Positions 1 to 64,000 are shown, numbered from the stretch's first letter. The stretch: DNA of 64,000 bases from an uncultured Candidatus Entotheonella sp. (GCA_958295825.1 OY282375.1:248001-312000); one strand, 5' to 3'. Program-made: numbers and translations. Notes: generated from the letters alone by a model not told the origin.

Positions 1-639
1 GACGCCGCCGCGGTGCCCTACAGCGCGGTCGCCAGGTGGGGCAGCGTGCCGGAAACTATCCTGCAGACGGCGCAGGAGGGGCAGTGCGACCTCATCATCC
101 TCGGATCGCGCGTCATCACCGGCTGGAAACGCCTCGTGATCGGGCGCACCCTGAACGCTGTCACCGCCCGCTGCGAGCAGCCCCTGCTGGTCATCAAACA
201 TCCCCCCGCCGTGGATCTCGGGCAACCCACGTGGCGTCGCCTCCTGGTGGCCACCGGCGGCTCGCCGTGGTCGGACATGGCGGTGGATCACGCCCTCAAG
301 CTAGCGCAGGAAAACGGTTTGGAGGTCTGCATCCTGTGCGTCGACGCCAGCCGCGCCGCCGGGGCCCCCCTCGACGATAACTCCGGCGCCAAGGACATTC
401 TCGCCAATGCCGAGGCGCGCGCCGCTGCCGCCGGCGTGACGTACGAGGCCCGTTTAGCCTACGGCAACGTCACCGAGGCCGTTCTGGAAACCGCCAGCAA
501 CCGCCAGTGCGACGCCATCGTCATGGGGTCGCGCGGCATGACCGGCCTCAAACGCCTGATGATCGGCAGCATTTCCAACGCCGTGGCAGCCAAATCCCTC
601 CTCCCGGTGATGATCGTCAAACGCTTCCTGGCCGCCTGA
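1..639 (+). CDS. Universal stress protein (UspA), 5' end cut off by the window
   Basis: Cytoplasmic nucleotide-binding stress protein of the tandem-UspA type. The frame is open from base 1, so the gene begins outside the window and a GTG at 13 is unlikely to be the real start. About 70 residues of a first UspA domain remain, with DLIILGSR and the glycine/serine phosphate loop. A linker and a complete second domain follow from LLVATGGSPWSDMAVDHAL to the end. The second domain keeps the ATP-binding pattern G-2X-G-9X-(S/T) in MGSRGMTGLKRLMIGSISNA. Tandem-domain Usp proteins usually have 270-310 residues, which fits about 90 missing residues. The role is inferred from the family, and nothing nearby points to a specific stress. 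Confidence 0.85.
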   Translation, partial: DAAAVPYSAVARWGSVPETILQTAQEGQCDLIILGSRVITGWKRLVIGRTLNAVTARCEQPLLVIKHPPAVDLGQPTWRRLLVATGGSPWSDMAVDHALKLAQENGLEVCILCVDASRAAGAPLDDNSGAKDILANAEARAAAAGVTYEARLAYGNVTEAVLETASNRQCDAIVMGSRGMTGLKRLMIGSISNAVAAKSLLPVMIVKRFLAA

Positions 640-1147
640 CTTCGACCGGTGTCAGCGGTAGTGGCAAAAAGTCTCTAAGACGGCATACTAAGATATCCTC
701 ATCCCGACCGCAGTTCGACAACCAGAAGCTCGTGCTCAAGTGGGTGCGCATGACGCGTGATTCCTTCCGCGAGATCGAGGCCAACGAAGCCGCCCACGTG
801 CCCGACCCAGGCACGGAGGGAGAAAGCGCCTGACGTGCGCACTTGGCCCGCCATGAGAGGAAAGCTGGAGCATTGGTTGTTGGTGTTGGACGCGGCGGGC
901 GTGGTTGTGGTCTTCGCGCTGCTGTGGAGGCTGCGCGACCAGAACGAGTCGCTGAAATCCCGGTGCGTGCGGAGGATGAAGCGAGATGACAGCGTAAGGC
1001 ACACAACGAGTCAGATTACGCGGCAAGGCATGACCTTCCATAGTTTCGGACCGGTAGTCGCCTCGATGGCATGGCATGCCATGCCATGCCACCTCAACAC
1101 GCAACAACCCCTGCATGACTTACCCTTGCCGCGCTGTTCGCCCACTA
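640..1147. other. Gene-poor stretch with two doubtful short frames
   Basis: No recognisable gene lies between the Usp gene and brnTA. A plus-strand frame of 27 codons at 751-834 is followed directly by a frame from GTG 835, preceded by GGAGGGAGA. That second frame would begin with one hydrophobic helix (LLVLDAAGVVVVFALLW) and a charged tail. It then runs without a convincing end into brnTA on the opposite strand, so either frame could be chance. The only other structure seen is the palindrome listed separately. Confidence 0.4.
1066..1087. repeat. 22-bp perfect palindrome
   Basis: The sequence reads ATGGCATGGCA followed by its exact reverse complement, so all 11 base pairs match with no loop. 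It is made of short GGCAT/ATGCC units and one further ATGCC follows. It lies about 60 bp beyond the 3' end of brnTA (minus strand). It could form a hairpin in RNA from either strand or a dimeric protein site. There is no T-run, so it is not a typical terminator. Confidence 0.7.
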
Positions 1148-1672
1148 TCAGCCCCTCGGCCCGGCCGTCTGCCCCCGCTTCGCTTCCATGTAGCTGCGTA
1201 GCACTGCATTGATGCGTGTCTGATAACCGCGCCCCTGAGACTTGAAGAAATCCAGCACATCCCTGTCGATACGTACCGAGATGGCCTGCTTCGAGGGCGG
1301 CATCACGACCCTGGCCTGCGACCGGTCGAACTCCCCTTCGTCCGGCTCCACGCCCGCGGCATCTTGCTGCCGGAGCCATTCCCAATCTGTCTTGCCCTTA
1401 CTTTCGCCAACGACATACGCGTGATAGTCTCGTCGCTCACTTGTTCGTGCCCTTCTCGCGGTGATAATCCTGCGACGGCCGTTCCGGATCGTGTAAGCTA
1501 CGGCGATTTCCCTGCTGTCTACGATACCGACCGCGACCCACCGCGTTTCCTCTGTGCGTCGCGACCGTGTTTCCAGAACCGGACCGTTAAAGATTCGGAT
1601 GGCGTCCTCAAAGTCGATACGATGCTGTGCCAACATCATCCGTCGCTTGCTCCCGTCCCACTCGAAGACCAT
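1148..1672 (-). CDS. BrnT toxin fused in frame to BrnA antitoxin
   Basis: Type II toxin-antitoxin module written as one 174-residue frame. Residues 1 to about 88 are BrnT, an RNase of RelE-like fold, starting FEWDGSKRRMMLAQHRIDFED and including RIITARRARTSERRDY. Residues from about 95 match BrnA, with TDWEWLRQ, MPPSKQAISVRIDRDVLDFF and the ribbon-helix-helix end GRGYQTRINAVLRSYMEA. BrnT and BrnA are normally two overlapping genes. Here no stop lies between them, and no ATG, GTG or TTG in the BrnA frame occurs between residues 80 and 107. A GTG at codon 108 is possible but would remove the BrnA N-terminus and has no Shine-Dalgarno. Known brnTA pairs are autoregulated by BrnA. The module is divergent from the acyl-CoA ligase gene. 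Domain calls are firm; a working fusion protein is inference. Confidence 0.85.
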   Translation of the reverse strand: MVFEWDGSKRRMMLAQHRIDFEDAIRIFNGPVLETRSRRTEETRWVAVGIVDSREIAVAYTIRNGRRRIITARRARTSERRDYHAYVVGESKGKTDWEWLRQQDAAGVEPDEGEFDRSQARVVMPPSKQAISVRIDRDVLDFFKSQGRGYQTRINAVLRSYMEAKRGQTAGPRG

Positions 1673-1830
1673 GGACCTTCACTCCGGCTAGCGGACATTT
1701 AAGCGTCCCCCTGATCCTTCGCCATTTGCAATTTGACCCGCCGTGGGGCAGACTGTTTTCCCTTTGCCCCCTGTTGATTCGGAACCCGTTTGACCCGCAA
1801 CCTGCACCCGCTGAATAGAGAACGAACCCC

Positions 1831-3792
1831 ATGCAACAGCCCAATGCGCCCGACACGTTCCCCAAGTTTCTCCTCGACCGCGCCGGCCGCCATGCGAAGC
1901 GCACCGCCATGCGCGAGAAGGACCTCGGTATCTGGCTGGAATACAGTTGGGGGCAAATACTCGACGAGGTGCGGGCATTGGCCTGCGGTCTGGCCGCCAA
2001 GGGCCTGCAGCGTGGCGACAAGGTGGCGATCGTCGGCGACAACCGGCCGCAACTCTACTGGGCCATGGTGGCGGCGCAGTGCCTCGGCGGGGTGCCGGTG
2101 CCGCTGTACCAGGACGCCGTGGCCGAGGAAATGCAGTTCGTCCTGGAGCACGCCGAAACGCGCTTTGCCATCGTCGAAGACCAAGAACAGGTGGACAAGC
2201 TGCTGCTCGTCAAGGAGCGCTGCCCACAGCTCGAACTGATCGTTTACGACGACCCGCGCGGGCTGCGCCACTACACCGAGCCGTTCCTGTTCGCCTTCGC
2301 GGCCATCCAAGCGGCGGGTCGCGAGTTCGACGCCCAACAGCCGGCGTTTTTCGAGGCGCAGACCGCTCTGGGCAAAGGCGACGACCTGGCCGTCATCCTC
2401 TACACCTCCGGCACCACGGGGCGACCAAAGGGCGTTATGCTGTCGTACGACAACATCGCCGTCACTTCCCGCAACGCGCTGCAGCGCGAGGGGCTGGGGG
2501 AAAGTGAGGAAATCCTGTCGTACCTGCCAATGGCATGGGTCGGCGACCACATCTTTTCATACGGACAGTTTTATTGCGGCGGCTTCACCCTCAATTGCCC
2601 GGAAAGCAGCGACACGGTGCTCACGGACCTGCACGACATCGGCCCGACCTACTTCTTTGCGCCGCCGCGCATGTGGGAAAACATTCTGACGTCGGTGATG
2701 ATCCGCCTCGAAGACGCCGCCTGGATCAAGCGCAAGGTGTCTCATTTCTTCCTGCAGGTGGCGCAGCGCGTCGGCGTCCGTAAGCTCGCCAACGCCGCCG
2801 TCAATCCCCTCGACGCCTTCCTGTACCGCCTCGGCCACCTGCTGGTCTACGGCCCACTCAAGGACAACCTGGGCTTCAGCCGCATCCGCCTGGCCTACAC
2901 CGCCGGCGAGGCCATCGGCTCCGAAATTTTCACCTTCTACCGCTCTCTCGGCATTAACATCAAGCAGCTTTACGGCATGACGGAGGCCAGCGTCTTCGTC
3001 TGCGTGCAGCCGGACGGTGACGTGAAACCCGACACCGTCGGCACGGTGATGCCCGAGGTGGAACTCAAGATTGCCGCCGACGGCGAGGTGATGTACCGCA
3101 GTCCGGGCGTGTTCCTGGGCTATTACAAGAACCCCGACGCCACCGCCGAGGCGCTGGAGGAGGACGGCTGGGTGCATTCGGGCGACGCCGGCTACCTGGA
3201 TGATGAGGGGCACTTGAAGATCATTGACCGCGCCCGCGACGTCAGCCATCTCGACGACGGACAGGGGACCCTGTTCGCACCGCGCTACTTGGAAAACAAA
3301 CTGAAATTCAGCCCCTACATCAAGGAGGCCGTCGCCTTCGGACAGGAGCGGCCCTACGTCAGCGCCTTCATCAACATCGACCTGGAGGCGGTCGGCACCT
3401 GGGCCGAGCGCCGCGGCTTGGTCTACACCAGTTACGCCGACCTGGCGGCGCGCCCGGAGGTCTACGACCTCGTGCAGGGCGAAATCGAGCGCGTCAATGC
3501 CAGCTTGGCCGCGGAGCCGCAAATGGCCGGCGCCCAGATGCAGCGCTTTTTGGTACTGCACAAGGAACTCGATCCCGACGACGGCGAGTTGACCCGCACC
3601 CGCAAGGTGCGGCGGCGCGTCATCGTCGACAAGTACGGCGAGCTCATCGAGGCCCTGTACGGCGACGATGAGGCCGTGTCGATTGAGGCGCAGGTGGTTT
3701 TCGAGGACGGCCGCACCGGCACGATGAAGGCGGACCTGCGGCTCCGCAGCGTCACCCCGCAGGCTTCGGAAACGCTGGCTCGGGTCGGCTGA
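1831..3792 (+). CDS. AMP-dependent long-chain acyl-CoA synthetase (FadD15-like)
   Basis: Adenylates a carboxylic acid with ATP and transfers it to CoA. The 653-residue protein carries the phosphate-binding loop YTSGTTGRPKGVMLSY from residue 191, the adenine motif YGMTEAS at about 381, and the ribose-binding HSGDAGYLDDEG near 449. A C-terminal stretch LTRTRKVRR near 590 would hold the flexible lid region. The start is chosen at the ATG after GAGAACGA. The gene is 17 bp ahead of an ABC ATPase and co-directional with three transporter genes. Ligases in this position usually activate the acid that the Liv-type transporter brings in. The substrate cannot be read from the sequence; a long-chain or aromatic acid is likely. 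Confidence 0.85.
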   Translation: MQQPNAPDTFPKFLLDRAGRHAKRTAMREKDLGIWLEYSWGQILDEVRALACGLAAKGLQRGDKVAIVGDNRPQLYWAMVAAQCLGGVPVPLYQDAVAEEMQFVLEHAETRFAIVEDQEQVDKLLLVKERCPQLELIVYDDPRGLRHYTEPFLFAFAAIQAAGREFDAQQPAFFEAQTALGKGDDLAVILYTSGTTGRPKGVMLSYDNIAVTSRNALQREGLGESEEILSYLPMAWVGDHIFSYGQFYCGGFTLNCPESSDTVLTDLHDIGPTYFFAPPRMWENILTSVMIRLEDAAWIKRKVSHFFLQVAQRVGVRKLANAAVNPLDAFLYRLGHLLVYGPLKDNLGFSRIRLAYTAGEAIGSEIFTFYRSLGINIKQLYGMTEASVFVCVQPDGDVKPDTVGTVMPEVELKIAADGEVMYRSPGVFLGYYKNPDATAEALEEDGWVHSGDAGYLDDEGHLKIIDRARDVSHLDDGQGTLFAPRYLENKLKFSPYIKEAVAFGQERPYVSAFINIDLEAVGTWAERRGLVYTSYADLAARPEVYDLVQGEIERVNASLAAEPQMAGAQMQRFLVLHKELDPDDGELTRTRKVRRRVIVDKYGELIEALYGDDEAVSIEAQVVFEDGRTGTMKADLRLRSVTPQASETLARVG

Positions 3793-3809
3793 AGGCAGAG
3801 GCAAACACC

Positions 3810-4592
3810 ATGAGCAATCGAGAGAGTCTGTTAAGCGTCGAAGGCGTCAGCTTGTCGTTCGGCGCCGTGCAAGCGCTGATCGACGTCAGCATCGAGGTCT
3901 ACGGCGGCGAAATCCTCGCCATCATCGGCCCGAACGGCGCCGGCAAGACCTCGCTGCTCAACGTCATCAACGGCGTCTATCGCCCCCAGCAGGGCCGCCT
4001 GGTGTTCATGGGCCGGCCCCGCCCGCGCAACCTGCGTCCGTATCACGTCGCCCGCCAAGGCGTCGCGCGCACCTTCCAAAACGTGGCGCTTTTCAAGGGC
4101 ATGAGCACCCTGGACAACCTGATGACCGGGCGCGTTCTGCACATGCGCAGCGGCCTGCTGAGCCAAGCGCTTTACTGGGGCCGCGCCCTGCGCGAGGAGG
4201 AAGAACATCGGGCGTACGTCGAACGGGTGATCGACTTTCTGGAAATCGAGGCCATTCGCAAGACCCCGGTCGGGCGCCTGCCATACGGCCTGCAGAAGCG
4301 CGTCGAGCTGGGCCGCGCCCTGGCTGCCGAACCGCGCTTGCTGTTGCTCGACGAGCCCATGGCCGGCATGAACGTCGAGGAGAAGGAGGACATGTGCCGC
4401 TTCATCCTCGACATCCGCGATGAGTTTGACATCACCTGTACGCTGATCGAGCACGACATGGGCGTGGTGATGGACATCTCGGACCGCGTGGTGGTGCTCG
4501 ACTACGGTCGCAAAATAGCCGACGGCTCGCCGGATGAGGTGCGCGCCAACCCCGCCGTCATCGACGCCTACCTGGGCGCAGCGCACGCTTGA
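3810..4592 (+). CDS. Branched-chain amino acid-type ABC transporter ATPase (LivG-like)
   Basis: Cytoplasmic ATPase of a high-affinity Liv-type importer. The 260 residues show Walker A GPNGAGKT at 40-47, Walker B LLLDE at 178-182, and the switch histidine in IEHDM at 215. The signature region reads YGLQKRVELG, the variant usual for LivG rather than LSGGQ. Residues about 80-140 (FQNVALFKGMSTLDNLMTGR and following) are the LivG-type insertion. The gene ends with a 4-bp overlap with a possible TTG of the next frame and is clearly in one operon with the permeases. Because of the upstream acyl-CoA ligase, the cargo may be an organic acid rather than leucine. Confidence 0.88.
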   Translation: MSNRESLLSVEGVSLSFGAVQALIDVSIEVYGGEILAIIGPNGAGKTSLLNVINGVYRPQQGRLVFMGRPRPRNLRPYHVARQGVARTFQNVALFKGMSTLDNLMTGRVLHMRSGLLSQALYWGRALREEEEHRAYVERVIDFLEIEAIRKTPVGRLPYGLQKRVELGRALAAEPRLLLLDEPMAGMNVEEKEDMCRFILDIRDEFDITCTLIEHDMGVVMDISDRVVVLDYGRKIADGSPDEVRANPAVIDAYLGAAHA

Positions 4593-4627
4593 GGCCGACG
4601 CCAAATTTTCCCGAGGTATCCGTTCAC

Positions 4628-5563
4628 ATGGGCTTTTTCGACACTTGGTTCATAACGCCATTCTCGGAGATCGTCACGGCGCCGATCTTTTTCTTCGAGG
4701 TCGTGCTCGGCGGGCTCACGACGGGTGTCATGTATTCGATGGTGGCGCTCGGCTTCGTGCTCATCTTCAAGGCTTCCGGCGTGTTCAATTTTTCCCAGGG
4801 CATCATGGTGCTGTTCGCCGCCCTGACGCTCGTCGGGCAGATGGAACGCGGCGTGCCGCTTTGGGTCGCGCTGCCGGTCACCATGGCAGTCATGGTGGCG
4901 CTTGCCTACGGAATCGAACGGCTGGTGCTGCGGCCGCTGGTCAATCAGGACCCCTTGACGCTACTGATGGCGACCATTGGGCTGACGTTTCTCCTCGAAG
5001 GTCTTGGCGAGTTCGTGTGGGGCAGCAACGTCAAGCGGCTCGACCTGGGCATCCCGGACGACTCCTTTGAATTCGCCGGCATGCTGCTCAACCAGTTCGA
5101 GCTGTTCGCCGCGGCGACCGCCGCGGTGCTGGTGGTGCTGCTGGCCGTGCTATCCCAGAAGACAGCCATCGGGCGGGCGCTGCGCGCCGTGGCGGACGAC
5201 CATCAGGCGGCCACTGCGGTGGGCATTCCGTTACAAACGATCTGGGTGACGGTGTGGTCGGTGGCGGGATTGGTGGCGCTGGTGGCGGGCATCATGTGGG
5301 GATCAAAGAGCGGCGTGCAGTTCAGCCTGTCGCTGATCGCGCTGAAGGCCCTGCCGGTGCTGATTCTGGGCGGCATCACGTCCATTCCCGGCGCCATTAT
5401 CGGCGGCCTCATCATCGGCGTCGGGGAAAAGATCGGCGAGGTCTACTGGGGGCCGGCCTTTGGCGGCGCCATCGAGAACTGGTTCGCCTACGTGCTGGCG
5501 ATGGTGGTGCTGTTCTTCAGGCCGCACGGGCTGTTCGGCGAAGAGATCATCGAAAGGGTGTAA
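4628..5563 (+). CDS. Liv-type ABC transporter permease (LivH-like)
   Basis: Inner-membrane permease subunit of the Liv-type importer, 311 residues with about eight hydrophobic helices. Family features include VLGGLTTGVMYSMVALGFVL near the N-terminus, the conserved GVFNFSQGIMVLFAA, and the EAA-like region IGRALRAVADDHQAATAVGI. An upstream TTG at 4589 overlaps the livG stop and would add 13 residues. I prefer the ATG at 4628 because CCGAGG lies about 11 bases upstream and the added residues are polar, ahead of the first membrane segment. LivM follows 2 bp downstream. Confidence 0.87.
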   Translation: MGFFDTWFITPFSEIVTAPIFFFEVVLGGLTTGVMYSMVALGFVLIFKASGVFNFSQGIMVLFAALTLVGQMERGVPLWVALPVTMAVMVALAYGIERLVLRPLVNQDPLTLLMATIGLTFLLEGLGEFVWGSNVKRLDLGIPDDSFEFAGMLLNQFELFAAATAAVLVVLLAVLSQKTAIGRALRAVADDHQAATAVGIPLQTIWVTVWSVAGLVALVAGIMWGSKSGVQFSLSLIALKALPVLILGGITSIPGAIIGGLIIGVGEKIGEVYWGPAFGGAIENWFAYVLAMVVLFFRPHGLFGEEIIERV

Positions 5564-5565
5564 GC

Positions 5566-6642
5566 ATGCTATATCGTGAGACCGGGCAATTCAAAACGTC
5601 GTACCGGCGGGATCAGGCCATCTTTCCGATCGTCCAGGACCGCTGGAGCGTCGCGCTGGTGCTGGTGGCAGCGTATGGGGTCGTGCCGGCCCTGGCCAAC
5701 GAGTACTGGCTGCAGGCCGTGCTCATTCCCTTCCTCGTCTATGCCCTAGCCGCCATCGGCCTCAACCTGCTCACCGGCTACACCGGCCAGCTGTCCCTCG
5801 GCACCGGCGGTTTCATGGCGGTCGGCGCCTACGCCGCCTACAAATTGACCACCACCCTGCCGGACCTGAACATCGTGATCGTCTTCCTGTTTGCGGGCCT
5901 CATGGCCGCCGCGGTCGGCCTGGTATTCGGGCTGCCGAGCCTGCGCATCAAGGGGCTGTATCTGGCGGTGGCAACGCTGGCAGCGCAGTTCTTCCTCATC
6001 TGGCTATTCAACCGCGTTGCCTGGTTTTACAACTACAACCCGTCCGGCACCATCACCGCGCCGCCGCGAACCCTCCTGGGCATCATGGTGACCGGCCCCG
6101 AAGCCACCGCTGCGGTGCGCTACCTGATGGTGCTGAGCTTCGTGGTGCTCTTCGCCCTGATCGCCAAAAACCTGGTGCGCAGCGAAATTGGCCGCACCTG
6201 GATGGCCATCCGCGACATGGACGTGGCGGCGGAGATCATCGGCATCCGACCCCTGACGACCAAGCTGTCGGCGTTCGCCATCAGCTCGTTCTACTGCGGC
6301 GTCGCCGGCGCCCTGATGCTGTTCGCCTATCTCGGCAGCGTCGAAACCCTGGCCTTCGACATCACTGTATCGTTCGAGGTGCTCTTCATGGTCATCATCG
6401 GCGGCCTGGGCAGCATCCTCGGCTCCATCGTCGGGGCGGCGTTCATTACCATCCTGCCCATTTTCCTCACCAATGCTCCCCACCTCGTCGGTCTCGAAAT
6501 GCCCGTCGATCTCGCCAAGGAAATGGAGGCCATCATCTTCGGCGGTTTCATCATCGCCTTCCTCATCCTCGAACCCCGCGGCCTCGCCCGCCTGTGGCAG
6601 ATCAGCAAGGAAAAGCTGCGCCGCTGGCCGTTTCCGTATTGA
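5566..6642 (+). CDS. Liv-type ABC transporter permease (LivM-like)
   Basis: Second permease of the Liv-type importer, 358 residues. It has a polar N-terminal stretch of about 30 residues, then the typical LivM helices including AIGLNLLTGYTGQLSLGTGG and the EAA-like loop near RTWMAIRDMDVAAEIIGIRP. The start is the ATG 2 bp after the livH stop; a longer frame reading back into livH is a shadow. The operon seems to stop here. Neither the second ATPase (LivF) nor the periplasmic binding protein (LivK) follows, and sequence beyond 6.6 kb is decayed. The transporter is therefore incomplete in this locus unless the missing parts are encoded elsewhere. Confidence 0.88.
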   Translation: MLYRETGQFKTSYRRDQAIFPIVQDRWSVALVLVAAYGVVPALANEYWLQAVLIPFLVYALAAIGLNLLTGYTGQLSLGTGGFMAVGAYAAYKLTTTLPDLNIVIVFLFAGLMAAAVGLVFGLPSLRIKGLYLAVATLAAQFFLIWLFNRVAWFYNYNPSGTITAPPRTLLGIMVTGPEATAAVRYLMVLSFVVLFALIAKNLVRSEIGRTWMAIRDMDVAAEIIGIRPLTTKLSAFAISSFYCGVAGALMLFAYLGSVETLAFDITVSFEVLFMVIIGGLGSILGSIVGAAFITILPIFLTNAPHLVGLEMPVDLAKEMEAIIFGGFIIAFLILEPRGLARLWQISKEKLRRWPFPY

Positions 6643-6923
6643 TCACCGGACAGCCTTCGGGTAGCACCTCCCCTGCTCCAAGTTGGTATCCAGAAGAAGA
6701 TAACCACTCATGCGTCCACTTTCGTGGCGACTGGGGACTTCAAGGTTCGCACCGCGCGGCGTGTTTTCGACCAGCCACCGGCCAAACGGCTTGCGAGGCG
6801 TCTCACGCTCAGCCCACGTTTGTCCAAGCACCACAACACAAGCACCACAACAAAGGACTTCCGCCGGCAACACCGTGAGCGAAAGCGACCTGCGCGGCTT
6901 TGCCGGCGCGATCAATGAGCCCG
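6643..6923. other. Intergenic stretch at the junction of the liv operon and the decayed island
   Basis: No gene, terminator hairpin with T-run, or RNA gene is recognised. Frames seen here in several phases are short and lack family resemblance. This is where livF and livK would be expected. Confidence 0.4.
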
Positions 6924-7697
6924 TCATCCCGCGCCGTCCAACGTCACCGCAGCGGCCCGGGCAACCTCCCGGCCCTGCCGAATCGCATAGTTCGTGCCCC
7001 GGTCCTCTGGATAGATCTGGGCCATGGTCGCCAGGAACAGGTTCGCCAGGGGCGTGCGCGTATCGGGGATCAGCCGGCGGTAGCCGCGCTCCACGACGGG
7101 CTGCGCGTGGGGGGCGCGCCAGACGTGGGCGGCGAGAATCCGGTCGCCCATCAGGTCGGGAAACATCCGCCGCAGGTGTTCGAGCGTGAACGCAGCCGCT
7201 TCCTCGTCCGGCATCCGCCAGAGCGCGTCGCTCTCGGGCGATAGCGGGGCAGGTACACGATGTGCCGCCCGGCATAGGTCGAGGCCGGCTCGAAGTTGGT
7301 ATGCTCAATGACGCCCACGGAGGGGAAACCGGGGTCGTCGACGTTCAGCCAGTAGAGGTCCGACAGGCTGCGGTCGAGCTCGAGTACGACGCAGAGATTG
7401 GCCAGATAGCGGATGCGCCGCAGGCCGTCCACCCAATCGCCCGGCGTGAGGCGACACGAGGTCGGCGACGATGGGCAGCGCCGGCGTCACGATCACGGCG
7501 GCGGTGGCCAGCGTTGCCTCGGGCGTGACCACCCCGCCCGGCGTCAGCAGAGCGGAGATGTCGACTCGTTGGTGCGAGACGAAAAAATCGTATGCGAAGC
7601 TGTGCCACGCAGGCCGCGGGTGTCCAATCATCCTTCCTGCAAGATCATAATCCACCGCTCGCTCTCTCCCGGCAAACACACGGTAGGGTATGAGGTT
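6924..7697 (-). pseudogene. Frameshifted FAD-dependent oxidoreductase (amine-oxidase-like), remnant
   Basis: Three successive minus-strand frames read as one broken protein. From the 5' side the first (about 7697-7445) contains VIVTPALPIVADLV. The second (7432-7225) reads DGLRRIRYLANLCVVLELDR and WLNVDDPGFPSVGVIEHTNF, then YAGRHIVYLPRY. The third (7214-6924) reads EHLRRMFPDLMGDRILAAHV, RRLIPDTRTPLANLFLATMA and ends after RGTNYAIRQGREVARA. The order and wording fit the C-terminal half of a flavin amine-oxidase/UDP-galactopyranose-mutase-like oxidoreductase. At least two frameshifts separate the pieces and the N-terminal FAD-binding half is missing. An IS remnant abuts the 5' side at 7699, so insertion and decay probably removed the rest. 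Confidence 0.7.
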
Positions 7698-7698
7698 A

Positions 7699-8429
7699 GG
7701 CTCAGGACCTATAAAAGGCTTATCATTGAGCACGCAGGATTCAACACCGTAACTCCATCAGGAGGTTCCTCATGCCCGAACCCTACTTCTGTGCTATCCG
7801 ACTCGCAATTTGCCCGACTTCAACCCCTGCTGCTGGGCAAGGTGCGTGGCGTCCCACGGGCCGATGACCGAAAGGTCATCAGCGGCATCATCCACGTCAT
7901 CCGATACGGGCTGATGTGGCGTGCGCGCCCGCCGGCTACGGTCCCCACAAGACGCTCTACAACCGCTTCGCGCACTGGAGCAGGGCCGGTTGTGTTCGAC
8001 CGTATCTTTCAAGCCTGGCCTCAGAAAGCACCGCCACTGAGACCGTCATGATCGATAAGCACGCATCGGGGGGCGCATCGTACCGCAGCCAGCTTGCTGA
8101 AAAAGGGGGGCTTTCGCGCTGCATCGGACGCACCCGAGGCGGGCTCAACTCGAAACTCCACGCGGTCTGCGGCGGCAATGGCAGCAACCGGTTGCGCAAG
8201 GCTCTCAGCGAGCTTGGGTATCACGCCCTGCATTCCGGGCCGCGCCAAGCGCAAAGAGCCCATCATCTACGACACCGAGTTGTACAAGCGCCGCAACCTC
8301 ATCGAGCGTCTGTTTGGCAGGCTCAAGGATTGGCGCTGCATCGCCACCGGTACGACCGCTGTGCGCATACGTTCTTCAGTGCCATCTGCATAGCTGCCAC
8401 GGTTAGTTTCTGGTTATGAGTCCTGAGCC
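7699..8429 (+). mobile_element. Degenerate IS5-family insertion sequence with TA target duplication
   Basis: Inverted ends are visible: GGCTCAGGACCTATAA at 7699-7714 and the complement of GGCTCAGGACTCATAA at 8414-8429 (14 of 16 bases match). Both are flanked by the dinucleotide TA (7697-7698 and 8430-8431). A 2-bp TA duplication is usual for the IS427 branch of the IS5 family. The element is 731 bp, slightly short for the group, and its transposase is frameshifted. Confidence 0.75.
7772..8412 (+). pseudogene. IS5-family (IS427-group) transposase, multiply frameshifted
   Basis: Starts at the ATG after AGGAGG with MPEPYFC. The recognisable protein then continues in other frames: LSDSQFARLQPLLLGKVRGV and RKVISGIIHVIRYGLMWRAR, then GPHKTLYNRFAHWSRAG, and SRCIGRTRGGLNSKLHAVCG with the DDE-domain GRTRGG motif. 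Near the end a further frame carries KRKEPIIYDTELYKRRNLIE and RLFGRLKDWRCIATG, which holds the conserved Y-(2)-R-(3)-E signature. At least four frame changes and an internal deletion before the last block make it inactive. It can be mobilised, if at all, only by a transposase from elsewhere. Confidence 0.8.
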
Positions 8430-9183
8430 TAGGCAAGTGCCAAGCGAGAACTCACCACATGAATCATCACGGTGTCGCTCACGTCCGTCTTCTCAAAACG
8501 CATCGCAAGACGACGAAACTGCTTCAGGTTACAAAAGAAATGCTCCACCAGATGACGCCACTTGTACATCTCCACGTCGTATTCAATGGCCTCAACGCGA
8601 TTCGACCTGGGTGCAATCACCGCCATCGCACCACGCTCTTCCAACTCCTCGCGCAAGGCGTTGCTGGCGTAAGCCCGGTCTGCAATCAGCGTCTCGAACT
8701 CGACGCCATCAAGCAAGGGATCAACGCCAATCAAATCATGGCGCTGACCCGGCAACAACACAAAGTTCACCAAGTTGCCCAGCGCGTCGCCCCTCACACT
8801 GATCTTCGTGCTTGGACCGCCCCGCGAGCGACCGATGGCTTGGCTGGAGGTTCCCCTTTTGCCCCGGCGCCGTGTTGGTGGAGGCGCACGATGGTGCCGT
8901 CGATGAGCACGTACCTCGAAGTCGGCGTCAGCCGACAAGACCTTGAACACACGCTCGAAAACCCCCTTCTGTGCCCATCTTCGGAAGCGTTGGAACACCG
9001 AGTTCCACAGCCCGAGCTCGTCGGGCAAGTCGCGCCCCGGTGCCCCGGTGCGAGCCATCCACAAAACGGCTTCAAAGACCTCCCGATTGTCTCTTGCGGA
9101 TCGTCCGGGGTCTCGCCGTCCTTCCCAAGTGACAGGGACGCCACACGCGCCCATTGCGAGTCGCTGAGGACTCTTCGCCCCAT
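8429..9183 (-). pseudogene. IS5-family transposase, frameshifted
   Basis: Begins MGRRVLSDSQWARVASLSLG at 9183. The reading then moves to another frame for NREVFEAVLWMARTGAPGRD, LPDELGLWNSVFQRFRRWAQ and VFERVFKVLSADADFE, back for YVLIDGTIVRLHQHGAGAKG, and again for RSRGGPSTKISVRGDALGNL with LIADRAYASNALREELEE. The end keeps YDVEMYKWRHLVEHFFCNLK, the Y-R-E-like transposase signature with H in place of the usual E-R pair. IS427-type elements use one programmed frameshift, whereas three changes point to decay. The stop codon at 8429-8431 is formed by the junction with the adjacent IS. Confidence 0.78.
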
Positions 9184-9266
9184 GGTCCACCGCCACCTGG
9201 CTGGTATGGATTGAGGTTGAATTCTCCCTATTACAGCCGAGGGGCTGTATGAACGTCAACAGGCCC
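8430..9266 (-). mobile_element. Second IS5-family remnant, truncated at its 3' end by the neighbouring IS
   Basis: The transposase-start side ends at 9266 with GGGCCTGTTGACGTTCA (read on the minus strand), followed by TA at 9267-9268. No matching inverted end exists near 8430. Instead the element stops exactly at the TA flanking the other IS, which suggests that IS inserted into or next to its 3' part. The same terminal sequence recurs on the small element at 13434-13736. Confidence 0.65.
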
Positions 9267-9317
9267 TAATCCAACCTACAGAGCTTATTCGGAAAAACAT
9301 GACGGAGCTAAAATGCC

Positions 9318-9665
9318 CTAACCGCTTTCTGCCTCAGTTGCAGGCAGGGTCACGAACAGATCGTCGCCCTGCACGGCGAGCGGGTAGGTGGGCACCGGCG
9401 GCGCCTTGGGGATATTGACGCAAACGCCGTCGCGCAGGTTGAAACGCCAAGCATGCCACAGGCACATGATGGTGCCGTTTTGCAACGGCCCCTCGCTCAG
9501 CGGCGCTCCAGCATGCGGGCACACGTCTTCCAAGGCGAAGAATTCGCCGCCGTGCCGGAACACGGCGATGAAGCGCTTGCCGACCCTGAACTCCCGCCCG
9601 GCGCCTTCCGGCACCTCGTGCACGCTGGCCAAACGAACGGTCGTGCCGGACTGTGGATGCGACAT
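9318..9665 (-). CDS. Rieske [2Fe-2S] ferredoxin (NirD/BphF-like)
   Basis: Small electron-transfer protein of 115 residues. The cluster ligands are C49 and H51 in CPHAGAPL and C68 and H71 in CLWHAW, spaced as in soluble Rieske ferredoxins of dioxygenase or nitrite-reductase type. There is no signal peptide or membrane segment. It is followed upstream on the same strand by a small membrane protein and metH; 15 bp separate it from the membrane protein. No oxygenase is adjacent, so the partner is unknown. Confidence 0.85.
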   Translation of the reverse strand: MSHPQSGTTVRLASVHEVPEGAGREFRVGKRFIAVFRHGGEFFALEDVCPHAGAPLSEGPLQNGTIMCLWHAWRFNLRDGVCVNIPKAPPVPTYPLAVQGDDLFVTLPATEAESG

Positions 9666-9680
9666 TCCAAAATCCCTTCG

Positions 9681-9863
9681 TCAGAAAACGAAATGGCGCA
9701 CCACCTTCACGAGGAAGCTGATGGCCAAGTACGTGACCAGCATGATGTTGAGCCAGGTAATTTTGCGGTCGAAGCGCTGCATCCGGGCCTTGTACGCCGG
9801 CGATTGGGACAACATGAAGCGATGCGCGAGATAGAGCACAACGAAAAAGGCGAGCATCTTCAT
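9681..9863 (-). CDS. Small membrane protein with two helices
   Basis: A 60-residue protein starting MKMLAFFVVLYLAHRFML. The ATG at 9863 is preceded by GGGGGA at good spacing; a TTG at 9878 is the alternative. It has a hydrophobic stretch at residues 3-18, a basic loop (YKARMQRFDRK) and a second helix (ITWLNIMLVTYLAISFLVKV), so a hairpin with the loop in the cytoplasm is likely. It lies 29 bp after the metH stop and 15 bp before the Rieske gene. I do not recognise a family. The gene is short but the composition and start context look real. Confidence 0.55.
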   Translation of the reverse strand: MKMLAFFVVLYLAHRFMLSQSPAYKARMQRFDRKITWLNIMLVTYLAISFLVKVVRHFVF

Positions 9864-9892
9864 GTGTCGGTCCCCCAATCACGGGTTTGGCG

Positions 9893-12800
9893 TTATTCGG
9901 CCCGAAAATACTCCGCCTCCGGGTGATGCAGCACAAGTGCCGACACCGACGCCTCTGGATCCATCATGAAGCCGTCGGTCAGCTGCACGCCGATGGCCTC
10001 CGGGCGCAGCAGGCGAAACAGCTTGTGCTGATCCTCCAGGTCCGGGCAGGCGGGGTAGCCGAACGACACCCGCAGGCCACGATACGCCGCCCGGAAACGG
10101 TCGCGCATGGTCATTTCCGGCGGGTCGGGGAAGTCCCACCAAGCCCTCAGATCCTGGTGCAGTTTCTCAGCGTAGGCCTCGGCCAGCTCAATGGCGATGG
10201 CCTGGACGGCGTGGGAACGCACGTAGGCGCCGGCGTCTTTGTACATGGCTGCAAGGTCGCGCACGCCCAGTCCGCAGGTGACGACGAAAAAAGCGACTGA
10301 ATCCATGTCGCCCGACTCGATGGGCCGCACGAAGTCGGCCAAGCAGAGATGCTTGCCGCCGCTTTGGCGCGGGAACGTGAACCGCTCAATCAACTTGGCG
10401 GGGTTGTCCGGGTCGTAGATAAGCACTGAATCGCCTTTGGCCTGTGCCGGAAAGTAGCGGCACACGGCGTGCGCGCTGACCAGCTGGGCGCCTACCACCT
10501 CTTGGAATACCGCGTCGATGCGCTCTTTCATGGCGATGGCCTTGGGGTCTCCCTGCGCGAAGCGTTTCTGCACGTTTCCGTGCAGGCCCATGTGCTTGCC
10601 GTAGAGCATCTGCGGGTTCAGATAGGGCCACAAATAGTCGAGCGACAAGTCGCGGAACACTAGGCGTTCGAACGTCGGCACGCCGGGCAACGGTACGTCG
10701 GTGCGCACCGCTGAGCGCTGGGCACGACTGGCCGCGACAGGGGCGCGCTGCGGTTCGGCATCGCTGGCGCGGCGGCGTAACGCCTGCTGTTCCGCTTGCA
10801 CCCGCGCCACGAGGTCTTCGCGCTGGGAATCCTTGCTGAGCTGGTTGGCGAGGTCGAGACCCTGCATGGCGTCCTTGGCGTACAGCACCGGCGCACCGTC
10901 GTACGCGGGGGCGATCTTCAGCGCCGTGAAGCGGTTCGACAGCGCCGCGCCACCCACCAGGATGGGCGCCGTGACGCCGGCTTCGCGCAGGTCCTGCGCC
11001 GTCAACACCATCTGTTGGGCCGATTTGACCAACAGCCCGGACAAGCCGATGGTGTCCGGCTGCTCGGCGCGGTACGCCTCGATCAACTGCTGCGGCAACA
11101 CCTTGATGCCCAGGTTGATGACCTCAAAGCCGTTGTTACTCAGCACGATGTCCACCAGGTTCTTGCCGATGTCGTGCACGTCGCCCTTGACGGTGGCCAG
11201 GATAATTTTGCCCTTCAAGCTGCTCTCACCCTTTTCCATGTAGGGTTCGAGGTAGGCCACCGCCGCCTTCATTACTTCGGCGCTGAGCAACACCTCGGCG
11301 ACGATCAATTCGTTGTTGTTGAACAGCCGCCCTACCTCCGTCATGCCGTCCATCAGCGGGCCGTTGATAATCTCCATGGCAGCATGCTGCTGCAGGGCCT
11401 GCTCCAAGTCGGCAAACAGGCCGTCCTTGCTTCCTTCCACCACGTAGGACGGGAGCCGCTGCTCCAAGGGCAGGGTGACCATCGGCTTGCGGACGGCGGA
11501 CTTCTTACCTCGATAAAATCCGCTGAATGCCCCGATGGGGTCGTCGCCGCGCCAAAACAACAGATCCTCGGCAAGCCGCCGTTCTTCCTCCGAAATGGAG
11601 GCATAGCGCTCGAGTCGTTCCGAGTTGACGATGGCATAATCCAGGCCAGCGCGGGTGCAGTGGTATAGAAATACGGCGTTCAGTACCTCGCGTCCAGCGT
11701 TGGGCAGGCCGAACGAGACGTTGGAAATACCCAAGATGGTGCTGCACAGGGGGAAGCGTTCCTTGATCGCCTGGACGCCGGCGATGGTCTCGGCGGCTGA
11801 GCCGATGTAGTTTTCGTCGCCGGTGCCGACCGGGAAGACGAGCGGGTCGAAGATGATGTCCCGTGGCGACAGGCCGTATTTGCCGGTGAGCAAGTCGTAA
11901 GCGCGTTGGGCGATGGCCAGTTTACGTTCGCGGATGACGCCCATGCCCTGCACCGGGTCCTCGTCGATGCAACCGACCACCACCGCGGCGCCGTATGTAC
12001 GCAGCAACGGCACGATGGCGGCAAAGCGCTCCTCGCCGTCTTCGAGGTTGATCGAGTTGACGATGGCCTTGCCGGGCGAGTGCTTGAGGGCCAGTTCCAC
12101 GACCTGAGTCTCGGTGGAATCGATCATCAGCGGCACGCGCATCTTGCCGGCGACGAATTTCAGGAAGTGCTGCATATCGGCGTATTCGTCACGGTCTGGA
12201 TTGGCCAGGCAAATGTCTACTACTTGTGCGCCACCCTTGATCTGGGCGCGGCCGATGTCGGCAGCGCGCTCGAACTCGCCGGCGCTGATCAGGTCGCGAA
12301 AACGCTTGGAGCCGATGACGTTGGTGCGCTCGCCGACGATGACCGGGCGGTTGTCGGCTTCCAGGGACAGGTAATCCAGGCCCGAGACGGCCACCACCGT
12401 GCGGCCCGCAGGCGGCTGCGGGCGTTTGTTTCGCGCCATGTCGGCCAGCACTTCAATGTGTTGCGGCGTGGTGCCGCAGCAACCGCCGGCGACATGCAGC
12501 CAGCCGTTGTCGATGAAGCGTTCGAGCTGCGTGGCGAGTGAGGTCGGCGTCTCGTGGTAGTGCCCCTCTTCGTCCGGCAGGCCGGCATTGGGATGGCAAC
12601 TGATGGGAATGGATGACAGGGCGGCGAGGCTGCGCAGATGATCGGTCATGAACTCCGGGCCGGTGGCGCAGTTAAGCCCGATGGACAACGGTTCGCAGTG
12701 CGCGATGGAGGTGTAGAGCGCTTCGACGTTCTGGCCGCCGAGCATGGTGCCCATGGGCTCGATGGTCACCGAAATCATCACGGGCACTTGGCGTCCGGCC

Positions 12801-13339
12801 TCCTGCATGGCGCGGCGGGCGCCCATGACCGTCGCCTTGAGGTTCAGCGTGTCCTGTGCCGTTTCGATGAGCAGCAGGTCGATACCGCCCTCCAGCAGCC
12901 CCAGGGTCTGCTCGCGGAAAGCGTCAATGACCTCGTCGAACGTCACGCCGCCGGTAACGGTGATGGTCTTGGTCTGCGGTCCCAGCGATCCGGCGGCAAA
13001 GCGCGGCTTGTCCGACGTGTTGTGTGCGGCGACGGCTTCTCGCGCCAGGCGCGCCGCCGCGGCGTTAATGGCATGCACCTGATGTTGCAGGTTGTATTCG
13101 GAAAGCACGATGCGTGTGCCGCCGAAGGTGTTGGTGCAGATAATGTCGGCGCCGGCTTGCAGGTAGGCGCCGTGGATGTCGCGGAGCACGTCGGGCCGCG
13201 TGAGGTTCAGATGTTCGTAGCAACCTTCGTGGTCAGGGCCGCCGAAATCGGCAGCCGTGAGCGGCTTGGCTTGCAGGAAAGTCCCCATCGCACCGTCCAG
13301 AACCAGGACGCGCTCTTTCAATAACTCCTGAATATTCAT
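9893..13339 (-). CDS. metH: Cobalamin-dependent methionine synthase
   Basis: Transfers a methyl group from 5-methyltetrahydrofolate to homocysteine through methylcobalamin, in the cytoplasm. The 1148 residues keep the full domain order. The homocysteine domain has zinc cysteines in GLNCATGP (about residue 222) and GGCCGTTP (about 283-290). The pterin domain carries VIGERTNVIGSKRFRD. A helical cap is followed by the B12 domain with the cobalt-ligand motif DVHDIGKN near 718-725. The C-terminal AdoMet-reactivation domain includes DYLWPYLNP and ends near SFGYPACPDLEDQ and PEASVSALVLHHPEAEYF. It is somewhat shorter than the 1227 residues of the E. coli enzyme. The start is the ATG after GGAGAAAACGAG. 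I looked for a cobalamin riboswitch in the 94 bp upstream and saw none, so B12 control is not evident. Confidence 0.95.
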   Translation of the reverse strand: MNIQELLKERVLVLDGAMGTFLQAKPLTAADFGGPDHEGCYEHLNLTRPDVLRDIHGAYLQAGADIICTNTFGGTRIVLSEYNLQHQVHAINAAAARLAREAVAAHNTSDKPRFAAGSLGPQTKTITVTGGVTFDEVIDAFREQTLGLLEGGIDLLLIETAQDTLNLKATVMGARRAMQEAGRQVPVMISVTIEPMGTMLGGQNVEALYTSIAHCEPLSIGLNCATGPEFMTDHLRSLAALSSIPISCHPNAGLPDEEGHYHETPTSLATQLERFIDNGWLHVAGGCCGTTPQHIEVLADMARNKRPQPPAGRTVVAVSGLDYLSLEADNRPVIVGERTNVIGSKRFRDLISAGEFERAADIGRAQIKGGAQVVDICLANPDRDEYADMQHFLKFVAGKMRVPLMIDSTETQVVELALKHSPGKAIVNSINLEDGEERFAAIVPLLRTYGAAVVVGCIDEDPVQGMGVIRERKLAIAQRAYDLLTGKYGLSPRDIIFDPLVFPVGTGDENYIGSAAETIAGVQAIKERFPLCSTILGISNVSFGLPNAGREVLNAVFLYHCTRAGLDYAIVNSERLERYASISEEERRLAEDLLFWRGDDPIGAFSGFYRGKKSAVRKPMVTLPLEQRLPSYVVEGSKDGLFADLEQALQQHAAMEIINGPLMDGMTEVGRLFNNNELIVAEVLLSAEVMKAAVAYLEPYMEKGESSLKGKIILATVKGDVHDIGKNLVDIVLSNNGFEVINLGIKVLPQQLIEAYRAEQPDTIGLSGLLVKSAQQMVLTAQDLREAGVTAPILVGGAALSNRFTALKIAPAYDGAPVLYAKDAMQGLDLANQLSKDSQREDLVARVQAEQQALRRRASDAEPQRAPVAASRAQRSAVRTDVPLPGVPTFERLVFRDLSLDYLWPYLNPQMLYGKHMGLHGNVQKRFAQGDPKAIAMKERIDAVFQEVVGAQLVSAHAVCRYFPAQAKGDSVLIYDPDNPAKLIERFTFPRQSGGKHLCLADFVRPIESGDMDSVAFFVVTCGLGVRDLAAMYKDAGAYVRSHAVQAIAIELAEAYAEKLHQDLRAWWDFPDPPEMTMRDRFRAAYRGLRVSFGYPACPDLEDQHKLFRLLRPEAIGVQLTDGFMMDPEASVSALVLHHPEAEYFRAE

Positions 13340-13433
13340 GCTAAACTCGTTTTCTCCATCGCATTAAGGGGCAGATTAACTTTCAACTGTAACAAAAACC
13401 TGACGGGGTAACAAAAAACGCGAGCGTTCGGTA

Positions 13434-13736
13434 GTGCCTGTTGACATTTACGCGATCGACACGAAGAGGGGGGTTGTGAGTGATCCCGCCCTTGTTCTGG
13501 ACGGTTTCAGAAGTCGTCTTGTGGCCTCATCGCCACGTTTCCATGCCTGGGAGCGCGGGCTTCCAGCCCGCTAAGCGGAACCCTGCGGGCAAGATGACGC
13601 TCCCAGAGAGGCATCGCCATTTACAACCTCCCTCCAAGACCAGCAGGGCGCTGATTTCTGGCATCTCCATTGATGCCCGTGCCAAGCCGGCGACTCATAC
13701 GACCGTAGAGTTGCTCTTATGAATGTCAACAGGCCT
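13434..13736. mobile_element. MITE-like element, about 303 bp
   Basis: The segment has inverted ends: GTGCCTGTTGACATTTA at the left (from 13434) and the complement of GGCCTGTTGACATTCA at the right (to 13735). These ends match the outer end of the IS remnant at 9250-9266 (GGGCCTGTTGACGTTCA). There is no transposase frame inside. It therefore looks like a non-autonomous relative moved by the same transposase type. It sits between metH and the alpha/beta hydrolase and contains the hairpin repeat at 13547-13606. A clean TA duplication is not visible on the right side. Confidence 0.6.
13547..13606. repeat. Extragenic hairpin repeat
   Basis: Outer arms CTGGGAGCG (13547-13555) and CGCTCCCAG (13598-13606) are exact complements. 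Inside them, GCGGGC-TTCCA-GCCCGC forms a second hairpin near 13555-13571 and a further CTGCGGGC follows. This arrangement, with GGGAGCGCGGGC at one end and GCTCCCAG at the other, is a form of dispersed repeat seen in several high-GC bacterial phyla. It lies inside the MITE-like element. Confidence 0.6.
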
Positions 13737-13800
13737 TGGTGCCTCGGTTTGAAATTGTCGGCTGATACCTGTCTGCGTGCGGTCACGCACAGGCAGGCGT

Positions 13801-13836
13801 CCCCCCTCCCTGGCGGGAGAGGGTTGGGGTGAGGGC
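13801..13836. repeat. Short extragenic repeat, G-rich hairpin
   Basis: CCCTCCC-TGGC-GGGAGAGGG followed by TTGGGGTGAGGG. This wording is common as a dispersed extragenic element in high-GC Gram-negative genomes. It ends about 30 bp before the hydrolase start and could influence its leader. The function is unknown. Confidence 0.5.
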
Positions 13837-13865
13837 GTTCGTTTTCCCCGCGATGGGCTTTGGGG

Positions 13866-14630
13866 ATGCCGAAGGAACGGATCAACGGATTTTTCATGTA
13901 TTACGAGGTTGCCGGGGCGGGCGTGCCGTTTCTGTTTGTGCACGGCGGTCTGGGCGGCGGCAGGGGCAGTGCGGTGTTCCGGCAGAATCACATGGCCGAG
14001 TTGGCACAGCACGCCACGGTCATTGTTTTTGACCGCCGCGCCGCGGGGCAGTCGGAGGCGCCGGCGGCCGGCTACGGGTTCGCTTGCTTCGTCGCCGACA
14101 TCATGGCGCTGTTGGATCATTTGGGGCACCCTCGGGCCGTGCTCATGGGCACTTCGGCTGGTGGGCCGCAGGTGCTGCAGTGCGCGCTTGACCACCCGCA
14201 GCGGGTTATGGGCCTGGTGCTCAGTAGCACGGCCTCGCAGACGGTGCGGGTGCCGCCGGAACTGGCTTCTCTGACCACCTATCTGGGTACGACCGCGCTG
14301 TCCGACCTGCGGAATATCCTCGGTCAGGCCTCGGGCGGAGCCGTTGGTGGCATCTTGCAGACTTACCTGGCCTATCACCTGCACGGCGACCCGATTGCCA
14401 GCCGTCTGGGCGAGATCGAGGCGCCGGCGCTCGTCCTGCACGGCACGGCGGACGAAGAAGTGGCGTTTATGGAAGGCCGCCGATTGCACGCCGGACTGCG
14501 GAATGCCTCGCTGGTGAGCTTCGAGAGCGGCGGGCACGGCATCATGACCAGCCACGCCGTCACCTTCCGCCAAGCGATCCTCGACTTCCTCGCGGGCTTG
14601 CCGCCTTATTTGAACCCGACCGGCGTTTGA
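13866..14630 (+). CDS. Alpha/beta-fold hydrolase
   Basis: Cytoplasmic serine hydrolase of about 254 residues. The oxyanion region is FVHGGLGG near residue 22. The nucleophile is S97 in MGTSAGG, the acid is probably the aspartate in GTADEE near 197, and the histidine is in SGGHGI near 220. The size and VIVFDRRAAGQSEAP fit the haloalkane-dehalogenase/3-oxoadipate-lactonase group of single-domain hydrolases. ATG 13866 is chosen over the TTG 6 bp upstream. A ketopantoate-reductase-like gene follows on the same strand. The substrate cannot be told. Confidence 0.8.
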   Translation: MPKERINGFFMYYEVAGAGVPFLFVHGGLGGGRGSAVFRQNHMAELAQHATVIVFDRRAAGQSEAPAAGYGFACFVADIMALLDHLGHPRAVLMGTSAGGPQVLQCALDHPQRVMGLVLSSTASQTVRVPPELASLTTYLGTTALSDLRNILGQASGGAVGGILQTYLAYHLHGDPIASRLGEIEAPALVLHGTADEEVAFMEGRRLHAGLRNASLVSFESGGHGIMTSHAVTFRQAILDFLAGLPPYLNPTGV

Positions 14631-14700
14631 CTTGTCGTGGTGTTATGCGTACAACCAAGCTCTATTTTCGGAATCTACTGTTCACTGGAGGAGCATGCCA

Positions 14701-15702
14701 ATGCGGTTCGTCATGTGTGGTGCGGGGGCGATTGGTGGGGTGTTGGGCGGCCAACTCGCCAAGGCCGGTTTCGAGGTCATCTTCATCGACAAAATTGCCG
14801 AGCACGTCGCGGCGCTCAACGAGCATGGTTTGCAACTCAAGGGGGTGCTCGGCAACCACACCGTGCCGGTCACCGCCGTCATGCAGGCCAGCGACATCGA
14901 CTTTCGGCCCGACGACGCGGTATTCATGTCCGTCAAGTCGTTCCACTGCGACGCCGCCTGCGCCGAGTTGCGCCGCGCCACACCGCTGGAACTGCCCATC
15001 TTTTGTTCTCAGAATGGGGTTGCCAACGAAACCACCGCGGGGCGGCACTTCAAGAACATCAACGGCGTCATGGTGCTGATTGGAGCGAAGCGTTTGCACC
15101 CCGGTGAGGTTGTGCACACCGGCAACGGCCCGGTTGGCGTCGGCACCTATCCCGAGGGTCTCAGCCAAGTGGCCCGTGACGTGGCAGCCGCTCTGGAAAA
15201 GACCGACCTGCCGGTTTACGCCACCAAGCGCATTGCCCAGGCCAAGTGGAACAAGATGCTCATCAACCTCAACAACGCTACTATGGGACTGACCGGACTG
15301 GCCAGCCAGGAGGCGCGCGCCGACGGCGAGGCGCGTTTGTGGATGGCCGACGTGTGGGAAGAGGGCGCCCGCGTGCTTCAAGCGGCCGGCATTGCCTACG
15401 AAGGCCCGCCCGGCATGGGAGCGATCGAGGACCGCATTGCCGAGTTGCGCAATTCCGAGTTCAAGCCCGAGGTGCCGGTGGAGGACGAATTCAAGGGCCG
15501 CGCCTCGTTGTGGCAGGACCTCTATCACCAGCGCGGCGAGGTGGAAGCCGATTACTTCAACGGCGAAATTGTCGAACTCGGCCGCCGCTACAACGTGCCG
15601 ACGCCATACAGCAGCCTGATGTTGGATCTGATCAAGGATATGGCGGCGCAGCGTGAAAAGCCGGGCAAGTACACCATCAGCGACCTGCGCCAGCGGTTGT
15701 AA
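14701..15702 (+). CDS. 2-dehydropantoate 2-reductase-like oxidoreductase
   Basis: NADPH-dependent reductase of the PanE/ApbA family, 333 residues. The Rossmann fold begins MRFVMCGAGAIGG with GAGAIG at 7-12. The family pattern continues with VFMSVKSFHCDAA and FCSQNGVANE, and the catalytic lysine region is AKWNKMLINLNNA. I chose ATG 14701 because GGAGGAG sits 7 bases upstream, whereas the ATG at 14695 is only 1 base from it. A second, clearly different paralogue lies at 30375-31418. Two or more such genes beside catabolic enzymes suggest reduction of other branched 2-keto acids rather than pantothenate synthesis. Confidence 0.82.
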   Translation: MRFVMCGAGAIGGVLGGQLAKAGFEVIFIDKIAEHVAALNEHGLQLKGVLGNHTVPVTAVMQASDIDFRPDDAVFMSVKSFHCDAACAELRRATPLELPIFCSQNGVANETTAGRHFKNINGVMVLIGAKRLHPGEVVHTGNGPVGVGTYPEGLSQVARDVAAALEKTDLPVYATKRIAQAKWNKMLINLNNATMGLTGLASQEARADGEARLWMADVWEEGARVLQAAGIAYEGPPGMGAIEDRIAELRNSEFKPEVPVEDEFKGRASLWQDLYHQRGEVEADYFNGEIVELGRRYNVPTPYSSLMLDLIKDMAAQREKPGKYTISDLRQRL

Positions 15703-15725
15703 TACGACGATGGACTGACCCGCTC

Positions 15726-17486
15726 TTACCTTGGAATGATCGGCAGCAAGATGTGCGACGGATACCGCGAATCATGGAATACGGTTTGACTCGCAGTTTG
15801 GAAGTGACTGCTGGTCGCTTGGTCATCGCCGGTGTTGAGGTTGCGGTCGAAGCGCGGGAAGTTGCTGGAAGAAATCTCCACTCGGATGCGGTGCCCCGGT
15901 TGGAATACGTGACTGGTGGCCCACAGGTCGATGGGGAATTCAGTGATGGTATCGGGTTGCAACAGGGTGGGGCGGGTGCGGGAGGCGCGGTAACGGCCGC
16001 GGAGGACGCCGTCCGCCAGGTTGCGGGCGTAGCCGTCGGGCCGTACGTCGACCAGTTTAGCGGTGAAGTCGGTGTCCGGCGCGCTGGTGGCGGCGAAGAG
16101 GGTCACGGTGACGGGGCCGGTCACCTCCAGCGGCTCGCTTAACGGTTCGCCCGTGTAGACCAGAACGTCCTGGCGCGCTTCCACGTCACGCTGGTCCTGT
16201 ACGCCGACGGGAATAATCAGCGTATTGCCGCCGCGGGTCGGCACTGGGTCATTGGGGTCATACACGAAGCGGTCCGGCGGTTCCTCGGCGGGTAGTTCCG
16301 CGCTCAGTCTGCCATCGCCGGCGGCGCTGTTGGCCTGCCCTTGGCTGTGGAAGTAACAGGGTGTGTAGCGGGTACGCGCCAGCGGCCAGTCGTCCTCGTC
16401 CCGCCAGACGTTTTCACCCATCACGAAGAGCTTCACCGGCGGTTCGTCGGTCGCGCCCGTGTCGAGGCCTTTCAGCCAATGATCGAACCAGCGTAGTTGC
16501 GTCTCGTGCAACTCGATTTTGGCGTTGTCGCCGAAGTCGATGTCGCCGGTGCCGCCCGACGTGGGGCTGGTGTAGGGGAACAGGTGCGCCCAGGGGCCGA
16601 CGAGCAGCTTTTGGCGCTGGCGCGCCGTTTCGCCCATGGCGTGCTCGCGCAGGCCGCGGAACGCCGCCAGACCGCCGCGCAGGAAGATGTCGTACCAGGA
16701 GGTGACGTGATACATCGGGATGTTGACGTTGTGCAGTTGCCGTTCCAGGTTGATGGCCCACCAGTAGGGGCCGTCGTCGGGATGGCGCAGGTACTCGCCG
16801 AGGTAGCGGGCCACCGGCTTGAGGAAGTCGTCCCAGACCGTCAGCGGCAGGCGGCGATAGGCTTCCTCGGTGAGGGGCTGGGCGAATGGTATGGCGGGTG
16901 CCGTGAGGTCCCGTTCCAGGGCCGGCAGCAGCGATTCCGCCAGCCCTTGGCGAGCAAGCGAGTCGCGGGCCATCAGAATGGCATAGGGAATCTGCCAGCC
17001 GAATTCGAAGGCGCCGCCGCTGTGGTAGACCCAGCTCTGATGAAAATCGGCGGACGCGGACACCGGGAACGCCGTCTTCAGGTGCGGCGGGCGGGTCGGC
17101 ACCAGCAGGTACTGCGTGGCGCCGAGGTAGGACTGCCCCATAGTGCCGACGTTGCCGTCTGACCACGGCAGGGCGGCGGCCCATTCCACCGCGTCGTAGC
17201 CGTCCTGGGCTTCCCAGATGAGTGGGTAGTATTCATCACCCTCTGAGGCGAAACGGCCCCGCGTGTCCTGGTAGATCACCATGTAGCCGCGTTCGACGAA
17301 GTAGTCTATTTCGCCGGGCCGCTGGCGGCCGCTCTTGTCGTAGGGCAGGCGCGAAAGCAGCACGGGGAAGCGGCCGTCGGCGCCCGGGCGATACACGTCG
17401 GCGCGCAGCGTGACGCCGTCGCGGGTTTGGAACGGCACGTCTTTATCGACGACGACGCGGTATTGTGGCTGGCTGCCTTGCGCCAT
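15726..17486 (-). CDS. CocE/NonD family hydrolase (X-Pro dipeptidyl-peptidase S15-like)
   Basis: Serine hydrolase of 586 residues acting on esters or acylated peptides. The N-terminal alpha/beta domain has the nucleophile serine in MGQSYLGATQYL near residue 118, after YVIYQDTRGRFASEGDEYYP-type sequence. The C-terminal jelly-roll domain holds DTDFTAKLVDVRPDGYARNL and FQPGHRIRVEISSSNFPRFD, typical of cocaine esterase-like enzymes. No signal peptide is seen. ATG 17486 is preferred because GGAGGAAG precedes it at 6 bases; an ATG 15 bp upstream overlaps that site. It converges with the reductase gene, 23 bp between stops. The substrate is unknown. Confidence 0.87.
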   Translation of the reverse strand: MAQGSQPQYRVVVDKDVPFQTRDGVTLRADVYRPGADGRFPVLLSRLPYDKSGRQRPGEIDYFVERGYMVIYQDTRGRFASEGDEYYPLIWEAQDGYDAVEWAAALPWSDGNVGTMGQSYLGATQYLLVPTRPPHLKTAFPVSASADFHQSWVYHSGGAFEFGWQIPYAILMARDSLARQGLAESLLPALERDLTAPAIPFAQPLTEEAYRRLPLTVWDDFLKPVARYLGEYLRHPDDGPYWWAINLERQLHNVNIPMYHVTSWYDIFLRGGLAAFRGLREHAMGETARQRQKLLVGPWAHLFPYTSPTSGGTGDIDFGDNAKIELHETQLRWFDHWLKGLDTGATDEPPVKLFVMGENVWRDEDDWPLARTRYTPCYFHSQGQANSAAGDGRLSAELPAEEPPDRFVYDPNDPVPTRGGNTLIIPVGVQDQRDVEARQDVLVYTGEPLSEPLEVTGPVTVTLFAATSAPDTDFTAKLVDVRPDGYARNLADGVLRGRYRASRTRPTLLQPDTITEFPIDLWATSHVFQPGHRIRVEISSSNFPRFDRNLNTGDDQATSSHFQTASQTVFHDSRYPSHILLPIIPR

Positions 17487-17707
17487 GGGAGCTTCCTCCA
17501 TGAAAGAGCCTGAGAATCAAGTGATGAGCCAACGAGGGTAAATTCTTCAGCGGCGCAATTCAAGTGGCTTGTCCGGGGTGCTGAGGGTGGCGTTAGGCAC
17601 CCGGAACGGGCCGGTTGACACCACCCAACCCAGCGCGTAAGGTGCCGCCGTTTCGCAACGTTGGGCCGTGCACATGACGAACAAGGTTTGCCGAGAGGGG
17701 GCATGGG

Positions 17708-18829
17708 ATGAAGGGATGGAGGAACATCAAGGCGACTGCGTTGCTGCTGGCGTGTTTGGTGGTCGGTGGCGGCTGGGTTTCGCAGGTGGCGGCCGAGAAT
17801 CGCACCAAGCCGATTGTGTGGCGGCTGCAGAGCACTTGGCCGACGGGCAACCTGCTGCACAAATCGATCCAGCGTTTGGCGGAAACGGTTGAGGAGATGT
17901 CCGGCGGACGGCTCCGCTGGGAGGTCATGCCGGCGGGCGCCATTGTCGGGGCGTTCGAGGTTCTGGACGCCGTGCACCGGGGCCTCATCGATGCCGCGCA
18001 TGCCTGGCCGGGTTATTGGGCCGGCAAACATCCTGCCGCTGGTCTGTACGGCCCGCCGCCGGGTGGCCCGTTCGGTCTCGGGCGCGAGGAATTCATCGCT
18101 TGGCTGTTCGCCGACGAGGGCGCGAGTCTCTACAACGAGCTGTTGCAGAAGGAACTCGGTCTGGATGTCGTCGCCCTTTTCACCACCGGCCTGCCGTATT
18201 GGGAGGCGTTTGGCTGGGTGCGCAAGCCGTTTACCAGTTTGGATGAGTTGCGGCAGTTGAAGTACCGCACCTCCGGCCTTGGCATGGAAATGATGCAGAA
18301 CATGGGCGTGTCGGTGGTGACGCTGCCCGGCGCCGAGGTGTTGCCGGCCTTGGAGCGCGGCGCCGTGGACGGGGCCGAGTGGGCCATTCCCAGCCACGAC
18401 ATCCTCATCGGCTTCCACAACGTCACCAAGTACTACTACATGCCCGACCTGCGACAGCCCGCTTCACTCCAGGACTTGTTGATCAACACCACCGTCTGGG
18501 AGGCGTTACCGGACGACCTCAAGGCCATCGTCAAATCCGCCTGCTTGGCTGAAATCATCCGCATGGCGGCGTTCAGCGTCGATATGGAAAGCAAGGCCGT
18601 GGCAGAACTAACCGGCAGGTACGGCGTTGAGATCATGAAGACACCGGACGACGTGTTGAAGGCCGAATTGGAGGCGATGGACAAGGTGTTCGAGGTGGAA
18701 TCTGCCAAGAATCCCTTTTTCGCCAAGGTGCTCGAGTCGCAGCGCGAGTTCGCTGAGCGCGCCGTGCCGCACGCCCGCCGTCTGCGGCCGCCTATGGAGA
18801 TCGTCGTGCCGCATTATTGGGGAAAGTAG
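17708..18829 (+). CDS. TRAP transporter periplasmic binding protein (DctP family)
   Basis: Extracytoplasmic solute receptor of 373 residues. A signal peptide with hydrophobic core ATALLLACLVVGGGWV is followed by cleavage near AAA-EN. The family core is present in STWPTGNLLHKSIQRLAETV, MSGGRLRWEVMPAGAIVGAF, and YRTSGLGMEMMQNMGVSVVT with LPGAEVLPALERGAVDGAEW. The usual membrane partners DctQ and DctM are not adjacent. GAGAGGGGG precedes the ATG. A second orphan DctP-like gene at 49781-50914 shares the GGR-G-AGAIVGAFDV and LPGGEVLPA wording. The likely ligands are 2-keto or other organic acids, which is inference from family only. Confidence 0.9.
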   Translation: MKGWRNIKATALLLACLVVGGGWVSQVAAENRTKPIVWRLQSTWPTGNLLHKSIQRLAETVEEMSGGRLRWEVMPAGAIVGAFEVLDAVHRGLIDAAHAWPGYWAGKHPAAGLYGPPPGGPFGLGREEFIAWLFADEGASLYNELLQKELGLDVVALFTTGLPYWEAFGWVRKPFTSLDELRQLKYRTSGLGMEMMQNMGVSVVTLPGAEVLPALERGAVDGAEWAIPSHDILIGFHNVTKYYYMPDLRQPASLQDLLINTTVWEALPDDLKAIVKSACLAEIIRMAAFSVDMESKAVAELTGRYGVEIMKTPDDVLKAELEAMDKVFEVESAKNPFFAKVLESQREFAERAVPHARRLRPPMEIVVPHYWGK

Positions 18830-18915
18830 AAGTACGGACGATTGAGGGCGCGGGCGCTCATCGAGTACCCTTTGAGGCGTCCGTCGGATCCGGTAACTCA
18901 GCGGGAGAATGTGAG

Positions 18916-19716
18916 ATGGCCTTTACCGTGCGGGATTTTCACGACCTCGTCGAGCTCCTTCAGCAGCAGCCCGACTGGCGTGTCGAGCTCCGCCGTCTGG
19001 TGTTGAGCGAGGAGTTGCTGACACTGCCGCAATTGGTACGCGACCTTGCTGAATCCCAGCAGCGGGTGGAGCAACGCCTCAGCCGGTTGGAGCAGATTGT
19101 TGCCGAGTTGGCTGAGGGTCAGCGCCGGACCGAGCAGCGCGTTGCCGAACTGCACGAGGCTCAGATCAAGACGGAGCAGCGCGTTGCCGAGCTGGTCGAG
19201 GCTCAGACCAAGACGGAGCAACGTATTGCCGAGCTGGGCGAGGCTCAGACCAAGACGGAGCAGCGATTGGGCCGCATCGAAATCGACCACGGCAGTTTCA
19301 AAGGATTTCTTCTGGAGGAGCGCCATCGCCAACGCCCCTTCCTCTTTTTCCGATCACTCGTTCGGAAACCGCGTGTTCTTTTCGAGAGGGGGCTGGATGA
19401 TCTGCTCGATGAGCCCGTTGCGCGTGGTATCTTGTCTCAGGCGCAAGCCGACGACGTCGTGCGAGCCGATGTTGTGGTGCAGGGTCGGCTGACTACCGAT
19501 CGCTCCGAGGTTTACCTGGTGGTAGAGGTGTCTTGGGGCGTCGGCATCAGCGATGTGGAACGCGCCGCGCGGCGCGCCAGGCTGCTGGCCCGGGCGGGCG
19601 TCGCAACGATGCCGGTCGTATCGGGCAATGGCATCACGCCTGAGGCTGTCGACAGGTGTCGAGAAATGCAGGTGTGGCAATTGATCGATGGCCGCATCGT
19701 GGAGCTGACGTCGTAA
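18916..19716 (+). CDS. Coiled-coil protein with C-terminal nuclease-like domain (DUF3782-like)
   Basis: A 266-residue soluble protein. Residues about 25-120 form a long coiled coil built from 14-residue repeats of the type TEQRVAELVEAQTK. The C-terminal half (from about 150) contains LTTDRSEVYLVVEVSWGVGI, an acidic pattern compatible with a PD-(D/E)XK-type nuclease core (D...EVS), then MPVVSGNGITPEAVDRCREM. Proteins with this layout are common in cyanobacteria and other high-GC bacteria and have no established role. ATG 18916 follows GGGAGAATGTGAG; an earlier frame start at 18817 lies inside the dctP gene. The active-site lysine is replaced by serine (EVS), so nuclease activity is doubtful. 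Confidence 0.72.
   Translation: MAFTVRDFHDLVELLQQQPDWRVELRRLVLSEELLTLPQLVRDLAESQQRVEQRLSRLEQIVAELAEGQRRTEQRVAELHEAQIKTEQRVAELVEAQTKTEQRIAELGEAQTKTEQRLGRIEIDHGSFKGFLLEERHRQRPFLFFRSLVRKPRVLFERGLDDLLDEPVARGILSQAQADDVVRADVVVQGRLTTDRSEVYLVVEVSWGVGISDVERAARRARLLARAGVATMPVVSGNGITPEAVDRCREMQVWQLIDGRIVELTS
19120..19266 (+). repeat. 42-bp in-frame tandem repeat, about 3.5 copies
   Basis: Units start with CAG at 19120, 19162, 19204 and 19246. Each encodes 14 residues such as QTKTEQRIAELGEA. The second and third units differ at only a few bases. A more diverged unit precedes at about 19078-19119. The period equals two heptads, so copy-number change would lengthen the coiled coil without breaking the frame. 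Confidence 0.85.
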
Positions 19717-19739
19717 CCTTTTAACTGGCCCCAATGTCG

Positions 19740-20168
19740 TTATTCCGAGTCCCGTTCGCAGTCCCCGTTGCTATCCCGCATGGTGTTCGTCCCCGTTCGC
19801 GTGAAATCCGCCTGCTCCTCTCTCCCCGCCGCGTACTGGGGGTCTTCAGGAAACGAGCCCTGAATCGTTGCGAGCACCATGGCGTCGTGGCCGTCGCTGC
19901 CCGGCGTGGTGATGTCGTACGAACCGAATATGCGAATCGTCGTTGCGTATGGCACGGTCCCGATTTGGAAAATCCACTCGAATTGCTTGTCCGCCCCGTA
20001 GATGGCCTGCATTCGCATCGAGCGGCTGTAGCGGCACATCCAGCTTCCGACCAGCCATTTCTGTAAATCCGCGGTCAGTTCAGGGTTGGCGTCTTGCGCG
20101 TAGGCCGGAGGTGCAGCCGCCAGGCTCGCAAGGATGGCCAAGATGATCGCCAGGACGAATAAGCGCAT
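19740..20168 (-). CDS. Secreted protein of unknown function
   Basis: A 142-residue protein with a clear signal peptide (MRLFVLAIILAILASLAAAP, cleavage near AYA-QD). The mature part reads LQKWLVGSWMCRYSRSMRMQ, then beta-rich segments QFEWIFQIGTVPYATTIRIF and MVLATIQGSFPEDPQYAAGR. The opening W-L-V-G-S-W-M-C resembles small lipocalin-like or THAP4-like folds that begin with a GxW motif, but that is a weak match. It faces the coiled-coil gene and is divergent from the PQQ dehydrogenase. I do not recognise a specific family. Confidence 0.65.
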   Translation of the reverse strand: MRLFVLAIILAILASLAAAPPAYAQDANPELTADLQKWLVGSWMCRYSRSMRMQAIYGADKQFEWIFQIGTVPYATTIRIFGSYDITTPGSDGHDAMVLATIQGSFPEDPQYAAGREEQADFTRTGTNTMRDSNGDCERDSE

Positions 20169-20328
20169 GGGTTTCTCCTTCAGAGGTGCAGGGTCTGTTC
20201 AGTGGGACGGGGTGCGTTTCCCTTAGGACTATTGGCCGCCATTATATCCGTGCACCCCGGGAAAGTAACGGATCCGCCGGATCAGCGCCGCCGTCGAGCG
20301 GCGTCAGAAACGAAGACACTTTTTTCGG

Positions 20329-20357
20329 TTGACCTCCCGCATTGCCTTCCGTACCAT
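20329..20357 (+). promoter_or_regulatory. Candidate sigma-70 promoter of the PQQ dehydrogenase gene
   Basis: TTGACC at 20329-20334, a 17-bp spacer, and TACCAT at 20352-20357. The leader is about 75 bp to the ATG at 20438, which is preceded by AAGGAG. The spacing is ideal and the -10 matches 4 of 6 bases. It is a prediction only. Confidence 0.45.
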
Positions 20358-20437
20358 TGCCCCCCTTCCAGGATTGTGCCATGCCGGTGTCACGGCAAGG
20401 CATAACGTATTTTTCTCAACCAAGTAAGGAGTAGGCC

Positions 20438-22141
20438 ATGAACCGTATGTTGACGAAGCTCACGGGCGTGGGCGTCGCGCTGGCGCTCTGCTTGATGGGA
20501 ACCACCTCATGGGTCAATGCACAGAATGATCTGGCGGTGACGGATTCAATGTTGCTGTCCGACCCGGCAGCGTCTTGGCTGCACACCAACGGCAATCTCG
20601 CCGGCCATCGCTACAGCGTGCTCACGCAGCTGAACGCTTCCAACGCCGATCAACTCAACGTCGCCTGGATTTTCTCGCCGGGCGGCGAGACCGATGCGCA
20701 GAATACGCCGCTGTACCACGACGGTCTGGTGTATTTCACGCAGGACAACACCGTCTTCGCGATTGACGCCCGGTCCGGCCGGCGGATCTGGAAGTACGAG
20801 CACGAGCTGCCTGAGACGTTTGGCGGCTACAACGTCGATTTCATTACCGGTAAGCACCGCGGCGTGGCCATCTTGGGGAATCACATTTACTTCCTGTCGA
20901 ATGACACCAAGTTGCACGCCATTCACTACAAGACGGGCGAGCTGAAGTTCGTCAAACAATACCTGCATTATCCCGAGGCTTTCGACAAAGCTGAGGACGG
21001 GGATTCCAATGGCTACGCCACCACCGTGGGTCCCATGGCCATTCCTGGGGGTCAGATTATCGTTCCCCTCAACGCCACCGACTTCGGCGGCCTGCCGGGT
21101 TGGGTCTATGGCGTCAACCCCGAAGACGGTGAAGTGCTCTGGGAATGCAACATGATTCCCGGTCCCGGCGAGCCCGGTTATGAAAGCTGGCCCGGCGATA
21201 GTGCCGAGTTCGGTGGTGCGGGTCCCTGGATCACCGGCTCCTGGGATCCCGACTTGAAAATGTATTACACCGGCACGGCCAACGCTTATCCATGGAATCC
21301 CAAGACCCGCGGCGGCGGCGAGATGGACAACTTGGGCGCTGCCAGCGTGGTGGCGTGCAGCACCGATACCGGCAAGGCGGCGTGGCGTTACGTGGCAGTT
21401 CCCGGCGACCCGTGGGACTTCGACGTGCCCCAGACTCCTATGATTATCAACATTGACGGTCGCAAGACCGTCGTGCATCCGAACAAGACCGGCTTCATCC
21501 ACTACCTGGATGCGGCCACCGGCGAGTTCCTGCGCGCCCCGGCGTTTGTCGACAGGCTGAACTGGATCCAGGGCTACGACGTCGAAGGCCGCCCGGTTGG
21601 CCAGATAGACCTTCCGGTTGAAGGCGGCGACGCGGTAGAGGTGTGGCCGAGCCTGTTCGGCGGCGTCAACATGTATCCCAATGCCTACAACCCGCTGACC
21701 GGGAACCTGTATCTGGCGGCGACCAATGCGGGTATGGATTACAAGTTTGAGGAGATCAAGGTCATTGCCAACGTGCGTCACTTCGGCGCCTCGGTGGAAT
21801 TCATCTGGGGTTACGAGGTGGAGTTGGCGATCGACGTGAAGACCGGTGCCGAGGTATGGCGCGATCAGAAGGGCAAGTGGGGTTATGCAGGCGGCATGCT
21901 GACGACGGCCGGCAACCTGGTGTTCTACACCAGTCAGGCGGGCGTCTTCCATGCCACGAATGCCACCACGGGCGAGATTCTCTACACCTTCAACCTCGGT
22001 GTGACGCCAAAGGCCGGCCCCATCACTTACATGCTGGACGGCAAGCAGTACGTCGTGCAGCCGGTCGGCGGTGTGCCGGGCTGGGATTTCCAAGAGCATC
22101 ACTTGGAACACGGCAGCATGGTGGTGGCGTTCAGTCGCTGA
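20438..22141 (+). CDS. PQQ-dependent alcohol dehydrogenase, exported
   Basis: Periplasmic quinoprotein of 567 residues that oxidises an alcohol or aldehyde and passes electrons to cytochrome c. A signal peptide (to about residue 28, VNA-QN) is followed by the beta-propeller start HTNGNLAGHRYSVLTQLNAS. The catalytic aspartate is D327 in GDPWDFD, and D329 gives the D-x-D pattern known from lanthanide-using XoxF and PedH enzymes. The vicinal Cys-Cys pair that packs on PQQ in classical methanol dehydrogenases is absent: the matching stretch GKHRGVAILGNHIYFL has no cysteine. The C-terminal propeller closure reads YVVQPVGGVPGWDF. A dedicated cytochrome c gene follows. No PQQ biosynthesis genes are in the window. 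The substrate is not predictable. Confidence 0.9.
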   Translation: MNRMLTKLTGVGVALALCLMGTTSWVNAQNDLAVTDSMLLSDPAASWLHTNGNLAGHRYSVLTQLNASNADQLNVAWIFSPGGETDAQNTPLYHDGLVYFTQDNTVFAIDARSGRRIWKYEHELPETFGGYNVDFITGKHRGVAILGNHIYFLSNDTKLHAIHYKTGELKFVKQYLHYPEAFDKAEDGDSNGYATTVGPMAIPGGQIIVPLNATDFGGLPGWVYGVNPEDGEVLWECNMIPGPGEPGYESWPGDSAEFGGAGPWITGSWDPDLKMYYTGTANAYPWNPKTRGGGEMDNLGAASVVACSTDTGKAAWRYVAVPGDPWDFDVPQTPMIINIDGRKTVVHPNKTGFIHYLDAATGEFLRAPAFVDRLNWIQGYDVEGRPVGQIDLPVEGGDAVEVWPSLFGGVNMYPNAYNPLTGNLYLAATNAGMDYKFEEIKVIANVRHFGASVEFIWGYEVELAIDVKTGAEVWRDQKGKWGYAGGMLTTAGNLVFYTSQAGVFHATNATTGEILYTFNLGVTPKAGPITYMLDGKQYVVQPVGGVPGWDFQEHHLEHGSMVVAFSR

Positions 22142-22173
22142 ACCTGATTCGGTCCATGACGTGATGAGAGGTG

Positions 22174-22207
22174 CCAAGGCACGTACGATTTGTCGTGCGT
22201 GCCTTGG
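22174..22207 (+). other. Intergenic hairpin between PQQ dehydrogenase and cytochrome c genes
   Basis: CCAAGGCACGTACG and CGTGCGTGCCTTGG pair over 14 positions (one G-U) around the loop ATTTGT. There is no T-run, so it is not an intrinsic terminator. It sits 33 bp after the dehydrogenase stop and 33 bp before the cytochrome start. It may set the relative amounts of the two messages by stabilising the upstream mRNA. Confidence 0.65.
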
Positions 22208-22239
22208 TTCGTTGTGGAGAGAAAAACAAGGGCGTGGCG

Positions 22240-22671
22240 ATGCGGCGTGCAGTTCAAGTGGCAACGGTAGTTATGGTGGTTATGGGTTGCCTGGCGTTTG
22301 ATGCGGGGCTCATAGCGCAACGTTTGGCGCACACCGAGTCGGAGGTGCCGGCGACCAATCCTTTTTCCGGAGATGAGAAGGCGATTAAAGAAGGCAGGTC
22401 CTGGTTTATGGCGGTGTGCGCCCCGTGTCACGGCCCCCGCGCCAACGGCGCAGCCGAGCGGGGTCCAAGCGGCGCTGATTTGCGGGTATTCAAAAGGGGT
22501 TTTGAGCAATTCGTCCACATCGTCAAGAATGGTCGCGAAGTGGGCCGTATCGGTAAGATGCCCGGTTGGGGTAAAGTGTTGTCCGACGAGCTTATATTCC
22601 AAATTGGCGCGTTTCTCGAAACTCTGGCAATAGAGGGCGCTTATTGGGGAGAATCCCAGACCAAGCCGTGA
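22240..22671 (+). CDS. Cytochrome c, likely electron acceptor of the PQQ dehydrogenase
   Basis: Exported haem protein of 143 residues. A signal or anchor helix (residues 5-25, VQVATVVMVVMGCLAFDAGL) is followed by one haem site CAPCH with C60, C63 and H64, and M107 in GKMPGW is the likely sixth ligand. The 40-residue loop and C-terminal helix (LSDELIFQIGAFLETLA) fit small class I cytochromes of the XoxG/cytochrome c-L sort. ATG 22240 is chosen; upstream frame starts fall inside the intergenic hairpin. It is co-directional with the dehydrogenase and the pair ends in a strong terminator, so they form one unit. Confidence 0.85.
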   Translation: MRRAVQVATVVMVVMGCLAFDAGLIAQRLAHTESEVPATNPFSGDEKAIKEGRSWFMAVCAPCHGPRANGAAERGPSGADLRVFKRGFEQFVHIVKNGREVGRIGKMPGWGKVLSDELIFQIGAFLETLAIEGAYWGESQTKP

Positions 22672-22688
22672 CGCAAGAAGGAACAAAG

Positions 22689-22726
22689 AAAAAAGGCGCC
22701 CGCGGACATCTGTGGGCGCCTTTTTT
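22689..22726 (+). terminator. Intrinsic terminator after the cytochrome c gene
   Basis: AAAAAAGGCGCCCGCG pairs with TGTGGGCGCCTTTTTT around the loop GACATC. The GC core is followed by six T residues and preceded by A residues, so it could also work for transcripts from the other strand. It starts 18 bp past the stop. Confidence 0.9.
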
Positions 22727-22799
22727 CGTCTTGCCGTGCGCGGCTGCAAAGTGTCGTTCAGTCAGTCGATGATTTGCAGATTGGGTCTGCCTGGAGAAA

Positions 22800-22872
<73 letters not shown>

Positions 22873-22945
22873 ATGGGATGACGTCCATTGTAACCGCCCC
22901 CGGCGGGGTGTGCCGGAGGCGGAAAAACCGGAAGCGACACGCCGC

Positions 22946-23176
22946 CTAAGCGGATTGAAGGCTGGCGATGGCGTCGAAAATCTCGTCGTTTTCGGGGAAT
23001 CGGAAGGTCTTGAGCTTGGAAAAAACGAGCTTGCCATCCACCCGGACTTCAAAGGCGCCGCCACTGCCCTCGATCAGGGTGGCTACGTGGTCGAATTTAT
23101 CTTTGATTGCGCTCTGCAAACTTGCAGCATCGGGCAAGTAGTTTCATTCGCCGCAGTATTCAATAGAGATGTCCAC
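22946..23176 (-). CDS. SelW-like selenoprotein (Rdx family), UGA read as selenocysteine
   Basis: Thioredoxin-like redox protein of the SelT/SelW/SelH (Rdx) family, 76 residues if UGA is decoded. The frame starts at GTG 23176 behind GAGGAGG (spacing about 7) and reads MDISIEYCGEUNYLPDAASL, with the in-frame TGA at 23144-23146 as residue 11. It continues to a normal stop with FEVRVDGKLVFSKLKTFRFP and ENDEIFDAI. C8-G-E-U11 sits where the family has its CxxU or CxxC redox motif after the first beta strand. Without recoding, the downstream frame would lack both redox residues and have only a TTG start. A stem-loop directly after the UGA is listed separately. This needs SelA, SelB and SelC elsewhere in the genome. 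Confidence 0.85.
23118..23144 (-). promoter_or_regulatory. Candidate bacterial SECIS element
   Basis: Right after the UGA the minus strand can fold AAAC and TTGC against GCAA and GTTT, leaving a TAC bulge and the 8-nt loop CCGATGCT. An alternative is a 6-bp stem ACTTGC/GCAAGT with the same loop. Bacterial SECIS elements are short hairpins in the coding region just downstream of the UGA, with a bulge and an exposed G in the loop. Both features are present. The structure was folded by eye. Confidence 0.55.
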
Positions 23177-23284
23177 CTTGGACCTCCTCAGCAAAAATCG
23201 GTTGCCGCGTCAGGGTAACAAAGGCCAAATTCTAGCCATTTCGACGGGTAGCGTCAAGCCGATCTGAGGGTTTGAAGCCCGGCG

Positions 23285-24715
23285 CTACTTGGCCCTGGAC
23301 GGGCGGTAAACGTGGGTACTCTGGCCAAAGAAGACGGCAGCTGCCTCCATGATGGACTCCGAGAGAGTAGGATGTGGATGAATGCTGAGCGACAGGTCGG
23401 ACGCCAGGGCTGCCATTTCCACCGCCACCACGCCCTCGGCAATCATTTCTCCCGCGCCGCTGCCGGCGATGCCGACACCGAGGACGCGTTGGCTTTCAGG
23501 GTCGATGACCAGTTTGGTGACGCCGTCGCTGTGGCCGAGCGTCAGGGCGCGGCCCGAAGCGGCCCAAGGAAAGCGGGCGATGGTGACGTCGCGCTGTTGA
23601 TGTTTGGCCTGTGATTCGGTGAGTCCGCACCAGGCGATTTCGGGATCGGTGAACGCGACGGCGGGGATGGTTTGCGGCTCGAACGCCGTCTTCTTGCCGG
23701 CGATGGCCTCCGCGGCGACACGACCCTCGTGAGCCGCCTTGTGAGCCAGCATGGGCTCGCCGGTAATGTCGCCAACGGCATAGATCGTGGACTGGTGGGT
23801 ACGGCGTTGCGGATCGACCTGCACGAAGCCGCGCGGGTCCAGGGCGACATGGGTGTTCTCCAGACCCAGGCCGTCAGTCTGCGGGCGGCGTCCTACCGCA
23901 ACCAGAACTTTTTCATAGACCTGTTCCGCTTCCGCGGCGCCAGCGCCTTCGAATCTGGCGCGGATACCCTTGGGCTCGTCCTGCAACGCCGTGACGGTTG
24001 TGTCGAGCATGACGGCGGCGAACCGTTCTTTCAGGCGCCGGCTGAGCACGCGCACGAGGTCGCGGTCGACACCGGGGAGCAGGCCCGAGGTCATTTCGAC
24101 CACGGAGACCCGGCTGCCGAGGGCGGCATACACCGAACCCAATTCCAGGCCGATGTAACCCCCGCCGATGACCAGCAAACTCTCCGGGATGTCAGGCAGA
24201 GCAAGCGCGGTGGTGGAATCAAGGAGCCGGGGCGAATCGGCGCCAAGATTTGGGAGAGATGCGGGAAAGGAGCCGGTGGCCAGAATGGCGTGCTCAAACG
24301 CGACCGCCTCCTCGGTTCCCGATTCCGTGCGAACCATCAAAGCGTTCGCATCCCGGAAGACGGCGCGCCCCTGCACGAAGTCAACCTTACGGCGCCGGCA
24401 CAGATCGCCCAAGCCGCCGGTGAGTTTGCCGACGACGCCCTCCTTCCATGTCCGCAGGTCGTCAACGCTGATCTGCGGGTCGCCGAACGTCACGCCCCAC
24501 TCACTGGCTTGGCGCGTCTCGCCGATCACCTTGGCAACGTGCAGCAAAGCTTTGGAGGGGATACAACCTCGGTAGAGACAGACGCCGCCCGGATTGGGCT
24601 CGGCGTCGATGAGGGTGACTTGCAGGCCGAGATCGGCCGCCAGAAAGGCTGCGGCATAGCCGCCGGGACCACCCCCGATGACCGCGACTTGTGTGCTGCG
24701 TGGGGCCGTCGCCAT
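23285..24715 (-). CDS. lpdA: Dihydrolipoamide dehydrogenase (E3)
   Basis: FAD enzyme that reoxidises the dihydrolipoyl arm of the pyruvate dehydrogenase complex with NAD+. The 476 residues show the FAD loop AVIGGGPGGYAAA, the redox disulfide C46-C51 in GGVCLYRGCIPSK, the NAD loop LLVIGGGYIGLELGSVYAAL, and YAVGDITGEPMLAHKAAHEG. The C-terminal active-site motif HPHPTLSE completes the partner subunit site. The gene lies 3 bp after aceF and ends the aceE-aceF-lpdA operon. No lipoyl domain is fused to the N-terminus, unlike some beta- and gammaproteobacterial E3 proteins. Confidence 0.95.
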   Translation of the reverse strand: MATAPRSTQVAVIGGGPGGYAAAFLAADLGLQVTLIDAEPNPGGVCLYRGCIPSKALLHVAKVIGETRQASEWGVTFGDPQISVDDLRTWKEGVVGKLTGGLGDLCRRRKVDFVQGRAVFRDANALMVRTESGTEEAVAFEHAILATGSFPASLPNLGADSPRLLDSTTALALPDIPESLLVIGGGYIGLELGSVYAALGSRVSVVEMTSGLLPGVDRDLVRVLSRRLKERFAAVMLDTTVTALQDEPKGIRARFEGAGAAEAEQVYEKVLVAVGRRPQTDGLGLENTHVALDPRGFVQVDPQRRTHQSTIYAVGDITGEPMLAHKAAHEGRVAAEAIAGKKTAFEPQTIPAVAFTDPEIAWCGLTESQAKHQQRDVTIARFPWAASGRALTLGHSDGVTKLVIDPESQRVLGVGIAGSGAGEMIAEGVVAVEMAALASDLSLSIHPHPTLSESIMEAAAVFFGQSTHVYRPSRAK

Positions 24716-24718
24716 GTC

Positions 24719-25999
24719 TCAACCTTCCAGGCTGAGCAGGAAGGGCTGCGACAAGGCTTCCACCACCCAGCGGAGAAAACGGGCGCCATCGGCGCCGTCG
24801 ATCAACCGGTGGTCGTACGACAGGCTGAGCGGCAGCATCAGGCGCGGCGCGAACTGGCCGTCCGTGTAGACGGGTTCAATGCGGCTGCGGGCCATACCGA
24901 GAATAGCCACTTCCGGGGCGTTGAGGATGGGCGAGAAGCCCGTGCCGCCGATGCTGCCCAGGTTGGTGATGGTAAAGGTGCCGCCCTGCATTGCCTCCAG
25001 GCTGGTTTTACGGCTGCGGGCACGCTCAGCGAGTTCGGTCAACTCGGCGGCGAGAGCGATGATGTTCTTGCTGTCCACGTCGCGGATGACGGGGACCAAC
25101 AGGCCGCGGTCGGTGTCCACTGCCACGCCGACGTGATAGTACTGCTTGTAGATGATTTCATGGGTCGCCATGTCGACGCTGGCGTTGAACTGCGGAAACC
25201 GTTTGAGAGCGGCGGCAATCACTTTCAGGGCGATGGCCGTGAGGGTGAGCCTGCCGCCCGCCGCAACGGCTTTGGGGGCGTATTTTTGACGTAACTGCTC
25301 AAGCTCGGTGATGTCGGCCTGATCGTATTGCGTGACTTGCGGCACGGTGGCCCACGTGCGCGTCATTTGATCCGCGGTGAGGCGGCGCACGTTGCTCATG
25401 GGTCGTCGCTCGACGTCGCCCCAGCGCCTGAAATCCGGCAAGGGCGGAGCAACCGGCGCGGCTGCCGCTGGGGCCGTAACGGGTTCTTGAGACTGGCGCC
25501 TCCGAGCGTAACGTTTGACGTCATCGGCAGACACGCGGCCGCCGGGGCCTGAGCCGGGAACCTCATGGATATCGACCCCGATCTCACGGGCCAGCCGCCG
25601 TACCGAAGGCGCCGCCGGTGCACCGGAGCGCGCTGCCGGCGCGGTGGGCGCTGGTGGACTTGAAGTTTCGGCAACGGGGGCTTCGACGGGTGCGGGCGGC
25701 GCAGGGGGCTCTGGTTCCGCTTCGGCCGGAGAGGGGACGTTATTCGTCGCCGTCGCCCCGTCAGTCTCCAGGGTTACAATCAGCTGCCCGACCGCCGCTT
25801 TGTCCCCCGGCGCGACGTGAATCGCCATTACCGAGCCACTGACAGGCGACGGCACCTCAACCACTGCCTTGTCGGTCTCGAGTTCCAGCACCGACTGTTC
25901 GGCGGTGATCTCGTCACCTACCGCAACCAGTACCTGGACGACGTCCCCCGACTCGATACTTTCGCCGAGTTCAGGAAGCGCAAACGCAAACGTTGCCAT
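24719..25999 (-). CDS. aceF: Dihydrolipoamide acetyltransferase (E2) of pyruvate dehydrogenase
   Basis: Core subunit of the pyruvate dehydrogenase complex, 426 residues. One lipoyl domain holds the lipoylated K44 in ELETDKAVVEV. A proline/alanine-rich linker (residues about 80-125) is followed by the E3/E1-binding domain PSVRRLAREIGVDIHEVPGS near 135-165. The acyltransferase domain ends with catalytic H397 and D401 in SYDHRLIDG. E. coli AceF has three lipoyl domains, so this single-lipoyl form is compact. It lies between aceE (66 bp upstream) and lpdA (3 bp downstream). Confidence 0.95.
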   Translation of the reverse strand: MATFAFALPELGESIESGDVVQVLVAVGDEITAEQSVLELETDKAVVEVPSPVSGSVMAIHVAPGDKAAVGQLIVTLETDGATATNNVPSPAEAEPEPPAPPAPVEAPVAETSSPPAPTAPAARSGAPAAPSVRRLAREIGVDIHEVPGSGPGGRVSADDVKRYARRRQSQEPVTAPAAAAPVAPPLPDFRRWGDVERRPMSNVRRLTADQMTRTWATVPQVTQYDQADITELEQLRQKYAPKAVAAGGRLTLTAIALKVIAAALKRFPQFNASVDMATHEIIYKQYYHVGVAVDTDRGLLVPVIRDVDSKNIIALAAELTELAERARSRKTSLEAMQGGTFTITNLGSIGGTGFSPILNAPEVAILGMARSRIEPVYTDGQFAPRLMLPLSLSYDHRLIDGADGARFLRWVVEALSQPFLLSLEG

Positions 26000-26065
26000 A
26001 ACGTTCTGTCTCCAATACCTTGCGGCTAGGTTTTACCGGTGCGTACGGTGCGATGGGCAGGGGGA

Positions 26066-28756
26066 TCAGGCCATCATCGGGTTGAGCTTCTCGGCGTCGA
26101 TGTCGAGGTCCTGCTGGGCCTGTTGCACGGTTTGAAGGGGTAGCTGCCCGTCGAGCGCCAAGGCGTGCAGAGTGGCGTAGGCAATGCAGCGCGCATCCAC
26201 CTCGAAGAAATGGCGCAGCGCCTTGCGGCCGTCACTGCGTCCGAAACCGTCGGTTCCCAGGGCGGTGAGGGGTCTGGGGAACCAACGCGCCACCGAGTCG
26301 GGCAGCGTTTTGGTGTAATCCGAGGCGGCTACGAATACCCCCGGCGCGTCAGCGACGCACTTGCTGAGATGGGAGCGGCGAGGCGTTTCGTCCGGGTGCA
26401 GCATGTTCCAGCGGTCGACCTCCAGCCCATCGCGGCGCAGCGCCTTGTAGCTGGTCACGCTCCATACGTCGGCGGCCACGTGGTAGCGTTCGGCGAGCAA
26501 CTGCTGCGCCTCCAGCACCTCGTTCATGATGGCGCCGCTGCCCATGAGCTGGGCCTTGAGCGGGGCCGTCGGGTTTTCCGCTGCCTTGAAGCGGTACATG
26601 CCCTTGAGGATGCCCTCCTTGATGGCCGGGTCGTCGGGCATCGGCGGCATCGGGTAATTCTGGTTCTCCACGGTCAGGTAATAGAAGACGTTCTCCTGTT
26701 CCTCGTACATGCGGCGGATGCCGTCGCGGATGATGACGGCGACCTCGTAGGCGAACGCCGGATCATAGGCCAGCAGGTTCGGGATGGGATAAGCCAGCAG
26801 GTGGCTGTGGCCGTCCTGGTGCTGCAAGCCTTCGCCTGCCAGGGTGGTGCGGCCCGCCGTAGCACCGAGCAGAAAGCCGCGGCAGCGCATGTCGGCCGCC
26901 GCCCAGATGAGATCGCCGATGCGCTGGAAACCGAACATGGAGTAATAAATGAAGAACGGGATCGTGTTGATACCGTGCGTCGCGTAGGCCGTGCCGGCGG
27001 CGATGAACGAGGCCATGGAACCGGCTTCGGTAATGCCCTCCTCGAGCAGTTGGCCGTCGGTGGACTCCTTGTAATAAAGCAGGCTGTCGGCGTCCACGGG
27101 CTCGTAACGCTGGCCGATGTGCGAGTAGATGCCGCACTGCCGGAACAGGGATTCCATGCCGAAGGTGCGCGCTTCATCCGGCACGATGGGCACGATCAGC
27201 TTGCCGATATCGCGGTCGCGCAGCAGCTTGGACAGCAAGCGCACGAACGCCATGGTGGTGGAAATGGCCCGGTTGCCGGTGCCGTGGTAGAGCTCCTCGA
27301 ACAGCGGTTCGGCGGGCGTGCGCAGGCGCGGGGCGGACTCTTGGCGGTTCGGAACGTAGCCACCGAGCTGCTGGCGATGTTCGTGCAGATACTGAATTTC
27401 CGGGCTTTCCACTGGTGGGCGGTAGAAGGGCGCCCCGGCCAACGTGTCGTCGGAGATGGGAATCCCGAAGCGGGCACGGAACTCGCGCAATTCGTCCTCG
27501 TTGAGCAGCTTTTGCTTGTGGGTGATGTTACGCCCCTCACCGCCTTCGCCGAGACCGTAGCCCTTGATGGTCTGCGCCAGAATGACCGTCGGCGTTTCGT
27601 CGTTTTCCATTGCCGCCTTGTACGCCGCGTACACCTTCTCGGGATCGTGACCGCCGCGCCGCATGCGACGCAATTGCTCGTCGGAAAGATGGCTTAGCAG
27701 ATCCAGCAGGTGGGGGTCGCCGTTGCAGATGTGCTCGCGGATGTAGGCGCCGTCGGACACAGAGAATTTCTGATATTCGCCATCGACGATCTCACCCAGG
27801 CGTTTGGCCAGCCGGCCATCGTAGTCGCGGGCGAATACGGGATCCCAACCGCTGCCCCAGACGACCTTTATGACCGTCCAGCCGGCGCCGCGGAATATCG
27901 CCTCGAGTTCCTGGATGATCTTGCCATTGCCGCGCACCGGTCCGTCGAGGCGCTGCAGATTGCAATTGACGACGAAAATCAAGTTGTTGAGCTTCGCGCG
28001 GTAGGCCAAGCTGATGGAGCCGAGGGCTTCGGGTTCGTCAGTCTCGCCGTCGCCCAGGAAGACCCACACCTTGGCGCGCGGATCGGGCTGCAGCAAACCG
28101 CGATCTTCGAGATAGCAGTTGAAGCGCGCCTGGTAAATTCCCATGATGGGGCCGAGGCCCATGGAAACGGTGGGGAATTCCCAGAAATCAGGCATCAGCC
28201 ACGGGTGAGGATACGAAGCCAGGCCGCCCCCGGGTTTGAGCTCGTTGCGGAAGTTTTCGAGTTGCTCCTGCGACAGCCGCCCCTCTAGAAAAGCGCGTGC
28301 GTAGATGCCCGGCGAGGCGTGTCCCTGGAAATACACCTGATCGCCGCGCTGGCCGCCGCCGCTGCCGCGGATGAAGTGGTTGAAGGCGACTTCGTACAGC
28401 GTCGCCGCCGAGGCGTAGGTCGAAATGTGGCCGCCGATGTCGGGATCAAGGCGATTGGCGCGCACCACCATGGCCATGGCGTTCCAGCGCACCAGACTTT
28501 TGATGCGGCGCTCGATCTCGCGGCTGCCCGGAAATGGCGCCTGCTCTTCGATCGACACGGTGTTGAGAAATGGCGTCGTGGCCGAATAAGGCAGCGACAC
28601 GCCGGCTTGCTGGGCGTGCATCTGAAGCTGCTGCAGAAGGCTTTTGACGCGCGCTGGGCCGCCGCTTTTCAGCACGTCATCGAGTGATTCCAGCCACTCC
28701 TGTGTTTCGACGGCTTCGATAGCTTCGTTGCGTACTGCGAATTCCGGGCTGTTCAT
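26066..28756 (-). CDS. aceE: Pyruvate dehydrogenase E1, homodimeric type
   Basis: Thiamine-diphosphate enzyme that decarboxylates pyruvate and acetylates the lipoyl arm of AceF. The 896 residues match the single-chain E1 of proteobacteria (887 in E. coli). The ThDP/Mg motif is GDGETDEPEALGSISLA followed by NLIFVVNCNLQRLDGPVRGN. FQGHASPGIYARAFLEGRLS near residue 150 and the C-terminal SVTSYKALRRDGLEVDRWN are also typical. It is the first gene of the operon. The ATG is preceded by a weak site; the leader holds a dispersed repeat at 28821-28888. No PdhR regulator is adjacent. Confidence 0.95.
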   Translation of the reverse strand: MNSPEFAVRNEAIEAVETQEWLESLDDVLKSGGPARVKSLLQQLQMHAQQAGVSLPYSATTPFLNTVSIEEQAPFPGSREIERRIKSLVRWNAMAMVVRANRLDPDIGGHISTYASAATLYEVAFNHFIRGSGGGQRGDQVYFQGHASPGIYARAFLEGRLSQEQLENFRNELKPGGGLASYPHPWLMPDFWEFPTVSMGLGPIMGIYQARFNCYLEDRGLLQPDPRAKVWVFLGDGETDEPEALGSISLAYRAKLNNLIFVVNCNLQRLDGPVRGNGKIIQELEAIFRGAGWTVIKVVWGSGWDPVFARDYDGRLAKRLGEIVDGEYQKFSVSDGAYIREHICNGDPHLLDLLSHLSDEQLRRMRRGGHDPEKVYAAYKAAMENDETPTVILAQTIKGYGLGEGGEGRNITHKQKLLNEDELREFRARFGIPISDDTLAGAPFYRPPVESPEIQYLHEHRQQLGGYVPNRQESAPRLRTPAEPLFEELYHGTGNRAISTTMAFVRLLSKLLRDRDIGKLIVPIVPDEARTFGMESLFRQCGIYSHIGQRYEPVDADSLLYYKESTDGQLLEEGITEAGSMASFIAAGTAYATHGINTIPFFIYYSMFGFQRIGDLIWAAADMRCRGFLLGATAGRTTLAGEGLQHQDGHSHLLAYPIPNLLAYDPAFAYEVAVIIRDGIRRMYEEQENVFYYLTVENQNYPMPPMPDDPAIKEGILKGMYRFKAAENPTAPLKAQLMGSGAIMNEVLEAQQLLAERYHVAADVWSVTSYKALRRDGLEVDRWNMLHPDETPRRSHLSKCVADAPGVFVAASDYTKTLPDSVARWFPRPLTALGTDGFGRSDGRKALRHFFEVDARCIAYATLHALALDGQLPLQTVQQAQQDLDIDAEKLNPMMA

Positions 28757-28820
28757 CTAATTGACATTCCGCTTATGGGTGTTCACTACCATGAAAAACC
28801 GGCCAACGCCTCCAAAGCAT

Positions 28821-28888
28821 CATTCCGGCATGTGCCGGAATCCAGTCACGCCGCCGAGGGCTGGATGCCGGTCGAGCCCGGCATGACG
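28821..28888. repeat. REP-like double hairpin upstream of aceE
   Basis: ATTCCGGCA-TG-TGCCGGAAT forms a perfect hairpin at 28822-28841. TCCAG then pairs with the later CTGGA, and ATGCCGG-TCGAG-CCCGGCAT forms a second hairpin (28865-28884). CTGGATGCCGG with GAGCCCGGCATGAC is a very common dispersed extragenic wording in proteobacterial genomes. It separates the aceE and hydantoinase operons. Confidence 0.7.
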
Positions 28889-28926
28889 TATAGGTAGGAT
28901 TGCCTCGCGTTGATCTGACAAACACG

Positions 28927-30342
28927 CTAACACATGGGCCGGGTCAGCACAGTCGGGTCGATGCGGCGCGGAATCAACTGGCCGGTTCCCAGATCACCGC
29001 GCAACTGGCCGTCCTCGACCATCAACTGGCCGCGCAGCATGGTCCACACCGGCCAGCCGCGGATTTCCCAGCCTTCCCAAATACTATAGTCGCTGATATG
29101 CAGGTCTGCCATGCTCAGCGTTTTGTGCAGCGTCGGGTTGATAAGCACGATGTCGGCGTCGCTGCCGGGGGCGATAGCGCCCTTGCGCGGATACAAGCCG
29201 AGCAGGCGGGCGGCGTTGGCCGAGGTGATGTCGACGTATTGCTGCAATGGCATGCCGCGGTTGACGACGCCTTCCGTGTAGGTAATGCCCATGCGCGTTT
29301 CGACACCGTTGTGGCCGCCGGTCACGTTGTCGATCTGCTCGCCGGCGATTTTCAACTCGAAGGTGGTGCAATACTCGTCGGTGGCCATGGTGTGCAGGTC
29401 GCCGTTCAGCAGGCCGTGCCACAGCGCCTGACGGTCCTCTTCGGACTTGAGCGACGGGTACGTGTGGTACTGCATGCCGTGCGTCTTCTGGTAATCATCG
29501 GCGGTGAACGACACGTAGTTGTGCAGGGTCTCGCCGTAGACCGGCAGCCCCTTGGCGCGCGCCTCGCGGATCGCCTGCACGCCTTCCTTGGCGCTGACGT
29601 GCACGAAATACACCGCCGCGCCGGTCCATTCGGCCGCCCGGATGATGCGGCGAAAGGAGATATCCTCCGACATGTTGGTGTGGGCGCGGTGCATGTGCGT
29701 CCAGTCGTAGGTGCCCTGGTCTTTGAGGCGGGTGTAGAGAAACTGGACGATGTCGTCGTCCTCAGCGTGCACCACCAAGAGGCCGTTGTGCGCCGCCACT
29801 TCCTCCATCACTGCCACGACGTGGCCGAGGCGGGCCATGCGGTCGTGCACGTTCGGCCGGATATTGGTGGTGAAAATCTTGAAGGTCGGAAAGCCGGCCT
29901 CGATGGCCTGCGGAATTTGCAGGATGACGTCGGAAGGGATAGCGTCCAGCAGCATGCAGTGATAGGTGAAATCGCTGTACGACTGCCCCTGCCAGCGTCC
30001 GTTTCGCTCATCGATGGCGGCGAAGATGTCGCGGCCGGGGAACTGGATGGCAAAATCCACGAGAGTCGTGGTGCCGCCAAACACCGCGGCACGGCTGACG
30101 TCTGGCGGCGGGGCGGTTTCCGCCTCGGGATGCCCCATGATCGGCGCCGCCACGTGGGCGTGCGGCTCGATGCCGCCGGGCACGACGATTTTACCGCTGG
30201 CGTCGATGATCCGTCCCACCTCGTCGGTCAGGCTGCCGGCCTCGGCGAGGGCGACGATCTTCTCGCCGCGGATGCCGATGTCCCATTGCCCCACGCCGCC
30301 GGGGGTCACCACTTCGCCGCCGTGGATCAGATAATCCAGCAT
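28927..30342 (-). CDS. Dihydropyrimidinase / hydantoinase-type amidohydrolase
   Basis: Zinc cyclic-amide hydrolase of 471 residues. The metal site is complete: H61 and H63 in EPHAHV, carboxylated lysine K155 in FPTFKIF, H192 in VHAED, H248 in FVHVS, and D322 in ATDEYC. The last motif departs from the STDHCPF of dihydropyrimidinases, so the ring substrate may differ. The N-terminal MLDYLIHGGEVVTPGG and C-terminal GSDADIVLINP are standard. It is the last gene of a minus-strand unit with a ketopantoate-reductase-like enzyme (32 bp) and a PhyH dioxygenase. The combination suggests breakdown of a branched or N-containing compound, which is inference. Confidence 0.88.
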   Translation of the reverse strand: MLDYLIHGGEVVTPGGVGQWDIGIRGEKIVALAEAGSLTDEVGRIIDASGKIVVPGGIEPHAHVAAPIMGHPEAETAPPPDVSRAAVFGGTTTLVDFAIQFPGRDIFAAIDERNGRWQGQSYSDFTYHCMLLDAIPSDVILQIPQAIEAGFPTFKIFTTNIRPNVHDRMARLGHVVAVMEEVAAHNGLLVVHAEDDDIVQFLYTRLKDQGTYDWTHMHRAHTNMSEDISFRRIIRAAEWTGAAVYFVHVSAKEGVQAIREARAKGLPVYGETLHNYVSFTADDYQKTHGMQYHTYPSLKSEEDRQALWHGLLNGDLHTMATDEYCTTFELKIAGEQIDNVTGGHNGVETRMGITYTEGVVNRGMPLQQYVDITSANAARLLGLYPRKGAIAPGSDADIVLINPTLHKTLSMADLHISDYSIWEGWEIRGWPVWTMLRGQLMVEDGQLRGDLGTGQLIPRRIDPTVLTRPMC

Positions 30343-30374
30343 GATATTCCCTCCTCAGACCGCGCTGTTGGCGG

Positions 30375-31418
30375 TCAAATAGACACGACGTTGGCCGGGT
30401 CGGGTGCCATGTCGCCGCGCTCGACGCCTCTGACTACCTCCGTCAAGGCCGCGTGTGCGGGCGCTGGAACGCCGATCTCCTCGCCCTTGGCAGCTACCAG
30501 GCCGTTGATGAAGGCGATCTCGGTGCGCCGGCCCTTGATAATGTCCTGGCCGGTGGAGGGGCGTCCCGATTCGGTCATGCGCTTCATGCCGGCCAGCATG
30601 GCGCCCTCGATTTCTTCCAGGGCCGCCGGGTCGCCCGCGCCCGCGTCCACCCACTTTTCGGGCGGCAAGCCGCGAATGCTTTCCAATTCGTAGCCCAGCG
30701 CCTGACCGACACGCACCGCCTCGCCCGCCAAGCGGATCGACAGGCGGCGGGTCACCGCCTGCTCGGTCATCGCCAGGCTGTTCATGCCGGTGGCCGCGGA
30801 AATGCCGTTGCCCATGCCGTTGATGGTCAGCTTGGACCACCGTTCGCCCCACAGGTTGGTGGTGACCTTGGCGCTGTCCACGTTGCTGAGCATGTCCGCC
30901 AACTCCTGCACGCGCGGCGTCACCCGGCCGTGCGGCTCGCCGACGCGAAACACCGTGTACGAGGCGCCGCCGGGCTGCAGGGTGCGCATGACGTGCCCGG
31001 CTTTGAAAGCGTCCACGCCAATCGTGCTGGCGATGCAGCCCACCACCTTGCCCCAGCCGACGATGCCGGCGATACGCTCTTCGTTGATGCTGTTTTGCAG
31101 CGACACCACCACGCCGTGCGGCTTCAGGTATTGGGCGATCATCATTGTGGCCCATTCCGTGTCGTATGACTTGGTGCAGATGAAGGCGATGTCCACCGGC
31201 TCTTTGAACAGGCTCTGCACCTCGTGCAAATGCAGCGCCTTGGGGCGCACGGTGTGATCGCCCTGCGTGCCGCTCAGGTGCAGGCCGTCGCGCTTGATGG
31301 CCTCGATGTGATCCGGCCAGGGATCGATGAGGGTGACGTCTAGGCCGGCTCGCGCCATGTGCCCGCCGACGTAACCGCCCACGGCCCCCGCGCCCATGAA
31401 TGCGATGCGTTTCGTCAT
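30375..31418 (-). CDS. 2-dehydropantoate 2-reductase-like oxidoreductase (second paralogue)
   Basis: NADPH-dependent PanE/ApbA-family enzyme, 347 residues. The Rossmann start is MTKRIAFMGAGAVGGYVGG with GAGAVG at 9-14. FICTKSYDTEWATMMI and VVSLQNSINEERIAGIVGWG follow, and the catalytic lysine region is GERWSKLTINGMGNG. The ATG at 31418 has GGGGGGA 6 bases upstream; a much longer frame start at 31586 overlaps the PhyH gene and is not used. The paralogue at 14701-15702 has the same layout but clearly different sequence. The operon context (PhyH before, hydantoinase after) points to a catabolic 2-keto-acid or related substrate rather than pantoate. Confidence 0.83.
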   Translation of the reverse strand: MTKRIAFMGAGAVGGYVGGHMARAGLDVTLIDPWPDHIEAIKRDGLHLSGTQGDHTVRPKALHLHEVQSLFKEPVDIAFICTKSYDTEWATMMIAQYLKPHGVVVSLQNSINEERIAGIVGWGKVVGCIASTIGVDAFKAGHVMRTLQPGGASYTVFRVGEPHGRVTPRVQELADMLSNVDSAKVTTNLWGERWSKLTINGMGNGISAATGMNSLAMTEQAVTRRLSIRLAGEAVRVGQALGYELESIRGLPPEKWVDAGAGDPAALEEIEGAMLAGMKRMTESGRPSTGQDIIKGRRTEIAFINGLVAAKGEEIGVPAPAHAALTEVVRGVERGDMAPDPANVVSI

Positions 31419-31471
31419 GCTCATTCCCCCCCTGCGCCGATGGCGTGTGAGGTTACGCCTTGGAGCCCAAG

Positions 31472-32377
31472 TTACATGCTGGGCTGGCCGGCTGTCTCTT
31501 CTTCCTGTTGCAGTGCGAAGATCGACGAGTAGCCCTTCGACCAGTCCGGCGGTATCAGGCAGGGCCGCGGGTCGAAATGAATCCACTTGGCGGGCTGACC
31601 GCGCACGATGACGTTGGAAAACTGGAACCGGTCAGTGAGGTTGGTGATGTGCAGAGCGTCCGCCGAGGCATACGTGTGGAGGAGCAAGGGACGCGAACGG
31701 TGCGAGAGGTTCGGCATGGAGCCGTGAATGGTGCGACAGTTGTGGATGGTGATCGAGCCGCGCGGGCCTTGCAGGTAAACGGCTTTGTCCAGATCGACGC
31801 GCGGCAGGTCGCGGTCTTTGATGGCGCCGGTCCATTGCCCGTCGTCGCCGTATAAATCAAAAAGCTCTTCATTGTGACTGCCGGGGATGACGCCCATGGG
31901 ACCCATCTCGTCGTCCACGTCGTCCATGTACACGCCGATGGTGAGGGGAGAGTAGTTGGTGTGTGGCCAGAACTGGATGTCCTGGTGCCACTTGACCTCC
32001 TCGCCGCCGTCGGCCCATTTGAAGTTGAGCTTGGAGTGATGGAATTTCACGTCGGGTCCGACCAGGTCTTGGGCTGCGTCAACGATGGGGCCGTTGGCCG
32101 CGAAATCGCGGTAAACGGGGTGCTGTTCGGTGGGAAAGGACAGGCGGCGCAGGCGAGGATTATCGGCCTTGTGGCCGCGTTCGAGGTCGAAGACGCTGTC
32201 CGACCCGGTACGCGAGCGGCTTTGTTCGATGAAGTCGTTGGTGACTTGCCATAGGCGATCCAGCCATGCCTCGGAGAGGAAGTTTTCGACGAGCAGGTAG
32301 CCTTTTTCGAAGTAGAATTCTCTTTGTTCCTGCGTCAGCACCTTGGGTGGGTGGGCCAGAATATCTTCAACCTGCAT
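31472..32377 (-). CDS. Phytanoyl-CoA dioxygenase family protein
   Basis: Non-haem Fe(II)/2-oxoglutarate oxygenase of 301 residues. The facial triad is H131 and D133 in KWHQDIQF and H218 in CRTIHGSMPN, with a following arginine (R227 or R229) to hold 2-oxoglutarate. VYMDDVDDEMGPMGVIPGSH is the usual core strand pair between them. It is the first gene of the operon, 53 bp before the reductase. The family hydroxylates lipids, amino acids and natural products, so the substrate is open. Confidence 0.88.
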   Translation of the reverse strand: MQVEDILAHPPKVLTQEQREFYFEKGYLLVENFLSEAWLDRLWQVTNDFIEQSRSRTGSDSVFDLERGHKADNPRLRRLSFPTEQHPVYRDFAANGPIVDAAQDLVGPDVKFHHSKLNFKWADGGEEVKWHQDIQFWPHTNYSPLTIGVYMDDVDDEMGPMGVIPGSHNEELFDLYGDDGQWTGAIKDRDLPRVDLDKAVYLQGPRGSITIHNCRTIHGSMPNLSHRSRPLLLHTYASADALHITNLTDRFQFSNVIVRGQPAKWIHFDPRPCLIPPDWSKGYSSIFALQQEEETAGQPSM

Positions 32378-32583
32378 GCCGGTCTCCTTTTTCCTTTCTT
32401 TCTGTAGTCTCCCAGGGGCATGGAGAGGGAAGAGAATAACCTGCGCCGCAGCGTGTCATCATAACATAATGTCCGGGCAGCGTGGATTATGAAGCGTGTT
32501 AGCTCATGGCCATGCTTCGACGTATAATCTGACCTTTCACCGTCCCGCGCAATCCAATCACAGGCGAGAGCCACGAGGAGATC

Positions 32584-33048
32584 ATGGCAAACCGACACGC
32601 ACGCTTCACGACGTCCAAGGGTGTATTTCGGATAGAACTGAGCGAGGACAAGGCGCCCAAGACGACGGACAATTTCGTCAAATTGGTTGAGTCTGGCTTC
32701 TACGACGGCCTCATCTTTCACCGCGTCATTGACGGCTTCATGATCCAGGGCGGCTGTCCGCAAGGCACGGGAACGGGCGGCCCCGGTTATGCTATCGACG
32801 ACGAATTTCACCCCGAGTTGAAGCACGACGTTCCGGGTGTCCTTTCCATGGCCAACGCCGGGCCGAACACGGGCGGCTCGCAGTTCTTCATCACGCTTGC
32901 AGCCACCCACTGGCTGGATGAACGGCATGCCGTGTTTGGCAAAGTCGTGGAGGGGATGGAGGTTGTCAGCGCCGCCGGCCAGGTGGAAACGGACGGCAGC
33001 GACCGACCCCGCGAAGACGTGAAGATCAAGACGATAACGATTGAGTAG
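32584..33048 (+). CDS. Cyclophilin-type peptidyl-prolyl cis-trans isomerase
   Basis: Protein-folding enzyme of 154 residues without a signal peptide, so cytoplasmic. It has the cyclophilin core FHRVIDGFMIQGGCPQGTGT with the catalytic arginine, then SMANAGPNTGGSQFFITLAA and HAVFGKVVEGMEVV. The start is the ATG after CACGAGGAG. It is divergent from the PhyH operon, with a 206-bp gap between, and lies 25 bp before a secreted YceI-like gene on the same strand. Confidence 0.93.
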   Translation: MANRHARFTTSKGVFRIELSEDKAPKTTDNFVKLVESGFYDGLIFHRVIDGFMIQGGCPQGTGTGGPGYAIDDEFHPELKHDVPGVLSMANAGPNTGGSQFFITLAATHWLDERHAVFGKVVEGMEVVSAAGQVETDGSDRPREDVKIKTITIE

Positions 33049-33073
33049 ACAAATACCACAGAGGAGCGAAATT

Positions 33074-33766
33074 ATGAGCAGGAAGCCCCTGGGAAGCCGC
33101 GTTGTCGGAGCGGTCTTGGCGATGGCGCTGCTGGTCATGGGGGGAACCGCCCCTGGGTTTGCTGAAACCCTGCGCGTCGTCAGCGGCGAGGTCGGCGCCA
33201 CCGGCTTCAAGATGAAACCCACGGCCCGCATGGGCGTTCCGGTGCGCGGCGCCATCAACATCCAGCCGGGTCAGGTCGAGTTCGATCCCGAGACCGGCGC
33301 GATGAGCGGCTATCTGGTTCTGGATATCACGTCGTTCAACACCGGCAACCCCGCCCGGGACGCCAACATTCGCCAAGGCGCTTTTTTGGTCAATCAGTTC
33401 GCCTCGTGGACCCTCTCGCCCTTGAGTCTGACCGGTTATGATCCCGCCTCATCCGACCCGATGCAGACCGCCGATCTTGCCGTTCGGATCGCGGCCATGG
33501 GCCTTTCCGAGGATCGCACGATCAAGGTGCGCGTCGCCACGTCGGACGACCGGGTGATGATCGCCAGCGCCGCCACCCACTATATGCACGCCGGCGACTC
33601 ACCCCTTGCCCAACTCATCGTTTCCGGCATTGAACGCGTCTGCCTGGCCTTCCACCAGGCGCCGTTTCCCAATATCCAGATGACCCTGGACGGCAACCCC
33701 GTCTCCGGTTTCGCCACCGCCGATTTCGCCATCGTTGATCTCTCCGTGACCTTGGCGCGCCAATAA
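33074..33766 (+). CDS. Secreted YceI-like protein
   Basis: A 230-residue protein with a signal peptide (VVGAVLAMALLVMGGTAPGFA, cleavage near AFA-type site after residue 33). The mature part reads as the YceI beta-barrel: NIQPGQVEFDPETGAMSGYL, VLDITSFNTGNPARDANIRQ and later SPLSLTGYD, matching the conserved alternation of the family that binds isoprenoid or amide lipids in the periplasm. The ATG follows GGAGCG. It is likely co-transcribed with the cyclophilin. A distant match; the family call is moderate. Confidence 0.65.
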   Translation: MSRKPLGSRVVGAVLAMALLVMGGTAPGFAETLRVVSGEVGATGFKMKPTARMGVPVRGAINIQPGQVEFDPETGAMSGYLVLDITSFNTGNPARDANIRQGAFLVNQFASWTLSPLSLTGYDPASSDPMQTADLAVRIAAMGLSEDRTIKVRVATSDDRVMIASAATHYMHAGDSPLAQLIVSGIERVCLAFHQAPFPNIQMTLDGNPVSGFATADFAIVDLSVTLARQ

Positions 33767-33801
33767 TCCGGCACAGAGCCAATCGATACAAAGGCGAGTT
33801 G

Positions 33802-35196
33802 ATGGCCTCGAAGAAAACACTCACCGCCAAGAACCTCGAAGTGCTGGGCGTCGAACGGCTTGCCGAGTTGCTGATCGAGATCACCACCGACGACGCTGCC
33901 GCCAAGCGCCGTCTCCGCCTCGAGCTGGCCGGCAGGGAAGGCCCGGCCGCGGTGGCGGGAGAAGTCCGCAAGCGGCTGGCGACGATCATGCGGTCCCATT
34001 CGTTTGTCGACCGGGAAAGAATGCCGAGTCTGGCCCGCGACCTGGAAACGCAACGCCGCGCCATTGTGGATCAGGTGGCGAAACACGACCCGGTGGAAGG
34101 CTTGGACCTGATATGGCGCTTCCTGGAGTTGGCCGCACCGGTCTTTGAGCGTTGCGACGACGGCGACGGCATGGCAGGCGACGTTTTTGGCCTTGCCGCC
34201 CATGACCTCGGGGAGATTGCGAAAAAGGCGAAGCCCAGCCCGACGACCCTCGCCGACGATGTTTTCCAGGCGCTGGTCGCGAATGACTACGGCCAGTACG
34301 ACCCATTGATCTACGTTCTTGCGCCCGTCCTCGGGCGCAAGGGGCTGGAGCGCTTGAAGCAACGCATGCGGTCTGAGCAGCCGGCTGACAGCAGGGTGCG
34401 CCGTCTGGCGTTGAGGGATGTCGCAGATGCGCAAGGCGACGTCGATGCCTACATCGCTCAATATGACGAGGAAACGAGGAAGATTCCGAAGATTGCGGTG
34501 GAAATCGCCCGCCGGCTGCTTGCGGCGGACAGAGCGGACGAGGCGTGGCAGGCGCTCGAAGCTGCCGGGCCCAGGTCGGCCGTTCGGCACGCCCAGGGAT
34601 GGCTGGACTTCGAGTGGGAGGATGCCCGGATCGAGGTGCTCGAGGCGCTCGGCCGTCACGAGGATGCCCAGCAAGCCCGCTGGACCTGCTTCGAGCACTC
34701 GTTGTCGCCCGAGCACCTGCGCGCCTATCTCGAGCGATTGCCCGACTTCGACGACATCGAGGCGGAGGAGCGGGCGCTCGATCACGCGCAAAATTTCGAG
34801 AACCCGGTCCCGGCACTGGCATTCCTGGTGTCGTGGACCTCTCTGGACAGGCCGTCCCTAGCGTCACGGCCGGCTCTGGGCAGAGCGGCCGAGCTTGTTT
34901 TCCGTCAAGCGGCGAATCTGGACGGCAACCACTACGAGATCCTGAACCCGGTTGCGGATGCGTTGTCTGGCGCCCATCCGCTCGCCGCCACGCTGGCGCT
35001 TCGCTCAATGATCGATTTTGCGCTGACGCGCGCCAGGTCCAGCCGCTACAAGCACGCCGCCCGCCACCTCCTGACGTGTTCGAGTCTCGCTTCGGCTATC
35101 GATGACTTCGGCGCTTTCGAAACACACGAGGCCTATGAGGCCAGACTTCGCCAGGAGCACGGCAGGAAAAACTCGTTCTGGAACCAGGTCGGGTAG
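33802..35196 (+). CDS. Helical-repeat protein, DUF6880-like
   Basis: A 464-residue soluble, mostly helical protein starting MASKKTLTAKNLEVLGVERL with LAELLIEITTDDAAAKRRLR, the opening of the DUF6880 family. The rest is made of helix pairs resembling TPR or HEAT units (LADDVFQALVANDYGQYDPL, ADRADEAWQALEAAGPRSAV). The C-terminus (LAATLALRSMIDFALTRARS and HLLTCSSLASAI) also fits that family. It has no signal peptide or catalytic motif. The ATG at 33802 is preferred to the TTG 3 bp upstream. The function is unknown. Confidence 0.7.
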   Translation: MASKKTLTAKNLEVLGVERLAELLIEITTDDAAAKRRLRLELAGREGPAAVAGEVRKRLATIMRSHSFVDRERMPSLARDLETQRRAIVDQVAKHDPVEGLDLIWRFLELAAPVFERCDDGDGMAGDVFGLAAHDLGEIAKKAKPSPTTLADDVFQALVANDYGQYDPLIYVLAPVLGRKGLERLKQRMRSEQPADSRVRRLALRDVADAQGDVDAYIAQYDEETRKIPKIAVEIARRLLAADRADEAWQALEAAGPRSAVRHAQGWLDFEWEDARIEVLEALGRHEDAQQARWTCFEHSLSPEHLRAYLERLPDFDDIEAEERALDHAQNFENPVPALAFLVSWTSLDRPSLASRPALGRAAELVFRQAANLDGNHYEILNPVADALSGAHPLAATLALRSMIDFALTRARSSRYKHAARHLLTCSSLASAIDDFGAFETHEAYEARLRQEHGRKNSFWNQVG

Positions 35197-35718
35197 CCCG
35201 GCGAGACCGTCGCCGGATCCGACCGACCCCCCAAAAAGGTGAGGGTTGCAATCGTGCTCCCTGCGTCTGTCTGTTCCGGGCGTCGTCGCCATGACGTGGT
35301 GGCGCCCTGCGGCAGCGCCCGGATGCTCAACGGCAACTGGTAATGATACACCATGACGCGCCGCGGCACTGCGGGCATCGAAGCAGAGAGGGCAGGCCGC
35401 GGGTGGCGCGGTTGGGGATACGGGGCCAGTGGAGTGGAGGTGAAGGGAGATTTGAGACAGGGGGCTATTTTTTTGACGCCTTATTTGCAATTATGAATTG
35501 ACAACCCGTTTATTGCGATATAAGGTCACGTTCGCATGAGAATCGGGTGGTTCTCTTGGGCTGTTTGCTCTGAACGCTGATGGGCGGCGCCTTGAGGCGC
35601 GGCGCCGGGGTTCAGGGCAAACGATGCTCAGCCATGGTTATGATGAAGTGCCGCTGGAGGGCACTGTCAAGCAGTGTCAGGTGTAAGCGTACCATATCTA
35701 GACTGGGAGGATTGACGA
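35197..35718. other. Intergenic region upstream of the caspase-lipoprotein cluster
   Basis: No gene is recognised in 522 bp. The first half is GC-rich like the upstream gene and the second half shifts toward AT. A GC hairpin GGCGCC-TTGAGGCGC-GGCGCC lies near 35586-35606 and a small one (CACTG-TCAAG-CAGTG) near 35662. A candidate promoter is listed separately. GGGAGG precedes the ATG of the lipoprotein gene. Confidence 0.5.
35498..35524 (+). promoter_or_regulatory. Candidate promoter for the lipoprotein/caspase cluster
   Basis: TTGACA at 35498-35503 and TATAAG at 35519-35524 with a 15-bp spacer, shorter than ideal. The start of the lipoprotein gene is about 190 bp downstream, leaving a long leader with the GC hairpin. 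This could be an attenuated or regulated leader. Confidence 0.35.
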
Positions 35719-36864
35719 ATGCAGAGCGTGAAGCGGAAAGGCGCTAAGGTAAGTCGTTTGATACTGAGCTGGATCATGTGCCTCCTGATGGCGGGGCTTA
35801 TTGCGGGATGCCCAGACCCAACCGAACTGCAAAAAATCATTGATAACCGGATTGATGCCCGGGTTACTAATGAACGGATTGATAACCGGATTGATGCCCG
35901 GGTTACTAATGAACGGATTGATAACCGGATTGATGCCCGGGTTACTAATGAACGGATTGATAACCGGATTGATGCCCGGGTTACTGAGATTAATACCCGG
36001 ATTGCTGAGGCTGGCAGTCCACTGGATTACGTGATCGACTACAGCTTCGCCAACTTTGACCCTGTTAAAGTAGAAGCAAACGTAGACCCTATTGTAATAG
36101 AATCAGCGGCAAAGGAACGAAGGCGGCGAGAGGCATTCTTCGAAGATCTACTAGCATGGCTTATATACGCAAGAGACAGTAAGGGCTTTCAGCTCGCCTG
36201 GACAAAACCAGTGCAGATTTCTGATCCTGTTGAGGGATACATCGAAAAGGTCACGCTGACAAATGCACAGGCAGTAAGCGATAAGAGGACGCATCAAGAT
36301 CATATAGAAGCCGTAATCAAAAAACTGGCGGAGAGAGCCGGCGACCCAAACCTAGCCGTTCCCGTTCGGAAGGACCCTTCTGATACTCCTCTTCCAGTCC
36401 GACGTCTGACGGTAGTGCATAACGCCACTTCTGGCGTTGGAGGCACGAAATGTGACCAGAAAGCGACTTATGAAGTTCTAGGCATCCCCAAGGAGCACGC
36501 CCTAGCTTATGTCTCCATGCCGACTAGAGATATTAAGCAACCGCTTGAGCGGGATGAGGAGGGTAGATACAAGTTTGACGTTCCCCTTGAATGCGGAGAG
36601 GTAATTACCAGAGATTTCGCATACATTCTGGTGAAATTGTTGGAGCCTGTAGTTGCTCAGTACCGTGAGCTGGAGATTGTTGGGACAGGGGTAAAGAAAG
36701 ACATACAGATACCTGTCCCTCTGATTGAAGGAGCGCCAGCTTGCCCGCCACATCATGTTCCTGTTACACCGCCACGTCCTTTTCCTAGGGAATCGGCCGA
36801 TTACTTTATGCGCGAACTCGTTGAGAAGTGTGAAACAGAATCAGGGTGGGATCAGTATAGCTAA
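35719..36864 (+). CDS. Repeat-containing lipoprotein of unknown function
   Basis: A 381-residue protein exported and lipidated at C31: the N-terminus is basic, a hydrophobic core (LILSWIMCLLMAGLIAG) follows, and the lipobox is LIAGC. Residues 41 to about 96 are a run of the 13-residue unit IDNRIDARVTNER, which would form a helical stalk. After it come a charged globular part (SAAKERRRREAFFEDLLAWL and LTVVHNATSGVGGTKCDQKA) and a proline-rich end (PVTPPRPFPR). GC content is near 45-48%, well below the neighbours, which suggests later arrival. It opens the co-directional caspase cluster. I do not recognise the globular domain. A tail-like fragment repeats after the stop (see 36865-37105). Confidence 0.75.
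   Translation: MQSVKRKGAKVSRLILSWIMCLLMAGLIAGCPDPTELQKIIDNRIDARVTNERIDNRIDARVTNERIDNRIDARVTNERIDNRIDARVTEINTRIAEAGSPLDYVIDYSFANFDPVKVEANVDPIVIESAAKERRRREAFFEDLLAWLIYARDSKGFQLAWTKPVQISDPVEGYIEKVTLTNAQAVSDKRTHQDHIEAVIKKLAERAGDPNLAVPVRKDPSDTPLPVRRLTVVHNATSGVGGTKCDQKATYEVLGIPKEHALAYVSMPTRDIKQPLERDEEGRYKFDVPLECGEVITRDFAYILVKLLEPVVAQYRELEIVGTGVKKDIQIPVPLIEGAPACPPHHVPVTPPRPFPRESADYFMRELVEKCETESGWDQYS
35839..35985 (+). repeat. Perfect 39-bp tandem repeat inside the lipoprotein gene
   Basis: Copies begin at 35839, 35878 and 35917 and are identical at every base; a fourth begins at 35956 and matches for 30 bases. Each encodes IDNRIDARVTNER in frame. The unit is itself made of near-repeats (ATTGATAACCGG, ATTGATGCCCGG). 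Identity at silent positions means recent expansion or homogenisation. Not a CRISPR array: there are no spacers. Confidence 0.95.
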
Positions 36865-37105
36865 ACTCGGTGAGGCGTGTAAAAAACCAGGGTGGGATCA
36901 GTGGCGGCATAGCGAGCTTTAGTGGAGAGTAATCCCATAGCAAGGCGCAGGGCTCGGTTCCTCGGTGCGCTCGCTATACGATGCTCTGTGCGCCGTTCGC
37001 CTGATCGCTTCAGGAGCCTCAAGGAAAAGGACTGTAGAGGGCAGGAATACTAGCAGCCTTTTCTTACGGTGTTCATGTAAAGCCCGGTAAGAAGGAGGGG
37101 AGGCC
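36865..37105. other. Decayed spacer with relic repeats
   Basis: Just after the lipoprotein stop, ACTCGGTGAGGCGTGTAAAA and CAGGGTGGGATCAGT repeat, with changes, the last 45 bp of that gene, and in another frame encode KLGEACKKPGWDQW beside the gene's own ELVEKCETESGWDQYS. Further on (36983-37018) GTGCGCCGTTCGCC is joined to TGATCGCTTCAGGAGCCT. Both stretches occur, far apart, in the following caspase genes. It therefore looks like a deletion scar of another gene copy. No intact gene is present. Confidence 0.55.
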
Positions 37106-37897
37106 TTGAACGTCCCATGTTTCAAAGACGTAGGAGGCCGCCTCCTGGTACTCATCGCCCTCATCACAATGGCCTGTGTACCGTTCGCCACGGCGGCGGA
37201 CCGGGCCTTGATCGTCGGCGTCGGAGATTACGCGCACGTGGGGGACCTGTCAGGAATCAATCTGGACGTCGACATGATGTGGGAGGCGGCGGAGCGATTA
37301 GGGTTTCGGGAGATCAAAACCCTGATGGATCAGGAAGCGACCTATGATCGCTTCAGGAGCCTCTTTGAGCGCTGGTTGATCGAGGGCACCCGGGCAGGCG
37401 ACCGCGTCCTGTTGTATTTCAGCGGCCACGGGGGATGCGTGGCGGACCAGAACGGCGACGAATCCGACGGCAAGGACGAAGCCTTGGTGCTGTACGATAC
37501 GCGGCTCCGGGGCGACACGATGGAACGGTCTCGGCGCGGTGACGAGCTCCACGCCTTGTTGCAGCGCTTGTCCGGCCGCCGCGTGCTGGTGTTGATTGAC
37601 GCCTGCCACAGCAGCACCAGTCACGTGGACGATCCAAGTATTGCCTTTCTCGCCGCGGCGGCCGACTCCGAGTTGGTTCGGGCCACCCCCGCAGGCAGCT
37701 TGTTTACCCTGGGGTTGCACAAGGCCATCAACGATACGGTCAGCGCGCGGCAATCCCTGACCCTGCAGGCGCTCAGGGACGAAGTGGACAATTTCATCAG
37801 GAGCAAATTTGACTCGGGTGACGTTTACGGCGAACCGCATCAGCCGCAATTCTGGGGCAATCCTGATTTTCCCATATATGACCCTACTCAGGACTAA
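37106..37897 (+). CDS. Exported caspase-like protease (peptidase C14), short copy
   Basis: A 263-residue protein with a signal peptide (LLVLIALITMACVPFATAAD) and one caspase domain. The dyad is H108 in YFSGHGG and C167 in LIDACHSS. An acidic pocket-like loop DQNGDESDGKDEA follows the histidine. It is a duplicate of the next gene, with about 200 identical bp around the histidine. It lacks the 57-residue loop that follows TSH in the other copy and lacks the C-terminal DUF4384 domain, ending at FPIYDPTQD. The start is TTG at 37106 behind AAGGAGGGGAGGCC; the neighbour has ATG at the same place two bases later. Substrates are unknown; metacaspase-like enzymes cleave after Arg or Lys. Confidence 0.82.
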   Translation: MNVPCFKDVGGRLLVLIALITMACVPFATAADRALIVGVGDYAHVGDLSGINLDVDMMWEAAERLGFREIKTLMDQEATYDRFRSLFERWLIEGTRAGDRVLLYFSGHGGCVADQNGDESDGKDEALVLYDTRLRGDTMERSRRGDELHALLQRLSGRRVLVLIDACHSSTSHVDDPSIAFLAAAADSELVRATPAGSLFTLGLHKAINDTVSARQSLTLQALRDEVDNFIRSKFDSGDVYGEPHQPQFWGNPDFPIYDPTQD

Positions 37898-37912
37898 AGG
37901 AGGGGAGGCCTT

Positions 37913-39358
37913 ATGAACGTTCCATGTTTCAAAGACACAGGAGGCCGCCTCCTGGTACTCATCGCCCTCATCACAATGGCCTGTGTGCCGTTCGCCACGG
38001 CGGCGGACCGGGCCTTGCTCGTCGGCGTTGGAGATTACAAGCACGTGAGCGGCCTGCCGGGGATCCATCTGGATGTCGACATGATGCGGGAGGCGGCGGA
38101 GCGATTAGGGTTTCAGGAGATCAGAACCCTAATGGATCAGGAAGCGACCTATGATCGCTTCAGGAGCCTCTTTGAGCGCTGGTTGATCGAGGGCACCCGG
38201 GCAGGCGACCGCGTCCTGTTGTATTTCAGCGGCCACGGGGGATGCGTGGCGGACCAGAACGGCGACGAATCCGACGGCAAGGACGAAGCCTTGGTGCTGT
38301 ACGATACGCGGCTCCGGGGCGACACGATGGAACGGGCTCTGCGCGATGACGAGTTCCACGCCTTGTTGCAGCGCTTGTCCGGCCGCCGCGTGCTGGTGTT
38401 GATTGACGCCTGCCACAGCGGCACCAGTCACAAGGGTTTTAATACGCGCGCGAACAGAAGCCTCGGCGTCAAGGCGGTAAGAGTAGGACGGGTGAGGGAA
38501 AGATGGGAGACCTACACAAAGAGCCTTGACTGCGAAGCCAGGTCCTGGACGCCGGGCAACAAGACGTTTGAGGTCGTGGACGACATAGGAGAACCGGGGG
38601 TTGCCTTTCTCGCCGCGGCGGCCGACCACGAGTTGGCTCTGGCCACCCCCGCAGGCAGCTTGTTTACCCTGGGGTTGCACAAGGCCATCAACGATATGGC
38701 CAGCGCGCAGCAATCCCTGACCCTGCAGGCGCTCAGGGACGAAGTGGACAAATTCATCAGGAGCAAAATCGACTCGGGTGACGTTCACGGCGAACCGCAT
38801 CAGCCGCAATTCTGGGGCAATCCTGCCTTTCCCATACGTCCGGCTGCCCCTTCCGACGGAGATGGGCCGATATGGCGGCGACTGGTAGGCCTCGCAGACC
38901 ACGCCCACCGCATCACCCCATTATCCATCACGGCGAATCAGGGTCGATATCGGCTTGGCGACGAGCTCGTTCTTACCATCGACATCCCGCACGCCGGCTA
39001 CCTGAACGTGGTGAACGTCGGGTCGAGGGATAACGCCACCGTGTTGTTCCCCAACCGGCATCACCGCGATAACTACGTGCGGGGCGGCACGCTGACGCTT
39101 CCCACCCCTGAGATGCGGTTCAGGCTCCGGGCCACGAGGCCGACGGGTCGGAGCTTGAACGTGGCGTTTTTAACGGAGGAAAGAGTGGACCTGTTTGAAG
39201 AAGGGGTCGGGGGGCGAGACAGAAACGGCAATTTTGACGTCCTGTTGGCCGCGCTCTCCGCCAAGGCGAAAGACGCGATCGCAAGATCGTTTGCGGTGAC
39301 GTCCGCCAATGGACGCGGGGCGGCAGGTGGCAAGGTGATTGTTGAGGTGGTCCGATGA
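37913..39358 (+). CDS. Exported caspase-like protease with C-terminal DUF4384 domain
   Basis: A 481-residue protein: signal peptide to about residue 31, caspase domain about 32-300 with H108 (YFSGHGG) and C167 (LIDACHSG), a loop of about 57 residues after the cysteine (KGFNTRANRSLGVK and following), then a DUF4384 domain near 345-425 with YRLGDELVLTIDIPHAGYLN and TVLFPNRHHRDNY. The C-terminus has a helix AALSAKAKDAIARSF. DUF4384 is often found joined to caspase or other peptidase domains in bacterial envelopes. AAGGAGGGGAGG precedes the ATG. It lies 15 bp after the short copy and 15 bp before the next gene, so it is in one operon. Probably acts in the periplasm. Confidence 0.87.
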   Translation: MNVPCFKDTGGRLLVLIALITMACVPFATAADRALLVGVGDYKHVSGLPGIHLDVDMMREAAERLGFQEIRTLMDQEATYDRFRSLFERWLIEGTRAGDRVLLYFSGHGGCVADQNGDESDGKDEALVLYDTRLRGDTMERALRDDEFHALLQRLSGRRVLVLIDACHSGTSHKGFNTRANRSLGVKAVRVGRVRERWETYTKSLDCEARSWTPGNKTFEVVDDIGEPGVAFLAAAADHELALATPAGSLFTLGLHKAINDMASAQQSLTLQALRDEVDKFIRSKIDSGDVHGEPHQPQFWGNPAFPIRPAAPSDGDGPIWRRLVGLADHAHRITPLSITANQGRYRLGDELVLTIDIPHAGYLNVVNVGSRDNATVLFPNRHHRDNYVRGGTLTLPTPEMRFRLRATRPTGRSLNVAFLTEERVDLFEEGVGGRDRNGNFDVLLAALSAKAKDAIARSFAVTSANGRGAAGGKVIVEVVR

Positions 39359-39373
39359 AAAAGGAAGCCCGAT

Positions 39374-39946
39374 ATGCCTCAGGGAAGCAAACACGCCCGT
39401 TTCATCGTGTACGTGTTGGTTGGCCTCACGTGTCTATCCGTTCCTGGCGCCTCCCAGGCGCAACCCGAACCACGGCAAGACGACCGTCTGGCAGCACGAA
39501 CGTCGTTACGTGAGGTGATCCTGCTGACCGAGGAAGAAGCCGGTCAACTGCGGATGACGGCGGAGCAACTGAGGTTGGAAGTCCAGACGAAGACAAAGTC
39601 GCTCAAAAGCATCTCCGGTCCCCACATCGTGTTCCAGAAACCTGACCTCATCGAAGGCGTCGTGAGGACCACCACACCACTCGACCTCTCCGTCGCCTTC
39701 AAACCCAATCGCGCCCCGGTCAATATGGAATCGCTCGCCGTTCGGGCCCGAAAGGGCATCTTCAAAAAGAACCTGACGGATATTGTCATGCCCTACGTGA
39801 TACCCGATGGCGATGGCGGCTTTAGCTTCGCCATTGAGAGCGCAGTCATTCCCCGTGGCAACTTCCGCATCGAGATCACCATTGCCGACCAGAACGGGGA
39901 AAGGACCATTCAGGGGTACCATTTCCAGATCACCAGGCAATTTTGA
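39374..39946 (+). CDS. Exported protein of unknown function in the caspase cluster
   Basis: A 190-residue protein with a signal peptide (FIVYVLVGLTCLSVPGASQA, cleavage near residue 29). Residues about 40-80 are a charged helix (LTEEEAGQLRMTAEQLRLEV). The rest is beta-rich: GPHIVFQKPDLIEGVVRTTT, LDLSVAFKPNRAPVNMESLA and NFRIEITIADQNGERTIQGY. The C-terminal part resembles a single immunoglobulin-like or copper-chaperone-like sandwich, but I do not recognise a family. It sits 15 bp after the DUF4384 caspase and 24 bp before the third caspase, so a common role is likely. Confidence 0.7.
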   Translation: MPQGSKHARFIVYVLVGLTCLSVPGASQAQPEPRQDDRLAARTSLREVILLTEEEAGQLRMTAEQLRLEVQTKTKSLKSISGPHIVFQKPDLIEGVVRTTTPLDLSVAFKPNRAPVNMESLAVRARKGIFKKNLTDIVMPYVIPDGDGGFSFAIESAVIPRGNFRIEITIADQNGERTIQGYHFQITRQF

Positions 39947-39970
39947 AAGCGGTCTAGGGAGGGAAGTCCT

Positions 39971-40987
39971 ATGCGGGTCTGTGTCACCGTTGTCTTGCTG
40001 TTGATGCTGGCTGCGACCGCTTCATGGGCCGAACGGCGGGTGGCCTTGGTGATCGGCAACGCTGACTACACTTGGCAAAACCGTCTTCCTGGAACGGTGC
40101 GGGACGCGCGCGCCATGGCGGCCAAGCTCGAAGCGCTGGGATTCGAGACCACGCTGAAACTCAACGTCGAAGAGAACGCCTTACACAACGCCCTGGCTGA
40201 TTTTGGAATGGTCCTGAACCGTGGAGATGTCGGGCTGGTGTATTTTTCCGGTCACGGCGCCCAGGGGGAAAGCGGCGAGAACTATCTGATTCCACTGGAT
40301 GCGCAGGCCCTCTCGCATCGCCTGCCTACGGTGCAAGGCATCCTGAAGATGATGGAAAGGGCCAGCAATCGGGTGAACATCGTCATCTTGGACGCCTGCC
40401 GCAACGTGCCTGGTTTTGCGGGGCGCCGGGGTCTTGCCGCACAGGGACTCGGCAAGAGTTTTCAGCCTGTCCCGGTCGACGTCAGACCCAATGAAGACGT
40501 CATTGTCATTGATGACGAAAATGAACGTTTTGCCGTTCGCCAGGGTAAGGCCGTCCTCTTTGCGGCTGCACCGGGGGAAGCGTCGTGGGAAGGGCAAAAG
40601 TGTCCCGAATATGGCGGACACGGGTGCTTTACGGGCGAGCTACTGAAGGCGCTGGACGAACCCGGTCTGGAGTTGTACAAGGTCTTCCGGAGGGTCCGCG
40701 CCGGCGTTCTTCGGAGCACTCGCAACGAGCAAGCGCCCTGGTTCAATGTGGCGATGACCGGTGATTTCTACTTCAATTCCAGGTCCTTCCGTCGCGGCGC
40801 TGGTGGCAGCGATCGAATCTGGCGCGTCGGCGAGATGATACCTTCCCACGTAACGGACCCGGAAGAGATCGAAAGGCTTTTGGAAATTCGAGCGTTCCAG
40901 GCGCGGCGGCTTGCGAAAACCATGACTATCTCATTCGGAGAGGCGGCGTGGATGCTCTATGGCAAGGAAGCGAACCGCCTCAGATAG
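39971..40987 (+). CDS. Third exported caspase-like protease
   Basis: A 338-residue protein with a signal peptide (VCVTVVLLLMLAATASWA) and a caspase domain starting RRVALVIGNADYTWQNRLPG. The dyad is H95 in YFSGHGAQG and C143 in ILDACRNVPG. It differs strongly from the two tandem copies and belongs to the DACRNNP type common in exported bacterial caspase homologues. After the domain, RSTRNEQAPWFNVAMTGDFY is followed by a C-terminal helical stretch (EEIERLLEIRAFQARRLAKT). It precedes the DUF3160 gene by 31 bp. Confidence 0.85.
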   Translation: MRVCVTVVLLLMLAATASWAERRVALVIGNADYTWQNRLPGTVRDARAMAAKLEALGFETTLKLNVEENALHNALADFGMVLNRGDVGLVYFSGHGAQGESGENYLIPLDAQALSHRLPTVQGILKMMERASNRVNIVILDACRNVPGFAGRRGLAAQGLGKSFQPVPVDVRPNEDVIVIDDENERFAVRQGKAVLFAAAPGEASWEGQKCPEYGGHGCFTGELLKALDEPGLELYKVFRRVRAGVLRSTRNEQAPWFNVAMTGDFYFNSRSFRRGAGGSDRIWRVGEMIPSHVTDPEEIERLLEIRAFQARRLAKTMTISFGEAAWMLYGKEANRLR

Positions 40988-41018
40988 AACTTGGGAATTT
41001 CCGCGAGGAGGACGACGT

Positions 41019-43295
41019 ATGGCGACAGGGAATCGAGCTGCAGGCCGCCACCTATCGATGAGGCGCTGTTGGCGCTTGGCGTTCCTGTTGGGCGTGGTCT
41101 GCATGCTGGCCATGCCGGGACAGGCAGCGGCCGATTTCCTCATGAGTATACATCCTCAAGAACGCAATCCTCCGGAATATTTACCACCTCCCCCGGAATT
41201 GTCCGAGGGATTGTTCGAAGTCTACGCGCGCAACAAGCAGGAGGGCGTGCCCAACTACATCACGGAAGACGTACTGCTGCTGAGTTACGGCATGATCCGC
41301 GTCGCCGTCGGCAAGGCCCTGGAACGCGAGCGCTACGTCGAGGCGGCGCGCCAGTTGGTCGAGGGCTTGTCGGCTCAGGTATTGGCGCGCCAGGCGGACG
41401 AGGTGAACCAGGCCAACCGCGATTACCTGGCCGTGCTGTCGGCCCTCGCGCAGGGACACGCCCAGATTGCCGGCGCCGGTGATCCGACACGCGCCCAGGC
41501 CGAGCTGGAACGGGTACTGGCGGCGCGCACCTTGGCGCACTCGCCGTTGTGGGGCCGGATGATCGACTATACCCAGTTCAGGCCGCGGGGCCATTACCGC
41601 GGCGACGCCGAGCTGGAGCGCTACTTCCGCACGGTACGCTATGCCGGCGTAGCCCTGTTCGCCATCACGGCCAGTCAGGCGACCGGCGTGAGCGACGCCT
41701 TGGCTGAGCGCATGACCGCGCAGGCGGTGCGGCTGGCGCACCTCATCGAGCACGATGCCGACCTGCGCAGGGTCCATCGAGACCTGATGCACAGCCTCAC
41801 GTGGCGTGTTGGCCCGCCGGAGGACCTCCCCAATGATGTCCTGCTGACAATCGACGCCGAACCCGCCGAAACGTTTCGCTCGCGTCTACTGGCGCAGGCG
41901 AGGTCAGCAGGCTTGCAGCCGCGCATCATCGCGGGCGCGGTGGACGCAAGCCGGCTCGAAGACGGCGTGACCGTGGCCGACGTGATGACCGGCTGGCGCC
42001 TGCTGCCGCAGCGCTACACGCCGGAATCCGCCGCCTTTCAGCAACTCGTTTTTGATGCTACCGGTGACTTCCAGGGCGAGATGCCGCTGCCGTTCGGCTC
42101 GGCCCTGATCATCGGCAGGCTGGTCAAGGGCTTTCCGTTGCTGGCCGAGCTCATGGCGATGTGGGGTAGTCGGGAGGCGGCTTCTCAACTCTACGAGCAG
42201 GGCGAAACGGACTTCGCAGGCTACCGGGAGGCTCGCGCGCAGGCCCAGCAAGCGCTCGACGCCGCCAGCGGGTTGAGCGCCTTGCATCAGCAGTTGATAC
42301 AGACGGGTTTGCAGTCTGCGGCGTCGTCAGACCGCGAGCGGAGCTTCTTGCGGTTGAGAAGGATGGGTTTGTGGCCGGCGCCGGTGTCAGACCGCCTGAC
42401 GGCCCTGCGCGCCTTCTGGACGTGGCAGCGTTATGCCGCGCTGCTGTCCGCCAAGCAGTCGTACACCATGGCCGGCAAGGGGCTTGCTCTCGCCCCACCG
42501 CGGCCCGGCGCCTGGCTGGAGCCATCGTTGCTCCTGTATCAGGCTCTGGCGCGGGTGGTGGAGGGCCACCGGCGCGAAACACCGCACGCCGCCTGGGATG
42601 CCTTTGCCGGGATTCTCGACCGCGTCATTGCCATTGCCTCCCGCGAGCATCTCCGCGAGCATCTCCAGGTCGGCCTGACGGCCGCGGATGAACAGTTCCT
42701 CAACGGTCTCGATACGGCATTGATGGCCCTGACGGGCGGTCCGGATGCGCCGGTCGTGGTGGACATCCACACCAATCCGGCCAGCCGGGAGGTGTTGCAG
42801 GAAGCCACCGGCAAGGCGCGTCTGGTCTCTTATGCGGTCGCCGGGGACCAAATCGCCCGCGGCGCCCGGTTCACCCAGTGTGAGTTCAAGCAGCCCATGT
42901 CGAACCGCCTCGACGATGCCGCCTGGAAGGACCTGCTGGCGTCGTCGCCCTCCTTTGCCTGCGGCCCGTTCGGCATCGCGGCCAAACTCCATGCGCGCTT
43001 GGTCGACCTGATTCGGGTCTACGAAGCCAACGGCCTCGAGGGCATCCGGGCGTATGAAGCCGAGCATCAGCTCGACCTGCTGCAGGGCGACCGGATCGCG
43101 GTCGTCATTATCGCGGTATCGGAAGACATGGGCACCCTTCTCAAGGGATGGATCGCCAGCGCGGACGGCACGGTGAAAATGGATTTCGATAACACCCGCT
43201 TCCTCGCCACCCTGCCCGTTACGATGCTTAAACGGTTCGTCATGCTCGTGCCGGACGCCGCGTGGCGGCGCGTGACACTTCGCTGGCCTAAGTGA
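41019..43295 (+). CDS. Exported DUF3160 protein
   Basis: A 758-residue protein. The signal peptide is long (basic RAAGRHLSMRRCWR, then LAFLLGVVCMLAMPGQAAA). The body matches the DUF3160 layout: NYITEDVLLLSYGMIRVAVG at the start, paired helical arms with LERVLAARTLAHSPLWGRMI and DYTQFRPRGHYRGDAELERY, then MGLWPAPVSDRLTALRAFWT and, near the end, VVVDIHTNPASREVLQEATG. The Y-Q-R-GHY segment is the family's most constant part. Its biochemical function is unknown; members are secreted or lipoproteins. ATG 41019 has GAGGAGG upstream. Its place between caspase and DUF4384 genes suggests it is either a substrate or a structural partner. Confidence 0.8.
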   Translation: MATGNRAAGRHLSMRRCWRLAFLLGVVCMLAMPGQAAADFLMSIHPQERNPPEYLPPPPELSEGLFEVYARNKQEGVPNYITEDVLLLSYGMIRVAVGKALERERYVEAARQLVEGLSAQVLARQADEVNQANRDYLAVLSALAQGHAQIAGAGDPTRAQAELERVLAARTLAHSPLWGRMIDYTQFRPRGHYRGDAELERYFRTVRYAGVALFAITASQATGVSDALAERMTAQAVRLAHLIEHDADLRRVHRDLMHSLTWRVGPPEDLPNDVLLTIDAEPAETFRSRLLAQARSAGLQPRIIAGAVDASRLEDGVTVADVMTGWRLLPQRYTPESAAFQQLVFDATGDFQGEMPLPFGSALIIGRLVKGFPLLAELMAMWGSREAASQLYEQGETDFAGYREARAQAQQALDAASGLSALHQQLIQTGLQSAASSDRERSFLRLRRMGLWPAPVSDRLTALRAFWTWQRYAALLSAKQSYTMAGKGLALAPPRPGAWLEPSLLLYQALARVVEGHRRETPHAAWDAFAGILDRVIAIASREHLREHLQVGLTAADEQFLNGLDTALMALTGGPDAPVVVDIHTNPASREVLQEATGKARLVSYAVAGDQIARGARFTQCEFKQPMSNRLDDAAWKDLLASSPSFACGPFGIAAKLHARLVDLIRVYEANGLEGIRAYEAEHQLDLLQGDRIAVVIIAVSEDMGTLLKGWIASADGTVKMDFDNTRFLATLPVTMLKRFVMLVPDAAWRRVTLRWPK

Positions 43296-43531
43296 CCCAG
43301 AGCGCACAGGAGGAGAAGCCATCTGCGCCTGACCCTGACTACGCTTGCTGAGCGGGTTTGTCCTTGTCAGCAGTGCCGTGATCCCCAAGGACGCAGTACA
43401 GATCGGGACTGGATTCCAATGACGGGAACGACGATGACGCGCTAGACGACCTGGAAGGGATTCTGGGGGAAATTCTGCGGAAGCAGCAATATACCTGAGC
43501 AACCAGCTTACATTTCAAGAAGGGCTGTCCC
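43296..43531. other. Spacer with a gene relic
   Basis: The plus strand has an open frame without start, roughly 43360-43498, ending DALDDLEGILGEILRKQQYT and a stop, with an acidic lead SNDGNDDD. The end looks like an amphipathic C-terminal helix, so this may be the tail of a lost gene. GGAGGAG at 43308-43314 has no start codon in place, another sign of deletion. Nothing else is seen. Confidence 0.4.
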
Positions 43532-44569
43532 ATGCAAGCAATCGAATGGATTACCCGTGCAACCCGGTATCTGACTCGCACGTGGCCGCACGTTTTCGCC
43601 CTGGTGCTCGCCGCTGTCGTGTCGTCCACGCCGGTGCAGGCCGACGTGGAACTCGGCATCGAGGAGATTGGAGAAAAGGCCATTCGCGCCGAGACCCCCG
43701 ACGCCGAGCCGCTGCGCGTCAAGCTGGAGCCGGTCAAGGCGTCGTTCAAGGTGGACGAGCCGATTCGCTTCAACATTCGCGGCAACAAACCCTTCTTCCT
43801 GTACATCTATAGCGTGGACAAGGAAACCGACGCGGTTACGCTCCTGCTCCCGACCAAGGAAGGTCAGCGGCACAACAAATATCCGGCCAACCGGACCCTG
43901 GCCGTTCCCAACAAGGGCGAAATCGAATTGCTCGCCGATGAGCCCGGACGCGAAAGACTGCTCATGGTCGCCAGCACCAAGTATCTGCCGGTCAAGTCGA
44001 AGTGGTATCGCAAAGGCGCCGATTATTACGTGGGCAAGACCGCGGATTTCGAGAAGGAATTCGCCGACAAGGGTATCCGCGTGCGCGGGCCGGACAAAAC
44101 CCGCGACGACAAGGTGTTGGTCAAGACGGTGATGGTGCGGATTGACGGCGCGCAACCGGGCCGTGGCGACAGCCCTTCGGCGGCGACCAACCACGTGTGG
44201 CTGACCACCAGGGGTAACCAGCAGGACTACGCCATCGGCGATCCGATTGAAGCCGTGTTTGGTTCGGGACAAGATGGCTGGATTCACCTGTACGTGGTGG
44301 AGCCGAATGGCCGATACAACCGCCTGAAATCCTATGCCGTCAAGGAAAACCGGACCTATACGGCGAAGGCGATGGCCTCCGACCCGGCTGGCAAACACGC
44401 CTTGGTGGCGGTCTACAGCGAAGATGACGGACCCGCCCAGGCGCCGTCCGACAGCGGTGTCAAAGCCCTGGCGCTTCTGGATGCGGATGCGTCGCCTAAA
44501 GGGGTGGAGTTGGTGGAGGACAAACCGAAGCCGATGGCCGTGTATCGTTTCTATATCTCCGACGAGTAA
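43532..44569 (+). CDS. Exported protein with two DUF4384 domains
   Basis: A 345-residue protein with a signal peptide (VFALVLAAVVSSTPVQA, cleavage near residue 37). The first DUF4384 domain, about residues 68-150, reads VDEPIRFNIRGNKPFFLYIY and TLLLPTKEGQRHNKYPANRT. The second, about 225-310, reads YAIGDPIEAVFGSGQDGWIH and LYVVEPNGRYNRL. Both have the strand pattern of the domain in the caspase at 37913-39358. No protease domain is attached, so this may be a binding or scaffold partner for the caspase-DUF4384 protein. It ends the signal-peptide part of the cluster. Confidence 0.82.
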   Translation: MQAIEWITRATRYLTRTWPHVFALVLAAVVSSTPVQADVELGIEEIGEKAIRAETPDAEPLRVKLEPVKASFKVDEPIRFNIRGNKPFFLYIYSVDKETDAVTLLLPTKEGQRHNKYPANRTLAVPNKGEIELLADEPGRERLLMVASTKYLPVKSKWYRKGADYYVGKTADFEKEFADKGIRVRGPDKTRDDKVLVKTVMVRIDGAQPGRGDSPSAATNHVWLTTRGNQQDYAIGDPIEAVFGSGQDGWIHLYVVEPNGRYNRLKSYAVKENRTYTAKAMASDPAGKHALVAVYSEDDGPAQAPSDSGVKALALLDADASPKGVELVEDKPKPMAVYRFYISDE

Positions 44570-44798
44570 ATCCGGGCCGCCACACACCGTGCAGTGCCTA
44601 CCCTACAGGCTCAGGCGTGTCTGACCTGTACGGTAGGCGCGTATCTTGTCATACAGATCATAACTCGCACTGCTGGCAGCCATTTCAATCATCAACCCCG
44701 GCGACCCTTCTACATCGCCATCCGCACTCAAGCAAGAACGTCCGCCCGCTTCCGAACCCGCCTCCCGAGCACGACCTGAACCTGCTATACTCCCCGCC

Positions 44799-46388
44799 AT
44801 GCGCTTCTTCAACACCACAGGACCCGTCGTTGCGGCGGATCATTATTGCGTCCCGCCGCTGGGCAGGCTTGACCTCGAAGACCTGCTGACGCTGATCCGG
44901 GACAAGCGGTACTTCGTCCTGCATGCCCCGCGGCAGACGGGCAAGACCTCAGCGCTGCTGGCTTTGCAGGACCTGCTGAACAGCGGCGCCGCGGGTGCCT
45001 GTCGCTGTGTGTATACGAATGTCGAAACCGCACAGGCGATGCGGGAAGACACCCTGGGGGCGCTGCGGGCGATTCTCGGTCAATTGGGTTCGCGGGCGCG
45101 TCGGACCCTGGGCGAGAATTTCCTGAGCGAAGCGTGGCCCGGCATTCTGGAGACCTTCGGCCCGGCCGGTGCGCTTCAGGAATCCTTGGCGCAGTGGGCC
45201 GAAGCTGACCGCAAGCCGCTGGTGCTGCTCATCGACGAGGTCGATTCGTTGCCGGGCGACACGCTTCTGTCCGTGCTCAGGCAGCTTCGAGCGGGATACG
45301 ATCTGCGCCCGGCAGGCTTTCCCCAAAGCGTCGTCCTGTGTGGGGTTCGTGACGTGCGGGACTATCGCATCCATGCGCGTTCCGAGAACACGATTATCGC
45401 CGGTGGGAGCGCCTTCAACATCAAAGCCGAGTCGCTGCGGTTGGGGGACTTCTCGCGTGCTGAGGTGCTGTCGCTACTGGGCCAGCACACCGAGGAAACC
45501 GGGCAATCGTTCACCGAAGAAGCATCGCACAGGATATGGACGCAAACGCAGGGCCAGCCGTGGCTGGTGAATGCCCTCGCGGCACAAGCCTGTTTCCGAA
45601 GCCAGCGCGGACGCGACCGTGATCGGCCCATCACGGCAGATGACGTCGTCGAGGCCCAAGAGCAGCTCATTCTCCGCCGAGAAACCCACCTGGACCAATT
45701 GACGGACAAACTGCAGGAGGACCGGATTCGCCGCGTCGTCGAGCCCTTGTTGAGCGGCGGCGGTGCCGACGAGCGTAGTTTCATGGCGCGTGACGTCGAA
45801 TACGCGCGTGATTTGGGACTGCTTGCGCTGCATCCGCCGCTGCGCATTGCCAATCCGATCTATATGGAAGTCGTGCCGCGCGAGTTGAGTTGGGTTGTGC
45901 AAGAGGAGTTGGAGGACGAGCAGCGCATCGCCTGGTGCGTTGGCGGTGAAGGCGAACTGGATGTAGTCACCCTCATCGGCGCCTTTCAACAATTCTTCCG
46001 GGAGAACTCGGAGCACTGGTTGCAACGGTTCGAGTACCAGGAGGCCGGCCCGCAACTCTTGTTGCAGGCGTTCTTGCAGCGCATCGTCAACGGCGGGGGG
46101 CGCATCGAGCGCGAGTACGGCCTTGGCCGAGGGCGTACCGACCTGCTGATCGTTTGGCCTTGGGCAGAACGGACGGATCGGTTCGTTGTCGAGTGCAAAA
46201 TTCTGCGCAACAGTCTGGAGCGCACGGTGCAAGACGGCCTTGAGCAAACGGCGGTTTACATGGACCGCTGCGCCGCGCAAGAGGGCCATCTCGTCATCTT
46301 CGACCGTCGCGCGGGGAGATGGGAAGACAAGGTGTTTCACCGCATGGAGGCGGCAGGGGAGAGGGAAATTCACGTGTGGGGGATGTGA
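44799..46388 (+). CDS. AAA-like ATPase with C-terminal PD-(D/E)XK nuclease domain
   Basis: A 529-residue cytoplasmic protein. The ATPase part has Walker A APRQTGKTS with K49, Walker B VLLIDEVDS with D146-E147, and a C-terminal winged-helix region about 270-350. A restriction-endonuclease-like domain follows with GRGRTDLLIVWPW and FVVECKIL, giving the D...ECK triad near 446-468. This is the layout of the AAA_14/AAA-ATPase_like plus DUF1703-type proteins scattered through bacterial genomes. It is 229 bp beyond the DUF4384 gene and has no signal peptide, so its link to the exported proteins is uncertain. A near-perfect hairpin follows the stop. Confidence 0.8.
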   Translation: MRFFNTTGPVVAADHYCVPPLGRLDLEDLLTLIRDKRYFVLHAPRQTGKTSALLALQDLLNSGAAGACRCVYTNVETAQAMREDTLGALRAILGQLGSRARRTLGENFLSEAWPGILETFGPAGALQESLAQWAEADRKPLVLLIDEVDSLPGDTLLSVLRQLRAGYDLRPAGFPQSVVLCGVRDVRDYRIHARSENTIIAGGSAFNIKAESLRLGDFSRAEVLSLLGQHTEETGQSFTEEASHRIWTQTQGQPWLVNALAAQACFRSQRGRDRDRPITADDVVEAQEQLILRRETHLDQLTDKLQEDRIRRVVEPLLSGGGADERSFMARDVEYARDLGLLALHPPLRIANPIYMEVVPRELSWVVQEELEDEQRIAWCVGGEGELDVVTLIGAFQQFFRENSEHWLQRFEYQEAGPQLLLQAFLQRIVNGGGRIEREYGLGRGRTDLLIVWPWAERTDRFVVECKILRNSLERTVQDGLEQTAVYMDRCAAQEGHLVIFDRRAGRWEDKVFHRMEAAGEREIHVWGM

Positions 46389-46411
46389 AAGCACTGGCAA
46401 CGTTCGTCATT

Positions 46412-46453
46412 GCCACGGCCCCGGGAACCCTGAGGGGCTGCCGGGGCCGTGGC
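46412..46453. terminator. Bidirectional hairpin between convergent genes
   Basis: GCCACGGCCCCGG (46412-46424) pairs without mismatch with CCGGGGCCGTGGC (46441-46453) around a 16-nt loop. It lies 23 bp after the ATPase stop and 24 bp after the stop of the minus-strand DUF1501 gene. There is no clear T-run, so Rho or mRNA-end protection may be involved. Confidence 0.65.
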
Positions 46454-46477
46454 TTGTGAGGTTGCGGTATTGCCCCG

Positions 46478-47728
46478 CTACGCGAACACGTCGAACGGCT
46501 TGAAATCGCCGTCCAGGAGAGTGTGGGTGTCTTCGTAGCCGAGCCAGCCGTTGATGGCGGTGGCGTAGACGCGGCGGAAGTCGGTGGTGTAGATGAGATT
46601 GTCACCGGGGTCGAGCTCGGTGAGGCTGGGAAGCTGGCCGTAGTGGCCGCCCTGGACGGGCTTGCCGATCATGAACATGAGGCCGGCGGCGCCGTGGTCG
46701 GTGCCGAGGCTGGTGTTTTCCGGCACCCGGCGGCCAAACTCGGAGAAGAGCAGCATCACCACGTCGTCGGCGCGGCCGATACGTTCCAGGTCGGCCATGA
46801 AGCCGGCAACGGCGTCGGCGGCGTAGGTGAGTAGCCGCTGGTGCAGGTTGCCTTGATGCACGTGGGTGTCGAAGGCGTTGTTGCGGAACGTGGTGTAATA
46901 CAGCCGCGTCGGCATGTCGGCGTGGATCAGCGCGGCGATCTTGGGCAGATCGAGCGGCACGATGCCGTAGTCGATCGGCGAGCTGTAATCAGCCCACGCC
47001 TGCCGCACCAGCGCCGAGGCGTCGAGGGCGCTCTGGGCGATGTTGAGCAGGTAGTCCCGTGAGGGATTGGCGGCGCCGTTGGCGTCGGCGACGTGCTGGA
47101 ATAACGGCTGTTGCGAATAGAAGCCCTCGCGGGCGAATTTGTCCGGTGCGTCAAAAACCACGGGCACGTGGTCGCGGCTGCGCACCGCCAGCGATTGGGT
47201 GGCGTCGATGTTGACAATGTAGTTCGACGCGCCGCCCGGCTTGACGGCGTCCGCCAAGCGGCCTAGCCAGCCGTACTCCTCGCCGCTGTTGGGCGCCGCG
47301 GTATGCCAATAGGCCATAGACGTGAAGTGTGAGAACGAGGGATTCTCGTAGCCGCAGCCGTGCACCACGGCCATCTTGCCATCCTTGTACAGTCGTTCGA
47401 ATCCTACCAAGCCCGGATTGAAGCCAAAGTGGTCGTCGATCTTGAGCACCTTCTCCGGCTTGATGCCGATCGTCGGGCGATGTCGGTAGTACGCATCGTC
47501 GCCGTAGGGAACGAGGGTGTTGAGCCCGTCGTTGCCGCCGGACAGCTCCAGAACTACCAGAATGCGGTTTTCGTTATAGCCATCGCTTATTCGCTTCACC
47601 ATGGCATCAGCCGTCCGCGCAAAGAAGGGCGGCAGTCCGAGGCCGCCGGCTGCGCTCACGCCGAGTAAGCCGGCCTTCAGCGCGTTGCGCCGGGTCAGGT
47701 CCTGCAATGCCGAATACTTGTTGCTCAT
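46478..47728 (-). CDS. DUF1501 protein with twin-arginine signal
   Basis: A 416-residue exported protein. The N-terminus LTRRNALKAGLLGVSAAGGL is a Tat-type signal (RR-N-A-L-K). The core follows the sulfatase-like fold of DUF1501: VVLELSGGNDGLNTLVPYGD, then MAVVHGCGYENPSFSHF, VMLLFSEFGRRVPENTS with GTDHGAAGLMFMIG near the end. H and D residues in GTDHG and FSEFGRR probably bind metal as in alkaline phosphatase relatives. It lies 30 bp after a DUF1800 gene on the same strand; this pair occurs together in many bacteria and is of unknown function. Confidence 0.88.
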   Translation of the reverse strand: MSNKYSALQDLTRRNALKAGLLGVSAAGGLGLPPFFARTADAMVKRISDGYNENRILVVLELSGGNDGLNTLVPYGDDAYYRHRPTIGIKPEKVLKIDDHFGFNPGLVGFERLYKDGKMAVVHGCGYENPSFSHFTSMAYWHTAAPNSGEEYGWLGRLADAVKPGGASNYIVNIDATQSLAVRSRDHVPVVFDAPDKFAREGFYSQQPLFQHVADANGAANPSRDYLLNIAQSALDASALVRQAWADYSSPIDYGIVPLDLPKIAALIHADMPTRLYYTTFRNNAFDTHVHQGNLHQRLLTYAADAVAGFMADLERIGRADDVVMLLFSEFGRRVPENTSLGTDHGAAGLMFMIGKPVQGGHYGQLPSLTELDPGDNLIYTTDFRRVYATAINGWLGYEDTHTLLDGDFKPFDVFA

Positions 47729-47758
47729 GACGATTTCTCCTTGTTGAAAAAGCGGGGA

Positions 47759-49600
47759 TCAGCCGAGTTGGTACTCGGGCTGGCTCATGATGAGATGGAG
47801 AAGCATACGCAAGGGCGCCTCCAGATACGTCTCGGCCGTCTCGATGTCCGAGGTTCCCAACTCGCTCTCCAGAAAGGTGACCAGCAGGTTCCGTTCCGCC
47901 TGTCCGAGCGGCGTCCGCATGAAGCGCTCGAGGAAGTAGTCCACGACCTCCTCGGTATTGCGCAGCCCCGCTTCCAAGACCATGGCGCTCAGATCGAGCC
48001 GGGCGGTGTGGCGCGGCAGGGGCTTCACCCGCTCGATAGCCATCTGCCAACCCCGGTAACTGCCATAGCGCGTGTTAAAGTCCTCGTCGCGGTCGGCCAT
48101 CATGTTCGATTCGGCCATCATCATGCCGCCGTCGCCGTATCCCGGCAGCGTGGCGCTGGTGATGTCGAAACCCTGTTTGATGCGGGCGTGCACCTCGCGC
48201 AGCATCAAGCTGGCCTGATACCGGTCACGGGGGATGAAGTCGATGTCCGGAAAGAGCACGGCGCGGGCAAAATTGCCCCGCTCCAGCAGCAGGCCCGGCG
48301 TGATCCAGCTGCGCCCGTGCGCCCAACCTGCAACGGTGGGCGGCCAGAACAGTTCCTGGCCTAGCGCGGTGATCACCAGGTTGAAGTCGGGAATGCCCGG
48401 CATGTCGTCGACGCCGAGCTTCTTGTAGGTGGACACCACCAACTCCGTCGGGCTTTTGATATGGGTGCCCATGCTGGCGGGGCTGTAAAAATCCCTGGAC
48501 AGGAAAACCGTCTGCAGCAGCGGCTTCATCTCGTAGTTGTTGTCACGCAAGAGCGCGGCCAGCTCGCCGTTCAGAGCCGGGGAGAGTTCCTGACGCACCA
48601 GGTAGCGATAGAGCTTGGCGGCCATGAATTCGGCCGTAGCGGGCTGAGCCATGATCAGATCGATGACCTCCACGCCGTCGTAGCTGCCCTCATTGCCCAG
48701 GAAGCTCTTGATGCCGTCGTCGTGCTGCGCCGCGTTGACCACGAAGGTCAAGTCATCGGCGTTCCAGCCGGTGAAGGCCCGAGCCGCCTCGCGGATGTCC
48801 TCTTCGCTGTAATTGCCCACGCCCATGGTGAAGAGTTCCATGATCTCGCGGGCGAAGTTCTCGTTCGGCGCGCCTTTGACGTTGACCCCAGCGTCGAGGA
48901 AGTAGAGCATCGCCGGGTCCTGCGCCACGGCTACGACGAGGTCGCGGAAGTTGCCGGTAGCATGGCGCCGGAAGGTTTCATTCTGCAGCAGCATCTTGCG
49001 GTAGTCGCGCACCTTGGCCTCGCTGGTGGCGAAGTGGCCGTGCCAGAACAGCGCCATCTTCTCCTCGAGTGGGCGATTAGTGTTGAGCATGCGGTTGGCC
49101 CACCAATACGACACCCGCCGGGTTTCCAGCATGCTGGCGCGCAGCCAGTAGAAGAACTTGTTGACCACCGGCTGCAGGCGCCGGTTGCCCGACGCCTTTA
49201 CCTTGATGCCGAGGACCTCGCCGTTCTCCTTAGCGAGCTGGGTGGTGGCCGGGCGGCTGGGCGGGAAGGGCACCAGACCGGGATCGTGCACGCCGGATTC
49301 GTCGAACGCCGGCAGGTGGCCGTTTTCAACCGATTCGTGGTGCACCAAGTATTGAACGGCCTGTTCCGGCGTCATGGCGGCCAGCCGTTCGATGTCCTCC
49401 GGGGTACCGCCAAAACCGGCGCGCTCCAGCAAGTGCGCCGCGCGGTCGTAGCTCCACTCGCTCGACGCGATGGGCGACAGGTCGCCTTGCCAATCGACCG
49501 GTCCGGGGCCAAGGTGGGCACGCTCGGTGGCGTCTGCAGCAGGCGACAGCGGCACCGTCAGCAGCGCCACCAAGCCGGCGAGAAGGATGTGGAACAACAT
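47759..49600 (-). CDS. DUF1800 protein, exported
   Basis: A 613-residue protein with a signal peptide (MLFHILLAGLVALLTVPLSP, cleavage near ADA-TE). The DUF1800 core reads AAHLLERAGFGGTPEDIERL, ALFWHGHFATSEAKVRDYRK, FAREIMELFTMGVGNYSEED and IREAARAFTGW, with FMAAKLYRYLVRQELSP later. All are hallmark stretches of the family. It precedes and is probably co-transcribed with the Tat-exported DUF1501 protein. The biochemical role is not established. Confidence 0.9.
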   Translation of the reverse strand: MLFHILLAGLVALLTVPLSPAADATERAHLGPGPVDWQGDLSPIASSEWSYDRAAHLLERAGFGGTPEDIERLAAMTPEQAVQYLVHHESVENGHLPAFDESGVHDPGLVPFPPSRPATTQLAKENGEVLGIKVKASGNRRLQPVVNKFFYWLRASMLETRRVSYWWANRMLNTNRPLEEKMALFWHGHFATSEAKVRDYRKMLLQNETFRRHATGNFRDLVVAVAQDPAMLYFLDAGVNVKGAPNENFAREIMELFTMGVGNYSEEDIREAARAFTGWNADDLTFVVNAAQHDDGIKSFLGNEGSYDGVEVIDLIMAQPATAEFMAAKLYRYLVRQELSPALNGELAALLRDNNYEMKPLLQTVFLSRDFYSPASMGTHIKSPTELVVSTYKKLGVDDMPGIPDFNLVITALGQELFWPPTVAGWAHGRSWITPGLLLERGNFARAVLFPDIDFIPRDRYQASLMLREVHARIKQGFDITSATLPGYGDGGMMMAESNMMADRDEDFNTRYGSYRGWQMAIERVKPLPRHTARLDLSAMVLEAGLRNTEEVVDYFLERFMRTPLGQAERNLLVTFLESELGTSDIETAETYLEAPLRMLLHLIMSQPEYQLG

Positions 49601-49710
49601 GGAGGTGCCTCCTGTAGTTTGGTGGATTGGCGTCAGAGCCTCAGCAGAGGCCAGCGACTTGCGGAAAGGTCATTGGACGGGAAGCATACGTGGCGGTTTA
49701 TATAGCATAC

Positions 49711-49752
49711 GGCGGCCGGAATTGCCAAAACGTCTGCACAACTCCGGCCGCC
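49711..49752. terminator. Hairpin between the second dctP and the DUF1800 gene
   Basis: GGCGGCCGGA (49711-49720) and TCCGGCCGCC (49743-49752) are exact complements around a 22-nt loop. It follows the minus-strand dctP stop at 49781 by about 29 bp. The T-run on that strand is poor, so it may act with Rho. Confidence 0.5.
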
Positions 49753-49780
49753 ATATTTCATGCTCCGGCGTATGCTGACG

Positions 49781-50914
49781 TTACGGCTGCTTATCGCCCC
49801 AATAGTAATCGGCGATCGTGTCATACGGGCTCATAAACAACCGTGCCGGAACCACAAGCTCGGCGTAGGCCCGCTGCGAGTCCAGCACCTTCTTGAAGAA
49901 CGGGTCCTTGGCGGATTCGCGCTCCGCGATCTTGTCCCACGATTTCAAGTGCGCCAGAAGGATGTCGTCGGGCGTTTTGACCAACGTTACGCCGCGCTTG
50001 TCGGTAAAAGTATTCAGCGCCTCGGCGTCCATGCGGTTGAACTCCAGCAGCGACTGGAACGCCGCCTGGAAGGCCGACGCCTTGACAATGGCCTGCAGTT
50101 CCGGCGACAGGTTGTCCCAGACGTCCTTGTTGATCAGCAAGTCGCAGGAGCCGGCAATCTCGTGTGCGCCGGGGTAATGATAGAACTTCCATACCGTGTC
50201 GAATCCCTGCCGCAGGTCCTCGGCCGGGGTGTACCACTCGGTGGCGTCCAGCACGCCGCGTTCGCCGGCGGGCAGCACCTCGCCGCCCGGCAGCGTGACG
50301 ACGGAAAGCCCCATGTCCTTGTACACCTCGGACGCCAAGCCCGGAACCCGGTACTTGAGGCCCTTGAGCTCGTCAACACCGTTCAGCGGCTTTTTGAACC
50401 AGCCGAGCGACTGGGGCGTGGTCGGGAAAATAGGGAAGGCAACGATGTTCATGCCGAGAATCTGTTGGTAAAACTCGTTCAACAGTTCGAGACCGCCGCC
50501 CTGGAATTCCCAGCCCCAGAAATCAAGGGTGCTCATCCCGAAGGGGCCGCCGGGCACGGAGGTGAACAGGGCCGCCGCCATGTGCTTGCCCATGAAGTAA
50601 TATGTGCAGGTATGGGCGCCGTCCAGAACGCCGCGATGCGTGGCGTCGGCCACATCGAAGGCGCCAACGATAGCCCCCGCCGGAAACCCGTCGATTTTCA
50701 CCCGTCCACCAGACATCTGCTCGACCCCCTGGGCGAATTTCTGCATGTTGGTGAACAACAGACTGGAAGGCGGAAAGCTCGCCTGAATCTTGAGGACGGT
50801 AGTATCGCCCTGCGCCATCGCGGCAGTGGGCGTCAGGGGGTGTTGCGGGAAAGGCGCGGCCAGAAGAAGGGTCACGGCGCATACCGCGAGGAATCTAAGC
50901 GCAAGCTTATGCAT
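49781..50914 (-). CDS. TRAP transporter periplasmic binding protein (DctP family), second orphan
   Basis: A 377-residue exported solute receptor. The signal peptide is MHKLALRFLAVCAVTLLLAA with cleavage after AMA-QG. Core motifs are QMSGGRVKIDGFPAGAIVGA, LKGLKYRVPGLASEVYKDMG, and LPGGEVLPAGERGVLDATEW. No DctQM genes are adjacent. The ATG at 50914 follows CAGGGAGA; a frame start at 50956 is less likely. It is divergent from a gluconolactonase-like gene, which together with the aldolase beyond suggests uptake of a sugar acid or 2-keto acid. It shares wording with the protein at 17708-18829 but is clearly diverged from it. Confidence 0.9.
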   Translation of the reverse strand: MHKLALRFLAVCAVTLLLAAPFPQHPLTPTAAMAQGDTTVLKIQASFPPSSLLFTNMQKFAQGVEQMSGGRVKIDGFPAGAIVGAFDVADATHRGVLDGAHTCTYYFMGKHMAAALFTSVPGGPFGMSTLDFWGWEFQGGGLELLNEFYQQILGMNIVAFPIFPTTPQSLGWFKKPLNGVDELKGLKYRVPGLASEVYKDMGLSVVTLPGGEVLPAGERGVLDATEWYTPAEDLRQGFDTVWKFYHYPGAHEIAGSCDLLINKDVWDNLSPELQAIVKASAFQAAFQSLLEFNRMDAEALNTFTDKRGVTLVKTPDDILLAHLKSWDKIAERESAKDPFFKKVLDSQRAYAELVVPARLFMSPYDTIADYYWGDKQP

Positions 50915-51093
50915 GAATGGTCTCCCTGAGTGATAGTATGTGTGGAATGGCGCCACGTTATAAGCCCGCTAAACTGTTGTCAATACCGGCCACAGATGCC
51001 CCGCCCGGCGTTTTGACCCGAGAAACGGGGCCAAGGTAGAATGCCCCCGCGCCGCAACGCGCGGATCGAAACAACCCAGAAGAGGGGAGCCTC

Positions 51094-51972
51094 ATGACGG
51101 ATGTCAGTTGTGTACTGGACGTGCGGGCCGAGTTGGGCGAATGCCCGGTGTGGAGCAGCGAAGAGCGACGGTTGTATTGGGTCAACATTAACGGGCACAC
51201 GGTCAATCGGTTCGATCCGGCGACCGGCGACAACGAGGTCTGCCAGTTGCCCGAACAGGTCGGCTCCTTCGTGCTGCGTGAGCAGGGCGGCTTGGTGGTA
51301 GCCTTGCGTTCGGGTTTCCACTTCCTGGAATTCGACAGCACGGCGCTCACCCCAATTGTCGACCCGGAAGCGGACAAGCCTGACAATCGGTTCAACGACG
51401 GCCGTTGCGGTCCCGGTGGGCGATTTTGGGCCGGTACCATGCGCGATCCCCAGGACCCGTCTCAACGCAATGGCGCGCTGTATTGCCTCGACACGGATCT
51501 GAGCTGGCGCACTATGGTGCCCGACATCGGTGTCAGCAATGGTTTGGCCTTCAGTCCTGACGGCGCCACCATGTATTACGCCGACACCCGGCAGGAGACC
51601 ATCTGGGCGTTTGATTTCCAGGCTGAAGACGGAACCCTTAGCAACCGCCGGGTGTTCGCCACCACGCACGACCTGCCGGGCCGTCCCGACGGCGGCTGTG
51701 TGGACGCCGATGGCTTCTACTGGTCGGCAAACGTGGACGGCTGGCAGATGGTGCGATTTGCCCCGGACGGCAGCGTGGACCGCACGGTGAAGCTGCCGGT
51801 GCAGAAGCCGACCATGCCTGCCTTCGGGGGCGACAATCTGGAGATCATGTACATCACCAGCATCGGTTCCGGCGGCAGCACACCCCTGCAGCCTGGCCAG
51901 CCGCAGGCCGGCAGCATCTTCGCCTGCGAACCCGGCGTGCGCGGCCTGCCGGAGCCGAAATTCCTCGGTTAG
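51094..51972 (+). CDS. SMP-30/gluconolactonase-family lactonase
   Basis: Six-bladed beta-propeller lactone hydrolase of 292 residues. The divalent metal ligands match the family: E16 in LGECPVW, N149 in GVSNGLAFSPDG and D199 in RPDGGCVDADG; N101 in RFNDGRCGPGG is the usual substrate-side residue. No signal peptide. The ATG follows GAGGGGAG. The 3' end overlaps the stop of the convergent aldolase gene by 4 bp. It probably opens a sugar lactone ahead of aldol cleavage, which is inference from the neighbours. Confidence 0.88.
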   Translation: MTDVSCVLDVRAELGECPVWSSEERRLYWVNINGHTVNRFDPATGDNEVCQLPEQVGSFVLREQGGLVVALRSGFHFLEFDSTALTPIVDPEADKPDNRFNDGRCGPGGRFWAGTMRDPQDPSQRNGALYCLDTDLSWRTMVPDIGVSNGLAFSPDGATMYYADTRQETIWAFDFQAEDGTLSNRRVFATTHDLPGRPDGGCVDADGFYWSANVDGWQMVRFAPDGSVDRTVKLPVQKPTMPAFGGDNLEIMYITSIGSGGSTPLQPGQPQAGSIFACEPGVRGLPEPKFLG

Positions 51973-52760
51973 AGCGTGTCGACGATCTTGCGCAGCCCCT
52001 CGCCAAGATTCATCAGCGCCGCCTGGTAGATGAAGCGGTCCCAGCCGATGCAAAAGTGGCGCACGCCTAACTGCACGTAGCGCTTGGCCTGCTCCACGTC
52101 GGAAATCTCCATGCGCGGCGGCACGCCGTATTCGATAGACTTTTTGATCACGAGTTCCTCGAAGGGCCGGATCTCCGGTGTGAACATGAGGCTGGGGGCG
52201 CCCCGCGAGAAGCCGAAATCGGCCGGTCCCCATTGATTCATGTCAACGCCCTTGTCCTTCGATACCTGCAGAATCGCGTCCAGTTGATCCACCGCGACGT
52301 CCTTCTCGATCATGATGAGAAACACGACCGATTGCAGGTCGTCCAGGTAGCCGTCGGGGTTGTAGCTCGTCAGCGCCGGACGGCGCAGCTTGACGCCCAT
52401 GTGCCCGCCAATGTCCGGCATGTCGGCGCGGATGGCCTGGTGGCAAAGCTGCACGTCCTCCACGGTGCGGATGTCCGTAAACAACACCGCCTTGAACCCC
52501 GCCCCGATGGCGGCCTGGGCCCAAAACGCCTGACTGCGTTGGTCCGGCTTGATCATCAAGGGCAGGTTGCCGCACTGGCCGGCGCGGGCCATGTGGTAGA
52601 GCAGTTGCATGTCGAAGGCGCTGTACTCGGCGCAGAATTCGCCATAATCGTACAGGCCGGTGTCGCCGATGATTTCTGGCAGGTCGGGGTCAGACGACAG
52701 GTAATGCGTGCCGATGGTGGGTTTGCCGGCGTCCAGTTTCTCGCGCAGCGTGTTAGTCAT
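51969..52760 (-). CDS. HpcH/HpaI-family aldolase
   Basis: Class II aldolase-type protein of 263 residues. The N-terminus MTNTLREKLDAGKPTIGTHY with LSSDPDLPEIIGDTGLYDYG has the standard opening (IGTH...E..G..G.D). The Arg/Glu/Asp residues for metal and pyruvate binding are expected near IMIEKDVAVDQLDAI (E) and QWGPADFGFSRG (D). HFCIGWDRFIYQAALMNLGE ends the barrel. Compared with HpaI, the strand after the N-terminus (FCAEYSAFDMQLLY) lacks the DxEH motif, so chemistry may differ. A start 6 bp earlier is possible. The gene converges with the SMP-30 gene. Confidence 0.82.
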   Translation of the reverse strand: MTNTLREKLDAGKPTIGTHYLSSDPDLPEIIGDTGLYDYGEFCAEYSAFDMQLLYHMARAGQCGNLPLMIKPDQRSQAFWAQAAIGAGFKAVLFTDIRTVEDVQLCHQAIRADMPDIGGHMGVKLRRPALTSYNPDGYLDDLQSVVFLIMIEKDVAVDQLDAILQVSKDKGVDMNQWGPADFGFSRGAPSLMFTPEIRPFEELVIKKSIEYGVPPRMEISDVEQAKRYVQLGVRHFCIGWDRFIYQAALMNLGEGLRKIVDTL

Positions 52761-52943
52761 AATCATGGAGTCGTTCCTTCGTGTAAGGCATGGCAGTGGG
52801 GGGCGTTGCCGGCAATCCGGCGTGGTCGTGTATTATCAAGTTCCAATAACCCATTGTAAACAGTACAATTGGGGCTACTTCCCTTGCCAAAACCGGATCG
52901 GCGGGGTATAGTGCGTGATCTTCTCACCAAGAGGATTGGATGC

Positions 52944-53405
52944 ATGGCAGACAAAGGCGGCAAGAAAATTATCTGCGTCAACAAGCGGGCGCGCTTCGAC
53001 TATGCGATTGACGAGGTGTTCGAAGCCGGGCTGGTTCTGCACGGGACGGAGGTGAAATCCCTGCGGGCCGGGCGGGCGACCTTGAAGGATGCCTACGCCG
53101 AGGCCCGCGACGGCGAGATGTTTCTGCTGCACGCGCACATCAATCAGTACGAACAGGCCAACCGCTTCAACCACGAGCCTGAACGGCCCCGCAAGCTCCT
53201 CTTACACAAGCGGGAGATTCACCGACTCGCTGGCAAGGCGCAGGAGCGGGGGCTGACGATGATTCCAACCCGTATGTATTTCAGCCGCGGCAAGGCGAAG
53301 GTCGAACTGGGCCTCGCCAAGGGTAAGCGGCAATACGACAAGCGACAGGACATGAAACGCCGCGACGCGCAGCGCGACATCGCGCGGGCGCTGGCCGGTG
53401 AGTAA
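52944..53405 (+). CDS. smpB: SsrA-binding protein
   Basis: Partner of tmRNA in ribosome rescue, 153 residues. It carries NKRARFDYAIDEVFEAGLVL, the conserved HGTEVKSLRAGRATLKDAYA and the C-terminal tail KGKRQYDKRQDMKRRDAQRD that folds as a helix in the mRNA channel. ATG 52944 is chosen after GAGGATTGG; an earlier in-frame start only adds sequence unlike the family. Its tmRNA starts 8 bp downstream on the same strand, an arrangement found in many bacteria. Confidence 0.96.
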   Translation: MADKGGKKIICVNKRARFDYAIDEVFEAGLVLHGTEVKSLRAGRATLKDAYAEARDGEMFLLHAHINQYEQANRFNHEPERPRKLLLHKREIHRLAGKAQERGLTMIPTRMYFSRGKAKVELGLAKGKRQYDKRQDMKRRDAQRDIARALAGE

Positions 53406-53413
53406 CTACCAAA

Positions 53414-53774
53414 GGGGGCGAAAGGATTTCGACGGGAGTACATGACGTTACGGTTGCATGCCGAGGACTCCGCTGGCCTCGTAAAAAAGCGGAACAAAAC
53501 ATAATCGCCAACGATTATGAAGTAGCTCTGGCCGCTTAATCCCGGCCAGCGTCTCCCTGTCACCCGCCCACGGTGTCAGGACCAGGCGCCACGATGTGGG
53601 ATAGTCCGTTGCTCCCCCTGCCTGGGGAGAGCGGGGGCGAAATTTAATCCAGGCTAGCGTCTTCCTTGCCCGGCTGGGGAGGTTTGGGAAGAGGCGAAAC
53701 CATTTTCCCCGGATAAGCATGTAGACACTGTGGCCGAAGGCTTTCGGACGCGGGTTCGATTCCCGCCGCCTCCA
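53414..53774 (+). ncRNA. ssrA: Transfer-messenger RNA (tmRNA), one-piece form
   Basis: The 5' end GGGGGCGAAAGGATTTCGAC and the 3' end GGTTCGATTCCCGCCGCCTC plus CA form the tRNA-like part, with a 7-bp acceptor stem GGGGGCG/CGCCTCC (one G-U pair). The open frame for the tag runs 53507-53539: GCC AAC GAT TAT GAA GTA GCT CTG GCC GCT TAA. With the alanine carried by tmRNA the tag is AANDYEVALAA. The resume codon follows ATAATC, similar to the TAGTC that precedes it in E. coli. CCA is not encoded. The one-piece form is complete, about 361 nt. Confidence 0.95.
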
Positions 53775-54028
53775 CTCCTTCCGATTCGTATAACTTCTTG
53801 AAATGCGAGGAAGTTAAGTCTTCGTCAGTTGCCACCTCCAGGGTCCCGGACACTCCAAATCACATTTGCCATGCCTTCCACCAATCTGCTGGCGTCGGTC
53901 CAGCCGCGTCTGCACGTACCGTTGCATCGTCAGCATCGGGGTCGCGTGACACATAAGGGCATTTCTAGAAGCTATCTCATAAATCTGAGAGAGTGGCGCC
54001 CCTGTTTCATGGTTGGTTCACAGTAAAG

Positions 54029-54500
54029 GACGTGGCCGATGGCACAAGACCTCACGAACGCTCAATGAGCCTTCATCGAACCGCGGCTGACGATGCCCAA
54101 GCGCGCCGACGACCGCGGGCGCCCCTGGCGAGATTCGCACGCCGTGCTCAACGGCATCCTCTGGCACGACTTCAGCCCTGGCTGCCCAACAAAGTGCGGG
54201 GCGTCCCCCGCGTTGACGACCGAAAGGTTATCCGTGGCATCAGCCACGTCATCCGATGCGGATGGATGGGGCGCGACGCGTCCGCCTGTTACGGCCCCCC
54301 ACAAGACGCTCGACAATCGTTTCGTGCGCTGGCGTAAAGCTGGGGTCTTCAAGTGCGTGTTCCAAGCCCTGGCCTCCGAAAGCACCGCCAACGGGACGCT
54401 CAGGATCGATGCCACGCATCTCAAGACACATCGCACCGCACAGCCGCGTAATACACATCCATCAGGAACGGATAGCGGCCAAGCACCGACCAGCCTCATG
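54029..54500 (+). pseudogene. Chimeric IS5-family transposase relic
   Basis: The first part (54038-54165) encodes ADDRGRPWRDSHAVLNGILW, the opening of one IS5-subgroup transposase, after a stop-containing MAQDLTNAQ-AFIEPRL reading. At 54165-54170 it changes in the middle of a codon context to a different IS: in another frame RLQPWLPNKVRGVPRVDDRK and VIRGISHVIRCGW, then GPPQDARQSFRALA and, shifted again, APHKTLDNRFVRWRKAGVF with LRIDATHLKTHRTA. This second part is related to the transposase at 7772-8412 but not copied from it. Two element types were joined by a deletion or insertion, and several frameshifts followed. Confidence 0.7.
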
Positions 54501-54562
54501 GTATATAGTTTCCCCTTGATATACTGTCTTCTCCCATCTCGCCACACCTTCCGAGAAAAGCC

Positions 54563-56653
54563 ATGAGAAAATCCTGGTTATTCCCCGTTGCAGCCCTGGT
54601 CTGGTTGCTGACCTCCTGCTTTGTCCCCGCTGATTCCCAGACCTCTGAACAGCCGTGCATGGCGCCCGCCGACCACACGCAAAACCCGGGAATCATCCTG
54701 CAGGCGCAGAAGCTGGAATACTTTGAAGCCGAAAACCGTCTGGAAGCCACCGGCAAGGTGTCCGTGATCTATGGTGACACGTTACTGCTGGCCGACCGCA
54801 TGGAGATGAACACGGAAAGCGGTGTCGGCACGGCGACGGGCGACGTGCGGATGTCTACCCGCGAGGACCATTTGCGGGCGTCGCGGATGGACTTCGATCT
54901 CACCAACGAACGCGGTCTGGTTTACGACGCCAGCGGCGTCCTGGGCAACGCGTATCGCATCCGCAGCGAGCGTCTGGAACGCCTCGGGCCGCAGCGCTTT
55001 GTGGCGCAGCGCGGGCGCCTTACGACGTGCACCGGGCAGCTTCCCGCCTGGGAAATCCGCGCTCGCAGCGCCCACTTCGGCGCGGGCAAGTACATGACGA
55101 TGCAGCACCCGTCCTTCCGCATCAAGGGCGTGCCGGTGTTCTACCTGCCGTACGCCGTCTTCCCATACCGGGACGAGCGCACCACCGGCTTTCTGCCGCC
55201 GAATCTGGGCAGCGGCAGCAACCACGGCGCCGTGGTCAGGGGCGAGTTTTTCTGGGCCATGACGGACTGGATGGACAGCACGCTCGGCCTCGAATACTTC
55301 AGCGAGCGCGGCTATCGGCCCTATGCGGAGTATCGCTACAGCCTCGACCCGCAGTCGGATGGCCTGGTGCAGGGCGCTTACATTCGCGACCGCAAAACGG
55401 GCGACGACCTGTGGCGGGTGTTCCTGCAGCAGCGGCAGGCGTTCGGCTGGGGCATCAGCGCCCTAACGCAGCTTGACCGGCGTAGCGATCGCGACATCCA
55501 CCGGCGTTTTGCGCACAACATTCGGCAGGAGGCGGTGATTCGCACGGCGTCGTTTGGCAACCTCAGCAAGCGCTTCGCCAATGCCCGCGCGACGCTGAAG
55601 GTGGACTGGTTCGAGGGTATCCCGGACGGCGGCGGCGATGAGACGTTCGCGCGTCTGCCAAGCCTGCACGTGGAGCAGTTCCTGACGCCACTGCTGGGGC
55701 CGGCGTACTTCTCGGTGAGCGCCGCCGCCGACCGGATGCGGGCGTCGAACGTGCGCGACAACGCCATCGTGCAGCGTTTCGACCTGTTTCCACAAATCAG
55801 CGTGCCACTACGGCTGGCGCCATGGCTGCAAGTCACCGGCAGCGGCGGGCTGCGACAGACGTTTTATGAACCCGAGGGCGTAGCGGAGGGCGGGGTGTCC
55901 AGAACGGTTGCCGACGTGCGCGCCAGCGTGCAGGGGCCGGCTTGGAAGCGGCGCTACGCGGGTCGCGGCGACAGTGTTCTGGTCCACCTGCTGGCGACAC
56001 GGCTGGATTACCGGTATGTGCCCGAGGTGGATCAGGACGACCTGCCGGCCTACGAAACCCTTGACGAACGTGAGCACCTCCTCGACCCGTTGGAAACCCT
56101 GACCCTGCTCGACCGCATCGGCCCGGCGAACTACGTCAAGCTGAGACTGGCCAATCGCTTCTTCGTCCGTGACGGCTCGCGGCAGGTACGCGAGGCGGCC
56201 CACCTGATCATCGCCCAGGGTTTTCATCTGGGCCACGGCGGTCCCGCCCAACGCGCCGGGGAACTGGGGTCGCTGGACATCGACGTCGGCGTGCGCCTGT
56301 GGCAACTCTGGAGTCTGGAATCGGTGCTGCGCGTGGCACCGGAGATGGATGAATTGCAGACGGGCAACTGGCGGGTCGCCGTCAACCTGCCGCGTGGCAA
56401 CTCGCTTTTCGTCCAGACCAATTACCGCCGGAATCCAGAGGCGCTTTACGTCATCGGCGGCACGCAGGCGACGGTGCTCAGGGGCCTCACGGCGGGTTAC
56501 GACGCACGTTACGACGCCTTGCAGGGACAGGTTCGCGAGCACGGCATCACCCTGAGCTACCAAGCGCAATGCTGGAGTGTCAATGGCAACCTGCGTGTGC
56601 TTCACAACGGCGACAAGTTCTTCCAGGTGAGAACGGACCTCTTGTACTTCTGA
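54563..56653 (+). CDS. lptD: LPS-assembly outer membrane protein LptD
   Basis: Outer-membrane beta-barrel that places LPS in the outer leaflet with LptE. The 696 residues begin with a signal sequence, then the jelly-roll OstA domain (IILQAQKLEYFEAENRLEAT, GDVRMSTREDHLRASRMDFD, GRLTTCTGQLPAWEIRARSA). After KGVPVFYLPYAVFPYRDERT and GFLPPNLGSGSNHGAVVRGE the C-terminal barrel follows. It is shorter than the 784 residues of E. coli LptD, and the C-terminal cysteine pair is reduced to one cysteine in YQAQCWSVN. The signal ends with LLTSC, a weak lipobox-like stretch that I do not take as real. The msbA-like gene follows 16 bp later. Confidence 0.9.
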   Translation: MRKSWLFPVAALVWLLTSCFVPADSQTSEQPCMAPADHTQNPGIILQAQKLEYFEAENRLEATGKVSVIYGDTLLLADRMEMNTESGVGTATGDVRMSTREDHLRASRMDFDLTNERGLVYDASGVLGNAYRIRSERLERLGPQRFVAQRGRLTTCTGQLPAWEIRARSAHFGAGKYMTMQHPSFRIKGVPVFYLPYAVFPYRDERTTGFLPPNLGSGSNHGAVVRGEFFWAMTDWMDSTLGLEYFSERGYRPYAEYRYSLDPQSDGLVQGAYIRDRKTGDDLWRVFLQQRQAFGWGISALTQLDRRSDRDIHRRFAHNIRQEAVIRTASFGNLSKRFANARATLKVDWFEGIPDGGGDETFARLPSLHVEQFLTPLLGPAYFSVSAAADRMRASNVRDNAIVQRFDLFPQISVPLRLAPWLQVTGSGGLRQTFYEPEGVAEGGVSRTVADVRASVQGPAWKRRYAGRGDSVLVHLLATRLDYRYVPEVDQDDLPAYETLDEREHLLDPLETLTLLDRIGPANYVKLRLANRFFVRDGSRQVREAAHLIIAQGFHLGHGGPAQRAGELGSLDIDVGVRLWQLWSLESVLRVAPEMDELQTGNWRVAVNLPRGNSLFVQTNYRRNPEALYVIGGTQATVLRGLTAGYDARYDALQGQVREHGITLSYQAQCWSVNGNLRVLHNGDKFFQVRTDLLYF

Positions 56654-56669
56654 ACGGACGGGCCGATTG

Positions 56670-58415
56670 ATGACCCTGTACCGACGCCTTCTGATTTACG
56701 TTTATCCGTATCGGTACCGGCTGGTAGCAGCGATCCTGTGCAGTGTAGCCGTGTCGGGCACAACGGGGTACGCGGCGCTGCTGGTGAAGCCGATCCTGGA
56801 CGAGATTTTCGTGGCGCGCGACACCACGCGGCTGGTGTTCTTTCCGCTGCTGGTGGTGCTGCTGTACGTCGCGCGGGGCTTCCTGCTATACGGCCAAGCG
56901 TACTTGATGCGGTCGGTCGGGCAGCGGGTCATCCGCGACCTGCGGCAGGAAATGTTTGCGCACCTGCAGGGGCTGCCGATGACGTATTTCAATCGCCAGC
57001 ATACCGGGGTGCTGATGTCGCAGATCATGCACGACGTCACGCTGATCGAGCGCGCCGTCACCGATGCGGTGTCCACCGGCCTGCGGCAGGGCCTGACGCT
57101 GCTGGCGCTGATCGGGGTGGCCATCTACCGCGACTGGGTGCTGGCGATGTGGGCACTGCTGGTGTTGCCGTTCGCCTGCCTGTGCATCGTGCAGCTCGGA
57201 CGCGTCCTGCGGCGGCTGAGCCGGCGAGCGCTGGAGCACGTCGGGGCGCTGAATGCGCTGGTGGCGGAGGTGTTGGGCAATATCCGGGTGGTCAAGGGCT
57301 TTGGGCGCGAAGGCTACGAAAACGCGCGCTTCCGGCGCGGCAACGAGGCATACTACAACGTCATGTTGCGGTCGGTGCGCACCGACGAGATGCGCTCGCC
57401 GATCATGGAGTTCCTGGCCTCGGTGGGGGTCGCGGCGGTGGTCTGGTACGGCGGCTCGCAGGTCATCGCCGGCACGACGACGCCGGGCACGTTCTTTTCG
57501 TTCCTGACGGCTATTTTCATGATTTACGAGCCGCTGCGGCGGTTGAGCCGCATCAACAGCACCATCCAGAACGCCCTGGCGGCGGCGGGGCGAGTCTTCG
57601 GCCTGCTAGACACGCCGGGCGAGGCGGCGGAAGAAAACGGCAAGCCGATATTGCCGCCGATCCGGCACGGGCTGGCCTTCAACAACGTGTCGATGCGCTA
57701 CGACCCCAACGCGGCCTTGGTGCTCGACAACGTGTCGCTGGAGGTGCCGGCAGGCAACGTCGTGGCACTGGTCGGCACGAGCGGCGCCGGCAAGACGTCG
57801 CTGGTGCACCTGATTCCGCGTTTTTACGAGCCGGAGAGTGGCTGTATCACCATCGACGGCCGGGATATCCGGGAGGTGTCCCTGGCGTCGCTGCGTTCGC
57901 AGATCGGCATCGTCTCGCAGGACGTCATCCTGTTCGACGACACCGTGCGGCGCAACATCCTGTACGGCGATCCGCAGGCCGACGATGAGCGGGTGATGGC
58001 GGCGGCCTACGCGGCCTACGCGCACGACTTCGTGATGCAGTTGCCGGACGGTTACGACACGATGATCGGTGAACGCGGCGTCAAACTTTCCGGCGGCGAA
58101 AAGCAGCGCCTGGCCATCGCCCGCGCCCTGCTGCGCAACGCCCCGATTCTCATCCTCGACGAGGCCACTTCCGCCCTCGACAGTGCCGCCGAACGCATGG
58201 TGCAACACGCCCTCGAGAACCTGATGAAGGACCGCACCACCTTCGTCATCGCCCATCGCCTCTCCACCGTTCGCCACGCCGACCTCATCGTCGTCCTGCA
58301 CGAAGGCCGCGTCGTCGAGCGTGGCTGCCACGCCGACCTCCTCGCCACGTCCGGCCCCTACCGCCGCTTGTACGACCTGCAATTCCGCACGCAGGAGCTG
58401 GCGTCGGATGGGTGA
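56670..58415 (+). CDS. msbA: Lipid A flippase-type ABC transporter (MsbA-like)
   Basis: Fused exporter half-transporter of 581 residues in the inner membrane. The first 310 residues contain six helices with YVARGFLLYGQAYLMRSVGQ and LPMTYFNRQHTGVLMSQIMH (coupling region). The ATPase has Walker A GTSGAGKTS near 369, signature LSGGEKQRLAIARA near 473, and Walker B ILILDEATSALD near 493. MsbA of E. coli has 582 residues. The start is the ATG at 56670; a TTG immediately before is the alternative. Its place after lptD strongly supports LPS core-lipid A export rather than drug efflux. Confidence 0.88.
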   Translation: MTLYRRLLIYVYPYRYRLVAAILCSVAVSGTTGYAALLVKPILDEIFVARDTTRLVFFPLLVVLLYVARGFLLYGQAYLMRSVGQRVIRDLRQEMFAHLQGLPMTYFNRQHTGVLMSQIMHDVTLIERAVTDAVSTGLRQGLTLLALIGVAIYRDWVLAMWALLVLPFACLCIVQLGRVLRRLSRRALEHVGALNALVAEVLGNIRVVKGFGREGYENARFRRGNEAYYNVMLRSVRTDEMRSPIMEFLASVGVAAVVWYGGSQVIAGTTTPGTFFSFLTAIFMIYEPLRRLSRINSTIQNALAAAGRVFGLLDTPGEAAEENGKPILPPIRHGLAFNNVSMRYDPNAALVLDNVSLEVPAGNVVALVGTSGAGKTSLVHLIPRFYEPESGCITIDGRDIREVSLASLRSQIGIVSQDVILFDDTVRRNILYGDPQADDERVMAAAYAAYAHDFVMQLPDGYDTMIGERGVKLSGGEKQRLAIARALLRNAPILILDEATSALDSAAERMVQHALENLMKDRTTFVIAHRLSTVRHADLIVVLHEGRVVERGCHADLLATSGPYRRLYDLQFRTQELASDG

Positions 58416-58501
58416 GACACTGGGAGATAACGGGGTTCATTGAAGGGTGGGATGTCGGATTACGCCTGTGGCTAATCCGCCCTGCGTAAAAGGAGATGGC
58501 G

Positions 58502-59516
58502 ATGACATTGCAGGACTCGCGTTACGTCGTGACGTTGGCGGAAACCAGAAATTTCGCACGTGCCGCGGAAGCCTGCTTTGTCAGCCAGCCGACGTTGAGC
58601 ACCCAGATCAAGAAGCTCGAAGAGGAGTTGGGCCTTGCCCTGTTCGAGCGCACCAACAAGCGTGTCATGCCGACATCAGCGGGTGTTGAGTTGATTGCGC
58701 AGGCGCGGACCGTGTTGGAGGAAGCGGAGAAGCTTCGTCAAATGGCGCAACAGGCCCTCGATCCCATGGCCGGGCCGCTGCGGCTCGGCGTCATCCCCAC
58801 CTTGGGACCGTATCTCCTACCCCATCTCGTCCCCCAGATGCGCACGGATTATCCAGACCTGAGCTTGTATCTGAGGGAGGATTTGACCGCCAATCTGATC
58901 GAGCGGCTGCGTACCGGATTATTGGATGCGATCCTGTTGGCGTTGCCCATTCAGACCGATGGACTGGAACTCATCGAGCTCTTTCGGGAGCCGTTTGTGA
59001 TGGCCGCTGCCAAAGGACAGCCCGTTGGCCGGCAAATCGGAGGTGATGGAGACGGACCTGATGGGCGTGTCGCTGTTGCTGCTTGAAGATGGGCATTGCC
59101 TGCGCGACCAGGCCCTGGCGGTCTGCGGCTTGCCGCAACCGCGCGGCACGGAGGACTTTCGCGCCAGCAGCTTGGAAACGCTGCGGCAGATGGTGGCGGC
59201 CGGTGTGGGCTGCACGCTCCTGCCGGCGTTGGCCGCTGGCACTGCAGGGGCGGACGGGACGAAGCTTGTCAGTACAAAGCTTGCTAACGAGGAGTTGATC
59301 GAGTTGCGCTCCTTCGCGGCTCCGGTCCCCTACCGCACGATTGGCCTGGCCGCGCGGCGAGGGTTTCCCCGCATGGAAATGGTGCGGGCGTTCGCCGAGA
59401 TGATCAAGCGCCACGCACCAAACGGCGTGGAGTTGATCGCATCTCGGGAAGGAACGCCCGCAGCGTCCGGTACTGGGCACCGGACGACTCACCAAGCCGA
59501 GGCTAGGGAGGTCTGA
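58502..59516 (+). pseudogene. oxyR: OxyR-type LysR regulator with a single frameshift
   Basis: Peroxide-sensing transcription regulator. The first frame (58502-59024) reads MTLQDSRYVVTLAETRNFAR, CFVSQPTLSTQIKKLEEELG and GVIPTLGPYLLPHLVPQMRT. The second frame (from 59023) reads LAGKSEVMETDLMGVSLLLL and the redox pair HCLRDQALAVC, the OxyR disulfide region. Together they align end to end with OxyR. At GGACAGCCC-G-TTGGCCGGC one extra base breaks the reading, which would truncate the protein inside the sensor domain. This is either a real mutation or a sequence error; all other parts look intact. ATG 58502 has AGGAG 6 bases upstream. It converges on katA. Confidence 0.85.
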
Positions 59517-59668
59517 TGAAGGCCCACCGATGGTAACTCCTGTGGGCCAATTCACCCTCATCCCGGCGGGGAGGTCAGTTCGCCGGGCTGGGTTCGGGAT
59601 GACCGACAGGGGACATCGGCTGTTCATGCGGAACCCGGTCGCGTTTTGGCGACCTGCTCAGACCCCTC

Positions 59669-61159
59669 CTAGACCAAGGCCGTGGCATCCGCCACCAGCC
59701 TTGATTCGATCTCCGTGATGTCCAGACCGAGCGCTTGCGCCACCCCGCGGCCATAGTCGGTATCGGCCCGGAAGAAGTGGCAGAGCTGGCGCATCTGGAT
59801 ATCCGGTCTTGCCTGCCCGAGCGCCCCGGCGATGGCTTTGTGCAACCGTTCCTGCTCATCCGGCGGCATCAGGCGGTAGAGATTGCCCGCTTGGGTAAAA
59901 TCGTCATGATCTTCACGCGAATCGTAGCGGTCCACCACAACGTCGCCTAGCGGCAGCGCGGGTTCTTTGTACGCCGGGTGGTCCTTCGGCGCCGTGTCAT
60001 CGCTATTGGGGAAGTAATGGGTGACGCTGCCGCCTTGCCCCAACGACATGACGCCGTCGCGCTGGTAGTGCATCACCGGACAGCGCGGGCGGTTGACCGG
60101 CAGTTGCTGATAGTTGTTGCCGACCCGGTAACGGTGGGCATCGGCGTAGCTCATCAGGCGCGCCTGGAGCATTTTGTCGGGGCTCCAGCTGATGCCGGGC
60201 ACGGTCGTGCTGGGACTGAACGATGCCTGCTCCACCTCGGCGAAATAGTTTTCCGGGTTGCGGTTGATCTCCAGGATGCCTACCTCGATCAACGGAAAGT
60301 CGGCGTGCGGCCAGACCTTCGTGAGATCAAACGGATTCCACGCAAACGCCTCGGCCTGCGCCTCGGTCATGACCTGGATGCAGAAGCGCCAGCGCGGATA
60401 ATCGCCGCGCTCGATGGCCTCGAAGAGGTCGCGCTGGTGCGATTCGCGGTCCTTTCCTGTCAAGGCGCCCGCCTCGGCATCGGTGAGGCACTCGATGCCC
60501 TGCAGCGTCTTGAAATGGAATTTGCACCAGACGCGCTCGCCGTCCGCGTTGATGAGGCTGTACGTGTGGCTGCCGTAGCCGTTGAGGTGCCGGTACGACC
60601 TGGGTAGGCCGCGGTCCGAGAAGAGGATCGTCACCTGATGCAGGGATTCCGGGCACAGCGACCAGAAGTCCCACTGCATGTTCATGTCGCGCAGGTTGGT
60701 CTGCGGATGGCGCTTCTGGGTGTGGATGAACTGGGCGAACTTGTAGGGGTCGCGCACGAAGAACACCGGGGTGTTGTTGCCCACCAGGTCCCAGTTGCCC
60801 TCCTCGGTGTAGAACTTCAGCGCAAAGCCCCGCACGTCGCGTTCCGCATCCGCGGCGCCGCGCTCGCCGGCCACCGTGGAAAAGCGCAGAAACGTCTCGG
60901 TTTCCTTGCCGACCTCGGAGAGAAACGCGGCGCGGGTGTAGCGCGTCACGTTGTTGGTGACCGTAAAGGTGCCATACGCCCCGGAGCCCTTGGCGTGCAC
61001 CACGCGCTCCGGGATGCGCTCGCGGTTGAAATGCTGCATCTGCTCCAGAAGCTGTACGTCCTGCATGAGCAGTGGGCCGCGCGCGCCCGCAGTCAGGGCA
61101 TTTTGATTATCGGCGATGGGCGCGCCGTCGGCGGTGGTCAGGATATGATGATGACTCAT
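59669..61159 (-). CDS. katA: Haem catalase, small-subunit (clade 3) type
   Basis: Splits hydrogen peroxide into water and oxygen. The 496 residues include catalytic H55 in [13 protein letters not shown]128 in [10 protein letters not shown], and the proximal tyrosine Y338 in [34 protein letters not shown] is the usual signature. There is no signal peptide. The C-terminus lacks the long flavodoxin-like extension of large catalases. GAGGAGACG precedes the ATG. The gene faces the oxyR gene, with about 150 bp between the stops, and its upstream region carries an OxyR-type site. Confidence 0.96.
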
Positions 61160-61296
61160 GGTGTCGTCTCCTCAGCGGTTGAGAATCACGCGGCTGCAAG
61201 GCCCCTTGGTCGAATATGCGGGGGCGCGTTGTTATGCTGAGGGGGAAGGTAACGATTCGTTAACGATAAATAAAATAAATAATTTTAATATATGCA

Positions 61297-61311
61297 ATAG
61301 TTTTAAGCTAT
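61297..61311 (-). promoter_or_regulatory. OxyR half-site in the AT-rich katA leader
   Basis: On the minus strand the sequence reads ATAG-CTTAAAA-CTAT, fitting the OxyR consensus ATAGntnnnanCTAT at every fixed position. Seven bases further on, a weak second half (ATTA-N7-TTAT) follows. It lies about 138 bp before the katA start and within a strikingly AT-rich block (about 61262-61320) in a GC-rich genome. A clear -10 box downstream cannot be fixed by eye. Confidence 0.65.
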
Positions 61312-61320
61312 GAATTGAAA

Positions 61321-61932
61321 TTAAACGATGCTTGGCGATCTGCCCACATACGCCGCCCGCTGCGCCTGACGGCTCACTGCATCGGCGATGAGCTGCTCCC
61401 TGGAGCGGAATAGGTTTCCGTCTCTGGGCTGATTGAATTTATCCAATAAGCGATCCATGGCGGCGGCGTGGCTCTCCAGACCACCGTCGGCGAGAATGTG
61501 CCCAATGCCAAGGTCTCGCGCCGTCAAAACCCGGGCAATCAGCAGCGTCCGGTGACAATCCAGCGGCTCCTTTTCGCTGCACATCAGCACGACGTGGCGT
61601 TCGCCCGCCCGCCGGATGACCTGCCGGACGCCCTCCCGGAACGCCTCCGCTTCCGCCAGCCGGTCGTATTGAACCCGCCCATGACTGTCGTAGCACAAAC
61701 GATCTGCCGGCCGGCCGCCAAGCTCCGCACCCATGAAGACGTAGCCGATACCCGCTTCCGACAGCGCGGCCTGCAAGGTCTTCCGGTTGAATTGCGGGTT
61801 GTACCGGCTGTGCGGCGACGACCGAACGTCCACGACCTCTTCAATCTCGTGCCTAAACAACAGTTCCAGAAACACTCCAGCGGCGTGGTTCGAATGGCCG
61901 ATGGTAAACACGGACGACCGGGGCTGGCTCAT
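61321..61932 (-). CDS. DUF488 protein
   Basis: A 203-residue cytoplasmic protein. DUF488 opens with VFTIGHSNHAAGVFLELLFR and EEVVDVRSSPHSRYNPQFNR, followed by YVFMGAELGGRPADRLCYDS and VVLMCSEKEPLDCHRTLLIA. The C and H residues in CSEKEPLDCHR are conserved and suggest a metal or phosphate site. Its function is unknown; many members lie beside DNA-modification or HNH-type genes. It lies upstream of katA and just past the restriction gene. Confidence 0.88.
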   Translation of the reverse strand: MSQPRSSVFTIGHSNHAAGVFLELLFRHEIEEVVDVRSSPHSRYNPQFNRKTLQAALSEAGIGYVFMGAELGGRPADRLCYDSHGRVQYDRLAEAEAFREGVRQVIRRAGERHVVLMCSEKEPLDCHRTLLIARVLTARDLGIGHILADGGLESHAAAMDRLLDKFNQPRDGNLFRSREQLIADAVSRQAQRAAYVGRSPSIV

Positions 61933-61980
61933 AAAAACATGGTCCGTAGATAAAAGAGGATCAATCCCAACGCCACGACA

Positions 61981-62946
61981 TCATCCAATTTGAAAAGGCT
62001 TATCGAGTACCCTCAAAGTATGGTGAAACACCTCGTTGACGAATTGCTGCCACTTGTCATCGAGGTAAAGAATCTCCGAAAGATCGAAAAACCTCTCCAC
62101 GTGCATCTGTTCTAGTTGATAGCGCATTTCGTCAGTCGCCACACCCACAACCAGAAAGTTTTTGGAGCTCACAGGCGTACGATCAAAGGACTTCTTGACC
62201 GCGCCGAGCCGCTCCAGTGCCCCGGCCGGGTCTGTACCGCCCTTCACTTCGATGGTTGACACGATATCCCAAGCGCCGTTTGGGAACTTCCTTTCAAAGC
62301 AAATGTCTGGCTCAGACCCAAGGATCATGCGCAGACTTTCGTCATCGCCCAATATCCAACTTGTGCGGGTCTCATCGGCTCTGCATGCCTTGCCAGAATG
62401 GGTCTCGAACCAGTTGACAATTTTGTCCTTAACGGCCGTTTCGGCCTCCTGCCCGATGATATTCCTCAACGCCCCGTCTTCGGTGCTTCCCATGGTCGCC
62501 AGAATGTTGCGGTAGCCATTCTCCAACGTCCAATCCGTCGACTCACGTATGATGGAAGAAATGACCGCGTTGTAAAGCCGCGCAACTGGAAGCGCGCGGT
62601 CTTCCGTGACGCGCGCGCGGATGGGTGCTTTCTCCCAGCGGTCCACGGAACCGGCAATCTGTTGCACCCGCTTCAAGGACAGCGTGGCGATGCCTCGGTA
62701 GTGCAGCGACGTATCCGGGTGTGCGCGCAGCATATCGGGATGGGCGAAGACAAGGCGTCGCTTGACGCCGATTCCTTTCACGTAACGCCACGCCACGAGG
62801 TCGATACCAAATGCTTCCGGGCGTCCCGTCAGATCCCCGGCAAACGCCAGAATCTTGGTGCGCACCGCCTCATCGACTCGCAGGCGAATTCGGCAGGAAA
62901 TGATCTGTGCCCGTTTGCGGGCTTCTTCCAGCCTGTTTCTTTCCAT
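61981..62946 (-). CDS. Type II restriction endonuclease, PD-(D/E)XK fold (XcyI-like)
   Basis: A 321-residue cytoplasmic protein starting MERNRLEEARKRAQIISCRI. The catalytic core is probably EPDICFE near 228 and STIEVKGGTDP near 245, which gives the D...ExK pattern of restriction enzymes. Preceding text (VFAHPDMLRAHPDTSLHYRG and ATLSLKRVQQIAGSVD) resembles the XcyI family, which cuts CCCGGG; this match is from memory and moderate. The start overlaps the methylase stop by one base (TGATG), so translation is coupled. The frame is intact while the methylase is not. DUF488 follows 48 bp downstream. Confidence 0.65.
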   Translation of the reverse strand: MERNRLEEARKRAQIISCRIRLRVDEAVRTKILAFAGDLTGRPEAFGIDLVAWRYVKGIGVKRRLVFAHPDMLRAHPDTSLHYRGIATLSLKRVQQIAGSVDRWEKAPIRARVTEDRALPVARLYNAVISSIIRESTDWTLENGYRNILATMGSTEDGALRNIIGQEAETAVKDKIVNWFETHSGKACRADETRTSWILGDDESLRMILGSEPDICFERKFPNGAWDIVSTIEVKGGTDPAGALERLGAVKKSFDRTPVSSKNFLVVGVATDEMRYQLEQMHVERFFDLSEILYLDDKWQQFVNEVFHHTLRVLDKPFQIG

Positions 62947-63770
62947 CACAGCTTCACCCAGTGGTATACGCATTTGCGTATCTCTTCCCGCCCGAACCGA
63001 CCCATCTGCTGGCTGGAATTTCCCTTGCCCCGTGGCAACGTCCAGATCGACTTGCAACGGAATCCCGCCTGCTCGGCAAAGTCGGAGAGAATCAGGTCCA
63101 CGGGTGCTTCCTCGCCGTGATAACGTGCGTTATCGTTAACCATGAAGACATGCCCGCCTGCGGCAACAACGCGGGCCAATTCATGGATGACAACGGCCAT
63201 TTCGGTGAAGTAATGCTCGAGCAGACGGATGACGTGCCTGTTGCCGAGTTCGGCTGCATGGACCCGGAGGATATCGAGCACCTCACACAAAGCAGGGTTG
63301 TTGGCCACCATATCGAATATTCCGGTCAAACTGGGCCGACTTTGCTTGGTACATGGCCTCCAGTTCGGCGCGTTTCGAGTGATTCTCGACAGTTGCGGAC
63401 AGCAGCGTTTGGCGCAATGTCTTGAAACGATGTTCGTCGTAACCGAGCCAGGCCAACTCCAGCGCGTAGGTACGAGTGTAGTCATACCGATTCGCGTAAG
63501 GGGGGGACGTGATCACGGTGCCGATTTCACCGGTTTGCAAATTGGCTCAACTCGGTCAGACAAGAGCCATCAACAAAGCGGGGAGACGGCCCCGCGTATC
63601 TGCGCTTGAGGACCGGCACGTCGTGGACAATCTCGCCCAGGCGGCGTGTCAGTACGTCACCGAGCGCAGGCAGGGCTCCTTTGTCTAACCGAGTGCTCCC
63701 CGTCCGGCCCGACCGTGGATCCCAACGCAGGTACTTGTAGCGGCTTGAGATTATCGGGCACCGGACCTGA
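62946..63770 (-). pseudogene. DNA methyltransferase of the restriction system, broken by frameshifts
   Basis: Read from the 5' side on the minus strand: RYKYLRWDPRSG and [11 protein letters not shown] in one frame; [20 protein letters not shown] and [16 protein letters not shown] in the next, with catalytic motif TSPPY; then [20 protein letters not shown] and VVAAGGHVFMVNDNARYHGE in the third, ending RKCVYHWVKL. TSPPY is the signature of amino-methyltransferases (N4-cytosine or N6-adenine). There are at least two frame changes, near 63540-63545 and 63290-63350, and no start codon: the frame is cut by a stop at about 63770, where a repeat array begins. As it stands no active methylase could be made. 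Confidence 0.7.
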
Positions 63771-63786
63771 GATCATCGCCATTTTC

Positions 63787-63881
63787 GGCCCAGATTATTT
63801 GAGACTGTAATTTGGCTTCGGCCCACATTACGTGAGAATGAGCCCACGTTAGTTGAGACGGACCCACATTGCTGAGACTGA
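63787..63881. repeat. Four degenerate 21-bp direct repeats, probable transposon end
   Basis: Units start at 63787, 63820, 63841 and 63862 with the pattern GCCCA-G/C-A/G-TTA-NN-TGAGA-NNG: GGCCCAGATTATTTGAGACT, GGCCCACATTACGTGAGAAT, AGCCCACGTTAGTTGAGACG and ACCCACATTGCTGAGACTG. A fifth, weaker unit follows near 63882. Spacing is 33, 21 and 21. Such sets of about 20-bp repeats are binding sites for the transposase at the ends of Tn5053/Tn552/Mu-type or IS21-type elements. The element itself would lie beyond the window. The methylase gene loses its start here. Confidence 0.55.
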
Positions 63882-64000
63882 GACCGGAAGCATGAGACTG
63901 GCGGTCTTTCCCTCCTTCGTCTGTGGCTTTCCTGCGTCCCGCAGGCCTTCCTACCAAGTGTCAACGGCGGGGAGAGAAGTCCCCTTTTCGGCACGATAAG
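63882..64000. other. Window end, no gene recognised
   Basis: The last bases carry a possible fifth repeat unit and GC-rich sequence without a convincing frame. A minus-strand frame through the repeats (63751-63957) just translates the repeat units and is not taken as a gene. Confidence 0.3.

Follow-up and report, generated by a model that had tools for sequence, protein, structure and literature searches.

We propose, as a tentative reading, that an accessory genomic island of an uncultured Candidatus Entotheonella sp. encodes a module of exported caspase-family proteases, the core of which would be formed by a metacaspase-like protease carrying a DUF4384 domain (g3), a DUF4384 protein devoid of a protease domain (g7) and a divergent DUF3160 protein (g6), with g2 as a truncated copy of g3. 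In this possible scheme, cutting after Arg/Lys would be restrained by g7 and g6, and the module would act in conflict or regulated lysis. Since a diverged second copy is present in the same genome and similar enzyme-partner pairs are encountered in other phyla, the data suggest a real yet uncharacterised envelope protease module.

An accessory island carries eight co-directional genes

The window, i.e. the whole 64-kb stretch of DNA analyzed, corresponds to C1:248001-312000 of a 4.29-Mb single-contig genome (G000). Within it, ORF calling recovered the eight co-directional ORFs (g1–g8, positions 35719-46388) that had been reported in a preliminary description of this DNA. The island and its genes are as follows:

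33758..46412, no strand: accessory genomic island of 12.65 kb, which the same-genus genome G001 lacks
33799..35196, + strand: DUF6880 gene (PF21810, 1.6e-171), inside the insertion, ninth gene of the island
35719..36864, + strand: g1, predicted lipoprotein with a 13-aa repeat stalk (lipobox IAGC)
37106..37897, + strand: g2, predicted exported metacaspase-like protease (PF00656, 1.8e-17)
37913..39358, + strand: g3, predicted exported metacaspase-like protease bearing DUF4384 at its C-terminus, core (PF00656, 1.1e-18; DUF4384, 1.3e-15)
39374..39946, + strand: g4, predicted exported protein, function unassigned (signal-like N-terminus)
39971..40987, + strand: g5, predicted exported paracaspase-like caspase with DACRN at its active site (PF00656, 1.8e-34)
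41019..43295, + strand: g6, predicted exported divergent DUF3160 protein, core (PF11369, 3.5e-62)
43532..44569, + strand: g7, predicted exported DUF4384 protein that lacks a protease domain, partner in the core (PF14326, 1.7e-18)
44799..46388, + strand: g8, predicted cytoplasmic AAA ATPase with a PD-(D/E)XK-like C-terminus (AAA_22, 1.2e-08; PDDEXK_9, 0.0076, weak)

Using blastn, we compared window positions 31001-50500 with the G001 locus L147. The flanks of the island lie only 47 bp apart in G001, and the sequences flanking window positions 33757 and 46413 match G001 at 82-89%. Because of this 47-bp spacing, the 12.65 kb between the flanks evidently represents either an insertion here or a deletion in G001. 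The island sits between two convergent genes, and none of its own genes could be identified as encoding an integrase or transposase. A 14-bp direct repeat (CGTCGAACGGCTTG) is found near both island edges (window 33849-33862 and 46489-46502); it was rejected as a target-site duplication, since its position conflicts with the empty-site geometry. The product of the DUF6880 gene, presumably cytoplasmic, is probably unrelated to the proteases. Tight packing is restricted to g2-g6, and g1, g7 and g8 are each set apart by ~230 bp (g8 lies 229 bp downstream of g7).

Using a simple and crude signal-peptide rule, applied identically to the cluster and to background ORFs of the same genome, signal-like N-termini were scored in 7/8 cluster ORFs compared to 9/74 background ORFs, in agreement with the seven signal-bearing proteins initially described. 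By this count, the export pattern therefore exceeds chance, and export of the proteases is plausible. g8 is the ORF without a signal and is predicted to be cytoplasmic.

Caspase-like proteases of the island

The three caspase-like proteases proposed previously are borne out by PF00656 matches and a His/Cys dyad in g2, g3 and g5, with PF00656 scores of 64.2 bits for g2 and 68.3 bits for g3 (curated cut-off 21.4); their signal-like N-termini make export plausible. In g3 the dyad corresponds to H108/C167, which is invariant in alignments A1 and A6, as is D165; D54 is nearly invariant. By analogy with known metacaspases, we take D54 and D165 to be the acidic S1 residues, and g3 is predicted to cleave after Arg/Lys. 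According to a PDB search, the best solved relatives of g2 and g3 are GSU0716 (3bij) and yeast Mca1. Structure prediction yielded a confident caspase core for g3 (pLDDT ~80-95), with 3bij as best fold match, and a low-confidence DUF4384 model lacking any significant fold match (see below). The g3 linker (residues 175-228) is disordered in the model and contains 10 K/R in 54 residues, making this basic stretch a plausible autoprocessing site.

g2 starts with a TTG codon, lacks the p20-p10 linker as well as DUF4384, and shares 93% nucleotide identity with g3 at a dN/dS of 0.76-0.93; it is, to all appearances, a recent tandem, truncated copy of g3. Because exactly the linker has been lost from a recent copy of g3, g2 would be either a constitutive variant or a decaying gene, and the near-neutral dN/dS could mean decay. 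The closest solved relative of g5 is the MALT1 paracaspase (E 3e-16 over residues 20-145), and g5, as a second type of caspase, probably belongs to the module as well.

Putative DUF4384 and DUF3160 partner proteins

As described initially, DUF4384 is shared by a protease and a non-protease partner, namely g3 and g7 (PF14326 scores of 57.6 and 66.9 bits, respectively; cut-off 27), an arrangement which recurs in other phyla. Of the tandem DUF4384 architecture claimed for g7, the first copy (72-150) is confident; the second (233-279) is a marginal match, with an i-E of 0.0025 when eight proteins were searched, and is left uncalled by Pfam. The structural model of g7 has a mean pLDDT of 54 and returned no fold match below 0.001, and a PDB search with DUF4384 and DUF3160 retrieved no significant solved relative.

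The DUF3160 assignment of g6 was confirmed (PF11369, 211 bits; cut-off 25), and its likely start is ~41019 rather than 40959. Of 85 positions that ordinary DUF3160 proteins conserve, just 44 are retained by both g6 and its copy in a second cluster of this genome (cluster 2, see below); the HDT motif, lost from both, is replaced by YAA. The C-terminal tail of g6 is a separate domain common to the cluster 2 pseudo-caspase and to the pre-catalytic region of the cluster 2 subtilase. Its best meaningful PDB match is a subtilisin prosegment; because this match (E 0.6) is by itself non-significant, a prosegment-like inhibitor role is one that we can only infer for this tail. A scan of genome contigs for nameable g6 relatives gave none, and a plasmid search yielded only ordinary DUF3160 in Deinococcus, at ~27% identity.

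A diverged second cluster in the same genome

A related cluster, larger than the one in the window, is located 3.1 Mb away:

C1:3404001-3444000 (L049 and L050), - strand: cluster 2, in the order ECF sigma factor, YfbK-type VWA protein, caspase-DUF4384, DUF3160, caspase with weak DUF4384, OmpA/TPR protein, pseudo-caspase, subtilase, DUF4384 protein, ATPase, caspase-peptidoglycan-binding-FGE protein

The counterparts of g3, g6 and g7 occur in the same order in cluster 2, with identities of 49%, 69% and 80%, respectively. dN/dS values are ~0.2-0.5 for the g3, g6 and g7 pairs, 0.22-0.35 for the g6 and g7 pairs and 0.22-0.32 for g7; the g6 and g7 pairs are evidently under purifying selection. In addition, all matches of the genome to DUF4384 (5) and DUF3160 (2) are confined to the two clusters. 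The second cluster and these confined matches provide the strongest evidence that g3, g6 and g7 would belong together, and their grouping is unlikely to be due to chance because they recur together in a diverged second cluster. At the Cys position, the cluster 2 pseudo-caspase reads DGS (C to S, as read from the sequence). A clean empty site was also sought for cluster 2; in G001, however, the sequences that flank it are separated by 82 kb, so that this comparison provides no clean test.

Between the caspase-FGE genes of L050, repeated small ORFs (~138-160 aa) encode near-identical coiled-coil proteins with degenerate FEQVDKR-type repeats, and these ORFs precede several of the caspase-FGE genes.

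Distribution in other genomes

We further analyzed DUF4384 and DUF3160 loci taken from high-scoring matches. A caspase was present in the same stretch (within about 10 kb, stretch up to 19.5 kb) at 10/40 DUF4384 loci versus 0/20 DUF3160 loci (Fisher p 0.023), which, given the thin genome sample, is to be read as an enrichment and not as a census. In an Acidiferrobacterales MAG (L155), a caspase-DUF4384 gene is directly followed by a gene for an exported DUF4384 protein. Similar direct g3 + g7-like pairs are also found in a Gemmatimonadetes MAG (L156), in a Desulfuromonadaceae MAG (L157), in a same-family genome (L053/L159) and in one further genome (G131, L202), which harbors four caspases with several DUF4384 genes. 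DUF3160 was seen beside caspases only in the two clusters described here, and a DUF3160-caspase link as a general rule was rejected on the basis of the 20 ordinary DUF3160 loci. Outside the present genome, the co-occurrence that the preliminary description had proposed to search for was recovered for caspase and DUF4384, and not for DUF3160 or, among 98 genomes, for g1 and g4.

Genes of doubtful membership

The initial description of g1 as a lipidated stalk protein is corroborated by its lipobox and repeat stalk; no Pfam match was obtained for it. A perfect 39-bp tandem repeat (minisatellite, 3.8 copies) at window 35839-35985 within g1 encodes the 13-residue unit NERIDNRIDARVT and is likely variable in length. 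The codon usage of g1 is alien (GC3 of 0.47 versus 0.69-0.81 for the rest), and its membership in the module is doubtful. No Pfam or NCBIfam match was found for g4. Neither g1 nor g4 has relatives among 98 genomes, and both may be young genes or passengers.

With respect to g8, described previously as an ATPase-nuclease, the AAA domain is supported and the nuclease match is weak (PDDEXK_9). Three further copies (62-65% identity) are located at C1:66928, 121499 and 2961535 of the same genome, none of them near a caspase, and g8 is probably a bystander. This scattered four-copy AAA ATPase/PD-(D/E)XK family is possibly a mobile or independent defence-type gene. Overall, the earlier grouping of all eight genes into one system finds support for g3, g6 and g7, which recur in cluster 2, and fails for the multicopy, scattered g8; like g8, g1 and g4 are not supported as members.

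Hypervariable C-termini on sibling caspases

Ten copies of an FGE-domain C-terminus with near-constant ends and hypervariable codons in between were observed in this genome:

C1:3408148-3435203 (L049/L050): FGE variable copies
C1:2805662-2809867 (L213): FGE variable copies
C1:2594611 (L214): FGE variable copy
C1:3911361 (L052): FGE variable copy

In an alignment of nine copies, the 42 invariant sites are without A, and 21/22 hypervariable sites show A in some copy; such adenine-linked hypervariation has all the appearance of a DGR variable-region signature. Six of the ten copies are located on exported caspase genes. Neither a reverse transcriptase (RVT_1) match nor a DGR template repeat was found in this assembly (93.8% complete). 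A reverse transcriptase in G001 (L223, C1:2532221) was considered as the missing DGR enzyme and discarded because of its group-II-like QGSILSP motif and its position next to ORFs resembling cas1 and cas2; a second reverse transcriptase match in G001 is located at 3185870. Such variable regions are borne by cluster 2 caspases and by none of the window genes: it is next to cluster 2 that caspase-peptidoglycan-binding-FGE proteins are encoded whose hypervariable C-termini resemble those of sensors.

A tentative model and its alternatives

Features directly supported by the analysis are the exported-type N-termini, the intact dyads, the S1-type aspartates, the duplication of g3, g6 and g7, the island status and the recurrence of a caspase with a DUF4384 partner; beyond them, we infer that the proteins would interact physically and that g3 would be controlled as a zymogen, as well as what the module would target and do in the cell. 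In the proposed mechanism, g3 would be exported as a zymogen and activated by cleavage within its unstructured basic linker (residues 175-228), upon which active g3 would cut after Arg/Lys. A DUF4384-DUF4384 contact with g7 would position g3 and restrain it, and the prosegment-like domain of g6 may help to hold g3 in check. A surface or envelope signal would then free g3, resulting in envelope damage or remodelling and in a role in conflict or regulated lysis.

Conflict or regulated lysis appears more likely than housekeeping because the island is accessory, the duplicates are fast-evolving and the sibling caspases are coupled to hypervariable sensor domains, a reading which leans on cluster 2 rather than on the window. 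The ECF sigma factor and the YfbK-type VWA protein of cluster 2 fit a stress response equally well and, as these genes head the cluster, a role in envelope stress or protein processing competes closely with the favoured reading, albeit rather unlikely on its own. According to this explanation, the caspases would be periplasmic processing proteases, ECF-induced and VWA-tuned, with DUF4384 and DUF3160 as substrate adaptors and no self-killing. The position of both regulators directly upstream of the cluster 2 caspase-DUF4384 gene, as well as the OmpA/TPR protein and subtilase, would be accounted for; however, no regulator is encoded within the window cluster, and the sister genome G001 does without the entire island. 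Extracellular nutrient scavenging, comparable to that by secreted clan CD peptidases, would agree with several exported proteases including the cluster 2 subtilase, but the narrow specificity of metacaspase-like enzymes argues against it, and non-catalytic DUF4384 and degenerate DUF3160 partners on an accessory island would be unexpected for digestive enzymes, rendering this option highly improbable.

It is also conceivable, although unlikely, that the genes are in part co-located by chance, the island carrying unrelated cargo and a functional link existing only between the caspase-DUF4384 gene and its DUF4384 neighbour. The multicopy nature of g8, the alien composition of g1, the missing relatives of g1 and g4 and the otherwise caspase-free context of DUF3160 are all compatible with such a view, whereas the duplication or retention of g3, g6 and g7 as a set, in the same order in cluster 2, speaks against it. 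At the other extreme, an envelope caspase cascade, scaffolded by DUF4384, restrained by a DUF3160 prosegment and linked to hypervariable surface sensors on sibling caspases, would constitute an undescribed extracytoplasmic recognition-and-killing system, which we regard as decidedly unlikely. As to the favoured protease module, a protease and a non-protease partner sharing DUF4384 would give this domain a testable docking role, its export would direct attention to the function of caspases in the envelope, and a link between proteases of this kind and diversified recognition would be provided by the neighbouring caspases that bear retroelement-type variable regions.

Comparison with known systems

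Most discussion of bacterial caspases treats them as effectors of death or defence in the cytoplasm, and cytoplasmic caspase-linked defence includes gasdermin-linked and CRISPR-associated caspases. The genes described here share the caspase-family protease with such systems and differ from them by their export signals. Using Pfam, NCBIfam and PADLOC, we detected neither a gasdermin nor a Cas protein nor any further PADLOC defence partner among the eight genes, and assignment to a known defence system was discarded, PADLOC having returned only a generic 'caspase' model. Nevertheless, the contrast drawn in the preliminary description between action in the cytoplasm and action outside it was overstated, as caspase homologues with signal sequences had been described from prokaryotes as early as 2012 (Asplund-Samuelsson, PMC3501461). 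The caspase-peptidoglycan-binding and caspase-FGE-sulfatase proteins of that study are likely exported too, and the same fusions lie beside cluster 2, whereas the window genes bear DUF4384 instead of FGE or peptidoglycan-binding domains.

Similar to the DGR-diversified conflict systems of multicellular bacteria and to DGR-targeted orthocaspases (PMC10907252, PMC7517822), cluster 2 caspases end in a C-type-lectin-like FGE domain with an adenine-linked hypervariable region; in contrast to those systems, this assembly yielded no reverse transcriptase or template repeat, and the window genes are without a variable region. The literature search found no paper describing the gene set as a whole, and DUF3160 is noted there solely as a secreted enzyme family. 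A close likeness also exists to orthocaspases and prokaryotic metacaspases, with which the window proteases share PF00656, the HC dyad, the acidic S1 positions and the DUF4384 fusion, DUF4384 having been recorded as an accessory domain of 23 cyanobacterial orthocaspases (PMC8283722, PMC7475262, PMC6426788). The orthocaspase papers list domain architectures rather than a gene set of the present kind, in which one island also encodes a second type of caspase, a divergent DUF3160 protein and, from a gene of its own, an exported DUF4384 protein.
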